A stretch of DNA of 64,000 nt. It comes from Paracyclopina nana (Eukaryota > Arthropoda > Copepoda > Cyclopoida > Cyclopettidae). The stretch lies in the NCBI GenBank assembly GCA_019096065.1, contig JAGUCH010000001.1, positions 17,050,001-17,114,000 of the forward strand, in the 5' to 3' direction. The notes under the pieces are model-generated. The model did no database searches, had not been told where the DNA came from, and saw only the letters and a list, made by a program, of their open reading frames with translations. Positions 1-64,000 of this stretch are shown in pieces (position 1 is the stretch's first letter; each line of letters starts with the position of its first letter). The translations under genes and the position numbers were made by a program.

Positions 1-28
1 CCAGAATACTAGTGAGTATTTTAAGGGG

Positions 29-922
29 ATGGCTGGAGAAGGAAAAGATGGTATGGAATTGCTATGGCAAGATATCTTTAACTACACGCAGTTTGTGCGT
101 AAAGAGGATCCATATTTCCTCATTCAGGAGATGATCCGGAAGCCTACTGAGTGCTTCACTGCCACACTTAAGGCAATTCTTCGACTGCGAATGAAGATAC
201 ATAGCACAACCATTGGAGATGGCGGAGATGCTCATGCAGTCTCTGAAGCCATCTCTGATGGTTTTGCACTTTTAGGACGTCATTGGCCTCAGAATTACCA
301 GTCATTAGTAAACAAATACAACGACTATCTGCTGAGAGCGAATATACCTGCTAGGAGTTTGCACGCCTACAATATCATGATGAACTTGATTGGCAGTGAC
401 CTAGGTACCTATGTGCCAAGGGACCTGGATAGGGCTCATAAAGAGGAGAGGCTGCCAATGGTACCCAATATGCGTGCCAAACCTAGAATTGCTATGGTTG
501 AAGCTACTGAAGAAGAGGTGTTAGACAGTGCTAGCACTATGTCGGCAGCCTCTGGCCGTAGTCAACGAAGTGCTAAAATAATAAATGAGCTACAAAGCGA
601 GTTGGCTCGAGCAAATTTTGAATTGAGTAGGCAAGCTGTTGAAGTAGCTATGATGAAAGCTGAATCACCATCCGAGAAAATAAATAGGCTGGGAAAAACT
701 TTTAACATAGATACATCTAAGTTGCCTGAAGGAAACCCTCTTCAGACTAATGGGTGCTTGTTCTGCAACCAAATGCATTACGCTACACAGTGTACGAATT
801 ACCCAAACACGAATTTGACCTCAATTAGAAACGATGGCACATTGTGCCCGTTGTGTAAAGGATTGCACCTTGAGTTTAGGGGAGAACAGTGTTGGAAGAC
901 ACGACCTGCTCGTAAACAATAA
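29..922 (+). CDS. gag: Gag-like protein of an LTR retrotransposon
   Basis: This 297-aa protein should be the structural nucleocapsid precursor of the retroelement that continues downstream. The C-terminal fifth carries two zinc-binding clusters: CLFCNQMHYATQC near residue 244 (C-x2-C-x4-H-x4-C) and a second C-x2-C-x4-H cluster near residue 273 (CPLCKGLH). Such paired knuckles are usual for retroelement Gag. The upstream part is helical and charged, as expected for a capsid domain, but I do not recognise a specific family there. The stop codon overlaps the next start as TAATG at 920-924, which suggests termination-reinitiation rather than a frameshift for Pol. The element's 5' LTR lies left of the window. 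Confidence is high for Gag and moderate for the start. Confidence 0.8.
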   Translation: MAGEGKDGMELLWQDIFNYTQFVRKEDPYFLIQEMIRKPTECFTATLKAILRLRMKIHSTTIGDGGDAHAVSEAISDGFALLGRHWPQNYQSLVNKYNDYLLRANIPARSLHAYNIMMNLIGSDLGTYVPRDLDRAHKEERLPMVPNMRAKPRIAMVEATEEEVLDSASTMSAASGRSQRSAKIINELQSELARANFELSRQAVEVAMMKAESPSEKINRLGKTFNIDTSKLPEGNPLQTNGCLFCNQMHYATQCTNYPNTNLTSIRNDGTLCPLCKGLHLEFRGEQCWKTRPARKQ

Positions 923-3900
923 TGGGACCAAGTACAAAAACTCCCAATAAGAATGATAAAGATAGTTACATCTTGCCTTCATTTATGAGGGGAGAATGTA
1001 ACAAAGAAGTAGGACGAGCTTACTTTGATTATTTAAAGGAGCAATCTGTGAAAAATGCCGAAATTATGACTCGTGGAAGTGAGGACAAAAAGGCTCTGGT
1101 CCTTGCAATAAGGGGTAGAAAAAGTCGGTTTGTCCATCAGCATACTATGACTGTAATTGAGATTAGCATAATACTGTTTGCAATAACAATATGTCAATAT
1201 TGCTTATTTGGTTGGGATTATTGGCCAATTACAGTAATCTGTAGTGGAGCAATAATAGCTTTATGGTACTACTTTGTAAAAGGTAGCACGAGTGATGAGC
1301 AAAAAACTTGTAGTAATGATGGTATCGTTACACATCTGGCCTCGGTAAATGCTAATGAAGCAGAGCCAGTAACACATTTTGAACCTTTACCGAATCCGGA
1401 ACTTGAAGATGACATGCTGAGTATATACTCATTAAAGCTACACAATGTTTGTGAAAGGTATTTTATACCAGTGGAGATAACTGGAAAAATACGTTTGCAT
1501 GCTTTATTTGACAGTGGAGCAATGGTGCAGATAATATCACGCACCCTTGTAAAACTGATCGAAGACAAGATTGGTTACACTCTACCTCGAGTTGAAACTA
1601 ATTATGTAATTAAGAACTTTAATGGAGAAGAATTCCCAGGGAATGAAGCTGTCTCTATTCAAGTTGCATTTGGAAATCGTGTTTTAATCAGACAGGCTGT
1701 TTTCCTTGTATCTGATTGTGATACACTATTAATGATAGGAAACTCGTTATTAGTGGACAACAATGTCCGGATGACTAGTAAAGATGGAAAGCACTTTATG
1801 GATTTCCCTGGAAAATCTAAACATAAGAAAATTCCACTCTTACTATCAAAAGAGGCTTTCTACCCAGTGGCAATAAATGAAGGGATCACTCTGCTCCCTG
1901 GAGAAGAAGTGACCACCATGGCTAGTTTACCTCATGATTTACCTGTCATCAGTAATGACATTCAAATAGATTCTGACTCTGACGAAGATGACGACCTTGG
2001 TCGTACCCATCACCAGAAAAATGTTTATTCCGGATTGGTGGATAAGTACTTAAACTTTATGCCTAGTAACGAGTACCGCGGAGTGACCTCTGAGGGGGCA
2101 CTTACTGCTGTCACTCGTAAAGGTACTTTCCCAGTAAATATTGGGAATAATACTGAGGATCCCATCTACTTAAATGCACATGCAGTGATTGGGCGAGCCA
2201 GGATTGTCAAGAAACAGAAATTTAAGAGTACGGTTGCAGCCCATATGGCTAACATTAGTTTAAAGGCCCTGGAGCATGAAATGGAGTCATGTTACTGCAA
2301 TTATTTGGATTCGCACGTAATTGTGCAGTTTACGGATATAAATGGTCTTTCTTTTACTGATATGCATTTTTTCAATGCCTATGAGCCATTAAGGGGAAGC
2401 CACAAGCCCTTGATTAGTAGAAAAGGAAATTACGTATTTATCTCAGCTAACCAAAGTGATGGTTACGAAGAGATAACTGATGTGATAATTAGCAAATTTA
2501 TGAAACGAGAAAAATGGGATGAATTACCGTGGGCTGTTATTGTCCCAGGGCATAAACTTTTGTCTGGCGAACAAAAGCGCATTGTAATAAAGATGAATAT
2601 GATGGTGGATAAACTTAAAGTAGTATGGCTAAAATATAAGTATATTTGCCCACCATGCATGACCATTGCCTTGTGTCCTATTGAATCCTACCTCAATGGG
2701 ATGGATAGGGTCATAATAACTATGATGATACATGAGTATGAGAATTACCCCCTTGCTTATCAAAGAAATGAACTAGATAAGTATTTTGAACTAAATGTTC
2801 TTGGAGCTCATGGTATCATGTTTAAGTTGTCCAACAATGTTGAGTTAATATTCCATGTCCCTAGCGAACATGCTGAGAATATTGGCTACTTAACCACGCT
2901 TATGTACATAATAATTGGTCAATTACGGTACCAAAATGTGGCCGACGACGTGTGGATCAGAACACTTATGGATGGCGATGTGCATGTAGGTGACCCACTT
3001 TGTATGGCAACCACCGCTGCATTGCTAGTGTTATCTGGGTTACAAATGTACCCTGATGACCTTACCAAAGAGGATATAAAGACAAAATTTGGTAAATTTA
3101 TACCATTTGTACTTGAACCACATGGTTGCTCGTGCAAGCCTTGCTTGGCAAAGAACATGGGCATCAAAGTGCCACTTAAGAGCTTCACTACTATTTACGA
3201 AGGTCCTATTGTGGATACCAGTGTCAGACAAACAGTTCTAAAAAGTCCTTCTGAACTAGACCTCGTATCAGCTAGCCTGGAGCTTTCTAAAGATGAGAGA
3301 AATAACCAAAAACTATATGATGAGGTTTATAATCTCCTTTTGAAATTTCCAAGTGAATTTGACCCCCTCCGTGTTTTAAATGGAGTAGCAGGTTATACAT
3401 TTCCATTGAAACCAGAAACGATCCTGAACATGGATCTAGAACACATTCCGGATGAGGTCAGAGAAGACTTTAGGGACCTCTTAATAGAATATAAGACTAT
3501 ATTCTCGGAGGATCCTAGATCATATAGGCTATGGAATGTCGAACCCATGAAGTTCCAGTTAAAGGATGATAAACCATTAGTGCCAAAAGTATTTAACATG
3601 TCGGAGTATGAAACTACGCAGGTTGACCGTAAAATAGCATTAATGCTGTCATCTGGATTAATTGAAATTGTGGATAAGTCACTTAATAGGTACTCGGCTT
3701 GCCCTTGTTTCTTGACTTCAAGGCCAAATGATGAAAAGCTGCCTATGAAGCAACGCAAGCCTCGGCTACTAGTTGACTTAACATCTTTTAATAAAAATCT
3801 GATATTTACGACTTCGGAGCACATAGTGCCACCTATCCCTACCTTGCTAGGGATGTTATCTAATTCGTGTTTAATGTCATCTTTCGATGTAACATCCGGA

Positions 3901-5664
3901 TACGATAACTTACCTGTGGACTCTGATAGTGCTGATATGTGCTGCTTTGCAGTAACGTCCCCTCGCAGTATATATAGATCAGTCTTTCTGAAAAGTAAGT
4001 CATGCCTACAAGGGATCGCCATTGCTCCGAGAATGTTCGCAGAGCTCCTCCAACAGGCCCTTAACCCTGAGATATTGCCCTTTACATGTGTATATGTAGA
4101 CGATTTGGTTGTGGCCTGTAAGAACCCTGGCAAGCCTAGGCCTGCTACATTGGATGATTACATACGACATTTAGGTGATCTGAGGAAGTTGTTTCAAAGC
4201 CTCAAGGACTTAAATGCCCTATTACAAATTAAAAAGACACAATTAGGTGTTAAAGAAGCTACAGTCTTAGGGCACCTAATATCTATTGACGAAAATGGGA
4301 TTATGACTATGCGAATGCCCGATAAATTCAGGTCTGCATTTGATGATTTCCCTATTCCCACAACCAAGAAACAGCTGCAAAAGTTTATTGGAATGACAAA
4401 CTGGTTAAGCCAGTACTGTCCTAATATGGCTACATACACAGCTCCACTGCTAGATGTATTACAAACAGCGCAAGGGAAAACAGGAAAGTTCACCTTCACT
4501 GCTTTCCAAGAAAAATGTTTCTATAAAGTAATAGACGAGATTAAAACAGGTATGTCACTGGCATTGCCACGTTTTAAAGAAGGTTATTTAGTGGTTGATT
4601 CTGGGGTAATTAGCACCTCAGCTTTATTAATGGAGGTGAATGAGGATGGTAAAGCTGTGTGTGTTGGTGCACACAGCGCACGCTTTCCTTTATCAGTTTG
4701 CCTCTCGTACCACTCGTTTCAGCGTGAAGCATTAGGAGTTTTAACAATGATAAACCACTTTAAAAGCATACTATTCGCCTATGAGCGACTAGTCATAGTT
4801 ACGGATTGTCTATCAATAGCCAGCGTGCTGGCTAGTTCGTTTACTGGTAAAGATGCTTTCACTCATAGACTAGCAGCTCGTATTTATTCCCTGCCTGTAG
4901 CATGGAAATTGAGAGCTGTACCTCGCACAGAGGTAGAAGTAGTTGATGTATTATTAAATAAGTACCATCAAACGCCAGAAGGTGAAACTGTATTTTATGC
5001 GCCCTACTCTATTGCGGGGCAGATTACGAAGGATATTTATGCAAATAAATACCCTCTGCCCGATGCAATCAAAGATAAGGTGCTAACGACACAGGAATTA
5101 CTTACACATGTGTATGATACACTTGTGAATTCTGGAACTATGAGTAAGACTCTACTCCAGAAAAGGTTGCATTGCCTAAATGACAAATGGGTTGACATGA
5201 TCGGCACGAAGCCGCCATTTGTGCACGACGACACGTCAACCTTACTCCAAGCAAAACATGATGATGATGAAATTCTTGAGGACGAGATACTTTCTAAATT
5301 ATCCCATTCATTTCATGGTGAAGCTGATTTTGATTCGCCAGTGAATCATATAGAAAATAACTTAAGAGTAGATACAGTCACTGTTAAACGGCGAATATCG
5401 CCACATTTACCAGGAATTACACGCAACCTACTCATTAAGTTGCAACAAAATTGTGAAGAAACACAAAAGATAATAAATCTAATTATGCTTTCGCCTCCAG
5501 AGAAAGTACCACTAGATGTTGCGGTAAAATATCGTGTCCTTGACGGTGCCCTGTTGGTCATTCGCAAGAATGTAAAGTTACCTTTTAGCGTTGCGAAATA
5601 CGAAAGTATATATGAGTATGCCCAACTGTGTGTACCTGATGGCATGTATTCATTTGCTACATAA
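922..5664 (+). CDS. pol: Pol part 1: protease, reverse transcriptase, RNase H
   Basis: This frame copies the element's RNA into DNA. Residues about 76-118 are two hydrophobic, membrane-like segments, which is odd for Pol. A retropepsin motif, FDSGA, lies near residue 196, followed by a PR-RT linker. About 310 residues (roughly 440-750) then form an insert I cannot assign. RT begins near 870: LVDLTSFNK near 951 matches the RT region with the first catalytic aspartates, SSFDVTSGYD follows, and YVDD near 1058 is the active site. RNase H follows, with VVDSG near 1224. The RT block order resembles Ty3/Gypsy rather than BEL/Pao. The frame ends at a TAA at 5662-5664, and the integrase continues in another frame (+1) that overlaps it from 5591. 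The overlap is either a programmed shift or a mutation. Confidence 0.85.
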   Translation: MGPSTKTPNKNDKDSYILPSFMRGECNKEVGRAYFDYLKEQSVKNAEIMTRGSEDKKALVLAIRGRKSRFVHQHTMTVIEISIILFAITICQYCLFGWDYWPITVICSGAIIALWYYFVKGSTSDEQKTCSNDGIVTHLASVNANEAEPVTHFEPLPNPELEDDMLSIYSLKLHNVCERYFIPVEITGKIRLHALFDSGAMVQIISRTLVKLIEDKIGYTLPRVETNYVIKNFNGEEFPGNEAVSIQVAFGNRVLIRQAVFLVSDCDTLLMIGNSLLVDNNVRMTSKDGKHFMDFPGKSKHKKIPLLLSKEAFYPVAINEGITLLPGEEVTTMASLPHDLPVISNDIQIDSDSDEDDDLGRTHHQKNVYSGLVDKYLNFMPSNEYRGVTSEGALTAVTRKGTFPVNIGNNTEDPIYLNAHAVIGRARIVKKQKFKSTVAAHMANISLKALEHEMESCYCNYLDSHVIVQFTDINGLSFTDMHFFNAYEPLRGSHKPLISRKGNYVFISANQSDGYEEITDVIISKFMKREKWDELPWAVIVPGHKLLSGEQKRIVIKMNMMVDKLKVVWLKYKYICPPCMTIALCPIESYLNGMDRVIITMMIHEYENYPLAYQRNELDKYFELNVLGAHGIMFKLSNNVELIFHVPSEHAENIGYLTTLMYIIIGQLRYQNVADDVWIRTLMDGDVHVGDPLCMATTAALLVLSGLQMYPDDLTKEDIKTKFGKFIPFVLEPHGCSCKPCLAKNMGIKVPLKSFTTIYEGPIVDTSVRQTVLKSPSELDLVSASLELSKDERNNQKLYDEVYNLLLKFPSEFDPLRVLNGVAGYTFPLKPETILNMDLEHIPDEVREDFRDLLIEYKTIFSEDPRSYRLWNVEPMKFQLKDDKPLVPKVFNMSEYETTQVDRKIALMLSSGLIEIVDKSLNRYSACPCFLTSRPNDEKLPMKQRKPRLLVDLTSFNKNLIFTTSEHIVPPIPTLLGMLSNSCLMSSFDVTSGYDNLPVDSDSADMCCFAVTSPRSIYRSVFLKSKSCLQGIAIAPRMFAELLQQALNPEILPFTCVYVDDLVVACKNPGKPRPATLDDYIRHLGDLRKLFQSLKDLNALLQIKKTQLGVKEATVLGHLISIDENGIMTMRMPDKFRSAFDDFPIPTTKKQLQKFIGMTNWLSQYCPNMATYTAPLLDVLQTAQGKTGKFTFTAFQEKCFYKVIDEIKTGMSLALPRFKEGYLVVDSGVISTSALLMEVNEDGKAVCVGAHSARFPLSVCLSYHSFQREALGVLTMINHFKSILFAYERLVIVTDCLSIASVLASSFTGKDAFTHRLAARIYSLPVAWKLRAVPRTEVEVVDVLLNKYHQTPEGETVFYAPYSIAGQITKDIYANKYPLPDAIKDKVLTTQELLTHVYDTLVNSGTMSKTLLQKRLHCLNDKWVDMIGTKPPFVHDDTSTLLQAKHDDDEILEDEILSKLSHSFHGEADFDSPVNHIENNLRVDTVTVKRRISPHLPGITRNLLIKLQQNCEETQKIINLIMLSPPEKVPLDVAVKYRVLDGALLVIRKNVKLPFSVAKYESIYEYAQLCVPDGMYSFAT

Positions 5665-8600
5665 CCATTTGGGAAGTAAAAAGACTAATACTCTTTTTAC
5701 CCAATCTATGTATTCAACTTACTCAGCCAGAATCAGTCGTATTATTATTGGTGCGTGCATGCATTGTGCTTTATACCGCCAAGCTAATACTAGGTTTGTT
5801 GGGAAGGGGCGTTTCCGCATCCCGACTCAGCCATGGGAATTGGTAATGATTGATTTGGCCAAGTTCGATGACACTTTAGTCAAAGGGTCTTCCGCAAAAG
5901 ACCTGTTAGTATTTGTCGATGTTTATTCTAAGATGATAATTGCTAAACCACTATTGGATGCTAAATATAAGCAGGTAGCGAATGCTATGGAAGAAGTAAT
6001 TTCTTTGTTTGGGGTGCCAAAAACATTACTTGCAGATAATGGTGCCCAGCTAACGACTAATAAGGCCCTCCAACGCCTTGTTGATCGTTATAAAATTAAG
6101 GAGTTATGTCATTACCGAACTTTATCGCCATACAAGCATTCGAACGCTTACGCTGAAAATGCTATACGAATAATAAGGAGTGCATTAGTCCTAAACTCTA
6201 ACTCATACAATATGAGGTTATGCGATGTGTTTAAGACTTCTATTTACGCAATAAATAATCGCCCTCTTACTTATTTGGCATATACTGATGATAAAGGGGT
6301 GAAGATCACCCCCACACCTTTTTCGTTATTTTTCGATAAAATGCCGTTCTATCATTTAGGACGGGATGTATTTGAAATACTTAGTGAAAGCGAGGACAAA
6401 ATTCATAAAGCCGAATGGCGTCAACGCATGCGTGAATGTGATCTAGAAGAACAGTTCCACTTAGAAAAAATGAAGGCTACTGAAAGACCTTCCTTTAAAC
6501 CAGAGATTGGATCATTAGTGTTAGTTATAAAACATCCCATAAATAAACAACGGTATAAATTTATGGATGATTTGTTTGAAGTTATTGACATTGGACAGCA
6601 TTCGACTGTGACTGTAAAGCCATACCTTTATGATGGGCTTACTCGTGAAGTAAGCTTAGATCATGTCAAGTTATATCGATTCCATGAACTATATAGATTT
6701 CTTCCGGAAAAGTTGTCCAACCTCTTGAAACGACCTTACACTCCGGAAGAAATTCTACGTAAAAAAGCAAGGAATGAGGTTATCGAATTTCTTGAAGGGG
6801 CAGCCCCTGAAAGTCATGATTATAGTTTGCGGGGTCATACAAAGGCCTCTAGTATAGTGGCCTCGCAAAGTTCATTGATTTCACAGTCCACATCAATGGA
6901 CACAGAGCCAAGTGCGATTCACCAAACCTATAAGCGCTCTGGTTCTATCCTCATGCAAAAGGCAGCGAGCTTGTTTAAGCCCTCAGATATTTTGCGAATA
7001 CAGGAGGAAAATAAACAACTCGTGCAAAAGCAGTGGGAACAATATGACCGTAAGAAGTTAGAAGAAAAATACCTAGCTGACAATGCTGGTAATAATATTC
7101 TCCACAAAGAAGCAAGTGATTCTTTATCTGACACTGGCACTGATGATTTTATTGAACAAGCAATTGCACTAAGTGCAAATACAGGGCCCAATGAAGCATT
7201 TTATGAGGACATGCTGGCCTTGAGCCAACGTGGCCCTCCTACTTTTGCTGAAATGGCCCAACAAGAAAGATTATACCCGAATTTACCAAGTGTCAAACCT
7301 GACCATATTAGTACTCCTGATCGCTCGAACGTCAGTGAAGGGACACTTGCAGGGGTCAGCCCTGTAAAGTGGGCCTTTCGTGGCCAATACCGTGATCAAC
7401 GTGTGCCAGATATACCTGAAAGTCCGGAGAAATATCACACTCCTGACCAAAGTATGTCTGCAACTCCTAATAAGGACAATGATAATATAGAGGAGATTGT
7501 TGAAAAAGCAGCATCTTTCATCGCACCTTCCAAATTTGACACTGACCTAGAATCTTTATCTGCTGGCCTGGAAAGTATGCAATTAGCACTGCCTACTGAT
7601 CCATTCGGCGGAAATACACACGATGATGAAAATGAAAGTAGTGATAGTGATGACACAACTACAATTTATTATACTGCTCGTAAAAATCTGCGGCGTACAC
7701 CGTTGACAAAAAGCATTAAACAGAATGTTCAAAAAGCAATCGATATTGTACGACGCCAGTTAGAACTCTCACCACGTAAACGGCCTCCCTCTCCACCAAT
7801 CGATAATCCTATGGAAGGGCCCAGTGCCCCGAAACCGGAGATTTATGGAGCTGAAGGAGGGGAGCCTCAAGTTCGGTATACTATAATGAAAAGTCCGGTC
7901 AGAAAACCTGATTTGCGACCAAAAAATAATGAGTTACCAAATGCGGGAGTACCACAAACTGTGCCAAGCACAAACGTACTTGAGCACCCCTCGGCAAAGG
8001 TTACACCTTTGGGTGACCTGGCTATGACTGAAAAGGAGCACCTTGCTCATCAAGCTACTCCTGGGGTTGCACACCCCACTGTCAGGCAAACTGGCCCAGT
8101 AGTTCCACAACCGGGTACTCAGAAGCCACCTGAGGCTGTTGTACGGGCTCCGTATGAACCAGAAAAGTTGTCTCCATTAAGTTTTCTTCCTCATAACCTA
8201 AGAAGAAGAAAAAACGTTAATTATCGCTCCCTGGCAGGGTTTCAAAAGTATAATAAAAAGAACGTACCTGCGGGTCTTCCTGCGATTGCTCAGCCTGATC
8301 CCTCTGAAGCATTGACTCGTTCCGAAGCAGCATTGACAACTGAACAGGATACAAGTCCTTCACAGAATGTTCAACAGCTCCTTGACACGAACCTTTTGGT
8401 GTCTTCTGACCAGCCGAGTAGTTCGGCAGCCACATCATTCGCCGAACCAAAGGCACCAGAATCCTCGGCCGCTGTCCAACCAACAGTTGAACCTGAGATT
8501 AGTGAGCCCACTCCAATACGGATCCTTCCCAGACGACAACTGCGGGAGAGAAAAGAAACTGTAGATTACAGAAGGTTAGCGGGCATAAGAAAGTATGGGA

Positions 8601-8923
8601 AAGAGAAAAGTAAAGCTGGTAAAGAACAAAAATACTTCCCTAATATTCCACGAATAGCTCCTTTAGATCGGGAGGACAAGGAATTCGCCCGTGTTAGGTT
8701 TACAAATACGAACCAAAGGCCAGACCAAAAAGAGAGAGAGTTACTAGAAGAGGTAGTTCCTAATTGGAAACTGAATAAAAACATGGCTGCAGTCCCTGAT
8801 TATATTCAGTTTCTTAAAGCGACTGGCATGGATCACCAAGATGATAGCAACATAAATGAAATGAAGCGGCTGCGTCTCACCTATGATGACCTATACAAGC
8901 TAGCTTTTAAGAAGTTTAAATAG
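5591..8923 (+). CDS. Pol part 2: integrase with a very long C-terminal extension
   Basis: This frame inserts the element's DNA copy into the genome. An N-terminal zinc-binding part has histidines at LLHNHLG and the pair CMHC near residue 57. The catalytic core has an aspartate in MIDLAKFDD near residue 87, a second in ADNGAQL near 149, and the glutamate in NAYAENAIR near 187. This matches the D,D-35-E pattern of retroviral-type integrases. After about residue 370 the protein continues for more than 700 residues rich in S, P, E, T and K, probably disordered. In this tail the motif NYRSLAGFQKY (about residue 877) recurs as DYRRLAGIRKY (about 992), an internal duplication. The listed start lies inside the overlap with the preceding frame, and the real product is probably a Pol fusion. 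The tail's function is unknown. Confidence 0.8.
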   Translation: MRNTKVYMSMPNCVYLMACIHLLHNHLGSKKTNTLFTQSMYSTYSARISRIIIGACMHCALYRQANTRFVGKGRFRIPTQPWELVMIDLAKFDDTLVKGSSAKDLLVFVDVYSKMIIAKPLLDAKYKQVANAMEEVISLFGVPKTLLADNGAQLTTNKALQRLVDRYKIKELCHYRTLSPYKHSNAYAENAIRIIRSALVLNSNSYNMRLCDVFKTSIYAINNRPLTYLAYTDDKGVKITPTPFSLFFDKMPFYHLGRDVFEILSESEDKIHKAEWRQRMRECDLEEQFHLEKMKATERPSFKPEIGSLVLVIKHPINKQRYKFMDDLFEVIDIGQHSTVTVKPYLYDGLTREVSLDHVKLYRFHELYRFLPEKLSNLLKRPYTPEEILRKKARNEVIEFLEGAAPESHDYSLRGHTKASSIVASQSSLISQSTSMDTEPSAIHQTYKRSGSILMQKAASLFKPSDILRIQEENKQLVQKQWEQYDRKKLEEKYLADNAGNNILHKEASDSLSDTGTDDFIEQAIALSANTGPNEAFYEDMLALSQRGPPTFAEMAQQERLYPNLPSVKPDHISTPDRSNVSEGTLAGVSPVKWAFRGQYRDQRVPDIPESPEKYHTPDQSMSATPNKDNDNIEEIVEKAASFIAPSKFDTDLESLSAGLESMQLALPTDPFGGNTHDDENESSDSDDTTTIYYTARKNLRRTPLTKSIKQNVQKAIDIVRRQLELSPRKRPPSPPIDNPMEGPSAPKPEIYGAEGGEPQVRYTIMKSPVRKPDLRPKNNELPNAGVPQTVPSTNVLEHPSAKVTPLGDLAMTEKEHLAHQATPGVAHPTVRQTGPVVPQPGTQKPPEAVVRAPYEPEKLSPLSFLPHNLRRRKNVNYRSLAGFQKYNKKNVPAGLPAIAQPDPSEALTRSEAALTTEQDTSPSQNVQQLLDTNLLVSSDQPSSSAATSFAEPKAPESSAAVQPTVEPEISEPTPIRILPRRQLRERKETVDYRRLAGIRKYGKEKSKAGKEQKYFPNIPRIAPLDREDKEFARVRFTNTNQRPDQKERELLEEVVPNWKLNKNMAAVPDYIQFLKATGMDHQDDSNINEMKRLRLTYDDLYKLAFKKFK

Positions 8924-8944
8924 AGATTCGTAAGAAAGGACGTG

Positions 8945-10464
8945 ATGACGGTAATCTTAGTGCCCATATTTTATGGGGTCACTACCTTTACTTTGTCAGT
9001 CCAATATGGGTGCACCGTTTTACCAATCAAGCGCACCCAAAAGTAAGTTAATGCAAAATGTCGATTGCGGACCTGAATTTGGCCACTTGCCAAAAAGATC
9101 ATAGAAATGGACACGAACGGGCAATGTCTCTTCACATGCCCGCCAGTAAGGTACAATATGCATAAAGGTGATAAGTTGCTGAACAGTACATTGACAGCAA
9201 GAAAACAACTAACGAAACATACTCTCTGCAGTTCGTTAGCGGTTCTAGAAGTATGTATAAAAATGATGGAAGCCACAAGGCACTGGATTTGGACTTCCTC
9301 CAGGGATTGTTCAATCCAACAACAAACCAAACCTCGCTTGCTTTGACAAAATAAATGAAGTTTGCGTAGGTTATTTTTACAATATTGATGGGACAAATAA
9401 TTTTGTCCTGTTTCCTGATAAATACCGATGCAAATCAAAATTTGACCGGTACTTACGTGTGCTTGCCCCTTACTACTATAGTAGGAGGCCAAGCTTACAA
9501 TAGACGATAGGCCGATTGGCCTGAATAAAGTTAACTATTATATAAGTTGTATAAAGTAAAGTACTATAAACACGCCATGCAAGAGGGAAGTTGCAGATGG
9601 GCGTAATGCCCCATCTGAATAGTTATGTGTTGAAAACTATGGTTAAAGCTCCACTGAGCTATGTCCAAATGGAACCGCTATCCACTCCATGCCTCGCATG
9701 GGTTGATAGCTACTGGGACATTCGTACCTTAGTACAGCAAAAGTTGGCACTAGGCACTGTGCAAGTGGGACACAATAAACCTCACAATACGCATGAGGGC
9801 TTGTGTTGGCCGCATTACTATATAAAATCTTGGAACGATATTGAAAACTTCCAGAAGAAATTAGGAAAATGCACAACCTCTAAAAATGAGGATTGGGCAT
9901 CGATAAAAAAGGACGATTATAAATCACACATGTTCTGGCATGGAAACGATACCACAGTAGTATATGCCATAAAACAAAAACTATGTTGCAACGACTACTG
10001 TGCCTATAATATCAGAGTGTCTCGACCATGACCTGGTTGCATAACGCAGGTCTAGGCGTGACGCCTCCGGACTTTGAGTAGGATGGAACATGGAAATCTG
10101 TACAAAAATGGGATTCATCTCCCTAAGAAGGGATCTTGAAATACTAAGTACAGCTTTGTGCCTGGGCGAATAATCAGCCCAAACTATGGTCTTCATGCCT
10201 CAACAAAATGTAGGGACCCACTCTCTATTGGAATGGGCCGCTCCTTTGTGGCTACTAAAGTCAACAAAAAACCCATATGCTGGTGAACTCATCAGCTTTG
10301 GATACAACTGGGGTATCTTGGAGGTGAACAAGTGTTTCCCCATAAAATACCATTTTACATTTCATTTGCCCAACAGTCTATGTGTGACAAACGAAATTGT
10401 AATTCTAAATGAAAATAAAGTTCAATATGTGCCGCGTTTCTCTTCTTACTATGGCACGATTTAG
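8945..10464 (+). pseudogene. Env-like or accessory reading-frame remnants after Pol
   Basis: Twenty bases after Pol an ATG at 8945 opens a short hydrophobic, signal-peptide-like frame. It runs into a TAA exactly at a GTAAGT donor-like site (about 9043). Further fragments follow: 9107-9346 has a C-x-F-x-C motif, 9597-10031 begins right after a CAG acceptor-like site and is Cys/Trp-rich with an NDT glycosylation site, and 10186-10464 is a third piece. Their position and composition suit an envelope gene split by frame changes or by introns, but no fusion peptide or C-terminal membrane anchor was recognised. Unrelated small proteins are possible. I do not recognise the family. Confidence 0.4.
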
Positions 10465-12284
10465 GTTATTGATATCATGGATGGTGCCCACGGGCGCCAT
10501 CGTTTAAATAACATTGAATAAAATTAGCCTAGCCGATAAGATCTTTTATAGTAAAAGATTCGAAAACATACTTACCTGAATTTTGTGTGACTGCTCACTG
10601 CAGTTCCCACAAAATGCAGAAAATTGTGGAGGGGGGAGTATATATACGTAGCCGCAGGAAATGCAGCATGCGCCCCAAAAATTTCACAAAATTTGAGCGC
10701 CCTCGTGCTCTGAGAAAGTATTGTAAACAAGATTTCTAGAAAAAACTGGATATGGCAAACGACTACACAAAACTATAAACCTGAACACTAGCACATAAAT
10801 GTCGCAAAATCTGCTTCATATATTATTATTAGTGCTAACCGAAATTAGCTGAAAAGATCGGTGCTGACAACCTCAATCTTTTAAATTAATTTCGGTTATG
10901 AGCACCCGAACTTGATGCACGCATCAAGACCGAGCTGGAATGCAGAGCTATAATGCTATAATAGCTATGCAAGTCAGTGATAACAGATAAAACATAATCT
11001 ATGAGTCTGTTCAAAATGGCTAGACAAAAAACATTTGAGCAAGATAGACTGAAATGTGAGTTGCATTGCGCAAAGACGCTGAGCCAGCTTTTGTCGAACA
11101 GATACCCGACTCCAAGGGGGGCAAAAAGTTGTTATGGAACAAAAATCCAGAGACGCTCCCACACTAGAAAAATCCAGTTTGAGCGGCTTCGCTTGGAGAT
11201 GTAGAATGGTGGCGCCACCATGCGCCTAACCACGAACTAAAAGTGTTTTGCCCAAGGCTAAAACAAACAATGAAGAGTGGAACCGCCGGTGCACCTACAA
11301 TTCACCTGGGAAGGTTTTTGAACTTATCTAAACTCAAAAATGGCCATACTTGACTCGAGTGGTGACCCAAATTCCGGGATTTATTAGGCGAGTACAAGGA
11401 ATAAAATAAAACGTTGCATAAAAGTCAAGAGAATGAAAATGACTAATGTTATAATGATACCGCTAATGATCGCCAGATGGACTAACAGAAGAAAAGGTTC
11501 AAAGTGCACAAAGATTAGGCATATTGTTAAATAAAAGAAGTGCTGAAATGTGGCTATCTTGCAGTTGCCACATGAATCCCCTCTTTTTTGGTGGAGAATT
11601 CAATTTACGCTAAACACAGCACTAGCAAAACAAGCTAGGTCAGCACACATTGTAGACTGACATGTGAGAAAATGAAAAATACACGTCTTCTAGCCTGATA
11701 TGGAAAAGAATATTGTGCCATTGCCTAGTGCTTGAGCTTGCTTTTGCTATGTGCAATGACATACGGCCGGTTTTCCAGTCCTGTAGGGACTACGTTTCCT
11801 TCGCCGCACTCAAGGCCGAGCCGGAATGCCCAAGGAAAAAAGGATGCCAAATTGGCATTGGTAGCCCATAAGCACCAACGCTTGGCCGGTAGTAATCGCA
11901 GACACTCAAATATGGTGCTGCATCAAGCCCGAGCTGGAATGCAGGGCTATAGTAAACGCTTTTCTTGAACATTGAAGCATCGTTTGCAGTGTCAAGGCCG
12001 TCAAGGTCGAGCTGGAATGCTAGCTTATTTACAGGCCCGAATCTGTGGATTTGGGCCGCTAATGATTCGCTAATGATTAATTATGCAATTAAAATGCAAT
12101 TCTTGACACCTGAGATATGGTCTACGGTCCTTTTGGCCATGAAATGTAAAAAATTGGACTCGAAATGTGCTTGGCTATGATAATGAACTGCTGAACTTGA
12201 CTAGAAAGGTGCTGAGCTTCATAAGGCTGAGCTATCTGCTGAGGTAAACGCGAAATGAGTTGCGGTAAACACAGTAGACACAAA
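10465..12284. other. Noncoding stretch with hairpin and dispersed short repeats
   Basis: No convincing reading frame is present. A polyadenylation-like AATAAA lies near 10518, a G-rich purine tract near 10626-10636 could be a polypurine tract, and a TATATATA follows it. A hairpin pairs 10832-10848 with 10887-10905 (arms around CCGAAATTA / TAATTTCGG). A recurring short motif is listed separately. This could be retroelement untranslated or LTR-like DNA, but without the left end of the element it cannot be shown. Confidence 0.4.
10924..12021 (+). repeat. Four dispersed copies of a GAGCTGGAATGC motif
   Basis: The motif TCAAGxCCGAGCTGGAATGC, with small changes, occurs near 10924, 11811, 11923 and 12002. 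Two copies share the downstream extension AGxGCTATA. Spacing is irregular (about 890, 110 and 80 bp), so it is not a simple tandem array. It may be a protein-binding site or the remains of a diverged duplication. Confidence 0.5.
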
Positions 12285-13083
12285 AGTACAATGAACGTGG
12301 ACTTTATTGTCCCAATGGGAGGCCTCCTGGCGAGGGGGGCGGGCTGGCCTTGGGCCACGTTGGGGCCAGCCCTGGCCGGTGCGGTGGCCTACCGATAACG
12401 AGACGATTTCTGCAAAAGATAAGGCGAATATAGTGAAGCTGTGATAGCTTAAATGAATAAGTTAGACTTACTAGACGACTCCTTCGAGGGGGTCCTCCTC
12501 CCCCACAAACAGGTGGAGGACCCAGGCCGAGACCCTGGGCAGGTCCGTGGGCTCGTCCCACACCCGGCTGACGAGCCGATACAGGCCCCTGGGCCTGGCC
12601 CGGTGGACCCAGGCGAGGGCGGGCAGGGCCACCAAATAATAGGTGGCCGCCCCTGCCACATTCAGGGCCACGCCCTAGAGGATCTCTTCGGCCTGCAATA
12701 CGAGAAAAAGTCGAGCTTTCGAGCTTTGACCAAATAGATAACGAATAATGCACTTACGAAGCCCTGAACGGGGCAGGGAGGGCACTCCTCGTTGCCCAAA
12801 GGGGCTGCGGGCGGGGCCGCAGGTGGCTGGGGCCACCCCGCCGCGGACTCGGCCGCGGGGGGCGCCCCTACGGGAGCCTCAGTGGCGGGGGCCACTGTTG
12901 TGGTTGAAGGATTCTACATTCCCAATGAAAAGATACAGTTTTATGAAAGGATTCAACGGATTCGATTCGAAAATAAAAACTTACGAACAAACCGTGAAGG
13001 AAGCCCGCCATGTTTTGAACTTTTTAGTAAACAAGGCTCGCTACCAGATGAATCCGGTCCGAAATCGGCCTAATTTCGTGTAA
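12285..13083 (-). other. Putative spliced minus-strand transcript, GC-rich
   Basis: On the minus strand a chain of clean splice signals can be read. A donor after 12985 is followed by exons at 12894-12758, 12692-12472 and from 12409 down to an AATAAA at 12308-12303. Each junction has GTAAGT-like donors and pyrimidine-CAG acceptors. The second exon is Ala/Pro-rich. Its frame crosses into the third exon, meets TAG after five codons, then stays open for 66 codons rich in hydrophobic residues before another TAG. The region is far more GC-rich than its surroundings. It may be a noncoding RNA, a decayed gene, or the alternative 3' end of the membrane-protein gene just upstream at 13.5-14.6 kb. Confidence 0.35.
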
Positions 13084-13186
13084 AAAAGCCTCTTTTTATT
13101 ATGCGCCTCTACGTAAAGCCTGGGAGCGCTGTCAGATGAAGATAACGGCTTCGCTAATACCTGCTACCCCACTTGAATTCGAATTC

Positions 13187-13192
13187 TTTATT
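13187..13192 (-). terminator. Polyadenylation signal AATAAA for the minus-strand membrane gene
   Basis: An AATAAA on the minus strand lies about 315 bases downstream of the stop codon of the three-exon membrane protein gene. It is the nearest canonical signal found there. Confidence 0.45.
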
Positions 13193-13505
13193 ATATATAT
13201 ATAGAATACAAGTACTATAGTATATACTCGAGTATATTGGAAGCTTTGAGATCAAAATAAAAACAAGACGAGTGCAAGTGCCAAAAGCCGGCTTCGAAGT
13301 CTGCGAGGCCTCGAAAAGTCTGCGAGGCCTCGAAAAGTTTGCGAGATCTCGAAAAAGTGGAAAAGTCCGCGAAGACTGCAGGAAATGCAAGTATAAAGTG
13401 AGAATTGGCACGCGATAAGAAGAACAAAGTGCAAAAGTTACAGAAAACAAGCGTAAATGCGTGCGAAAAGAGAGTGATCTTCGTCTTGCAAGTTCATGGC
13501 GACCC

Positions 13506-14555
13506 TTAGTTGGCATCGCTGTTAACGTCTTGGGAAGCCTTGGACCCAGCTGAGTCCTGGTCCTCATCTGCGATCGAGAGAGGTTCAGCCTCATTGACTT
13601 CGTCTTTGTCCGGAATGGACCCTGCTGCCGAATCCAAGCGACGGTTATCTCGGGCTCGAGCCCGGCGAGATCGTTTCTTCAAAGTTCGCGGCCTGCACCC
13701 TTCAGTAGCAGGTACCTGAAAAGGTGCATGAAAAAGAGTACATGAGTAATCCGTTTACAGTTCATAAATTGATAGGTCCTTACCCAGCCCTTGGGATTAG
13801 GGACGTCATAGATGTGGGCCAGCCCGGACATGATGCTGGGATTCCGGCGTAGTGTTCCATAGGGGTCCATGGCAGCCATTGCCATTTGGAGCGAATGGAC
13901 ATCAGGGTCACGCATAATCGGGGCTGGTGGCAAAGCTCGGACCTCTGGTGTACAGCAGTGAAATACCGCTGCATGCTCAGATGGGGCCTTTGTTGGAAGC
14001 ATTTGCATGGCTCCACTGGCAGCCGCTGACTCCGTACGAATAGCTCGAAACGTGGCCACAAACCTACGGCACCATCGTGATGTCCACACGCAGAAGTACA
14101 CCAACATGCCAAGCAAAATCTGTAAGGAAGAGGTGGTAAATAAAATTTGGCCATAGTTGCAAAACTAGCCATAAAGTTGAACTTACCAAAGCCATCCCAA
14201 TGGAGGCTCCAAGACCGATCCACCCCATTACACCGTATCGGTGATAATTGAAAACCTCATCGATCCAGTCCCTCTGAGGGGCAACGGGACGATAACCATT
14301 TGGTACCGCTGGCATTAAATCTCGGGGGTCAAACACCTCCACTTCAAAGGGATCGACAGGAGCTGGGTCAAACCCAGGTCCACCCTCAGCTTCAGAAATG
14401 CCACTCTCAGGAATAGCAACATTAGGACCTATTGGGCCCGTGTTTTGAGAATCCACAAGCGCAGGATCCACTGTAGATGACTGGATTGGAACATCCGTGG
14501 GAGCCTCTGCTGAGCTGCCCTCTGGAGTTAGAGAAACCCAGGCTAAAATGACCAT
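13506..14555 (-). CDS. Single-pass membrane protein of unknown family, three exons
   Basis: Exons 14555-14187, 14119-13784 and 13715-13506 join in phase 0 at both junctions and give 304 residues. The N-terminus looks like a signal peptide (MVILAWVSL...). An acidic, Pro-rich ectodomain of about 95 residues follows, then one membrane span near residues 113-136. Exon 1 ends inside this span and exon 2 completes it, which supports the splice. A Cys/Arg-rich start of the cytoplasmic tail comes next, and the end is basic (KKRSRRARARDNRR). The introns are 67 and 68 nt. The gene is transcribed away from the 432-aa gene across a shared 370-bp promoter region. It resembles a viral or receptor-like type I membrane protein, but no family is recognised. 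Confidence 0.65.
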
Positions 14556-14921
14556 CGCGAGTTGATTGGGATTGGAATATCTCTAGAAAAGTGACCAACT
14601 TGGACGAAGTCCGATGGGAGAATGATTAACATTAAGTGAAAGCTGAGAGTTGCAACTGCCTGTTGCACCCTCGCTACGTTTCACGACCTAGGAAGTCAAA
14701 AATGTCCGTGCAACCCGACGATGAGCGTGCGCGCACGCGCCCATCTTATAAGGAAGTGGTATAAGTCTACTTACCTTGTTCTTTTTTACCCAGACAAAAA
14801 ATGACCTTGGGTTTTTTTTTAAAGGGACAACCCACGCATTTAAATGCCCGAGAGTGTGGGGCATACCTGTAAAGATGCGTATAAAAAGGGCAGTTTACGG
14901 CCCTACAGCAACAGTCTGGAA
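14556..14921. promoter_or_regulatory. Divergent promoter region with two TATA boxes
   Basis: A TTATAAGAT box on the minus strand (14751-14743) faces the membrane-protein gene. On the plus strand TATAAAAAG (14880-14888) is followed about 33 nt later by an ACAGTC initiator-like site near 14911. The ATG of the 432-aa gene is only about 9 nt beyond that. A separate promoter for each gene is unusual if this block belongs to a retroelement. Confidence 0.55.
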
Positions 14922-16220
14922 ATGAGCGATAGCTTGAATAGCCTCGATAACCTAAGGATGTCTCTGATCACCGAATCCATGGAAGGAGAATCTGCATTGG
15001 TCTCCATGATGGAGACTGATAAGACTGGAGAGTTCAACGAGCATGAGGTTAGTGAGCTCCTAAAGGATGATGAGCCAGTTATGGATCGCAACATGCCTGC
15101 TGTCAATACTGAGAACCAAGCCCTAAATCAGACGACTAGACACCAGGACCAAGAGGAACCCCTCGAGGTCCCATTGGAAAGGGTATCCTCCAGTTTGGGG
15201 TACCCATTGCCATTTGAGGATTTGATCAGGCCTCCCCACATGGAGGGCCTACAGGCCTATGCGAGGGAGGCGAGCCGGACCAGAGCTACTATACAGCAGC
15301 ATTATGATGCAAGCCTGTTGAAGATAGCTACGAAAGAGGTCATGACTGTTGGAAAGGAGGTGCCTTTTGACCTAACGATCAGGATAAATGGAGAACCCTA
15401 TGAACGGACCGAGCCTCGTAGGCCATTGAAGGTGAAAAACTTTGACTGCATTGAATTGATTATCGAGCCAGTGAGTAAAGGAGGGGAGATTCCCGATTTT
15501 CTTGTTATATTTCCGATGCTAGACAATCTACCAGTCTACAACTTGCCTGACAAGATGGAATATGACGAGAATGTCCATAAGTTGGCCAATGTCAGGAGTT
15601 GGTCTGCCGTCCAGAGCCCAACAGCTGTTGGGTATTATGTGCATGGAATCCGTGGACAGGGTGGAGCTCAACTCCCTGTAGTAGTCTCCAAACATTATAC
15701 CAAGCGAGGCTGCATTCAGATCATGCCAACATTGGACTCATCATTTTGGGATCCGCGGATGTTCCATGATTTGACGTCGCCTTACGTGCAACTGTATGTG
15801 GGACCGCCGTCCTGCCTTAACAATGGCGTGGCTCAAGCACCACGAAAATTGGACGTGAAGATCGATATGACCGCACTCCTGCCTACCATGGTAGCCCAGT
15901 TTGTCGATCGAGCCATTGGGACATATCCGCAATGCGTGAGGTACACAGCCGGGGCCAGGCCCCAAAAACTAGCTGCGTTTGTGGAGAAGTCTTGGCAACA
16001 AAAACCAAGGCGAGGACCTAGACTGTACGCCGATGTAGCGCGCGGGCGCCCTTTTGGCGCAGGAACGAATGGACCAGACATTTTGCACGCTAAGCGCTCC
16101 AAAGTCGATAAGAATAAGGAGCGTGTGAACTATCTCCTCCAGGCTAAAATGGAGGAAATGACCCCCAGCGACATCAAGGTATTCACTGAGGCGATTAATG
16201 GATTTGTCGGGCAGTTCTAA
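14922..16220 (+). CDS. 432-residue protein of unknown family
   Basis: The frame is open from 14844, but the TATA box at 14880 places the likely start at the ATG at 14922. The product is uninterrupted. It has an acidic, disordered N-terminal region of about 100 residues, a middle part with beta-rich character (roughly residues 150-370) and a basic region near 370-410 that includes RGPRLYADVARGRPFG. It has no signal peptide or membrane span. It sits between a divergently transcribed membrane protein and an envelope-like gene, so a structural or nucleic-acid-binding viral role is conceivable but unproven. I do not recognise the family. Confidence 0.6.
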   Translation: MSDSLNSLDNLRMSLITESMEGESALVSMMETDKTGEFNEHEVSELLKDDEPVMDRNMPAVNTENQALNQTTRHQDQEEPLEVPLERVSSSLGYPLPFEDLIRPPHMEGLQAYAREASRTRATIQQHYDASLLKIATKEVMTVGKEVPFDLTIRINGEPYERTEPRRPLKVKNFDCIELIIEPVSKGGEIPDFLVIFPMLDNLPVYNLPDKMEYDENVHKLANVRSWSAVQSPTAVGYYVHGIRGQGGAQLPVVVSKHYTKRGCIQIMPTLDSSFWDPRMFHDLTSPYVQLYVGPPSCLNNGVAQAPRKLDVKIDMTALLPTMVAQFVDRAIGTYPQCVRYTAGARPQKLAAFVEKSWQQKPRRGPRLYADVARGRPFGAGTNGPDILHAKRSKVDKNKERVNYLLQAKMEEMTPSDIKVFTEAINGFVGQF

Positions 16221-16395
16221 AAAAATGAAATTACCCTTCAGAATCGAATTGTACATATTGATAAAATACTTGGTTGTGGGCCAATACAATTAACATTTTA
16301 ACAAACATGTCGACATGCTATGATAATAAAAAACCAATGGAAAAAAGCAAAGAATGTCTAGACATAGTGAGGTGGCGTGCCCATACTTGTCTGGG

Positions 16396-16404
16396 TTTAT
16401 AAGG
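16396..16404 (+). promoter_or_regulatory. TATA box before the envelope-like gene
   Basis: TTTATAAGG lies about 60 bases upstream of the ATG at 16460. An ATAGTTT initiator-like site lies about 30 bases downstream of the box. It resembles the box of the minus-strand membrane gene (TTATAAG). Confidence 0.45.
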
Positions 16405-16459
16405 AAAGTTAGCGGTCTTGGGGCCCAAATAGTTTCTGATCAGAGTTTGTGCTGGTAAG

Positions 16460-18344
16460 ATGTCGTTTGAATTGGCCTTCATACTCACCCTTTTGGGATC
16501 TGGCACTTGGGGCCTGTCTAACTACCCAAATACTCAGTTCGTACTGGATGAGGCACTTTGCCATTCCGGACATGCCCTAGTTCCAGTTAGAGTGGTCCAT
16601 CATCCTAGAATGGTGAAAAAGGCTATGGTGTTAGATACGAAGGATTACAGTGGCCTTTTGCAATCAACAATTGGCGTCCTGAATAATATTGACACCGTGG
16701 TAAAAGAAGTTAAGGACAAGGAGGACTTGGTCCATATTGGGAATATGTTGGCAGTTGGAGAAGAGAGTACCCCTAACACCATCGACAAAGCTTGTTCCAA
16801 ACGTCAAGGGTTTGTACCATTTGCCCCTAAAACTTATGAAGACATGGACGTTTTTCTAGAACTATTACGTTATACGGCAAAGGAAAGCCCTCTTGCCACT
16901 AAGGTAACTTTATGTGTAAAGTTTCGGATCGTCAATGAGGTACCTATGTCCTTGGATGGGAAAACCACATTTCCTCAAGTGGGGTATGAGAAAAAACCGG
17001 ATGATGAGATAATTGCAGGTTACCCGTGTATCACGGGTATTTCACTGTGGGACAAGGGCCGAGGACCATGACGTCAGTTAAAGCCCATGCACCACACAGT
17101 GATGGGAAGGCAACAATATGTGTTCAAAATGACTTTGTCATCACCCATAAGGACTTTGTCAAATCTGAATTGTCTGGGAGGAAAAGCTTCCTTGAAAAGG
17201 CCTACAACGCCGTGATGGCCCTAGCAGAATCAGGTAAATCGACAAAATTCACCGATGGCATGATAGCAAATACCACTCCACTGAGAGTACCACCGAAAGT
17301 TTCTTTGGCCTTTCGACTACTGAAAGGTTTTAGCAAGGTATTTTTGAAGTCTGGATTATTACCAAATGATCTGCAGCAAGTATTGTCATATGCTGACACA
17401 GTTGTGCAATTTGCCAGAAATTTTGGGCAGGCAGGCACACGGTTCAGCTTACCAACTCTGGCGCATAATAGTGACAGAAATGCGGCCACCATTACTAATG
17501 TTTATGAACCTTTGGCGAACACTGAGCAGAGTGGAGACTTTGTCACTCAGGGAATAGTTGGGTATAAAGAAATGGACCCTACCCTGAGGTCACATATCAT
17601 ATTGTGTCACGAAGCAAAAACGGATTCTTACTGCATGATAGGTATTTGACCCGCCGAAATGATCTAGTGTTTGTGTCTCGGGAAATACCCATCTATAGTG
17701 ATTGCTTCGTTCATGACCATAATTTAACCGTGTGTGAAAACAAGGACTTTGACTTGACAGAAGGAGTCCAGCACTGTGCTAAAGTACTTTTAGGGCTAGC
17801 TCTGGGTGACCCTTTTGACGCCTGTGAATTAGAGCCACTTAAAACTAACACGCTCACTGATGTGGGATGTGCTAATTATAAAGGGTTCTTAAATTTGGTC
17901 TCAAGTGCAATGATTAATAGGACTTGTTTAAATGACTTCAAGAACTCGGTGGTATTGGAACCAGGATCCTATCAGATCCTTAGCAATTGTAAGGTTTCCC
18001 TTGGAACTCAAAGTACTGGATACGAGGACTCTCCTTGGGAAAGTGATATGGTGAAGTTCTTTACAAAATTCCCTGAAGATGAACTTGGAGGTTTATTCAA
18101 TAATTGGGAAATAATCCTGACGGTGAGCCTATTGTCTGCAGCACTGGGATTCACGTGTATGGGCATATTGATTTGGAAAAGGCGGCGAGTATGCAGCCGA
18201 TGTTATGATGATGGAGGCTATGTGAGACCTAATACGTCCCGCCCACGGCTTCGCTACAATAGAGGAGATCGCAAGAAAGATGCTGACCAAAATCAGCGCC
18301 TTACTGTGCGAATGAGTGGCCTGGGAGGCGCGACGTTAGTATAA
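16460..18344 (+). pseudogene. Envelope-like glycoprotein gene in three frames
   Basis: Three consecutive frames (16460-17071, 17026-17649, 17604-18344) overlap end to end and together look like one type I glycoprotein. The first starts with a hydrophobic signal peptide (MSFELAFILTLLGSG). The last ends with a strong membrane span (about 18112-18170) followed by a basic tail (WKRRRVCSRC). Cysteines and NxT/NxS sites are frequent. The layout and the pattern YQILSNCKVSLG before the anchor recall the F-type envelopes of errantiviruses and baculoviruses, but this is a weak resemblance. Two single-base frame changes, near 17060 and 17640, break it, so no intact product is expected unless the assembly is wrong there. 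It has its own TATA box. Confidence 0.55.
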
Positions 18345-19420
18345 TAACTGTATCAACCTTAATGTGATGTAAGCGATCAATGACACCTTTTTTATATTTT
18401 TAGAGCTTAAAAACTATTTCAAAAGCTGAAAAAGTTAGGGCCGGGGAATGATGGGCAATAAGTACATCATGTCTCTGGTGCACGTTACGACCAGAATAGG
18501 ACTTGATTGGACCCCTCCAGTGGAACCTGTGGAAACCGTGGAGCCCGTGGAGCCGCCAGAAGTCCGGAAGGTTGCCCATTCACCGCTACATCACCACCTC
18601 AAAATCACAAAACCTCCCTTCTCAAAAAACACCTTTTCATCTCCTCCAACTCTCTGATTGTTGCTGCTGCTGCTGCTACTACCTATGCGTTGAGCCTTAC
18701 CTATGGCAATTCACCTGACCTTGAGTGGAGAAGTTGCTAGCCATTGTGTGGAGGAGTTGCTAGCTGCTACATAGAGAGGACCTGCAGCTGCATGATAACG
18801 GAGAGAAGCAGATGGAAGCTGATGGAACTTGCTGCGATGCATCGAGTGGAGAAGAAGGAGAAGACTCGGGGAGTTCGATGGGGGACTTCAGAGAAACAAG
18901 ACATGGACCAAGTGCACATGGCCCGTTGAGTGAGCTCTGCCCTGCTATTGTCCCACCAAAGTTCTCCAAAGTGTGCTGAGGCATGAAGAAGATGGCCACA
19001 AGAATATTTACTGCAGTACTTATTTCTTTGTATTTGCTGCCATTAATTTGTGTGGTGTTAAAAGCTGAGTGAATAAGACAACCCTGTTTGACTTTGTCTG
19101 ACCATAACTTGTATAGAGGTTTCCTGGGCAGTTATGCATCCTCGTCTGAGGCTGTTGAGGCCGTTGAGGACGTGGGTAGGAGGCCCAATCACAGGTCTAC
19201 AGCACTGAAGCTTGCCATGTGATGTATCTCGTCAGAGTTGGAGCACCGAGGCTGCGGCTTTGGGTCCAAGGCGGGTAGACATCCGGCCAGCACCCGGAGG
19301 CTGCGAACGGTACCGCGACCATGAAGCCGATGCTAACCATCCTAGGCTTCAGAGGGTGTGACCGTCGCACACCAGAAGCACAGTTGGACTTGGTAACTGT
19401 CAGCTCTTGCGGAAAATATA
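18345..19420. other. Noncoding stretch, candidate 3' end of the element
   Basis: After the glycoprotein stop a G-rich tract (GGGCCGGGGAATGATGGG, near 18437-18455) could be a polypurine tract. A short CTG/GCT run lies near 18660. No long reading frame and no canonical AATAAA were found before the mariner-like MITE. Without the element's left end, LTR status cannot be tested. Confidence 0.3.
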
Positions 19421-19807
19421 CCGTCTGACCGTTCAAAATTGGACGGTGCGGGAATCAAAAGTTTGTGTTATGAATTCATGAATTTTGAGGCTTAATGGGT
19501 ATCATTGGAAAGCTTGAACCTTTGGACATCTTTTTTGTTTTCTGACAAAATGAAAAATATTATTAAGAATTCTGCGTGACAGCAAAATAAATGATGCATC
19601 AGTTTTTTCGTGACAATTTTCTGGGTTGCCTTGGGAAAATTGAATTTGCCCGGTTTATTCCTCTTTCAATTGATTTTTTCTACTTTTACATAAAAGATGG
19701 AAAAAGGCTCAATCTTTCCAACGATATCATTTAAAAGTCCTGTATTTATTGAATATGTGACAAAAAGTTTAGATTCCCGTACCGTCCAATTATGAACGGT
19801 CAGACTG
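19421..19807. mobile_element. Tc1/mariner-type MITE with TA target duplication
   Basis: Imperfect terminal inverted repeats of about 48 bp flank a 387-bp element. The left end reads CCGTCTGACCGTTCAAAATT and the right end, reverse-complemented, reads CAGTCTGACCGTTCATAATT. Both go on through GGACGGTxCGGGAATC. TA lies immediately outside each end (19419-19420 and 19808-19809), as expected for Tc1/mariner insertion. Each TIR also folds on itself (CCGTC...GACGG). There is no coding capacity. Confidence 0.85.
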
Positions 19808-19809
19808 TA

Positions 19810-22789
19810 CATGCTAAACTTTTCTGCTGTGAGCAATGAACTTTCCTTGGTGGGCAGCATTGCAAAGGAGCCTTTAAAAAGTGCAATTTGACCCAGTTTT
19901 CCATATACTAGAGGCAACTAAAAATGTATCACTGAGCTTGTTATGACATGATAAGCACAATATAATAAAACACCACACAGCTTTCGTTTACAACTCTCAA
20001 TAGTTTCTATGTAGAGCACGCAACTGAGACTTCCACTTAGGGCTAATGTATAAATATCATAGCTGTATTTACCTTCATTGAAATGTAGGCCTGCCAAAAT
20101 GAGGCCTTGACTTTGGTTGGTGCTCTAGCAGCAGCAGCAAAAATAGCAGATTGACATTGTTAGACATCGAGACAAGTCGCAATCACGTAAGCAACTGCAA
20201 CCTCTATAGACTTTTCATGCCAGAGCTTTTGCCATTGCTGGTGAGCAGCAGTGCCATGCCAACCGCGCTATTGCTGATAAAATATAAGCAAACTTGCTCC
20301 CTTTCAATCAGATATTTACCACAAATAGTGTTCACACCTTTTTTGCCACAAAAAATATTTATACACCAATAAGTTTGATCGATGGACATATTTAGGCTTT
20401 TATTGGAATTCAATAGAGTTCACGGGGATCAATGTGGCAAAGAAAGGAAAATCACTGTGAAAAGATAATCTTAAATTGCTGTACGCTCGTGTGCGTTATC
20501 AAACTTATGAAATTTCGTCCATTTCATAACTGGCTAAATACACATAAAAAAGCCATGAAGAAATGCAGCTTTAAAAATATAGTATGCTGCCCATGAAAAG
20601 GCAAAAATCACAGTGCTTTTTAAATTACGTTATGTGGAATTGGCAATAGCAATTTAGCCACACTTTCGTAAACTCGCAGATTGATATAAATGGCGAGAGA
20701 AGAGAGCTTTTAAAATCATGCAAATTTTCTGTGCACACTGTCCCCACAAAACAAAAAGTCTATAGTAAATCTGTAGTAAAGCCAGTTGGAAAATCAATAG
20801 TGTCCAAATTGATTAATTTTGATATACATCAATTCATCTATATCCATAGATTACTCGCATGTTATTTTTTCACTCTATCATAATTAGTCTTTAAGATATT
20901 CAATTTTAAAAGATTTGAAATGGCGACAAAATGACCTACTTTAAGTCTTTAAAATGTTTTCATTATTCTTTAATTTTGGAATTGATATGAATTTTATAGC
21001 ATATAACTAAGTCATTCATCATTAACTTTTTTTAATAAACCTAAAAATCAATGTTCCTATTTTAAGTATATTAATGACCTATTTATTTGATTTAATTGTA
21101 ACAAAGTTTACACTAATTTTTATCCCTACTGATTTGCTTCATTAATAATGATATTTGTTTAAATGAAATGTATACTAATGCCAAATAGTATATAATTTAG
21201 GTGTGAATTTTTTAACAACATCAATATTACTTTATTTATGTTTTTTTCTACATTTTATCTCTATTAAATCCCCACTCTTCTAATTAACTAGGTTAGTTCT
21301 AAATGTATATTGACCTCATTTTGCTATTAAAAAATTGCATGTTCTTAATCACACCTAAATACACTTAGGACTCTACACTGAGTCTCATCCTCTTACTTTT
21401 GGTGCTGCTATCTACAAGTATACTAAGTCGGGTGTAAATGTAGATTTTACAGATTTAATAAGTGGGTAGAAAATCTGTATTTTACCTGTTTTCTTAAATT
21501 GAACTTAGTAAACTGTTCAGAGATGGCTCTGCTTGCAATTCAATAATTTGTGAATTTGTTCTTATCAATAACTTTTAATGGTTTTGAGATTTCAAAAATC
21601 ATCATTAATAGATGTTGTTTAGAACAGCATGAAAACTGAGTTAGAAAGTATCATGAACCTCAGTTTTTACACAAAAAACTGAGATTTTTAGAATATTTCA
21701 ATATTTTTTTACATGTACCACAATCACTTTGGTCCACTCTATTTTATCAAAATCAGAACTTTCTATGTCTAAAGACTTACATATGAAATGGGTCATTAGA
21801 GTGGAGAGAGCCTGCAAATTTCAGGCTCACATATAAATTCAAAACATTATGTAACATAGTTGTTTTTCAGGATTTGTATGCACTGTATCTTGTTAATTAG
21901 TTGTGAAATAAAATCAGTCTTATATCCCCCATTAATGTATTTGTAATACATAAAAGTGGGGAAAAAAGGTAATTAAGAAATCACATTTTTATCATAAAAA
22001 TTGACATATAATAGGGAAGAAATTGACATCAGAATTCACAATGCCAGATAAAAACATCATTCCCCTTTGATTTAATGTACTTGTTAATTTTTTTTAAAAG
22101 TATAGTACATACCTATAAAACAAGAAAAATTGACAATAAATAGCTATAAAATAGGCATAGCAGATTCGAAATTTGTCAAAAAAAATAATATTTTTAAATA
22201 AGTCTTTTATTAGATGAAAACACTTTTAAAACAGATTCAATACTATTAATTTATTAATTAAATTATAAATACTATCTATAATAACTTATGAAACAAAAAA
22301 ATTCATGTATTATTTTCACACACGCATACCATAGGATAAAATAAAAATGAAATTAAGTTGATAGCGATAAGTTTTAGAGATCAGGATTTCGCAAAAATTT
22401 TATGAAACGGTTGCGTTACGCTTTTAGGTATATTCTTGTAACAAGAATACCGATCAAAAATACGTACTAAATTAGGATCAAATCGGTATGGTTTGCGGAT
22501 TTGTTTTGTGGGGGTGTAATAATTTGAAGTGTCACGCAACAGAAAATATCCAATTTTTTGCAGTGATCTACTTCTCATTTTGAACTGCTTTCACTATTTG
22601 GGGGAGAAAGGGGCCTTGAGGTTTCAGCAAATAACTCCAACCCACGAGATGGCATGTCAGTGACATAAGCATAAAACCATTTTCTCAGCTTGAAATAATT
22701 GCAGTCGGAAAAGATAATATATTTTCCGTCATGAAAACTCGTATATCGTGACATCCATGCATGATAAACTGCCTTAAAAAAGTGGGACG
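19810..22789. other. AT-rich intergenic DNA
   Basis: No gene is seen. From about 20800 to 22350 the sequence is very AT-rich, and stops are frequent in all frames. A local hairpin pairs GTAGATTTTACAGATT with AATCTGTATTTTAC near 21440-21485. I see nothing else that can be supported. Confidence 0.5.
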
Positions 22790-23068
22790 CACAGTGGGCT
22801 AAAAATTATTTTGGTGGCTTTTTGTACGCGAAATGAAAGGGATTCAACCAATAATGCTATCTACTGTTTTTCAGTTTTTCAGAAGAGCTGCTTTAAAATT
22901 CTATTTTTAATCTTGGTCAACCTTCGAAGTAGCAGCTAAAAACTTTTGCTTTAATTGTTTGCTTTTCGCTGTTTGCTAAAGCTAGAAATGCTTCTTTGTT
23001 TGGACAGCTTTGAGACAAAAATTGTGATTTTCAATGAAGAACCATCCAACTTTTGTCAGCCCACTGTG
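22790..23068. mobile_element. Short MITE with CACAGTGGGCT ends
   Basis: CACAGTGGGCT at 22790-22800 is inverted as AGCCCACTGTG at 23058-23068. Weaker similarity continues inward (AAAAATTATTTTGGTGG versus the reverse complement of the right side). The ends resemble mariner-family termini. No clear target duplication is visible, and there is no coding capacity. Confidence 0.6.
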
Positions 23069-23857
23069 TGACGGTACGATTATTCAAAGTTGAAAAAAGG
23101 TCACTGTTATGATGACTTTGCACTTAGGTAAGTTGGCTCGCATTAGGAAAATTCCGCCCTTATGAAATACTATGGAAACTCGTTCCTATCAATGCTCTGC
23201 TCATCTAAACTACTTAAAATTGGGTAGATTTCGTACATCATAATTGAGGTTTCTTATTGAAAAGGATAAGTTACGAAATGTCTTGCTTTCGTGGAATTTT
23301 TTTAAGGCCTAAAGAATAGCATAATTTTTGGGCATTTTCTGAGCAGATGAGAAGGGCCACTTTTGGGCCCTTAGTACCTTAATCCTGCGAGACGGACCCA
23401 GAGCAGCGAACAAGTTTGCCCAAATTACATAATACCAAACATTCGATAAAGCAGCCGGAGAATATCTATTTTGATGGAAGATGCAAAGATTTTCCGTGCT
23501 CCTTTTTTTAGCTTGCTAATTTCAGCACATTGATGAAAAATGGCCTGGAAGGCGAGATGTGGCACTTAGTGAAAAGCTGACAGTGACAAATCGCTGTTGG
23601 GAGAGAAGAGGAATGGTTAAACTGGTGGAAAAGTTTATTCACATAATTCGGCCGTACTCACATATTGAGCATGTTTTTTAGCGTGGATTCAGACTTTAGA
23701 GCAGTGAAATTGGACGCAAGATCTAACACTCACTTTTTTGTGCCCATTTTTATTTTAAATATCTTACATAATTCACTCGTACACTAATTATGCAAAAAAA
23801 ACTTGTGATACATATTAAAATACTATATTTATACACTCAAATTGCTGAATGTACAGC
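23069..23857. other. Intergenic DNA without recognised features
   Basis: No reading frame, RNA gene or repeat structure could be supported here. Confidence 0.4.
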
Positions 23858-23984
23858 CTAAACGCGAATTCACGAAAACGCGAATCAAAGAAACGAGATT
23901 CATAAAAATGAGAGCCATATATTTGCGATTCACATAAATGCGAATCACAAAACGGCAACCACATAATTTATTCCCAAATGAAAA

Positions 23985-24407
23985 TTATCGTCTTCTCTTA
24001 TGTGAAACAATATTTGATTCATCCAAGTAGCTGAGATCGCGGTTCTTTCTTTTTCGTTGCTTCTCACAACTAGGCACCTGACTACTTTGAAGTTGAGGGC
24101 TGAAATCAGTTGTGTTATCTGGCAATGATTCTAGCCTTGTCCTTGGTTGAGAGGTAAGGGGACGAATTGATTGATAATGAGGGTTATAAAAGCTGGTTTC
24201 ACTATAGTACAGGAGGTAGAGGGGCTCATAACTTTCTGCCAGTTCACGAGTTGATGGTACTATTTCAATTTTTCCTGTTCTGTTATGGCCCTCTTCTTCA
24301 AAAACTGTATACAAGATCAACTTTCTGTTAAGAACTTCAGCAGATAGTTGAATGAACATTTGATCTAACAGACCAATCATTGGTTGATTCTTCACCAGCC
24401 CATTCAA
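23985..24407 (-). pseudogene. OTU-like cysteine protease fragment carried by the MULE
   Basis: The 140-residue fragment has the layout of the C-terminal half of OTU domains: a strand-rich region (LNRKLILYTVFEEEGH), then PLYLLYYS and NPHYQSIRP, where the His would be the catalytic histidine. A Lys/Arg-rich tail with a nuclear-localisation look (KQRKRKNRD) ends it. The N-terminal half with the catalytic cysteine is absent. OTU modules accompany transposases in some MULE families. The assignment is by pattern only. Confidence 0.45.
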
Positions 24408-24422
24408 TGCGCCCAGACATTG

Positions 24423-24498
24423 TCATGATTTCAACTGAGTTACAGATGTACTTGCGAAAGTCATGATTTCAACTGAGTTACAGATGTACTTGCGAAAG
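24423..24498. repeat. Perfect 38-bp tandem duplication
   Basis: The unit starting TCATGATTTCAACTGAGTTA occurs twice back to back (24423-24460 and 24461-24498). Because 38 is not a multiple of 3 it shifts the frame between the transposase fragment and the OTU-like fragment, and may have helped to inactivate the element. Confidence 0.9.
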
Positions 24499-24550
24499 TC
24501 CAAGTGGTTCATTGACATATTTTTCAGCATTGAATCATACTTCAGCTGAT

Positions 24551-25045
24551 CTAAGAGAGCATGAAGAAAGCAGTTTCCATCACCAGGGGTAGATCTATCT
24601 TGCGAGTTTTGAAGATCTTGGAATGTGCCGAACTATGCTTCACATTTGCATTGCCAGTTTTTGCACTGATTGCATCTGCAGCTGCAATTTTGAGCTCCTC
24701 TTGAAGCACTTGTGAGAGCAAATAAGGATTTGGATGCCTTGGAATAGCTTTGTTGCTGCCAATGCGATTATTGTAACCCTCCTGGTGATTGTTGGTGGAC
24801 ACTCCTTGATGCTTGAAAAAGTTCCATGTTGATGGACTATAGTGACCTGATATCCATGTTCTGTCCATGTATGTGAGAAACCTCTCACCAAATGACTTCT
24901 GGTCTTTTTCCAAGCTTCGAGCAATCCGCTTGAGCACATCCATCCCCTCAGTTAACCTGTCCAATGGAACATAAGCCAAGCCAATTGCAGAACGAATTAG
25001 AGATGTCAGCTTTTCATTATTAGGCTTAGAATAAGCAGTTTTCAT
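24551..25045 (-). pseudogene. C-terminal fragment of a MULE transposase
   Basis: The 164-residue fragment carries the region following the catalytic core in animal MULE transposases with FLYWCH-type relatives: an acidic helix, YMDRTWISGHYSPSTWNFF, then STNNHQEGYNNRIG and HPNPYLLSQVLQEE. The order W..YSPSTWN then TNN.EGYN is characteristic. The DDE core and any zinc finger are missing, so it cannot be active. It lies inside inverted ends with which it forms one element. Confidence 0.65.
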
Positions 25046-25384
25046 GCCTTATTTTAAAAATTGCGTTTTTGTGATTCGCATTTTAGAAGCTCTCATTTAT
25101 ATGATTCGCCTATAATTGATTCGCATTTTTGTGAATTCGCGTTTAGTCTGATATACCAAATTGCTGATGGCTTGGGCCAGCAACTTGATCAAGTAATATT
25201 TTTTTTTTGAAATTTCCCCTTTTTTTGGGAATTTTTTGTTCAGAATGCTTGGAAAATAGCATGGATGGCAGTGGAAATAATTTGAGTTGAGTGGGCAGAC
25301 AAGGTCAATTTTCAGTTTTGTTTCGTACATCATGGACTGGGTGCATGATTGTTATCGCTCTCTACAGACGAAACTAGCTTTAGG

Positions 25385-25421
25385 TATTTAAGGTCTGGAG
25401 GATCCAAAGAAACTTCAGCAC
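25385..25421 (+). promoter_or_regulatory. TATA box and initiator of the sunscreen fusion gene
   Basis: TATTTAAGG at 25385-25393 is followed by TTCAGCA near 25414, with the expected spacing of about 30 nt. The ATG is a further 53 nt downstream, giving a short 5' leader. Confidence 0.55.
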
Positions 25422-25469
25422 TATCACTTTTGAAACAGCTTTGCAAACAACTCTCGAACTGTAGTCAAC

Positions 25470-28400
25470 ATGGCACCCACCCCAATTTTCGTTGACTTGC
25501 CCCCATTTGACGAGAGATCTGCCACGATCTCGTACTACCCCTCCGCTGCCAACAAGGAGCGTAGCTTGGCCACCAGCCTTTTGGCTGACACTGACAAGGC
25601 CCTGGACGACTTTGCCAGTGGCAATGCGGACATCAAGACCTCTCTGAAGGAATTGCTGACCAAATTCTTCTGCAACAACCAGGTAACAACTGTTCAATTC
25701 TAGCTGAACTTGGTCGGAACATTTAAAAAATTCCACCAATTTATGGTGAACATATTATTTATGATGTACCGAGCCTTCAATTTTGAGGCATTCATTTAAG
25801 TCCAATTTTTACGATTGACGCACTTTGAACCGTTTTTACTCCGAAAATGTTGCACATTTAGTAGTAATTTTATCCGAAACTGCAATTCTCCGAACCTTTC
25901 TCTTAATTTTTCATTACGAAAGTTCAATAGGGGTCACTTTTGAAATCATCCAATTGACAGCTCTTTAGTTTTAGACTTTCGCTAGAATTTAGAATTTGTA
26001 ATTAGGCAATACTCCAGATTTTAGCTAGGAAAGCTGAAAAGAGGTCAATTTTGCTTTCAACGCGTTGACAGCTCTTTCCTTTTAGACTCTAAATCAAGTT
26101 TGATATGTATATGTACTTTACCAAGTAATAGGCAACATAAAACTCGTTTTTCTCCAGATCAAGGAGCTTTTGATGAGGATCAGCGAGTTGGCCGTCTTCT
26201 CCCATGAGATCCATGCTGAATTCGAGGACGAATTGCTGGTCTTGGGAGCCCTGAAGCAACTCAAGTACTTTTTCAACTTGCCAATTGGCCAGTTGTTTTT
26301 GGCATTGTCTGCACTCTACAAGCCCACTCCTCAAAGCAAGTGGTGGAGCGCTGTGAAGACCAACATCACAAGCTCACACTGGGCTGGCATGAAAGTCTGC
26401 ACTTTTCTCAAGGTATAATTAACATGAAGGACATTTTCTTGGCCTTGATCCGGCCTTTGCTGCATTTTGGCAGAAAAGTGCATCGATCCAGGTGTCAATT
26501 ACTACTTATTGCTATTTTCTCTTTCTTCAAGGAAAATGGATTGGAGGATTACGTCGACTTTGCTTACGAAATGGAGAAGAAGGATCCCCATGCAGTCTAC
26601 CCCACCAACATTTACCGCCAATGCGACGGATACACCGTGTCCACCAAGGACTGCTCCACCATTGAGAGCGTCATGAGCACCACCCTCACGACCACCATCA
26701 AAATCCGGCAAAAGGTCCTCGACGTGGACAACGACACCTTGGCCAGCATCTACAAGGTGCTGGGCAGGTGCATCTCCATCGTGGACGACAAGGTGCAGGG
26801 CATCTATGGCGAGGCCATCCAGGCCTACTTTGACCACCATGGCATCGAGTACTTGCCACTGGTGTACCAAGGCAACGAAGTGGACAAGGAGATTGGCAAC
26901 GTGGAGAAGATCCTTGTGGACCTGAAAAAGCATGGCATTTCCAGGAACGAGCCGGTCCTCATCGTGGGTGGAGGTGTCATTGCTGACATTGGCGGATTTG
27001 CCTGCGGATTGTACCATCGGAGCACTCCTTACGTGATGCTCTGCACCAGTATTGTGTCGGGTATGAGCTCTCATCAATTATTTTTTTGCTGTCATCAAAT
27101 GCCTTGTTTTCGCTTTGTAGGAATTGATGCTGGACCATCTCCCAGGACTTGCTGTGATGGATTTGGCTACAAGAACCTCTACGGAGCCTATCATCCTCCA
27201 ATCACTACCATTACTGACCGATACTTCTTCAAGTCCCTCCATGAGGGATGGCTGAGGCATGGTATTGCTGAAATCATCAAGATGAGTGTTACCAAAGATT
27301 ACGAGTTGTTCCAACTCCTGGAAAAGGTGCGTCATTTTAAGGTTCATAAAAACGTTTCTAATTTAATTCTCATAATAGGCTGGACCCAAGCTGATCTCAA
27401 GCAAATTTGGCACCACGACTCCTTGGAAGACTCTTCGTATGAGAAGCTCTGCGATTTGATCATTGGCAGGGCTCTGGATTCGTACGTCAAGTCGGAGTAT
27501 GGCAACCTCTGGGAGACTCACCAATGCAGGCCCCACGCCTATGGGCACACCTGGTCTCCAGGATACGAGCTGTCAGCTGGCATGCTCCATGGCCACGCTG
27601 TCGCCACTGGCATGGGCTTTGGCGCATTCCTCAGCCACGTGGAGGGCTGGATCAACGACGAGGAGTTCATCCGGATCATGAACCTCATCTCCTCCATGGA
27701 GTTGGCGCTCTGGCATCCAATCATGGATGACGTGGACATGATCTGGTCGTCCCAGGTGAAGATGGTGCAGAAGAGGAGGCCATTTGTGTGCTCCCATCCC
27801 CAGGGGAGGCATTGGCAAATGCGGATACTTGAACGACATGCCCTATGACCTGCTGAAGCAGAGGCTGTCGGAGTACAAGGCCATTTGCCAGGACTACCCT
27901 CGTCAAGGCCTGGGCGTGGACATGCACTGCGCTGACGTCGGCCTGGATGACCCTTCCATCACTGCCCAGGCTCACGTGAGGTCAGAGATGTCGGCCAAGA
28001 CCACCACCTACCAGTCCTGGATTGAGCAGACTCAAGTGGCTCGAAATGCAGACTGGAAGTTCAACGTGGCCTTCCAGCAAGCTAAAGATACTGAAAAGCC
28101 ACCTGCATTCACCCAGGTAAATAATAACCTAATTGATCTCCTTGATCACAGGCCCAAAATGTATATGCTCAAGATGATTTATAATGTAAGGTGACCCCTT
28201 ATCTCAGCTGTACTTCTACACTTCATCTGACTATGCTATGGAAGGGCTTCTGACGAAAAAAGTAGAGTTCTATGAATCGCGAGTTTCATGAAAAAGCTGT
28301 CAGATGATAGAAAACGCCATATTTAAGCAATTTTTGAAGAAGAAATTCCAAGTCTGGTAAAGCTGATTAACAGGCTCCTCCTACTCGAGCACTAAAAAAT

Positions 28401-29271
28401 TGGCGCTAAAATCTAAATTTGAATTTCCCGCTTTTTCTTTGAAGCGAGCAGCATAAGCGCCACCGCACAAATGATGAAAGAACTAAAATAAGTTTAGTGA
28501 ATTAATTTGCATACTTCCGTCTAGAATTGTCATTGTGGATGGCCCTGTATTATATGCTTACAATGTTTCAGGTGACGCTCTTCCATGATGGAGCAGAAGA
28601 GTATGCCACTGCCAATTCGACTTTGGTGTCCAAAGATGTCCAGGCCATAGCTGAGGAGACTGAAAAAAGCAAGCTCTTTGCACCTTGCATGGTTGGCAGC
28701 TTGGAGAGCCAATTCCTGAAGATGCAAATGCAAATCTCTGGCGCCAAGAAGGTGCTCGATGTGGGCACCTTCACTGGCATGTCAGCCCTGGCCATGGCGG
28801 AGGGCATCCCTGAGGATGGCACTGTCATCACTCTCGAGAACGATGAGAAAATTGCAGCTGTTGCCCAGCACTGCTTTGACAGCTCCTCCCAAGGGCACAA
28901 AATCAGACTGATCAAGGGCCATGCTGCTAAAGCCATGCAAAAGCTCCTCAAAGGTAAATTTGAAAACTGCTCTTCTTCTCATTAGCAATGACATAATTAA
29001 TTTTGCTGCAGAGGGAGAAAAGTTTGATGTCATCTTTTTGGATGCTGACAAGGACAACTATTTGGCCTACTACAAGCTGGCCTTGGATGGACTCTTGTCC
29101 AAGAATGGATTCATCATGGCAGACAACTCCATGTGTGCCCTCCTCTATGACGCCAATGACGACCGGTCGCAAAAGCTCCATGAGTTTAACCAGTTTGTCA
29201 AGAATGACCCAAGAGTGGAGCAAGTCATTCTCACAGTTCGCGAGGGCATCACCCTCATCAAACCTCTGTAA
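25470..29271 (+). CDS. DDGS-type cyclase fused to O-methyltransferase
   Basis: The predicted product converts sedoheptulose 7-phosphate to demethyl-4-deoxygadusol and methylates it to 4-deoxygadusol, the core of mycosporines. Exons: 25470-25682, 26158-26412, 26532-27060, 27121-27326, 27379-28116, 28572-28953, 29012-29271, about 860 residues. The first 160 residues are an unassigned helical extension. The cyclase follows with EPVLIVGGGVIADIGGFACG (NAD-binding), NLYGAYHPP, RHGIAEIIK and RPHAYGHTWSPGYE. The methyltransferase has VLDVGTFTGMSALAMA (AdoMet site), DVIFLDADKDNY and MADNS, typical of metal-dependent class I O-methyltransferases. The phase-0 join at 28116/28572 supports one polypeptide. 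Two single-base frame breaks lie in exon 5, near 27415 and 27774, though conserved residues continue on both sides. They are mutations or assembly errors. An alternative acceptor at 27402 avoids the first by losing 12 residues. Confidence 0.85.
28151..28547 (+). mobile_element. About 400-bp interspersed repeat, copy 1, in the fusion-gene intron
   Basis: This block matches, in reverse complement, the block at 35955-36358 at high identity over its whole length. For example CGTCTAGAATTGTCATxGTG and TCAAGATGAT are shared, as is the middle TCTGACAGCTTTTTCAT region (with small differences). The ends are short GGGCC-type sequences, and no coding frame exists. It fills most of the 455-bp intron between cyclase and methyltransferase exons. 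Without it that intron would be about 58 nt, like its neighbours. Confidence 0.85.
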
Positions 29272-29337
29272 AGACTCGAGAGACTCTATTTTATCTATAT
29301 ATACGTTTTACATACTTCCATTCAATACATGTGCTTT

Positions 29338-29737
29338 TCATACTGGCCATATGACTATTACTGTTAGGGCTAAGCAGGGCACGAGTAAAAGGGAAAATGC
29401 CACAAGGCAAAAATCACAGACTTGCCACAGTGTGGAATTTGGAATTTGGTCTTGCCTTGCAATTTCCGCTTTCACTATTTCATCCACACGAGCTTGAAGT
29501 TTCTGCTTGTAAGCCACTGGTTTTCTCCTTATGAGGAACTGAGAGAGAGAACAATGGTGACGTTTTCGCGTTTCCGTCAAGTGCGTCAATTCCGCTTACC
29601 GTGTTGTCTCTGTCTGCTTCGAAGTGATCGGCAAAAGGTGGAATGGTCACGTTTGATTTGGAGCTATTAATTTCCTTTCCCAATCTTGCAAGTCTTTCGC
29701 GATTTTCTCGCGTGATTCTGCTAATAATCGCAGCCAT
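29338..29737 (-). CDS. Small tail-anchored membrane protein, two exons
   Basis: Exons 29737-29600 and 29538-29338 join in phase 0 over a 61-nt intron to give 112 residues. The N-terminal half is charged and probably helical (RENRERLARLGKEINSS, later KQKLQARVDEIVKAEIARQ). The last 25 residues form one membrane span (FCLVAFSLLLVPCLALTVIV) ending in WPV, so it is probably tail-anchored. Its 3' end faces the 3' end of the cyclase-methyltransferase gene only 66 bp away. No family is recognised. The clean splice sites, Met start and uninterrupted frame support it. Confidence 0.6.
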
Positions 29738-31546
29738 TTTTGCAATTATAGATCAAACTTGGCTTTGAGATTAGTCAAGGTTTCGTGATGTAGTTATATA
29801 TTCTTCCGAAAAAATACCGTACCCGTTGTTAATTAAAGTAGGACTTGATAAAAAAAATTCGTCATCAAGTCAATTATAAGCCAGGAAGTCAATTATTTTG
29901 GCTATTAATTGGCATTTCAGACTATTGAAGTACTCCGTAGGCTTGGCTATGGTTATGTAATATATTAGTTATCCATTATTCAAATACAATTAATCGCCAT
30001 TATAGCCCAACGCGTACTTTTCTAAGCATCAATATAATTCAAATTGATTTCAATTAATTATTTTAAAATTACTTATTACAGCATATCCACCGGAATTGAT
30101 TTATCGAGAATAATTTTTTCCTGATTTGCAGTTATTTTCTAAAACGTAATCAAAATGCTTTTGTAGTTTTGGAAGTTTTTAAAATTGTTCGTATTTTCTT
30201 ACTTACATAGAAAGTTTTCAGTCTTGTTGATCGGCGTGATTGCTTTTGCAGCTATCAAAAATTAAGGCCTCCTTTTATTGATTGGCAACAGAATGTGAAA
30301 ACTCAATCGCCATTTTTAAGCAGTGAAAGCTCTGAATTATTTGCATTTCAGTCATTTTTGTCCATGAGTGATCGAATAAGCTAATTAATGCATATCCTTT
30401 GAGAAGCATTCAATGGCGTAAAAAAATGCTTGATTCTTGTTTTTCAGGCTGTTCAACGCCACAAACACTTGACCACGTGTACCGAAACTGTCTGCAAAAA
30501 GCTGAAGCCGTAGCCAAAGTTTGCATACACACCCGAGACAGCTTACAAAATAGCCAGCTTTCAAGCTAGCAATTAAGCTGAAATTAGGCCTAATAGAAAG
30601 CTCGCTAAAAAAATCACAATATTCATGCGCAGAGTCATAAAAAGTGCTTCATTCTTTCCCAAGAGTTTTTGTGTCGTGAAATTCCTCCTGATTGGAGCTT
30701 CAAGCAATTGATTACTATAGTGACAGAATAATTTACTGGCTTTTAAATTGAATGCAGGTTATATAAATGATGAATTAAGTGCGTCTATTAGATGTGTATT
30801 GCTCGTTCATGTTTAGGTCGCGTGAAAAACGCAATCATTCTTCATGCTTCAAAAAGCGCGAAATTTGTCTCAATAAAATTGCTCAAGTGAACGTTTTTAA
30901 GACTGTTGACATAGGGACTTCATAAAATTGGACTTTATACATAAGGATTTCATTTTTTAAGTACTTTTGACATTGCGGGTGTTTATCAGTGTTCCTGTTT
31001 TTTTCCTCCTGATATCAGGTCGAAAATAAATTAAAAAGCCCGCAGCTGCAGTGAGCTTTCAATGATTTTTTTCAGTTCAAGGCTCGACGAAAACAAAGAT
31101 ATATTTCTAATAAGTTGATCTAATTTCTTCACAATATGTAACTGCATAAAGTAATTCAATTTTGCCTTATCAACTTATATGAATGTGTGATTGCCCAACA
31201 ACATTATAGCACATTTTCTAGTATGGTCATAAAATGGTGTTTTGCTCACTCTTTCCTAATAGCAAATGTGTTCAATCATCGCGCGAAAACTTTTAGAGTG
31301 AAAAAAGTTAGCTTATGAATCATTGATGCAAGTAACCCCCCAAATAGACGCCAATTAGCTTATTTTGGAGTGTTTTTCTGGCTGTCCAGATTTGTCGAGA
31401 TAGAACTACAGTTTGTTTTCAATGTGAAAGTAGCATTAGAAAGCTCTGTCAAAAACCAAAATTAGTTTACACATCAACAGTTTACTGCGGCTCAACACTG
31501 CTCAGTTGCCTTTTTGCATGCGGCATTGGAAGGCTTGATTTTAGAC
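29738..31546. other. Intergenic DNA without recognised genes
   Basis: AT-rich sequence with no convincing exon on either strand. It contains the upstream regions of the membrane protein gene (minus) and the Cys-module gene (plus). No clear TATA box was found for the latter. Confidence 0.4.
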
Positions 31547-34500
31547 ATGACGTTGATTAATATGGCAATTGGAGCCTTGGTATTGGCAATTAGCGAGGCT
31601 GGCCTTTACAAAAGAATGATTTTGCCTTCCCAATATTGGACTGTACGAGTTAAACAAGCTGTTCGTGCTGACTCACTAATTGAATGTGCATCGCGATGCC
31701 TTCTCGTGCAGGTTAAATCCGGTTAATTTCCTCCCTTTTGAAGTAAAACGATGACGCAACGAAAATAATGCAGTTTGGCTACTTGGTACTTTTGGCAGCT
31801 GAAAAGCACTTTTCACCCTGGAGCTTTGCATAAATTTCTAGCTATCAGAGCTACCAGTGGACACTTTAAAAAGTTATACTCCTTTCTGGCGGTTTTAAAC
31901 AATTTTTGGCTAGAAATAGGCAGCCATATCTGAAGCAAGTACACCCGTTTGAAACCACGTGGCCATTTGGCGGAATTTCCACCAACCACGTGCTCTTTCC
32001 ATGAAAATGTGTCCTTTTTTCCAGTGTGATTTCTACATCATGGACAAAAAAAGCCAAGATTGCCGCCTAGGAGACGCAAAGTATTTAGATGGAACCTCAA
32101 CTGGAGCAGATGTATCTGGATACATATCTATGGGTAATACAAAGCAAATGTACTTTGCAAATTACAGGATAATTTTATGCCACTTTAGACTCTCTAAGTG
32201 CTGACATTGAGGCAGCTTTTATGAGGCTACACGACATTTTCGGACACGAGTCGTGGCAGCCATTCATATACAAAACTGATGCCACTCTGGTTGATCGAAT
32301 TGAATGTGCATCGGCTTGCATTTTTTTCGAAGGGCCGCAATGTCAAATCTATGCCTTTGATGGCTCAGCCTGCTTTTTCGGCAATTTCGCCACGACCAAT
32401 GGGATCTTGTCGACTTCTGCACCAAGCATGGACATCTACACAAATAGAGGTGAGATTTTCGCCAGAAAAATTAATGTACCTGAGAATGCTGAAGGTTGGG
32501 CTAATTATACAATTCAGATGCTTTGGCTGCCAAAAGCTTGAGCAAGTTTGGCAACACAACGTATAATTTGCCGGGGTCAGTGTGGCGCAATTTTACACTG
32601 TGGACCACCGAGTTGACCACAAATGCATCAGCCATTGAGTGCTCCGGATTTTGCTTCTTCCAGGATCCAAATCCCAGTGAATGCACCTTCTCCCTGTACA
32701 CTGACAGCAAAGTGTGTGCTCTTGGCTCTTTCCAAGTGAACACAGCTGATGCATCTTCAACATCATTGTTTGATCCAGCTTCTTACTACCAAGCAAGAGT
32801 GACCGCAAGTAAGACTTGATAGCTTGATATCATCTATATACATTCTTTAGGTCTGACATTAAGCAAAGCAAATTGACATAAAAAATTATTTTTTTTGGCA
32901 CCAATCTGAGATATGTTTTCGTTTTCCTTTCTAACTTCTGGATACCGAATTTCAGTCATCTTTAGTAATTAAAAAAAAGAGATTCTTTTCTATTTTAAGG
33001 CTTATCTGTCTTATGACTATTTTAGAAAATATGAGCAAGTTTTAAGGCAATTACTAAGAGAGGTATGAGATTTCAATGCCGTTTGACTTTGCTTTATGTC
33101 AGCCCATCTGAAAACAGGAGAACAATCCATTTTCCCATACAATAGGATATATAGGATTTTAAACTTTTTGCTTCTTTGTGCCAGGTGAGGCAGATATCTT
33201 TGTAAGTTCGCTGTTTTCAACGTACGTCAGCAGCAGATGGAATCCTTTGGTTTTTGACGTCTTGGCAGTGAGCACCACTTACTCCAATGAATGTGGGCTC
33301 ATATGCTACGTTAGGGAAGAATGCGAATTTTACATACATTCGGCCACGTCATGCCACTTGGGGAATTTTTCAACCACCTCACCTGTCAGCACCACGTTAG
33401 TTGGAGCTTACACTTTGAGCATTTATTATGGTATAGTACATATATAGCTAGTTGCTGCTAAACACTCTACTATAAAGAGTGGCAGAACTTCTTTGCGAAA
33501 ACCATAGGAGCTTTTTCATTTAGCAACCTTCACTTAATAAACGTGAGCGAAAACCCGCTAATAAAAAACCAGTCAAATCAGTAGGAAAAAAGACAGATCT
33601 GCAAAAGCTCAATCTCATTTGCTAAAAAAGTGAAATTTATTACTTGTAAAACACTTCTTTGCTAAAAGTTATTTCAGGCTTTTTTTGCACTCTTTAACCA
33701 ACATTCTACTAGACCTTCTTATGCCCTGTTTATGTACTAAGAATGCCTTAAGGTATGGAAAAAATTGTCATATGGAAAAGTGAATCTGTTGCTGTTTGCC
33801 GCTCTACGAGTTCAGCTTGGGACCGAGCAGCGTTTTTAATGGCAATTTTTGCTATTTTGTCTCATGGTTTTCAGCATATTTCAAAACAAATTATTTTTTA
33901 TCACATTTCTATGATAAAAGATGAAATTTAATTTTTGATTTTGATCAAATGTACTAAAATGTGGAGCAGTTTTAATAGCCATAATTAGATTTGTTTACTT
34001 TCAAGTTGGCTTAAAGTCGATATGATTTTTTAGCATCAGCTGGCGCTTGATAAAAGACAATTTTTCTCCTTTCCTTGAGGTGTTTTTCATGCATTTTCCT
34101 AAGGAGTTTGTGGCGTACATGAACAGGACATTAGGTTCGTACTAGAAAATCGTCCATGTTTGAACTCAACTTCAGGCCAAAATTGCCTAAAAAAAATCGG
34201 TTCGCCATGAAAAAGCTCCAACCTTGATACGGCCCGTAATGTTCAGCTGTTGCTTCCTGTGTCCGCCATTCTTTGTACTAAAGTTTTTAGCTACTACCAT
34301 AATTCCTCCCCAAAATATGGCCTTCACTTTATTTATAGGGAGAATATCTGCTCTGCCAAGTGAATACAGCAAAGTCTTGGATTTGGTCGACTCAAATCTG
34401 CCCATGTCCAGGCTGATGGTCGCCTCATCCCTCGTTCCCTCGAATGTGGACGAATGTGGAGCCTTTTGCAGCATTGCAGCTCCGGATTGCATGCTGTTCT

Positions 34501-36958
34501 ATTTTGATGCAGACAGCTCCACGTGCTTTGCTGGAATGATGTCCTCAACTGCCACCAGCTCATTTTCAGGGGCCCCTGGCACAACTTCCCTCTTTTTTCA
34601 CAGCAGTAAGTGAAACATGATACATTTTTCTGTGCGGGAGCAAAGCAAGAAAAAAAATTGAGAAAAAGGAATAAGGAGCAACAACAGCTTAGCTTGCGAA
34701 AAAACTTGCATGCATAGTAGAAGAAGGTTTTGCAAAGTTTTTCACAACATGTTGCTGCTGCTGCTGCTGGCCTCAACTTTTTCCACTTCCAGATCGACTG
34801 GTAGCCTTTGTTGATTCCTTCTACACTGACACAAAATCATTTTCATCGTTCAAAATGGACGTGGCTATTTACGCGAGCAAGGAAAGCCAGCTGGGCTTTC
34901 AAAACGAGGATTGTGCTGCATACTGCTTCATTGACATCAGATGCACTGCCTATTACATCCTGGATACAAACACGTGCAATTTACTCGATTTCAACCTGAA
35001 CACTGGCAATGCTCAAACCTCCATTGACATCAGTGTCAAATGGAGCCAAAGTAATTTTTGCTTTTCATTTTTTTCAAAGCATGAAAACTACTTGAGTGAG
35101 CTTTTTAGCCACTTTGCTGGTTTGGAGGGATACAGCTTTCACGCCAACCACGAGCAGTGGCACCAAATGGACTCTTTACATATCACAGTCAGTGGCAGAG
35201 GCTGCCAATAGCTTGGATTGTGCAGTGTGGTGCAATTTTGAGCCCACCTGTGATTACTATGTCTTCACCTCTGGTTGCTACCTTGGAAGCTACGCAACGA
35301 CGACATCCATACTCTCGCCCTCTTCTACTGTGACTACCTACATCAAAAGACAAAGTATCCATACACAATTAAACATGGACAAATTTAATTCTGGCTGCTT
35401 TTTCCATTTTGGCATCCAGGCTCGAGTGGATCCATGGCGAAGAAATCACTCTTTGATTCCTATAACCAATTCGAGCCAACCACGTGGCCCATCTATGTGT
35501 ACACTTCTTACGTGCTGAAAAGTGGGCTGGACGACCAGTGTGCGGGGATTTGCCTGATTCACGCATCCGCCTGCCACTTTTACTACTTCAGCGGTGACCT
35601 CTGCTTCCTTGGAGATTTCAGCAGGATAGGAAACACCATTTTGGGCACCACATCTGGCCCCATTCAGATGCTTCCGAACAGCTACAGTATTTTTCCCAAA
35701 TTTGCATTATAATTCAAGGCCTCTTTCAATTTAAAATGCCCAATCTAATCTAGATTTTAGAAGCCAAGTCTCTGGCTTTGGAGGGAGCTCCACTTGCTCT
35801 GGATCTGGATTCAGGGAAGTCACTTCTTCGTCTTGGACAATTTCAATCGACCTGCAGTATGTCAACAGTGCAGCCTGCTATTGGTACATCTACAACCCTA
35901 ACCCAACTGGGTACTTTGAACTGACCATCAGTAATTACAATGTAAGTTGTACCAGGGCCATCCACTATGACAATTCTAGACGGAAGTATGCGAATTGATT
36001 CGCCAAACTTATTTTAGTTCTTTCATCATTTGTGCGGAGGCGCTTACGCTGCTCGCTTCAAAGAAAGAGCGGGAAATTCAAATTTAGATTTTAGCGCCAA
36101 TTTTTTAGTGCTCGAGTAGGAGGAGCCTGTTAATCAGCTCTACCAGACTTGGAATTTTTACTTCAAAAAAACGCTTAAATAAGGCGTTTTCTATCATCTG
36201 ACAGCTTTTTCACAAAACTCACGATTCATAGAACTCTACTTTTTTCGTCAGATGAACTTCCATAGCACAGCAAGATGAAGTGTAGAAGTACAGCTGTGAT
36301 AAGAGGTCACCTTACATTGTAGATCATCTTGAGTTGGAGCAAATGTGGGCCATTTTGAAGGAAAAAGCCCGTTTTCATATTCATCTTGCTATAGGCTTCA
36401 ATAATGTTAAGCAAGGATCTTTGGAGGCTTGCATCTCAACAACTAAAGAGCCGATCGCCACCAAACTTGGTAGGATTCGTCAGTAGACTCTCATTATTGC
36501 TCATGCCGAAATTCATCCGGATTGAAGGCCAATAAGCGGAGGCTAGTTTTTCCCGCTATAAACATTAATCAAGGCTGCATTGCTTAACATTTTAAGCGGC
36601 CTCCAGTTGGTTGCCTCAGACCAAATTTGTATTGCTGAAGTACCCTACCAAGTTTGGTTCCAATCGGCTCAGCAATTGCTGAGGTATTAGCTTCCAAAGA
36701 GCCTTGCTTAACTAATTTGAGAATGGACTACATGTCTAAAAGATTTATTTTCTCTCCACATAGTCTGAGTCATGTTGTGACAGTTTGAGTGTTTTCATGG
36801 GACCTTCAACAGCTTACCCGCTCAGATATATCTATTCAGGCAATTTGTTAACAACAACAAGGACCTGGACTGGAACGCCTTTAACCACTATTTTTTGGAG
36901 AACTGATGGCAGTGTTACCTACAGCAGTATGGTTGGCACTCTCAGATATAAAGTGTAA
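31547..36958 (+). CDS. Secreted protein with tandem PAN/apple-like modules and a CUB-like end
   Basis: Eleven predicted exons: 31547-31711, 32025-32133, 32189-32449, 32518-32808, 33185-33430, 34339-34605, 34793-35050, 35109-35354, 35420-35686, 35769-35941, 36764-36958. They give about 825 residues with all phases consistent. The N-terminus is a signal peptide (MTLINMAIGALVLAISEA). Eight modules follow, each with the pattern EC-x3-C, then C-x2-Y/F, then C-x-LG-x-F, resembling PAN/apple folds. Module 1 is split over exons 1-2, and modules 2-8 each occupy one exon flanked by phase-1 introns, ideal for exon duplication. The end (SSTCSGSGF to GTLRYKV) looks like a CUB domain. It is probably extracellular and adhesive or lectin-like. 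The last intron has been enlarged by two mobile elements. Confidence 0.7.
35955..36358 (-). mobile_element. About 400-bp interspersed repeat, copy 2, inverted
   Basis: Reverse-complement copy of the block at 28151-28547, again inside an intron (35942-36763). The two copies differ by scattered substitutions and short indels, so neither is very recent. No internal frame or long terminal repeat was found. It is probably a nonautonomous DNA element or another short interspersed family. Confidence 0.85.
36406..36712. mobile_element. Foldback MITE with about 75-bp inverted repeats
   Basis: GTTAAGCAAGGATCTTTGGA at 36406 pairs with the sequence ending CCTTGCTTAAC at 36712. Similarity continues through about 75 bp on each side, including CCAAACTTGGTAGG against its complement. 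The roughly 150-bp centre is also partly palindromic. It lies in the last intron of the Cys-module gene, 50 bp from the other mobile repeat. No coding capacity. Confidence 0.8.
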
Positions 36959-39815
36959 TAATGTATAAACTTGATAAATGCAAATATACATCTTGACTTG
37001 CAATGTGCATTATACATCTGTCTGCCTTGATAATCTCAAAACCTACGAGCTGCGATGTTGCAAAATTATCATTTTGCAAACTACATTATAGGCTAATGTT
37101 TATCTGCATATACCTGAGCGATTTTGCTACAAGACTCTTGTTTTTTGGGGTAAAATTCTAGTCCCACTTTTCTTACATGAAAACTTGTCTGAACGTATAA
37201 CCTCTACTCATACTAAAAATCAGCATTTTGTTAGGTAATGCCCCATAAAACAATGCTAGTCATATTTTTGCATAACAACCTGTCTCAAACCAAAGCTATG
37301 AGCCCGTTCTCATATTGCAGGAAAATGCAAAGCAAAGGTAAAAAAAGCTCAGCAAAAGCTCAACATTTTTTCTCTACCAGCAACCGAAAATCTCAGGTTA
37401 GTTGAAATTCCAAGACAAGATCGACCTATTGTTTCGATCCAGTCATGCAGCTATTTAGCTTTTCTTTGCTGTTTGTAGCAAATATGAGACCGGCCTCGGT
37501 AAATTACATTAACGTGCAAGGAAGCTGTTACTCAATTGGTTTAAAATTACTTTCAACTGATTTTTCAAATATTTCATGGAAATCGTGTAAATTCACACAC
37601 CCTATGCACCAATTTTTCCGCACGCTGCACAATTTGACACTACCAGAGTTGTTTATCAATACTGCTAAAAAGTACGTGAAAATGCAAATACTTCCCGACT
37701 GTATTTTTGTCTCGTTTATAAGATCCAGCTTTTTGGCAAATAAGGATGGCGTAATTAGCAGACAAATCAATTAAATTGGCTGTTGCTTAACAGCATTGTT
37801 TTCAGCCAAGCTCGTGTTGTTGTCACTCTCTTACCTAACTGTTTTCGTGCTATTTTAGAAGTTAGTTTTTTTTTGGCAAAATAACACTATGCTTATAAAA
37901 GTCAAGCACGCTCAGATGTTAATTAGCAATTAGAGTAACCAAAAAAATATCTTCAATTTTTGCTGGTCATCTTTGTTTTTCGATGTATTTTGATGCGAGC
38001 ATTTTTGGCATGAATTTTCCCTAAATCAGAGCTTAAATGAGAAGATCACCTAATTAACACAGAATAATAGTTCATTAAAAGCTCTTGGAGAATCCTGAAT
38101 GCTGCTGGCTTTCAATTGAATTTAGCAGAACTTAGCAGACAATACATCATGGTCTGTATAGACGGCTGTACTCTCTTACTGTTGCTGGCAGTATTGCAAC
38201 TCTCTGCTCCTTCGAATGGTAAATTTTCAGGAGCCGCCGCAGCATAAAACTCTTCTTCTTCTTCATTCGAATTGTGAGCCTCAACTTTGGTGCATGTGAG
38301 AAGAAGCAGCCAGAGAGAGAGATACCAAAAGAAACTTTGGATACAAGGATTGGCAAGCTGGAAATACTTCACCCTCGAATATTCTCGCACAAGTAAGGCA
38401 ATACATTTTTTCTCCCTACAATTCTTCAGTATATGCTCTTATCAGAGGTTGGGCTTCAGTTAACAACAGATTGAGTAGTGAAAGCAGAGTAATGCATGCC
38501 TTTGATGCTTTGGCTCAACTTTGATGGATTTTTTCACGTTTCACAAGAGACTTGCTACATGTATTTTAGTGCTATGCTTGTAATCGCTGTGGAACGTGAT
38601 ACAAAGCATTATTGGCACCAAAAGGAGTTTTATGAGGCTTAAGAGTGCCGTAACCTCATGTTACGCAAGAATTTTAAATGAAGAATTTAACCAGGTTTTG
38701 CTCAAGCCTGCTACTACGTACATCAAGCCACAAAAGGAATACATATCAAAATGGCCATTGTTGACAAATACATGCACTTGCCAATAAGAATACATTTAGC
38801 AGAAGAATTGACTCTTTTCTTTTTTTGCTATCTTCTTTTGGGCTTTCAGGGATCAACAGTAAGCCAAAAAAAGAGATGGTGAATAAAATTGTACCCAAGC
38901 ATGCAGCACTACATGAATCTTGAAGGATCACTAGTATTTTGCCAAGATACCTTTTTTTGCTAGCCAAAAGTGAGAGCATTATGCAAAGTGAGTGGCAGTG
39001 CATGATGATTGATATGAAAATATGTGGAGAAAATTTCATATATGGAAAAGAATAGAAAATCGAATATTTCTGCGTATAGCAGTATTTGGTAGCCTTGGAG
39101 ACCTCTTGAATCAGGAATTCCATAAAGTATTTCACAAACATTTTTCATTTAGAGCTCCAGCTCAAAATGGGAATTTTCATCATAAAGGATATTCACAAAG
39201 GCCATTTTCTTAGAACAACATAGTACTTTGGAAGAGTTGGTAGATTTGGGAGCAAACTTTGACTTTGCTATTATACTTCACTCAAAGAGATTTCATTATT
39301 CATGATAATTTCTGCTGACGAAATGAGGTGCGTATAATTTCCTAGAAGAGCCCCTTTTTACTATTTCGTTTCGTAATCAGTTTCCATTTTTTCCATATCT
39401 CATTCACCTTTTTTCTTAGCTTCTTCTTGTATGAAGGATTTTTCTAATTAAAAGGCAGCCCTTTTGTGGACATCAAAGTAATCAAAACTGAGAAAAAAAA
39501 AGATGGCAAAATGCTCGTAGCTGCTTCCGAGAAGAAATGTGAAAATACAGTTTTGGTGTCATCAGATTTTAATTAAGAAACCAAACTTTAGAATTTCATT
39601 CTAGAACCAGCAGAACTTCTCAAAGAAGCAATTTTTGCCACTACTTGGATAGTACGTTTAAAATTTGAATTGGAGAACAGCAAACAACGCTAAAGACAAT
39701 TGCTTTCTTAAGAACCTCAGAGCCAAGAAAGAGTATAGCAAAAATACCTGTCGTACGTGCTTGGCTGTATCTGAAAATTATTGAAGTTCCAGTCAATAAA
39801 GCCTGCTAACAAAGA
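36959..39815. other. Intergenic DNA without recognised genes
   Basis: No supported gene. A minus-strand stretch at 38390-38112 has a hydrophobic run and a donor-like GTAAGAG but no ATG, so it was not called. The last bases are the target site of the Gypsy element. Confidence 0.4.
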
Positions 39816-40060
39816 TGTAGCAGGGAGCGTGTCGTCCTACGGGTCGACCGCTCGCTGCGCGCGCTCGCCTCGGGCGCGCGGTAGTATAACGAGTAGTATA
39901 GTGTGATCATCAGTAAAGGAAATAAATTCACCGCATTGACACGTGTTGTCTGCGGCCCCAAGACTGACCTCTGCTAGCCTCCAGGCCCGTCCCCGCTTGA
40001 CGTAGCCTAGATACGAGTAGTGGCTTGATAAGTCACAGTAGTATATCTCGACCTACTACA
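39816..40060 (+). repeat. 5' LTR of the Gypsy element
   Basis: 245 bp. It contains a GC-rich palindromic block (GCTCGCTGCGCGCGCTCGCC), then CATCAGTAAAGG, an arthropod-type TCAGT initiator, with AAATAAA about 8 bases later that could serve polyadenylation in the 3' copy. Confidence 0.95.
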
Positions 40061-40062
40061 GA

Positions 40063-40080
40063 TGGCGCGGGTCGTTGGAC
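40063..40080 (+). promoter_or_regulatory. Primer-binding-site candidate
   Basis: TGGCGCGGGTCGTTGGAC begins two bases after the 5' LTR. TGG is the complement of a tRNA 3' CCA end, so this is the expected position and form of a tRNA primer site. The tRNA species was not determined. Confidence 0.7.
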
Positions 40081-40413
40081 CTGTGATTTCATCACTCCAC
40101 TACCCATTAAGTACATCCTGCCGGAAGCTATAAGTGCTAAGTATACACAATAAGTACAAAAGGGATAATAGTGCTGCTCAAATAATATCATGCTCAAGTC
40201 AACTGCCAGAACATGAACCTACGTGCAAGCCACGAAGTAAAGAGAGATTAATGCTGAGAGCATAAAAGGCAGTTGACTATAAAAAGTAAAATAGTGGTGG
40301 CTAAAAATGTAAAAAGTTGAAGCTCAGACCAGAGCAAAAGGGCAAAGATCACTCTGCAATAGCTGCAGCTGCAAACAATCAAAAAGCTATCAAATAACAA
40401 TCAAAGGGATTGT

Positions 40414-40770
40414 CCGTGAGAGCCAGCGGCCGAATGGTCAGCCCGGCCAACGCTGGTGCAAATCATTGTAGATCCTAGTTAAGCTAGGGCCGGTCAACTC
40501 ACGGGCAAATTCCAACTGCAGGTGATCAAATAGTAATTGTTATGGGGGGACAATGGCCGAATGGTCGGGGCTGCTAACACCAGTCGCAAATCATTTGGAT
40601 TTCAGTGAATGCTGGAGCCGGCCACCCCATGACAATGTACAAATAAAGGGGTGGAGAAGGAGGATAGAAGCTCATGACCGCGTGGTGACCACATGACCGG
40701 TAGCGGATCAACAGCTGCGAGCTATCAGGATTCCACTGAAGCTAAAGCTGGTCACCACGTGCGGGTCACG
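40414..40770 (+). repeat. Three tandem tRNA-like hairpin modules in the Gypsy leader
   Basis: Three related modules of about 80-90 nt follow each other. Module 1 closes with CCGTGAG (40414-40420) and CTCACGG (40498-40504), with inner stems CCAGCG/CGCTGG and CCTAG/CTAGG. Module 2 closes with ATGGGG (40542-40547) and CCCCAT (40625-40630). Module 3 closes with a perfect 10-bp stem, CGTGGTGACC (40681-40690) and GGTCACCACG (40750-40759). Modules 1 and 2 share GGCCGAATGGTC, close to the D-arm/A-box of tRNA-Ser/Leu, followed by GCAAATCATT. No good B box (GGTTCGAATCC) is seen, so these are not ordinary tRNA genes. Confidence 0.6.
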
Positions 40771-40886
40771 GTCAAATAAACGATAATGAGAAATGTGACA
40801 CCAGCGTGGCATTTTCGGTGGTCAGTAAACAATCAATAAATGTCACGCCACAACCCTCTGCAGTGACCTGCGAGCGCGTTGGCGGA

Positions 40887-40922
40887 TATATAAGACCGCG
40901 CTGGTGGGAAATAGCAATCAGT
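40887..40922 (+). promoter_or_regulatory. Internal TATA plus TCAGT promoter before gag
   Basis: TATATAAG at 40887-40894 is followed by TCAGT at 40918-40922, with the initiator A 33 nt from the start of the box. The first ATG with a good context (ACCACCATGG) is 69 nt further. This looks like a complete core promoter located in the leader rather than in the LTR. Confidence 0.65.
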
Positions 40923-40988
40923 TCCTTTCGGGCTTTCCCCCAGTTAACAGTAATCACAACTCACTTCATTGTTGAATCGTAGACCACC

Positions 40989-43900
40989 ATGGTAATTATA
41001 ATAGCACATTCTCACAAAAGACCGAAAGCTCACTCTTCTCCCCCACGCATAGGCCCAGCCACCACAAGATATAGCTGCTGCAGTGGCCCTTGAGGTCAAC
41101 CGCCAAATGAGAGCCAACGCTGCTGTTCAGCGTCGGCCTCAACAACTCCAACTGCTCCGCGAGACGGACAGCCGCTCCTTCCAGCAATGGCGGATGCACA
41201 TCGAGTCCCAATTCGAGGACTCGATAGAGCCTGAAGTCACCAAGAAGATGCTGATCAAGGCATCTATCGTCGGCCTTGCGTTGGAAATGATCAATTCCAT
41301 CGACAAGAAGTCGGGCGATAATACGTACACCTACAAGCACTACCTCGACGACCTTGAGAAGGCCTTTGTGGACGAGTCGGCCCAAGAGGCCGCCAGGGTG
41401 GCATACGACACCGCCGCGCAGGGTCCCCATGAATCCGTAATGACCTGGGCGGCACGCCTCAAGTTGCTCTACCTGAGGGCTTTCGCCAATGATGCACCGC
41501 GGTGCGCCAAGGTCGACAAGGATCCAGAGGTCATTAGGAAGTTCACTATCAATCTGCGGGACCCCCAGACACGCTGGCTGGTAATCGCCAGCAAATATGA
41601 TACGCTGACAGAGGCCGCTTCCAATGCATCCTCCAAGGAGTGCCTGGTAGGATTAGCCGGCGGCAAGGCCAACCCCCTGGGGCAAGGGGGCATCATGCAA
41701 ATCACCCAAGAGGGCAACCCAGACCAACCCGACGTCGCCAAGATCATCGCCGCTCTAGGTGACAAGGCTAACATGAGATGCTACGGCTGCGGCGGCTACG
41801 GCCATCTCAAGGCTCAATGCACCAACCAACGCCCAAACAGCCAACGAGGGCGAGGAGGATTCCGGGGCCGGGGACGTGGCGGCCGCGGGCGTGGCAATAA
41901 CAATCCATACCACGCCGCCCCGCCGGTCTCGCCCCAAGAATATAATAAATATCGCAACGCGGCCATCGCACATGTGGCCAGTGCCCCCGTGGACGCCTAC
42001 ACCTGGGAGGCGCCAAAAAAACGGAGCCAGCCGGTCCTAAAGGACCGGCCATCAATGGAACCATCCATCACCTCACCAAACACGTTCACATCTGACAAGG
42101 CCCGATCATTCCTCGCCCATATTTCCAACATTAATAAATCATACGTATCTGAAGTTCCAATACGCCTCAACAATGTCAAATCAAGAGCACTCATCGACAG
42201 CGGTAATACGTGGAGGTCGGTCATCTCCTCCACGCTTGCAACCAAGTTAGGGTTCACAAAAGCTCAACTTGCGCCCCTGATAGGAGAAACTGTCAACACA
42301 GCGGGCCAAAATCAATCTCTAGAAATACTCGGCGAGGTACCAAAGCCATTGATGCTTCACATTGGCACCTACCCGCAACCTTTCCTATTTCGACCAGCTG
42401 TCATAGCTAACCTCACCATGGACGTCAACCTGTCGGGGCCCTTCATGAAGGCCCACGACATCGACCAGCTACATAGTGCCAACTCGCTCCGCATTCGAGG
42501 ACGAATGATCAAGTTGGCAGGGGGGACACTTAATGAAAATGACAGTCGCGCAATCAACGTCCATGCCGTCTACATACGGGGTGAAACCACAGTGGGGCCA
42601 ATGTCTTGTTGCGCCATTCCCGCAAAAATCCCCACCTGGACCCGATCGCCGCACATCGATGGGATTGTTGAAGGATCAGGGGACTTCATGGAGGCCACTG
42701 AGCTGCACCCCTGGCAGCGAGCCCTCATCCGACCAGATGAAAAGGGCAACTGCGTTGTCGGGGTTATCAACACTACCGCAGAGCCTCTCATTATCCACAA
42801 CAACACCCGGTACGGGCAAGTTGAAGGCTTGAGGCGAGTACCCACCGTGGCCAAGCTGGCAGCTGGAAGCTACGTAGCCAAGCTCGAGGGGGCCCAAACC
42901 CGGCCGCAGGGCCAGTACACGGCCGAGATGGCCCAAATCTTCATTCAAGAATTCGACCTAGAAAACAACGACATCTTGAGCACCCCTCAGCTAAAGGCTC
43001 GCACCTTGGCCCTGCTGCTACAATACCAGGACACCTTCAGCCTCGATGGGTCCTCGGGCCAAACCGACTTGGCCGAGCACCGCATCGATATCATCCCGGG
43101 TACTCAGCCCATTAACATCCGCCGGCGGCCCATCAACCCGCACTTGCAGAAGTCGCTAGAAGAACAAGTTCAGAAATGGCTCCAGGAAGGCATCATCGTC
43201 CCTATTCAGTCGCCCTGGTGCGCGCCGCTGGTTCCGGTCACCAAGAAGAATGGGAAGACCCGGTGGTGCGTAGATTACCGCGCACTGAACAAGGTAACCA
43301 TCGTCGACACGCATCCCATTGGCGACATTCGGGATAACCTCAATCGGCTGGCGCACTCGCAAGTATTCTCTACCCTGGATACGACGGGAGCCTTTCACCA
43401 CGTTCCCGTGAGGGCCGAGGACATCCCGAAGACAGCATTCGCAGCCAATCACTCAACGTACGCCTTCGCCTACATGCCGTTCGGCCTCACCAACGCGCCC
43501 CGAACGTATGCGCGCCTCATCCAGCGGGTCTTGGAAGGGATCCCATACGACATTGCCTTGCCATACCTCGACGACGTGCTGATCCACAGCCGCGATGTAG
43601 AATCCCACTTCGGCCACCTGCAACGGGTACTGGACGCCCACCAACGGGCTGGCCTCAAACTGCAACCATCCAAATGCCACCTGTTCCGCCGTCGCATCAC
43701 GTACCTGGGGCACGTCATCACTCCTGAGGGCCTCTCTGTGGTCCCCGAGTACATCGACGTGGTCAAGAAGTGGCCCCTGCCACGGACCCGGCGGCAGCTA
43801 CGCATCTTCCTGGGAAAGTGCGGCTATTACCGGTCCTTCATCAAGGACTACCAGAAGGTCGCCAAGGCTTTGACGGACAAACTCAGCCGGGAAGAAGACG

Positions 43901-46281
43901 TTCCCGATACCGCCGAGTTCGAACCCCCGCTGGAATACGTTGCCGCTTTTGAGGAGCTCAAGAAGCGGCTGTGCATGGCGCCCATCCTGGCTTTCCCCGA
44001 CTTTGAGAGCCCGCAGCCATTCATCCTGGATACCGACTGGAGCGGGGACAACCAGTGCGTGGGGGCCGTCCTGTCGCAAGTACAAGGGGGAAAGGAGCGA
44101 GTCATCCTCTTTGGGGCCAAGAAGCTGACACGGAGCCAGGCTAACTACTCCGCCACCCAAGGGGAACTCGCTGCCGTCATCATCTGGCTGCGCAAGTGGC
44201 GGTATTACCTCCAATATCGGCCTTTCATCCTCCGCACGGACCATGCCGCTCTGCAATGGATTCGCACCATGGAGGAGCCCCGTAGCATGCTTGCCCGGTG
44301 GTTGGAGACCATCAGCCAGTTTGACTTCAAGGTCGTCCACCGGGCCGGAACCAAGCACGCCAACGCCGACGCCCTGAGTCGCGCCGAGCACGTCACCGAC
44401 ACCGAGGGCACGGACGTGTCCAATGAGAGCTGCGCGGGCGTCCAAGCGATGATAGCCTCGGCCGAGGCTGCCCTGGACATGGCCAACCCCGCCGAGTGGA
44501 TCCAGGGGCAAACGGAGGACGAGGATTTGCAACTGGTGCGGCGACTGATCAGCCAGCAGAGCCGACCGAGCCCTGAGCACAAAGAGGCCGCCTCCCATCG
44601 AGGCAAGATCCTGCTGGGCCTCTTTGACAGCCTCTACCTGGATGATCAAGGCCTCCTTCGGTACAAGAAGGAAGAAGGACAAGGCCGAGAGGCTCGCCAC
44701 CTGGTCGTGGTTCCTCGATCCTCGGAAGAGGGGCTAGTGAGGCACATTCACGAAACCATGGGCCATCAGGGCAGAGACACGACTGTTGACCGGGTCTCCC
44801 GCCGGTTCTACATGCCTAACGCCACCCGAGTTGCCGCGGAGGTCGTGGCTACCTGCCGCACCTGCCAGAAACATCAGCCGGAGACCGCGGACCAACGACA
44901 CTCACTACATTCTCACCGGGCGGGCTATCCCTGGCAAAGGGTCGCCATCGACTACGTGGGGCCCCTCAAGCCCCCTGTCGACGGACATCAGTACCTCTTC
45001 ACCGTACGCGACCTCTTCAGCCGATGGATCGAGGCTTTCCCATGCGCCTCGGCCAACGCTGACACCGCCGTGAGGTTCCTGACCTCAGAGATCATCCCGC
45101 GATATGGGCTAATGGAGAACCTCCATTCTGACCGGGGCACCCACTTCACCGCCGCCCTGTTCCAGCAAGTAGCCAAAGCACTAGGTGTCCGGCACTCCAC
45201 CACGCCGGCCTACAACCCTAAGTCGAACTGGGTTGAACGGGCCCACCGGGACCTCAACGGCCTCCTGGCCAAACTGGTCTGCGGGCGACCATCTCGTTGG
45301 AAGGAAGTACTGCCCGTCGCCCTGTTCATCATGCGCACCACCAAATGCCGCATGACCGGCTACGCCCCGTATGAACTGCTATTTGGGCGGCCTGCCACCT
45401 CGCAACTGGACCTTCTGTTTGGAGACCCCCAACCACTTCTGAGAGAGGCCTCTGAGGCCGGGCAAGTTGCCCAGGCCCTCAAGGCTCGAATCCAGGCAGC
45501 CCATGAATGGGCCCGAAAGAACATGGCCACATCGATCAACCGACAACGGATGGCCTACCACAAGGACAAAACGACGTATGTCCCGGGGCAACAGGTGTGG
45601 CTGTACACGCCCACCGTGGCCCGCCACATCTCCAAGAAGCTCCAAACCTTCTGGTCAGGCCCCTGGACCATACTTAGGAAGGTCAACGACGTGACCTTCG
45701 AGATCTTGCCTGACCCCTCATGGATTCGAAAGAAGTCCGAGGTCGTCTCGATCGACAGGCTCAAATTGTACCGGGCAACGGCGGAAGATGCCCACGATGG
45801 CAATGCCGGCAACCCGCCGCCAGCCAATGCAGATCTATCCATGCGAGGTGATGAGTTCGCTGAAGATGTCGCGCTCCCTTCCGATGATGAAGGCGACAGC
45901 GAGAACAACATCGAGCTCCCAACAACCGGCCACGAAACGGTATCAGCACCGTCACCTCGGGAAGCACGGTACCGCAAACGTAGGACCCAGGCGGAAATGC
46001 TGCAACAAGAAACAGCAGATTTCCTGGGGGCCGAAGTTGAAGTTGCCCATGGAGCATCATCTCCTGCAACCAGAACAAGATCACGCTCAGGCCAAAAATC
46101 AGATCAACCAGATCCAGAGCTACCTCCGCTGGCACCAATCAATATGCCGCCATACAGACCCCTGGTAGCACAGCCTACGGTCACGATGCCACAATTCAGG
46201 CCACTGCCTGAAATGAGCGATTCTGAAAATGATGATTTTGCTACACCAACAAATTCGAGCAGTGCTTCAAGCACAGAATAG
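40989..46281 (+). CDS. gag-pol: Gag-Pol polyprotein of the Gypsy element, spliced after its ATG
   Basis: The main frame opens after a TAG at 41050-41052 and has no early ATG. An ATG at 40989-40991 in strong context is followed at once by GTAATT, and AG ends at 41052, so a 61-nt intron (40992-41052) joins ATG in frame to GCC. The product has about 1743 residues. Gag comes first, with one CCHC knuckle (CYGCGGYGHLKAQC, near 244) and an RGG-rich stretch. The protease has IDSG near 382. RT has YLDD near 838. RNase H has DTDWS near 992. The integrase has an HHCC zinc part near 1230-1270, aspartates near 1300 and 1359 and a glutamate near 1395, and a GPWTI (GPF/Y-like) module. The acidic tail is about 150 residues. 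Gag and Pol share one frame, and no frame break was seen. Confidence 0.9.
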
Positions 46282-46469
46282 TAAAAGAATGAGCAGCACA
46301 ACGAAAAGACGGCCGCAAAATTTTGGGGGCCCCCCTAAGTATACTTTGAAAATTCTGCGGCTTGAAAGAAAGCGCAATTAATAAAGAAATAATAGCAGCA
46401 CAAACCGGCAGGTGTACAATAATGAGGCAGCATGTCAACACGTTTCCTTTACTCTCTTTTCCAGAAGCA

Positions 46470-48796
46470 ATGTACTTCACAATACTGATGACGTTCACTC
46501 TACTACTCGAGGTGCCGAGCGCACAACCCCGGCCTCAACCTGCTCTACAGGAAGGAGGAGACGGACCACCTGAAGACCCGGCTGCCACCTTCACGGTGTT
46601 CGATCTGCGAGTCACCAAAATCAACCCACGAGAGCGTCGACTTGAATGACCCGGACGAATGCGATGATATCGGCACCACCTATGAATCGGCTGTCAACAT
46701 CACCGTGCAGGTGCTGCAGACTGCGACGACCAAACCCGTCGCCGCCCACCGTTGCCACGTGACCCTGACCCGCGAAGCGACCAGCTGCGCATTCGACAGC
46801 GTCAGCTACGGGACTCAGATCGTTGCTTACCACCAGCTCCTATACCGTGTCGCCCCAGGCCTGCCGCAAGGCGGTGGAACGGGGCTACCTGATCGTCGAG
46901 GGCCAACGGGTGAATGTGACCCTCAACGTGCCCGCCAACCTGGCTTACTTCTCTCGAGGAGGCCTTGACGGAGACCACCGATGCAGGACCATGTCATTCA
47001 GCCACAACGGTGTCATGTATCACCGCTCTTACGAGCAGACCCGGATCGACGCCCTTGTCACCGCTGTCTATGGAAAACTACACACCAGCTCTGGACGAGT
47101 GGTGTTCGATAATCACATCGTGGCCAATTACCGGGACAAGATCGTCCACGACACGCTCGAAGGCACCATGGTATGGGAAGCTCATGACACCACCTGCATG
47201 GAAGAGACCTCTGAGGTCTATCAAGGGCCAGCTTCACTATACCCGCACCAGAACTCCACCATGTTAGGTCAGGTGGGGGATCTGCTCCTGATTGCCCGCG
47301 AGGAGGAATCCAGGTACGCAGGATTCGTCCTTAAGGGTCCAGTCGACCTGCCAGCGGCGGGTCTTCCGGACTCAGCTGAGGGACTTTGCAGTCGTCCTTC
47401 TCCGCCCGGGCGAAGCTCCCATCGCCGCGTCCACCCACCTGACGGAAGAGGTCCACCACGCTCACGTGCAGACCCAACTGGCTTTCCTGCACGCCGAGCA
47501 CGCCCTGCATCCCGATTTGACCGGTTCAAATTCCTGCAGGACCTCATCTGCAAGAATGAGCGGAGCATCCTGCACACCAAGCTGCAGGACATGGCCAGCG
47601 GTGGGTCCTCCTACGCCACGCTCGACTCCCACGGGCCCGGCCATTTGGTCACCCGGGCTGGGGCGGTTGCCTACATCACCAGCTGCTACCCGATGCAGGC
47701 CATGACGCGTGCCTTCCTAACTGCACGCAGGAGATCCCCGTGTTGGTCGGGAACCACTCCCGGTTCGCGGATCCCCTCTCCTTCATCTTGGTGGACCGGC
47801 CCAGCATCATACCCTGCGACGCCATCACGCCTGTGAAGTGGAGGATCCAGGGACACTGGATGTGCGCTACTCCTAGCATCCACTCCTGCACGCCGCCATC
47901 GCAATTGGACCCCACCTCCGATCGACAACATGGACGCCCCTACGAGATTGGTCGGGGCCTAGGAGGGGGTATCTACTCCGCCCAGCAGCAGGCCGAGCAC
48001 GCCCTCTACCTGCAGCTGTACCACGCGCGCGAGGCCGTGGTCACCACTCTGACGTCCAACGTCCTGAGGAACAGCTTCGCACGCGCGGATCGGGGCCACC
48101 ACCCTCTGGTCCGAGGACGACATCGACATGATGGTTGACCAGGTGGGCAACGCCCTCATCCCTTTCTTTTCGACCGTGGGGAAATACTGGAGCTACATGA
48201 CCGGAGGTTTGGTGATCCTGGGCCTCATCAAGATCATCCTAGGCTCTATCATCCGTATGATTCTCCTGTAGCGCCGGGGGCTTGGGTGGTGGTTGATGTA
48301 TGGCCTGTGGCACACTGCCTTCATGGCTGTCGAACTCCCCTGGCGCATGGTAGCCAACCTGGGTAACGACGGACCCTTGTTCCCTGGCGACGACGATGAG
48401 GATGATGGCCACCCGGATTTCCGGCGCCGACCCCGCTGGAAGCGAGACCACCGAGAACGAGCGGCCACCGAGCTCAGCGACTTCACCGTGCAAGATGGTT
48501 CGGAAACGGGAGAGAAAGACCCTTTGGATGCCCCGGACAAGTCGACATCGCCCCTCAAGGCTCTCCGCCGGTGGACGCGGCCCGACAAGGAGACCCAAGC
48601 ATATCAGGACCTCCAGGCCCAGATCCGTACGATTCATCAGCAATACACGGATCTATACGGGGTCCTGCAGCAGACACTTCCCCAGGCACGCGTGGTTGAC
48701 GCGAATGGGACCCAGCCCAGCGCTCCCGCCATGGAGGGTCCCCCTCGAGGCTCCCTGCTAGACCTGACTCAACCCGTCACTGCGAGGACACAGTAA
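46470..48796 (+). pseudogene. env: Degraded envelope gene of the Gypsy element
   Basis: A TTTTCCAG acceptor ends at 46463, just before an ATG at 46470 with a signal-peptide-like start (MYFTILMTFTLLL), so env was probably expressed by splicing. Glycoprotein-like pieces then continue through all three frames, with changes near 46.60, 46.83, 47.35, 47.48, 47.73 and 47.9-48.1 kb. A membrane-anchor region (about 48150-48268) ends at a TAG at 48269-48271. The same frame reopens as a 160-residue acidic and basic tail to 48796. The stretch GGGIYSAQQQAEHALYL followed by REAV recalls class III glycoproteins such as those of chuviruses, but this is uncertain. No functional protein is expected. Confidence 0.7.
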
Positions 48797-48814
48797 CCTT
48801 CTAGCGTGGGGTGA

Positions 48815-49059
48815 TGTAGCAGGGAGCGTGTCGGCCTACGGGTCGACCGCTCGCTGCGCGCGCTCGCCTCGGGCGCGCGGTAGTATAACGAGTAGTATAG
48901 TGTGATCATCAGTAAAGGAAATAAATTCACCGCATTGACACGTGTTGTCTGCGGCCCCAAGACTGACCTCTGCTAGCCTCCAGGCCCGTCCCCGCTTGAC
49001 GTAGCCTAGATACGAGTAGTGGCTTGATAAGTCACAGTAGTATATCTCGACCTACTACA
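48815..49059 (+). repeat. 3' LTR of the Gypsy element
   Basis: 245 bp, identical to the 5' LTR except for one noticed substitution. It is preceded by a short purine-rich tract (GCGTGGGGTGA). Confidence 0.95.
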
Positions 49060-50798
49060 AAGAGCTGACAGACGGTTAAAATTGAACTTCGAGCTTTCAC
49101 ATTAAGAAAAACCCTAAAAGGGACTCGACAATTAAAACTAAAGAAAAATGAAACTTTGCAGAGGGTTGACAGCTCTTTGCTTATAGGCTGTGAGTAGCTC
49201 TAAAAATATGGGTGCAAGCCTTTATAAGCACAAATGTATATAAGAGCCAAGATATGCCACATATTGAGTCAGCTGTCACGTACACTCAAGTGGGCATTCA
49301 GTCAGATTTTACTTAAATATTAAGAATGCTGCAGAAAACACTCCCTTTGTTCAGCATTTTATATGCTTTCATTATAGATGTGTACCCAAATCAGGGCAAC
49401 TCTAATATCTAGGCCATCAATGGATTTCTATTTGAGTGTGAGAATTTCGCACTCTGGCGAATCCAAGCAAAAGCGACGTGGATAATCCCATCTTTGGCAA
49501 AAAGAGAGGCGGGATATGATTTTATCCACGATATTTCTTTGGCAGCAGAACACTGCTTTTGTTTCCGGTGTTGCTAATACATATTTCATGTAGAGGCTTT
49601 GAGCAGATAAATGCTCTCGTTTCAAGAGTCCGATATTCCCTAAAGGAAACCGAAATGGCAAAAAACTCTATCGTGGCTCACTTTCAACAGCAGCTTTTGG
49701 TGGTTTGCAAAAAACAGGAAGTGGAGGCCATAAATAAAGACAAATCTTAAGCTATGAAATATGGGATGCAAAACAACCAACATTTTTGCATATTTTGACT
49801 TTTACCTTCTCCTTATTGTGCCCCAGAAAGCCCTGCTTTCCTCAATCCTTCCATGCTTTTCATGTAATAGTCTGGTGAGGTACTAGATTCTGCAATGTCT
49901 TTTTTTTGCAGAACAACTAATTCCTACTGGAAAAGAGTAGACAGCAAACTACCAAGCTTTTTATAGCAAACATTCCTCTGTTGCATTATCATGCAGCTTA
50001 TTATTACAGTTTGAAAATTGGTTAAATTTGCGGTTTGGCTTATCTCTTGACATACATAAGTTAAAAGTCAGCTGAAGGAAAAGCTGCAGTGCTATTAAAA
50101 AGCAACAACACTGTTCAGTTTTACACCTTCTCTATTTTTTCGAATCTCTATTTTGAATTTTGTTTTACCTTGAGAAAAAAGTTGACAGAACTCCGCGCAT
50201 TTCACTGTAGCCGCCTCTAGGGCAGACTAGACACATTAAATAAGCCATCTAAATTGTTTGAAATGCAGGCCAAATACGATGATTTAGCGTACCCTAGCTG
50301 TCAAGTTTTACTAGGATCCTTTTAGCTTAGGCTAGGGTGGACTAAACCCTTGTGACCCTGCTAGTTGAAATCGGAATTGTGGTGAAAGCAAAACAGATTA
50401 AACCAACCCTAGCCAGCCTGCGCTTAACTTGTTGCCCGATTTTAACGCTAGGGACACTCTGTAACTCTGCGGTGTTCAGCTCTTTGCAATTGAGGCTTTA
50501 ACTTTACTCTATTGTTTCTTGGCTACATTGTGCGGCATTGCATAGGTGTGTTCTGTGCAAGATTAAGAGGAAATGAACCTTTGGTTTTTTGCTGCATTTA
50601 CCGCCAATACCGAAAAACCTTCTGTCATAGATCCAATTTGCAGGGGGCAGAAAAAAAGGAGACTTTTTTTCACTCTCTGACTGAAAACAGATAAGATTCG
50701 ACAAGCTACTGTGCAACTCAAAGAGAATTCAATACAAGGAGAGAAAAAAAATCTTGATCCAATTTCAGGAAACGTTCAAGAGAAAAAAAATCAACAAC
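49060..50798. other. Intergenic DNA without recognised genes
   Basis: No supported gene, RNA or repeat apart from the target-site duplication at 49060-49063. A purine-rich A/G stretch lies shortly before the receptor start codon. Confidence 0.4.
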
Positions 50799-53669
50799 AT
50801 GGAGGTCTTTCATTGGAAGAAACCAACCGTGTTCGGTTGTTTCTCCTTCATTGTGGCCTTTTGGGTACTAAAGAACGGCATCGCTGCTGCCACAGTGGAA
50901 AATGAAGAGGAAGATGGCTACTTTTTTCCCCATTTCAGCCACCAACAACAACATCATCTCCGTCACCATCATCAGCATCAAAGGTGATTTTCACACACAC
51001 AAAAAAGCTAGTTACGAGGGATGTAGAAGCTTTGCAGAGTGGATACAAAAGAGAGCATTACAGCAAGATACGTAGAATACAACAGCACTGCTTTGTCCAC
51101 TTCTCAAGATACAAGCAATACACAACCTGAGACTTTTCCATCATTACATAAGGATAAAAAGACAAAGGAGAAAAGGCCTCACATTCCCACTGTGTAAAAC
51201 TTTTGCAGAGAAAGAACTCCTCGATCTGATGAAAGAAATTGCAGCTGAAGGAGAGCTTTGTGTAAAAGGCTACTACTACCTTTACAGCACTTGGAGCTGT
51301 ATTGACGTTTTACTCCCTGCAAATACAACAGTAAAATACGTCGTTATTCCCAACAAAAGAAGGAGCAGGAGATGTTCAGACAGAATTTTTACTGCTCGTT
51401 GTGGCTTTGTGAGCCTCCCTCCTTCAGAATAAGCTCGATAGAAAAGGGGTCACTTTGAAACGTTTTCGGCCTTACTTTGGCAAAGGGGCTTTCGATCCAT
51501 TTCGTACGAATATACTAACAATGCTGCATTTGCCTCAGAGTCATCCGAGATTTTTCGAGGATATGCCTTACTTTTTTGCTGAGATGGCATGAGTGGTTTC
51601 AGAATACGAGGGAGCTAAGTGACATAACATAGTATATGACCCCCAAGAGGCAAAGTTTTTCCTCTGGCTCAGCTCTCAGCTTTGGCACAAAACACCAATC
51701 TTTTGTCAAAGGTTCAAGAGATGCTTCTTGGGAAACTTTTTCATCTTCAGCATCATTATGCATACATTTATGCTTTTTTAGGCTTTGCAGTTTGGTATTT
51801 AGTCTGGTCTAGCCTGTAGCTGTGCCTACAGCTGACTCACCTTTGATCTGACAGAGTAGTCAAAACCCTATAACCACATTAGCTTGTGGCTCACCTCACT
51901 CAAAAGAAAACGGTCCATTATGAGTTTAAATAAATTAGTGGCTGTGTGTTTGCCACCACCTTGAAATTGTGGAGGCTCTCAGATCCTGCCTGAATTGTTC
52001 AGCCAAGGAATGCACTGATAAAGTTTTCTAATTAGCAATGGTCAGGACAGGAGGAGAAAATTGGGCTGAAATTCACTGAATAATGGCCCACTTTAGTTTT
52101 CCTTCAATTTTCATTCCCAGAACCTCTTTGCTTAAACTTTGGAGCACACTCAGGCGCCTATAATTTTAGAAATTCCACCAGAAGTGCTTCTCTAGCCTAT
52201 TTTTTCTGATGGCAGCAGCAAAATTCAGCTCAATTTGGCTGCCTTTCAGGTAGCATGCTCTGCTTTCTTTTCCTTCCTTAATAATAGCTAAAGATGATGG
52301 TCTTAAGCAAATCTGATTTGATATGAAGGCAGTTAGGAAAACGCTCTTCCTTGTGTCATCATTTTCCCCAGTTACAAGTTGTAGCACTATTATCGAGTTG
52401 AGAGTGGAGAAGAAGAATGAATGTACTACCTTACCGTATCAAAGGGTTGGATCATTGAAGGACTTCTTTTCTAAGCACTCCCATATCCGAGCTGATTCAC
52501 ATATTTTACAATTCACAATTCAATTCAGCTGAAACTTTCTTGACTACTGATTCTAGCCTCATTCTAGACTCTCAGCCAAACTGGTATTACGCAGGAGTTT
52601 CCAGACTGTCAATTTAAATTATTTCAGAAAAAGCCGTAAAGCAAGTAAACACATTTAGAAAAATGAATTTGCACCTTCGATGATTTTTTTAGAGCATAAA
52701 TTAACGCTTTACAGGCGTTAATTTAAAGCAAAAATAAAACGATATTGAAAAATGGGAAAATGCTGGTAACGCTGATTCAACTCCAAGTGCGCGATCAGTC
52801 TTGTTTATTTTTTATTTTTTTGTTTTGTTTTGATTTGTGAAATTCCGCCAAACCGTCGAGGGCAACAAAAGTGAAGACTGAAGACTGATTTGAAGGAGAG
52901 CAAACGATTTAAACAATTAAAACATACTAAGCGTAATTCTTTTTAGGTCTCATGGACGAAAGCCAATATTTGGCCCTCGGGAGCCTCCGGTTCGCCGATC
53001 GGTTCGGGAAATTATTTCCCCGGGCAATAACATTGATCTTCTCACCAACATTACTTGGCCGTACAAGATGGCCGCTGACATGGATGGCGACATTGTGCTT
53101 GGAGGTCTGCACATGGTGCACGAACGAAATGAAATTCGGACTTGTGGGCCGATTATGGCTCAAGGTGGGATCCAAGCCATGGAAACCATGCTGTTCACCA
53201 TTGATCTGGTCAACAAGCAGCCGTGGTGGATTCAAAATGTCACCCTAGGTACAAACGACTTTCTAAGCAATTTTTGCTATTCCGTTCAGCAATTTGGATA
53301 CTTCTGGAACATTCTGGCAAGAATTGATGGAAGCAAAATACTTTTGAGCCTCTTCCAAAGTTTCATAGTTCAAGATTGGCTCCAATTAAAATTTGTTGAG
53401 TTGTGCTGCAAAAATTATGAATCGTTGATGAATTTCTTCACACTCTTCGAAGCTTCATTGAATCCAGATTTCCTTTGATTGCTTTCCCCTGGTTTTGACA
53501 ACCTGATTCCTTTTTTTGTCAGGCGGAAATGCAGGCCAGGCATTTGTATTTTGTCAGCAAACTCGCCGATGTCAACCTTTCTCATCTATCTATATTTCAG
53601 GAGCTCACGTTTTGGACGACTGCGACACGGATACCTACGGCCTGGAACGAGCTGTGGACTTTATCAAAG
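50799..53669 (+). CDS. Metabotropic glutamate receptor-like, N-terminal exons, copy A
   Basis: Class C G-protein-coupled receptor that would bind an amino-acid ligand outside the cell. Three exons are visible: 50799-50983, 52947-53248 and 53601-53669. They join in phases 2 and 1 and end in phase 1. Exon 1 encodes a signal peptide (about residues 1-28) and a His/Gln-rich stretch. Exon 2 encodes the start of the ligand-binding lobe, with GDIVLGGLHMVHER, CGPIMAQGGIQAMETMLF and an NVT glycosylation site. Exon 3 encodes HVLDDCDTDTYGLERAVDF. These are hallmarks of mGluR Venus-flytrap domains. The remaining roughly 700 residues, including the seven membrane spans, were not found before copy B at 62.3 kb. 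The gene is truncated or shares downstream exons beyond the window. Confidence 0.75.
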
Positions 53670-56600
53670 GTAGGCCGAATGTCTGGCAAACCTTCTGCCC
53701 TTTTTTGCATGGATTTCTCACAAGCAAATTGGCTGCATGGAAAAGCTTTCTCGGGCGCGTCTAGTGCATACCTCAATTTGTTTAACTTTTCATGCCTGAA
53801 AAAAGTCGAGAAAGTGCTTTGAACTAAAACAAGCCCTTTCAAAACTTGTGGACCCAAACTTCACGTAGCGCAGCCGAAATTGTCTTGAGAGAAAGCTCAA
53901 TTCCTCGATTCATTCACTCTGAAAATACCAGCTAATCATTCTCAGCTGGTGAAGGCTGCTGCTGCTGCTGCAATCCAAGTTTTGATGTCAAGGTTGGAAA
54001 TCTTTGCAGCAACAGCTGCTGCGTGATTCTTGGCAAAAGCAAGTTGGCTGAGCTTTTGGGTGGTGTCGTCGCGTGATTTCGCGCAACTTTCACCTTGTAA
54101 TGAATAATTACACAGCATTTTTTAAGGCCTTGATAAATGGCCAAAATTTGACACCTCTCCTCCACTTTTCTCTCTGGAACATGCTATATATTTTTTGGCA
54201 TGGAAGGCTCTTCTTGAGAGCTCTCCTCTATTCAAGTCCATGGCAGACATTTTCAGTTTGATGGGGAGTCTCAAAGAAAATTGTCCATTTCCATAAATGA
54301 CTGGTTTTAATGGCTCTCCTCCCCTTAAAACTTATGCTGTAATGAAGACCTGTCTCAAACATGTGTGACGGTGCCCCCTTCAGTGATGATTTCAGCTCGC
54401 TCAGTCTCATTCTTTTAGTAGCCTTGTTCTTATCTTTGCTGCCAATCTATTAGTTATTTTCCTTTAAACTTGGCCAGACCCCATTTGGACCTAGAATGCC
54501 GATCACATTCGCCTAAAGCCTGACACCAGAGAGTCGACAGTATCATAACAAAGACACCCATCTACTGACATTTTTGAAGAACCACTTGGGTGTTGAGTTA
54601 AAAACATGTTTTTTAAGTATCTAATTGTTATTATAGACTTAAAACCATTCTATTTTAGCGTCATGAAGAAAGGCGCTATAAAAGTTTGATTGGACGATTT
54701 GCTTGGGTCTTTATTTCGAACTGCTACTCGAGTCGCAAAAATGTTACTGTAACTCAGTTTTTTAACTTTTTTTCTCAAGCAGCGTCAGCTGAAAATCCCA
54801 ATTGTTGCCCTTAAAGGCCGCTGGGATCGCCCTATATCAATGTTATTGTTATGTTACTAATGTGAATTTACCTTAGTCTTTCTTTAAAACCAACATAAGT
54901 TCAGAAAAATATATTTTTCTGGTGTTTTTTCTTTTTATTTACTTCTTTGTTTTCATAGCCCCATAAAACAAATCATGACTTTCTGAGAGCTGTTCCAAAT
55001 AGGTGGCCGTTAATTGAAAAAGGAACTTTCTTTAAAGTTGTTCCTTTTTGAATTAACGCACCCCCATACTGAAAAGATCTCAAAAAGCCACTATTTGTTT
55101 TGTGGGGAATCAAGAGGTTAATCCAATTTTGCTCTATCTAAAAATTACTGAAAAACAGTCGTTAGCATTGCTAGAAGGTAAAATGACTTACGTTGCCTGT
55201 TCTTTGCGTTTAAGGAATTGTGTTCGCCTTTTCACTGCTAGATTGAGATTCTTGGTACAACTTTAAGGATACTTGTGATATAACGCTTGAAATTGTTGTA
55301 TGGCAAGCGGCGTTTTTGCCTCCGTTGGGCCACAAGCATTATATACGAGCTGCCAGAGCCTTTTTAGCCACTTTTACTCCTTCTGACTTGTCGAAAGACA
55401 TTTCATGCCTTCGGCCAATTTGGCACAAAAAGCCAACCTCGTTCAGCTCCTCTTCTATCCGCCACCTTAATTTGCCAAAGTTTCGTTCCAACTATTCCAA
55501 CATTTGGTGCCTCGAGCTATTTTTCTCTTGTTGATCCTCCATTTGGAATCGAATTTGGGAATTTACTGCTCGGCAACGTCCGGAAAAGTTAAATGCATGA
55601 ACGGAGGTCATAAGATCATTTCAAAATCTTGGGTATTTAGAGGAGTGTGAGAGCGGTTGTTATTGAGCAGATGGTGCCAATCATTTCTGGTCAATTTATT
55701 ACATTTCGTGACTTGCCAGAGTTTGCTCTCTTTTCTGTTTTTGCCGGCGCCAAAAAAGTCTTTCATTTGGTTTAAGTGACCACGAACTGCCAATTCACAT
55801 TCCCACTAGATTTCCTCATCTCTTGGGTGTTTTTCTCACCGAATCTCTGAGTAGTAGGCCTGAATTTTGTGAGCCAGCCAAAAATGCCACCATCCATTTT
55901 CCTGCAAAAAGTTGACAGGTACAAGAGATGTAATTTGGCTGCTGCTCGGTTGTCATGGCTCATTTTGTGTTTGTACTATTTGTGCTTTCACCAAAAAAAT
56001 TGGCCATTTTCTACTAACGCATCTAAATATCTGGTTTTTTTTATCAGCTACTGATTCTGGGCTTGAAGGATATGGAAAACAATGAAGGGTTTCTTTTTTG
56101 GCAGAATATTCCATACATGCATGATGCTTTTCCATAGGTTTTTTACTGAACCTTCATTGGTCGATTTTTCATTACTATTGAATATTGGTGAAGCGCACGT
56201 GGCAATAATAGTTGCCACGCTATTAATAGTTCGGCTTAAGATTCAATTTTGTGGCCTTTCTTCGCTGCTGCTGGGTATTGCCTACCAATCCACCCAGCAC
56301 ATTATTACCAGGGCTTGACTGCACTTTTTATCTAGCTCGCAGGAAGCCACTGTGTAATGTTTATGAAACGACAAAAACTAATTTCCCGAACCTTTTTGGA
56401 GCAGCTGGAGTTTCTTTTTTACGCATGAAGAATCAATAGCTTTTGGCTCTGGTTTTTCTTTCAAAAATGAACTGGGAAAGCAGCAGCCTGTGGCACTTCC
56501 AATTTTGGCTCCCAATTTTCAGGAAAATTGCCTCTACTCAAGAGTGGTCTCAGCCCCTCAACAGCTGAATGCATGCAAATAGTAGTGACTTTTCTGCTCC

Positions 56601-57182
56601 TCAAGATGTAAAAGTAATTTGAATTAATCTTCCTCGCAGAAATGTTGTTGACCTAGCGAAAAGGAGCCTAAATGGATGCGATAGGAGTCTGAAAACCTGG
56701 AAACTTTTGCGATAGGCTCTCTCTTTGGCTTCGCAGAGAGGAAATAAGAGTTCTTCCCTCAAAGTTGAGCTCGACTTCATTGGTGCACTGTGAACTTGGT
56801 ATTTCCATTACGACTGAAGACGAGGTGCTTTTGCAAAAATGGTCAAAGAGCCCACTTCCACAACTTGGCAGTAATTCACCTTTTTCAGGCCGTTTTTAAA
56901 TGGCATGCAAAGTAGTCACATTAGCCTGATTTCACCTGGAAAGGCCCATAAAAGGCCAGTGCCATCCTCAATTTGGGATGTGCATTCCTTTTTTGAGGAT
57001 TTTTCTGTTTTCCCCAACTCTGCAAAGGAAAATGGGCCTACCAGTCACAAGTGAGTGGCCAATCATAATTTCTGATGAAAAACGGCCCACTGTTGCAGCA
57101 GTAAGCAGTTCCACGTTTGCCATAATATCGAGCATGAATCAAGTGGCCTCATATAAAAGCGAGACAAATTGTATGGGTGCCA
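53670..57182. other. Intron or intergenic DNA without recognised exons
   Basis: Searched by eye for the next receptor exon and none was convincing. A short CTG repeat lies near 53957. No other feature can be supported. Confidence 0.35.
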
Positions 57183-57882
57183 TCATTTTGTCCGAAAATT
57201 TGCGCTATAGATGTAAGTTCATCGAAAATATTTACCTAGTTGTTTTTAGTCCGACTCATTTTGGTGACAAGTACTATACTATCTCCGACCAAACCTATCT
57301 AGTTGTACTATCTCCGAAAAATCTAGTTGCACTTTCTACGAAAATATATGCCTAGCTGTATTTACTCCGAAAACGTTTCACATGAGAAGGACCTGATCAA
57401 CCTGGCCTCTCAGCTCTCACCTAATTTTTGGTTACTCAATTTTTCCAAATTCAGCCATTAAGCCTGCAGGAGAGGTAAGAGAGGTAAAGATATTTGTTTA
57501 AAATTTCACAATTGATGTATTAATTAATTTTTAAAGCTTTCTCATTTTTCTTTGAATCAGCATAGGTTTTCAAAAGTACTTAAAATGTTATGCACTCTAT
57601 TTTGGTTTCTCAAGTTGTTAGGATTTGCCAATACAATTGATGCCTTAGCCTTGAATGAGTCTTTGTTCTTGGCTTTACAGTTTACCCTTAACATGACTGA
57701 CATTTAACCCCATAAAAGGCATATCTGGTCAACTCAATTCGGAGATAATACAACAAGAAGGGTTCAGACATTTTACAACTGAACAATTTATTTCGAAGGT
57801 AGTACAACTAGGCAAAACATTTCGGAGACAGTACAACTAGGCGAGTTCGGACATTTTACAACTAGATTTTCGGACAAAAAAT
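57183..57882. mobile_element. Foldback element with tandem subrepeats in its arms
   Basis: The outer ends are inverted (CATTTTGTCCGAAAAT at about 57184, with its complement near 57865-57882). In the left arm the unit CTAGTTGTACTATCTCCGAA and variants recur between 57230 and 57375. In the right arm the same unit appears in reverse complement (TTCGGAGACAGTACAACTAG and variants) between 57740 and 57860. The 360-bp centre is unrelated. Arms built of short tandem repeats are typical of foldback transposons. Confidence 0.75.
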
Positions 57883-58522
57883 GTTTCCCCAATTGTATGA
57901 CTTCCTACTATTTTTAAGGGCCAAAAACTGCCCGAATAAGCCAGCCAAGAAATGGCTTCTTCTTCAATTCCATTGAAAGGAAATAGCTGCTGATAAATTA
58001 GCTCCACAACAGTGACAGCAGTTTCTGGTTATTAGGGCAGGATTTGTCAGGATTAGCATCATAAAGGGGAGCTCTTCCAAAGCAGCAGTAAAATGATGAT
58101 GTTATCCTTCAATTTTGGGAAGGAATTTAAAAATGCGTTTTTCCTCAAAGCTGTTTGTTGCCAATTGTGAGTTTTCTGGCTTTTTAGACTTTAGCTTACA
58201 TATGCATGATTGCTTGCTATCATGGCATAGTTATGACCTGACTGATCGTGTGACTAAAAGGTGTGGGATTAGTAATAATGTGCAAACTTTGCCAAAGTTT
58301 CCTGTCCGGAAATCAGAGAATAAGTTTCCCTGATCCCAGCTTGGATTGGTGGTGGCAAATTTGATTACTTTTCCGGCATATCAAGCACTCCCCTTCTGAG
58401 AATGGAAAAATTGAGCCTTTTTCTGGCTGAAAACTCCCATTTCCTTTAAAAATGCTTTTGAAAGAAGGCAACTACTTCATCACATTAATATTGCTTCTTT
58501 GCTGAGAGAATGCTCAGATATA

Positions 58523-58676
58523 AGCCCGGTTCCAACACGAGATATCAGCATAGTGTAGTACGGTAAACCAGTTAAGGCAGGTTGAGCTGAGCGCGCGAGC
58601 TAGCTGTGACCTGACTGTGCTAAAAAGTCAAGTTACGTCTCCTGACTATGCTGATTTTCCAAGTTGGAACCGGGCT
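58523..58676. mobile_element. 154-bp palindromic MITE
   Basis: AGCCCGGTTCCAAC at 58523 is matched by its complement ending at 58676, and similarity continues inward (ATCAGCATAGT against ACTATGCTGAT). The ends sit in TATA-type sequence, though the flanking duplication is off by one base. No coding capacity. Confidence 0.75.
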
Positions 58677-59574
58677 ATAGGCAGGCCTATGTTTGACTTC
58701 CACTCGGTGAATGTCTATAACTTTTTTGCAATTGCAACTACACTCATCGAGGAGTGCAAAATGAAAGTAATAGCTCACAGCTTTCATTTTCATTTTCCAT
58801 TGAATAGGTTGTACTGTTGGAAAACTGGCACTTATAAGTTAACTGCGCAATTGGGTACGTACTTCTTTGTGCCTTAGTTTTCCATCAACGGCCTACGTTT
58901 TAGAGGATTTTTTTTGTTCACTGCTCCCTTTGGCATCGCAAGAGATTGTGTCAATTTGTGTGATCTATTTCCTGCTGCCATCTCAGTTGAAGTTTCACTC
59001 AGCATAAGTGCAAATATGTCAATTTGCCAGGATAATGAACATCCTTCCCTTGTGCGATTTCGTCCAATGAATCTGGCTTTTTTGCACACTGAAGCTACAA
59101 AGCATATCTGCAAAGCTTCTTAGTCCAGAAATTGTTTTTATGAGGAGGCTTATGACTACTTTTTGTTTAGCCAAAGTTTTCCAGGAAAATGAGCAGTCCT
59201 CTTCTGCTGTTTCTTCTGGATTTTCCTCTGGTTTTTTTGCTGCTGTCGTCATTTTGCACGCCATTAACGCTCGTGTGAGAAGGCCTTTGTATCGCGCTAG
59301 AAATTCAACATTTATGAAGCTCGAGTTTTTCGGCTGCGCTGCCGTGGAAAATGACCCCAATAGGCCCATAAATTTCCTCGTTTCTACTTTCTCTTTCCAA
59401 AGTCAAAAGTTGAGCTAATTCCCTGTCTTGTTCGCCATTTTGATTTATTAAAGCTTTCTCTTGTGGAAAAGCTTTCCTTCAGTGAATACTTTTTGCTCAT
59501 CATACATTCGATTTTTCCGCCAAATACACTTAAGGGCAATATTGATGATACGTGTGCGGAATTGAGTTACCCTT

Positions 59575-60155
59575 ATCGTTTTCTCGCAATTGGGCTTTGC
59601 TTACGGAGGCTCTGTTAGTAATGATTTTTGCCGCTAGGAGGAGCTAATGATAGCCCAGCTAATAGCAGCGTAGGCTAAGCAGGCTGAAAATTGAATTTCG
59701 ATCTGTTTCTGTTTGCACCTGCTCCGCTACAAGCTCCCGATCTAAAAAATTGAACCTCCGATCAATTTTTAAAGTCAACAGATCTGGTATATTTCAACTA
59801 ATTTACAAATATTTTAGTCTTCTAACTTTTTAAAAGTAAGATTTAATCCAGTTTTGTTGCCATTTTATAGGAACAGTGAGTAATAATTGTGTGCTTTGCA
59901 GGACAATTTGCCCAAGAAAAGCAAGCTTGATACACGGTGGAGCTTTCTGGAAAAGGCAGAAAATCTCTCGTTTCTTGACAAGAACGCCAAATATTTCGTT
60001 TTTAAAAGTCAAAAAGCCAAATGATAACGATTATGCGACGAACTAGTTGAAGCGACTTTGAAAAAGAATCGGAGGTTACTCCTAATGCCATCTTTTTTAC
60101 CTTATTGGGAAAAATGTAACTACACCGTGAGCAAAGCCCAATTTTCGCGTGCATT
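59575..60155. repeat. Inverted-repeat pair, possible MITE
   Basis: CGCAATTGGGCTTTGCTTACGG near 59587 is inverted near 60127-60148 (CCGTGAGCAAAGCCCAATTT). A CGCTAGG motif lies near both arms. The arms are only about 25 bp and no target duplication was identified, so this is a weak call. Confidence 0.45.
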
Positions 60156-62294
60156 GAGTGGCGCTTTCGCCGCTAGGTGTCGCCCTCTTACCAGGATTTT
60201 AATCAGATGGAAAGCAGCGCTCTCTTTTGCGTTGTTGAGTAACTTTGGGTTTGTGCGTCGTACACTGTTGATTCTCTATTAATACTTACGTACACACGCA
60301 ACTTTTTAAGGATATTAAACCTTGTTGCTATCTGATGTTTCCCCAATAATTTTCCGTATCGGTGCTTTTTCATAACTATCACTAGCCTCTTTTTTCCATA
60401 ACGGAGCTGCCTCACTTAAATTAGTAACATGTTGAACTTCTGACCCTTTTAGGGCCGTTCATGGCTTGATTTTATGAATGTTTGTTTGTTTTGCCTGTCT
60501 GGCAACAAACCACAAGCAGAATGCGTCCTGTTGCCGGATTGAAGGTGGCTTTCACTTTATCAGTGGCCAAGGTGAACCCATAATTTGAAGTTAATTTTGA
60601 AAAATAATCCGGCTATCTTTTCTGAGTATAGTATACCCCTCACTCGGTGTGTAATTGCTTTTACACCGCACGTGTGCGTACGCCGAATTTAATGATCCTC
60701 TCGCAGCCTAAAAAAATTGATGAAAGTCCCTCGAGCTGATTCTTTAGTAATTTTTTCGAGCCTTTCTTACCAATTGTGAGTTGAAAGGAAGGTGCAGATT
60801 TATATAGTACAATATCAGGATAATCAGCTTATATTCTCACTGATTTAGTATACCACATTTATTCCATCTAAGTTGAGACTTTGCTTTCTAATATAGAAAA
60901 GATGTGTACTGCTTTCACTTTTGAAAGAAGCATCCATCACCTTGAATTAGGATTATTGCGAGCTCTTTTATCCTTTGAAGTGGACCAAGTTCAAACTGTT
61001 TTGCTCTGCGCTTACTGACAAGATGCTCCTTCCAGTAACTTTCCATGATTAATGGGCCTTTCCTTGGCTACTCCTTAATTCAGTTAATCACCCTAGCTGG
61101 AATTTATGTGTATATTTGTGGCCCACCCGCGACTCTTTTACAAGAGGGTGGTCGCACAACAGTGGGTATTACAAGGCTTACTTACACACCAACAAACCTA
61201 CAATACTAATACGAAAACACCAAGAGAACAAAGTATGAAAAAAGGCTGTTTTTGCATTTTTCTGCCAATATACTTTCAACTGTCCGAGCTAAGCTGGAGT
61301 TGACTTCAATGTGAAAATGGCATCTCGCGCCCGCATTACCCGATGATTTTAATCCGGTGGAGTGAAAAATTGATAGTTTGATCCACAGCAATCACGTTTG
61401 ATGGTTTCGGGCAAGATGTGCCATATAAGGCCTCGGGTCATAGACATGGCTGCACTTCTCTCCTCGTCCTCTTCGCGCGGAGGCCGCTGCTGCACTCCTG
61501 CGCGTCTCACCTCAATAAAGGCAGTAGTAGTAGCGTGTGGCACCTTTTCAAAGCATGAACTCTCTAGATATGTGCATTATTCAGTGACGCCTAAAAATTG
61601 TGCATTTTGTGATTGATGCCAAAAATATGGAAGTCTCCTTGATAAACTACCACAATGAAGAAGCTTCGTGGAGACATCAACTACTTCATTGTCTGGGTAA
61701 GTCATTTTTGATAGACTACTTTTTTTATGATGGATTATTTGCCTACTGCATACATAAGCCTTATTATCAAGACACTTTCACTGCAATCCATCAAGTGAGA
61801 GATGTGGTGGTGTTTTTTATTGCTCTGATTAGCCGCAAAAACAAGCATATACAGTAGGCCTTTTTATTTGTTTTTTCATATCATTCAATTAATTAGGGCA
61901 AAGCCAGCACAACATACTATATCAACTAAATGGCTCCACATTCATGATATTGAGTGCCTTCCATATTGACTTTGGGCTTGACTGCTGAGCATTAAAGTTT
62001 TGAGCACGAGTGTATGAAAAACTTGCAGGCGCCTGTAACTCGTTTTAATATGCTAAGTCTCTTCAACTGCTTAAAAGCCTATTGCAATATTGAAAAGAGA
62101 CCATTATTGTAGCAGTACACAGCTGGTGTTCTGCCTTTCTCGGCTCGTTTTAAATGAAGCCTGCTACTTTTTTTTGTAAACCCAACTTAGCCGGATTAGC
62201 TTCTTCATACTTTAGCACCTGCCCATATTCAAGCAAAAAAAGGCAGAAAATAATTAACATCTTCCCTTGCAGCGCGGAATTTCGTCGGTTAAAG

Positions 62295-62769
62295 ATGCCA
62301 GCCTGGAGTCACCTGCTTCTGCTTCTGCTGACGTGCGCGTGCGCCGGTCAGCACAGGCCAACTCAGCACCTGCACAGACACCAAAAAAGCCATGCATTTG
62401 AGGCTGGCGCACGGACGCGAAGATCTTCTGCTTCCATGCTCTTCAAAAATGACAGCCAATTCAATTATCAATATTATCATGGGGTGAAAGAGCACCACCA
62501 TTCATCCTGGCCCATCAAACGAGTGGCCGAGATTCCGGGTGATATTGTGATTGGTGGGCTGCATATGGTGCACGAGCGGCAAGATCAGCTGATTTGCGGG
62601 CCGGTCATGCCCCAGGGCGGACTGCAAGCAGCCGAAGTGATGCTCTTCACCGTTGACGAGGTCAATAGACGTGGCATCATGCCCAAGGGAATCCAGCTGG
62701 GTACCTACATACTTGACGATTGTGATAAAGACACCTATGGTCTTCAGCAAGCTGTGGATTTCATCAAAG
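62295..62769 (+). CDS. Metabotropic glutamate receptor-like, N-terminal exon, copy B
   Basis: The exon starts at an ATG at 62295 with a signal peptide (MPAWSHLLLLLLTCACAG) and then a His-rich and basic stretch of about 60 residues. It continues with the receptor ligand-binding start: GDIVIGGLHMVHERQD, CGPVMPQGGLQAAEVMLF and LDDCDKDTYGLQQAVDFIKG. It ends in phase 1 at the same residue as copy A (FIKG then GTAGGC). In copy A the same coding region is split by an intron after the NVTLG position, while here it is continuous. The rest of the receptor lies outside the window. Both copies are clearly paralogous. Confidence 0.8.
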
Positions 62770-64000
62770 GTAGGCGGATACAGGGCATGATGCGAGAAGA
62801 GGTGCTTGAAATATATTCTTTGTGCCTGATGCCAGTAGCATTGCAGCAGCCATATTATGGCACTTTGAGGACAGAGAACAAAGTTAATGAATATTTTAGG
62901 CGGCAAGCAAACAAAACTCCCTTGCTAAGCTCTCCCAGCAATTTTGAAATTAAACATACTCACTTACTGAAGGGACTACTGCTTCACTCACCTCTTGAAA
63001 GGATATTAAAAAAGCGAGAAGCTTTGCTCTTCCCATTGTCATTTCTATTGAGCAGAAGGTTAATCAAAAGCCTACCATGTCAATTATAGTATATGTCATG
63101 TTTTGCAGCCAACCTAATCAAGTTTTGCCTGTTTTTCTGCTCTGCATCTAATACTTGAAGCTGGGAAAACATGCCTTGTGTATATGCTATGACCACTTTG
63201 AGGGAAAAAAAGGTTTTTTTCGCTCAGTAAGACTTCTGAAATATGAAGAGAGGCTTCACGTTTCAGTTGCTAGATACGGAAAGGAATATGTAAGCTGCCT
63301 CAAAATCCTGCGACTATTCATCCTGATTCAGGCCTAATGCAGTTTTGGGCTTCCTGGCAGGCAGCATGGTAATAACCTCGACTTCAAAATGTTCTCCAGG
63401 GCAAGATGGGTCATTTAGAAAGCCATCTTAGCGCCTCAATGGCCAATAAACTGCCCTGCTAACAAGGTCACCATTGCGATATGGTGGTCTGCAGAAGATA
63501 TCAATTTTAAGCAATATTCAAGCCTTTCTTTTTCTTTTCGGTGGAGAAGACCACTATTACTGCATCAGTGGGTAATCTAGCCAATAACGAGTTTTGCTCG
63601 TTAGCAGATGTACTTGTTTTTTCTCAGCAAATTTTGGCTAGTGAAGGAGAAAGCTTACCAATACTTTTCTTCATGCTCTCTAATTAGCTGTGCTTGGAAA
63701 AGTCTTCTTGTGGGCTCAAATCTGTGCACTGCTCCAACCAAGTGAAGCTTCTTCATTGGGGACATTATGCAATCTCCTTGGTTATTGGATTAAATGCAGC
63801 TCAAATTGTCCTTGAGATATGAGTGCATATAATAGCCGTGTCACAGCTTATAAAAGAGCCTTGGCGCAAGGCTAAAAACCCCTTAATTTTATAAGAACAT
63901 CCTTTGATGTGTGTGTTGTAAATTGACTCAAGAAAATTGTGTACTTCCCTCTCCATGATTTAAGAGCTTTTTCGTCCGTCTTAAAAGCGCTCAGATGAAG
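62770..64000. other. Probable intron of receptor copy B
   Basis: The stretch begins with a GTAGGC donor. No further receptor exon or other feature was recognised up to the window edge. Confidence 0.4.

Follow-up and report, generated by a model that had tools for sequence, protein, structure and literature searches.

Can an arthropod produce its own mycosporine-like amino acids (MAAs)? PMC7073964 gives the prevailing view as being that animals do not, notes MAA-related genes in anemones, and describes production in zooplankton as not demonstrated. Copepods without MAA food change their MAA levels and antibiotics weaken this effect (PMC7073964), and copepods on an MAA-free diet accumulate MAAs, an accumulation that chloramphenicol inhibits (PMC3083659); as far as these two sources go, the antibiotic effect points to bacteria as a source and against synthesis by the animal itself. 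The question is raised anew by a gene within the window analysed here (C1:17050001-17114000, a stretch of 64,000 nt from a genome of 91.95 Mb in 10 contigs), which had been read, from the letters alone, as an animal gene that fuses a DDGS-like cyclase to its O-methyltransferase.

The gene is real, and encodes a DDGS-like sugar-phosphate cyclase and a class-I O-methyltransferase behind a helical N-terminal part. It lies on the plus strand at window positions 25470-29271 and comprises 7 exons, with a coding sequence of 2583 nt in total, and 6 introns (475, 119, 60, 52, 455 and 58 nt), all six with GT...AG borders. The helical N-terminal part (~200 residues) is encoded by: exon 1 (25470..25682), with the start codon, an open frame, a GT donor and matching relatives; exon 2 (26158..26412), with GT-AG borders, in phase and recovered by tblastn with the relatives P0001 and P0002; and the start of exon 3 (26532..27060; tblastn, Pfam, GT-AG), which continues into the first half of the cyclase (PF01761). 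The cyclase extends through exon 4 (27121..27326), where the exon joint falls just before the IDAGPSPRTCCDG loop, and exon 5 (27379..28116), which is single copy in the genome and holds the remaining cyclase (PF24621; AYGHTWSP and HGHAV) and a linker. The O-methyltransferase occupies exon 6 (28572..28953; GT-AG), with VLDVGTFTGMSALAMA, and exon 7 (29012..29271), with DVIFLDADKDNY and the stop codon. The Pfam matches of the protein were DHQ_synthase (PF01761, E 1.9e-14), DHQS_C (PF24621, E 8.7e-14) and Methyltransf_3 (PF01596, E 9.5e-50), the last following the cyclase in the same gene, as had been predicted, and the quoted cyclase and O-methyltransferase motifs were all found within the gene. 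That the exons join in phase was borne out at the passage from the cyclase side to the O-methyltransferase (28116/28572), but not inside exon 5, where two frame breaks occur that are discussed below.

The surroundings of the gene were inspected as well. ORFs of retrotransposon type, coding for reverse transcriptase and integrase domains, are present at window positions 2-8920 and 41053-46278, and the ORFs immediately upstream of the fusion gene (23988-25048, minus strand), of which 24554-25048 is without a Pfam match, are possibly also of mobile-element origin. The long ORFs at 14844-18341 that were tested gave no Pfam match. At 32173-35515 there are several short exons with Cys that by eye resemble repeats of one extracellular domain. 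An ORF at 62154-63086 scored 25.1 bits against ANF_receptor, just under the cut-off of 25.4, and by eye resembles another at 52921-53475 that has no Pfam match; both are possibly glutamate-receptor-like.

A database search with the fusion protein (X at the breaks) gave 1202 matches at E <= 0.001 among 8000 scored, of which the best 120 were listed. The top three relatives show 71, 66 and 68% identity at 100, 96 and 87% coverage, and since the best of them matches the query over its full length at such identity, a chance resemblance is excluded. Named fusions were found in Heterosigma akashiwo, Amoebophrya, Chondrus crispus, Pyropia vietnamensis and Gracilariopsis chorda (868-912 aa, both domains in all). 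Over the cyclase, identity is 83% to P0001, 60-66% to these five and 54-61% to 16 unfused bacterial cyclases. The occurrence of the fusion in dinoflagellates, to which the original prediction had referred, is indeed reported, but the fusion is spread more widely, being found in red algae and further protists as well. According to PMC9298759, red algae and dinoflagellates have a possible fused DDG synthase/O-MT in common, and sea anemones and corals are predicted to have it too. The red-algal and dinoflagellate proteins have the same domain order and N-terminal part as the copepod fusion and a similar length, whereas the copepod gene differs by its arthropod host and its six introns. The architecture as such is already known; what is new, as far as the literature searched shows, is that a copepod has it alongside the remaining pathway genes. 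Among the titles, abstracts and passages that searches of the open-licence literature brought up, none described genes for MAA biosynthesis in copepods or any other arthropod.

The N-terminal part, which had been taken for an extra piece, does precede the cyclase but is no specific addition: it is present in 16/16 compared bacterial cyclases (E 6e-5 or better), and in 131/136 over all proteins compared. Because unfused bacterial cyclases have it too, it is ancestral to the cyclase class and not added by the animal. Such long cyclases, cyanobacterial and proteobacterial (e.g. that of Halomonas, L058), were recovered at 58 bacterial loci, with ORFs of 530-623 aa in the 20 measured, and share both the cyclase and the N-terminal part with the copepod fusion; unlike the latter, none of the 16 compared has an OMT in the same protein. 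The helical domain common to bacterial and eukaryotic long cyclases measures ~150-170 residues (L010 5479-6000 and its counterpart in relatives); it yielded a confident structure model and no significant PDB match.

What the cyclase makes is approached best from its class. It has the DHQS-type fold with both Pfam domains, and both its sequence and its fold lie closer to those of DDGS than to those of EEVS or DHQS, in agreement with the predicted identity. A grouping with the dehydroquinate synthases, raised as a possible objection, did not appear: the tree does not place the cyclase with DHQS and has very long branches to both DDGS and EEVS. We rejected a 3-dehydroquinate synthase (AroB) on the same tree and because the relative P0001 reaches 138 bits where the aroB model has its cut-off at 305. 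A vertebrate-type EEVS was rejected too, the fusion gene being the sole PF01761 match in the genome and its cyclase nearer to DDGS than to ValA. The vertebrate gadusol pathway (EEVS and MT-Ox) is likewise described as an animal pathway to a UV compound from sedoheptulose 7-phosphate that is thought to be horizontally acquired (PMC4426668), but it employs an EEVS-type cyclase and a separate methyltransferase-oxidoreductase, not a fusion as in the copepod.

At the level of the active site, GAYH, AYGHTWSP and HGHAV are as in DDGS. The aligned Glu in AEIIKM and the His residues of GHTW and of HGH, which we take to be the metal ligands of sugar-phosphate cyclases, are conserved. A 14-residue active-site fingerprint is ascribed to Kean et al. 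2014 in PMC4426668. The Anabaena DDGS Ava_3858 (PDB 5tpr) has the fold and many active-site stretches in common with the copepod cyclase, but is without the helical N-terminal part and the OMT and differs in the IDA loop. IDAGPSPRT is invariant in 66 aligned relatives (taken from the best 120 of 1202), and the loop PSPRTCCDG is unlike both known DDGS and known EEVS.

The genomic context of the bacterial relatives bears on the same point. Six loci were inspected by eye, after which the OMT and ligases were checked. In the proteobacterial loci (Halomonas L058, Haliea L048, Rhodospirillaceae L050) an OMT gene and an ATP-grasp gene adjoin the cyclase gene in 3/3, and a ligase gene does so in 2/3, while by eye no OMT, ATP-grasp or ligase gene was present in the flank examined of the cyanobacterial loci L002, L010 and L016, which counts against one uniform function of the long cyclases. 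In these three the cyclase is followed, where an OMT or ATP-grasp gene might be expected, by an ORF of 338-341 aa (L002 7427-8452, L010 7275-8291, L016 7344-8369). It could be argued from the lack of the usual neighbours at the cyanobacterial loci, from the deviating IDAGPSPRTCCDG loop and from the very long branches that part this cyclase class from DDGS and EEVS, that the enzyme forms another C7 cyclitol (e.g. a valiolone isomer) and that the methylated product is not 4-deoxygadusol. We consider this rather improbable in view of the closeness to DDGS over ValA in sequence and fold, the motifs shared with DDGS, the OMT and ATP-grasp neighbours at the three proteobacterial loci, and the presence of MysC-like and MysD-like genes in the same genome.

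The search for an ATP-grasp gene elsewhere in the genome, which had been proposed as a check, was positive. Genome-wide, the Halomonas ATP-grasp protein as query finds one copepod gene in three matching stretches (best E 8.3e-16), a MysC-like gene of four exons (loci L063/L064) on the minus strand at C1:17605829-17607724, 0.53 Mb from the fusion gene. Its protein has NF005315 as best NCBIfam model with 213 bits, compared with 478 for the Halomonas protein on the same model and a cut-off of 406. Its database relatives (66) include proteins of Nematostella (35%) and Montipora (36%), and in a tree of 57 of these 66, to which three bacterial proteins were added, its place is with the anthozoan rows and not the bacterial ones, its closest neighbours being seven further rows; this placement comes with a long-branch warning. 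The gene lies near the end of the contig (17.77 Mb) that also bears the fusion gene, and this co-occurrence may be left over from a joint acquisition or may be due to chance. A MysD-like ligase gene for the fourth step was found as well, on the plus strand at about C3:6120526-6122067 (first exon by eye). It is the best of the five rows obtained for PF07478 in the genome (84.6 bits, C3 ~6.12 Mb), the four others looking by eye like carboxylases and carbamoyl-phosphate synthase; the Haliea ligase encoded next to the cyclase finds this gene alone in the genome (E 1.8e-37), and the two proteins have a VGSP start in common. Together with the fusion (DDGS, O-MT), the MysC-like and the MysD-like gene thus complete a set in which each of the four steps leading to shinorine-type MAAs is represented. 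The copepod has one gene of each type known as MysC and MysD from cyanobacteria and anthozoans, but the genes are unclustered, on two contigs. They also differ from those of red algae, where ATP-grasp and D-Ala ligase are reported to be fused (PMC9298759), in being separate and scattered.

The animal nature of the gene was examined through the host. On the tree of MCCC1 of this genome (L066, C1 ~16.0 Mb; 41 rows, 40 of them picked from 120 relatives listed), the host is a copepod: the protein shares a 23-row clade (SH-aLRT 99) with Lepeophtheirus salmonis and Tigriopus californicus, and this clade stands apart from the included branchiopods, decapods, mantis shrimp and thrips. The stretch could still be DNA of a prey alga or another contaminant, given that the named relatives are algae and protists and that the third-position GC of the fusion (0.64-0.80) exceeds that of the host genes MCCC1 (0.55) and HSP70 (0.43-0.47). 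Contamination is nevertheless highly improbable in our judgement, because the fusion gene sits 17.08 Mb into a contig of 17,772,631 bases; its short GT-AG introns of 52-60 nt moreover resemble by eye the ~55-nt gaps in the HSP70 rows of the host, and the second pathway gene (MysC-like) is on the same contig.

The origin of the gene was addressed with a cyclase tree in which the query was joined by 31 proteins from the 120 listed and by 10 of the 58 bacterial loci (42 rows in all). The query belongs to an 8-row clade (100/99) that is nested in 23 eukaryotic fusion rows (100/97), with Heterosigma and Amoebophrya inside the latter clade and red algae outside, so that an ancestry shared with algal fusions is supported. 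In AU tests, for which the groups were defined after an earlier tree, grouping of the 8 rows with bacteria (p 0.0074) and with the red-algal group (p 0.0098) was rejected, which disfavours both a fusion assembled afresh from bacterial parts and a direct kinship with red algae. In the OMT tree the query joins P0001 (97), and the rest of the 8-row clade does not resolve. The nesting among eukaryotic fusions, algae included, suggests a transfer from an alga-like eukaryote, in line with the horizontal transfer that had been put forward. The seven other rows of the 8-row clade may be copepods too.

The most serious difficulty lies in exon 5. The relatives are matched in frame 0 up to ~27414; between 27417 and 27773 the match lies in another frame, and from 27775 onwards it is back in frame 0. 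On the simplest reading the first break (27414..27417, plus strand, seen from the frames and homologues) has 1 nt fewer than the relatives and the second (27773..27775, plus strand) 2 nt fewer, which restores the frame with a net change of -3 nt; at the second break P0001, P0002 and P0003 each produce tblastn segments that overlap and lie in two frames. Because of these breaks, translation of the assembled sequence would end early, 27457-27459 being the first stop in a straight reading. An alternative splice acceptor ending at 27401 was tried as a cure for the first break and keeps the frame, but by eye the conserved AGPKLISSKFGT stretch is lost; for the second break no plausible intron was seen by eye. 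Control genes were inspected for comparison: three HSP70 copies match 599/599 positions without a stop; 16 of the 29 HSP70 rows have no stop, and the 13 that do were taken, partly by eye, as read-through into ~55-nt introns; the junctions in the 28 rows of the CCT control were by eye taken likewise; and a 1.6-kb MCCC1 exon is in a single frame against two relatives. The controls being without breaks, those of exon 5 are not typical of this assembly.

The breaks may render this allele, or this assembly, non-coding. The copy could accordingly be a recent pseudogene or null allele, in a lineage that had the pathway but in which production of the fused enzyme has ceased in this individual or species: two breaks fall within about 360 nt with an early stop, a genome search found no second copy of exon 5, and the intact control genes speak for an assembly that is not error-ridden in general. 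Yet the coding sequence is otherwise open, the cyclase has kept its high identity to P0001, and the MysC-like and MysD-like genes are by eye free of frame breaks, which would be odd for a lost pathway. We therefore regard a lost gene as a real but less probable outcome, and infer that the breaks reflect either a mistake of the assembly or a minor allele.

The reading that we favour, with moderate confidence, is that the gene belongs to the nuclear genome of the copepod and encodes a bifunctional enzyme giving 4-deoxygadusol, with MysC-like and MysD-like genes acting downstream, and with a fusion that would have been taken ready-made from an alga-like eukaryote. If expressed, as we infer it to be, the cyclase domain would most likely convert sedoheptulose 7-phosphate to desmethyl-4-deoxygadusol with NAD+ and a metal ion, and the C-terminal domain would methylate this product to 4-deoxygadusol with S-adenosylmethionine. 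The separately encoded MysC-like ATP-grasp enzyme would then add glycine to give mycosporine-glycine, and the MysD-like ligase a second amino acid to give a compound of the shinorine or porphyra-334 type.

Several of the controls having been read by eye, we lean no more than slightly towards the broader view that some copepods make MAAs de novo with the alga-like-derived fusion and the MysC-/MysD-type enzymes, in which case MAAs found on MAA-free diets would come partly from the animals' own genes. Copepods may then make a sunscreen thought to come only from food or bacteria, and the four-step gene set in a copepod genome makes synthesis by the animal directly testable. An intact and active fusion gene would have a direct bearing on the long-standing question of where the MAAs of zooplankton come from, and an arthropod would join the animals with horizontally acquired genes for UV protection.
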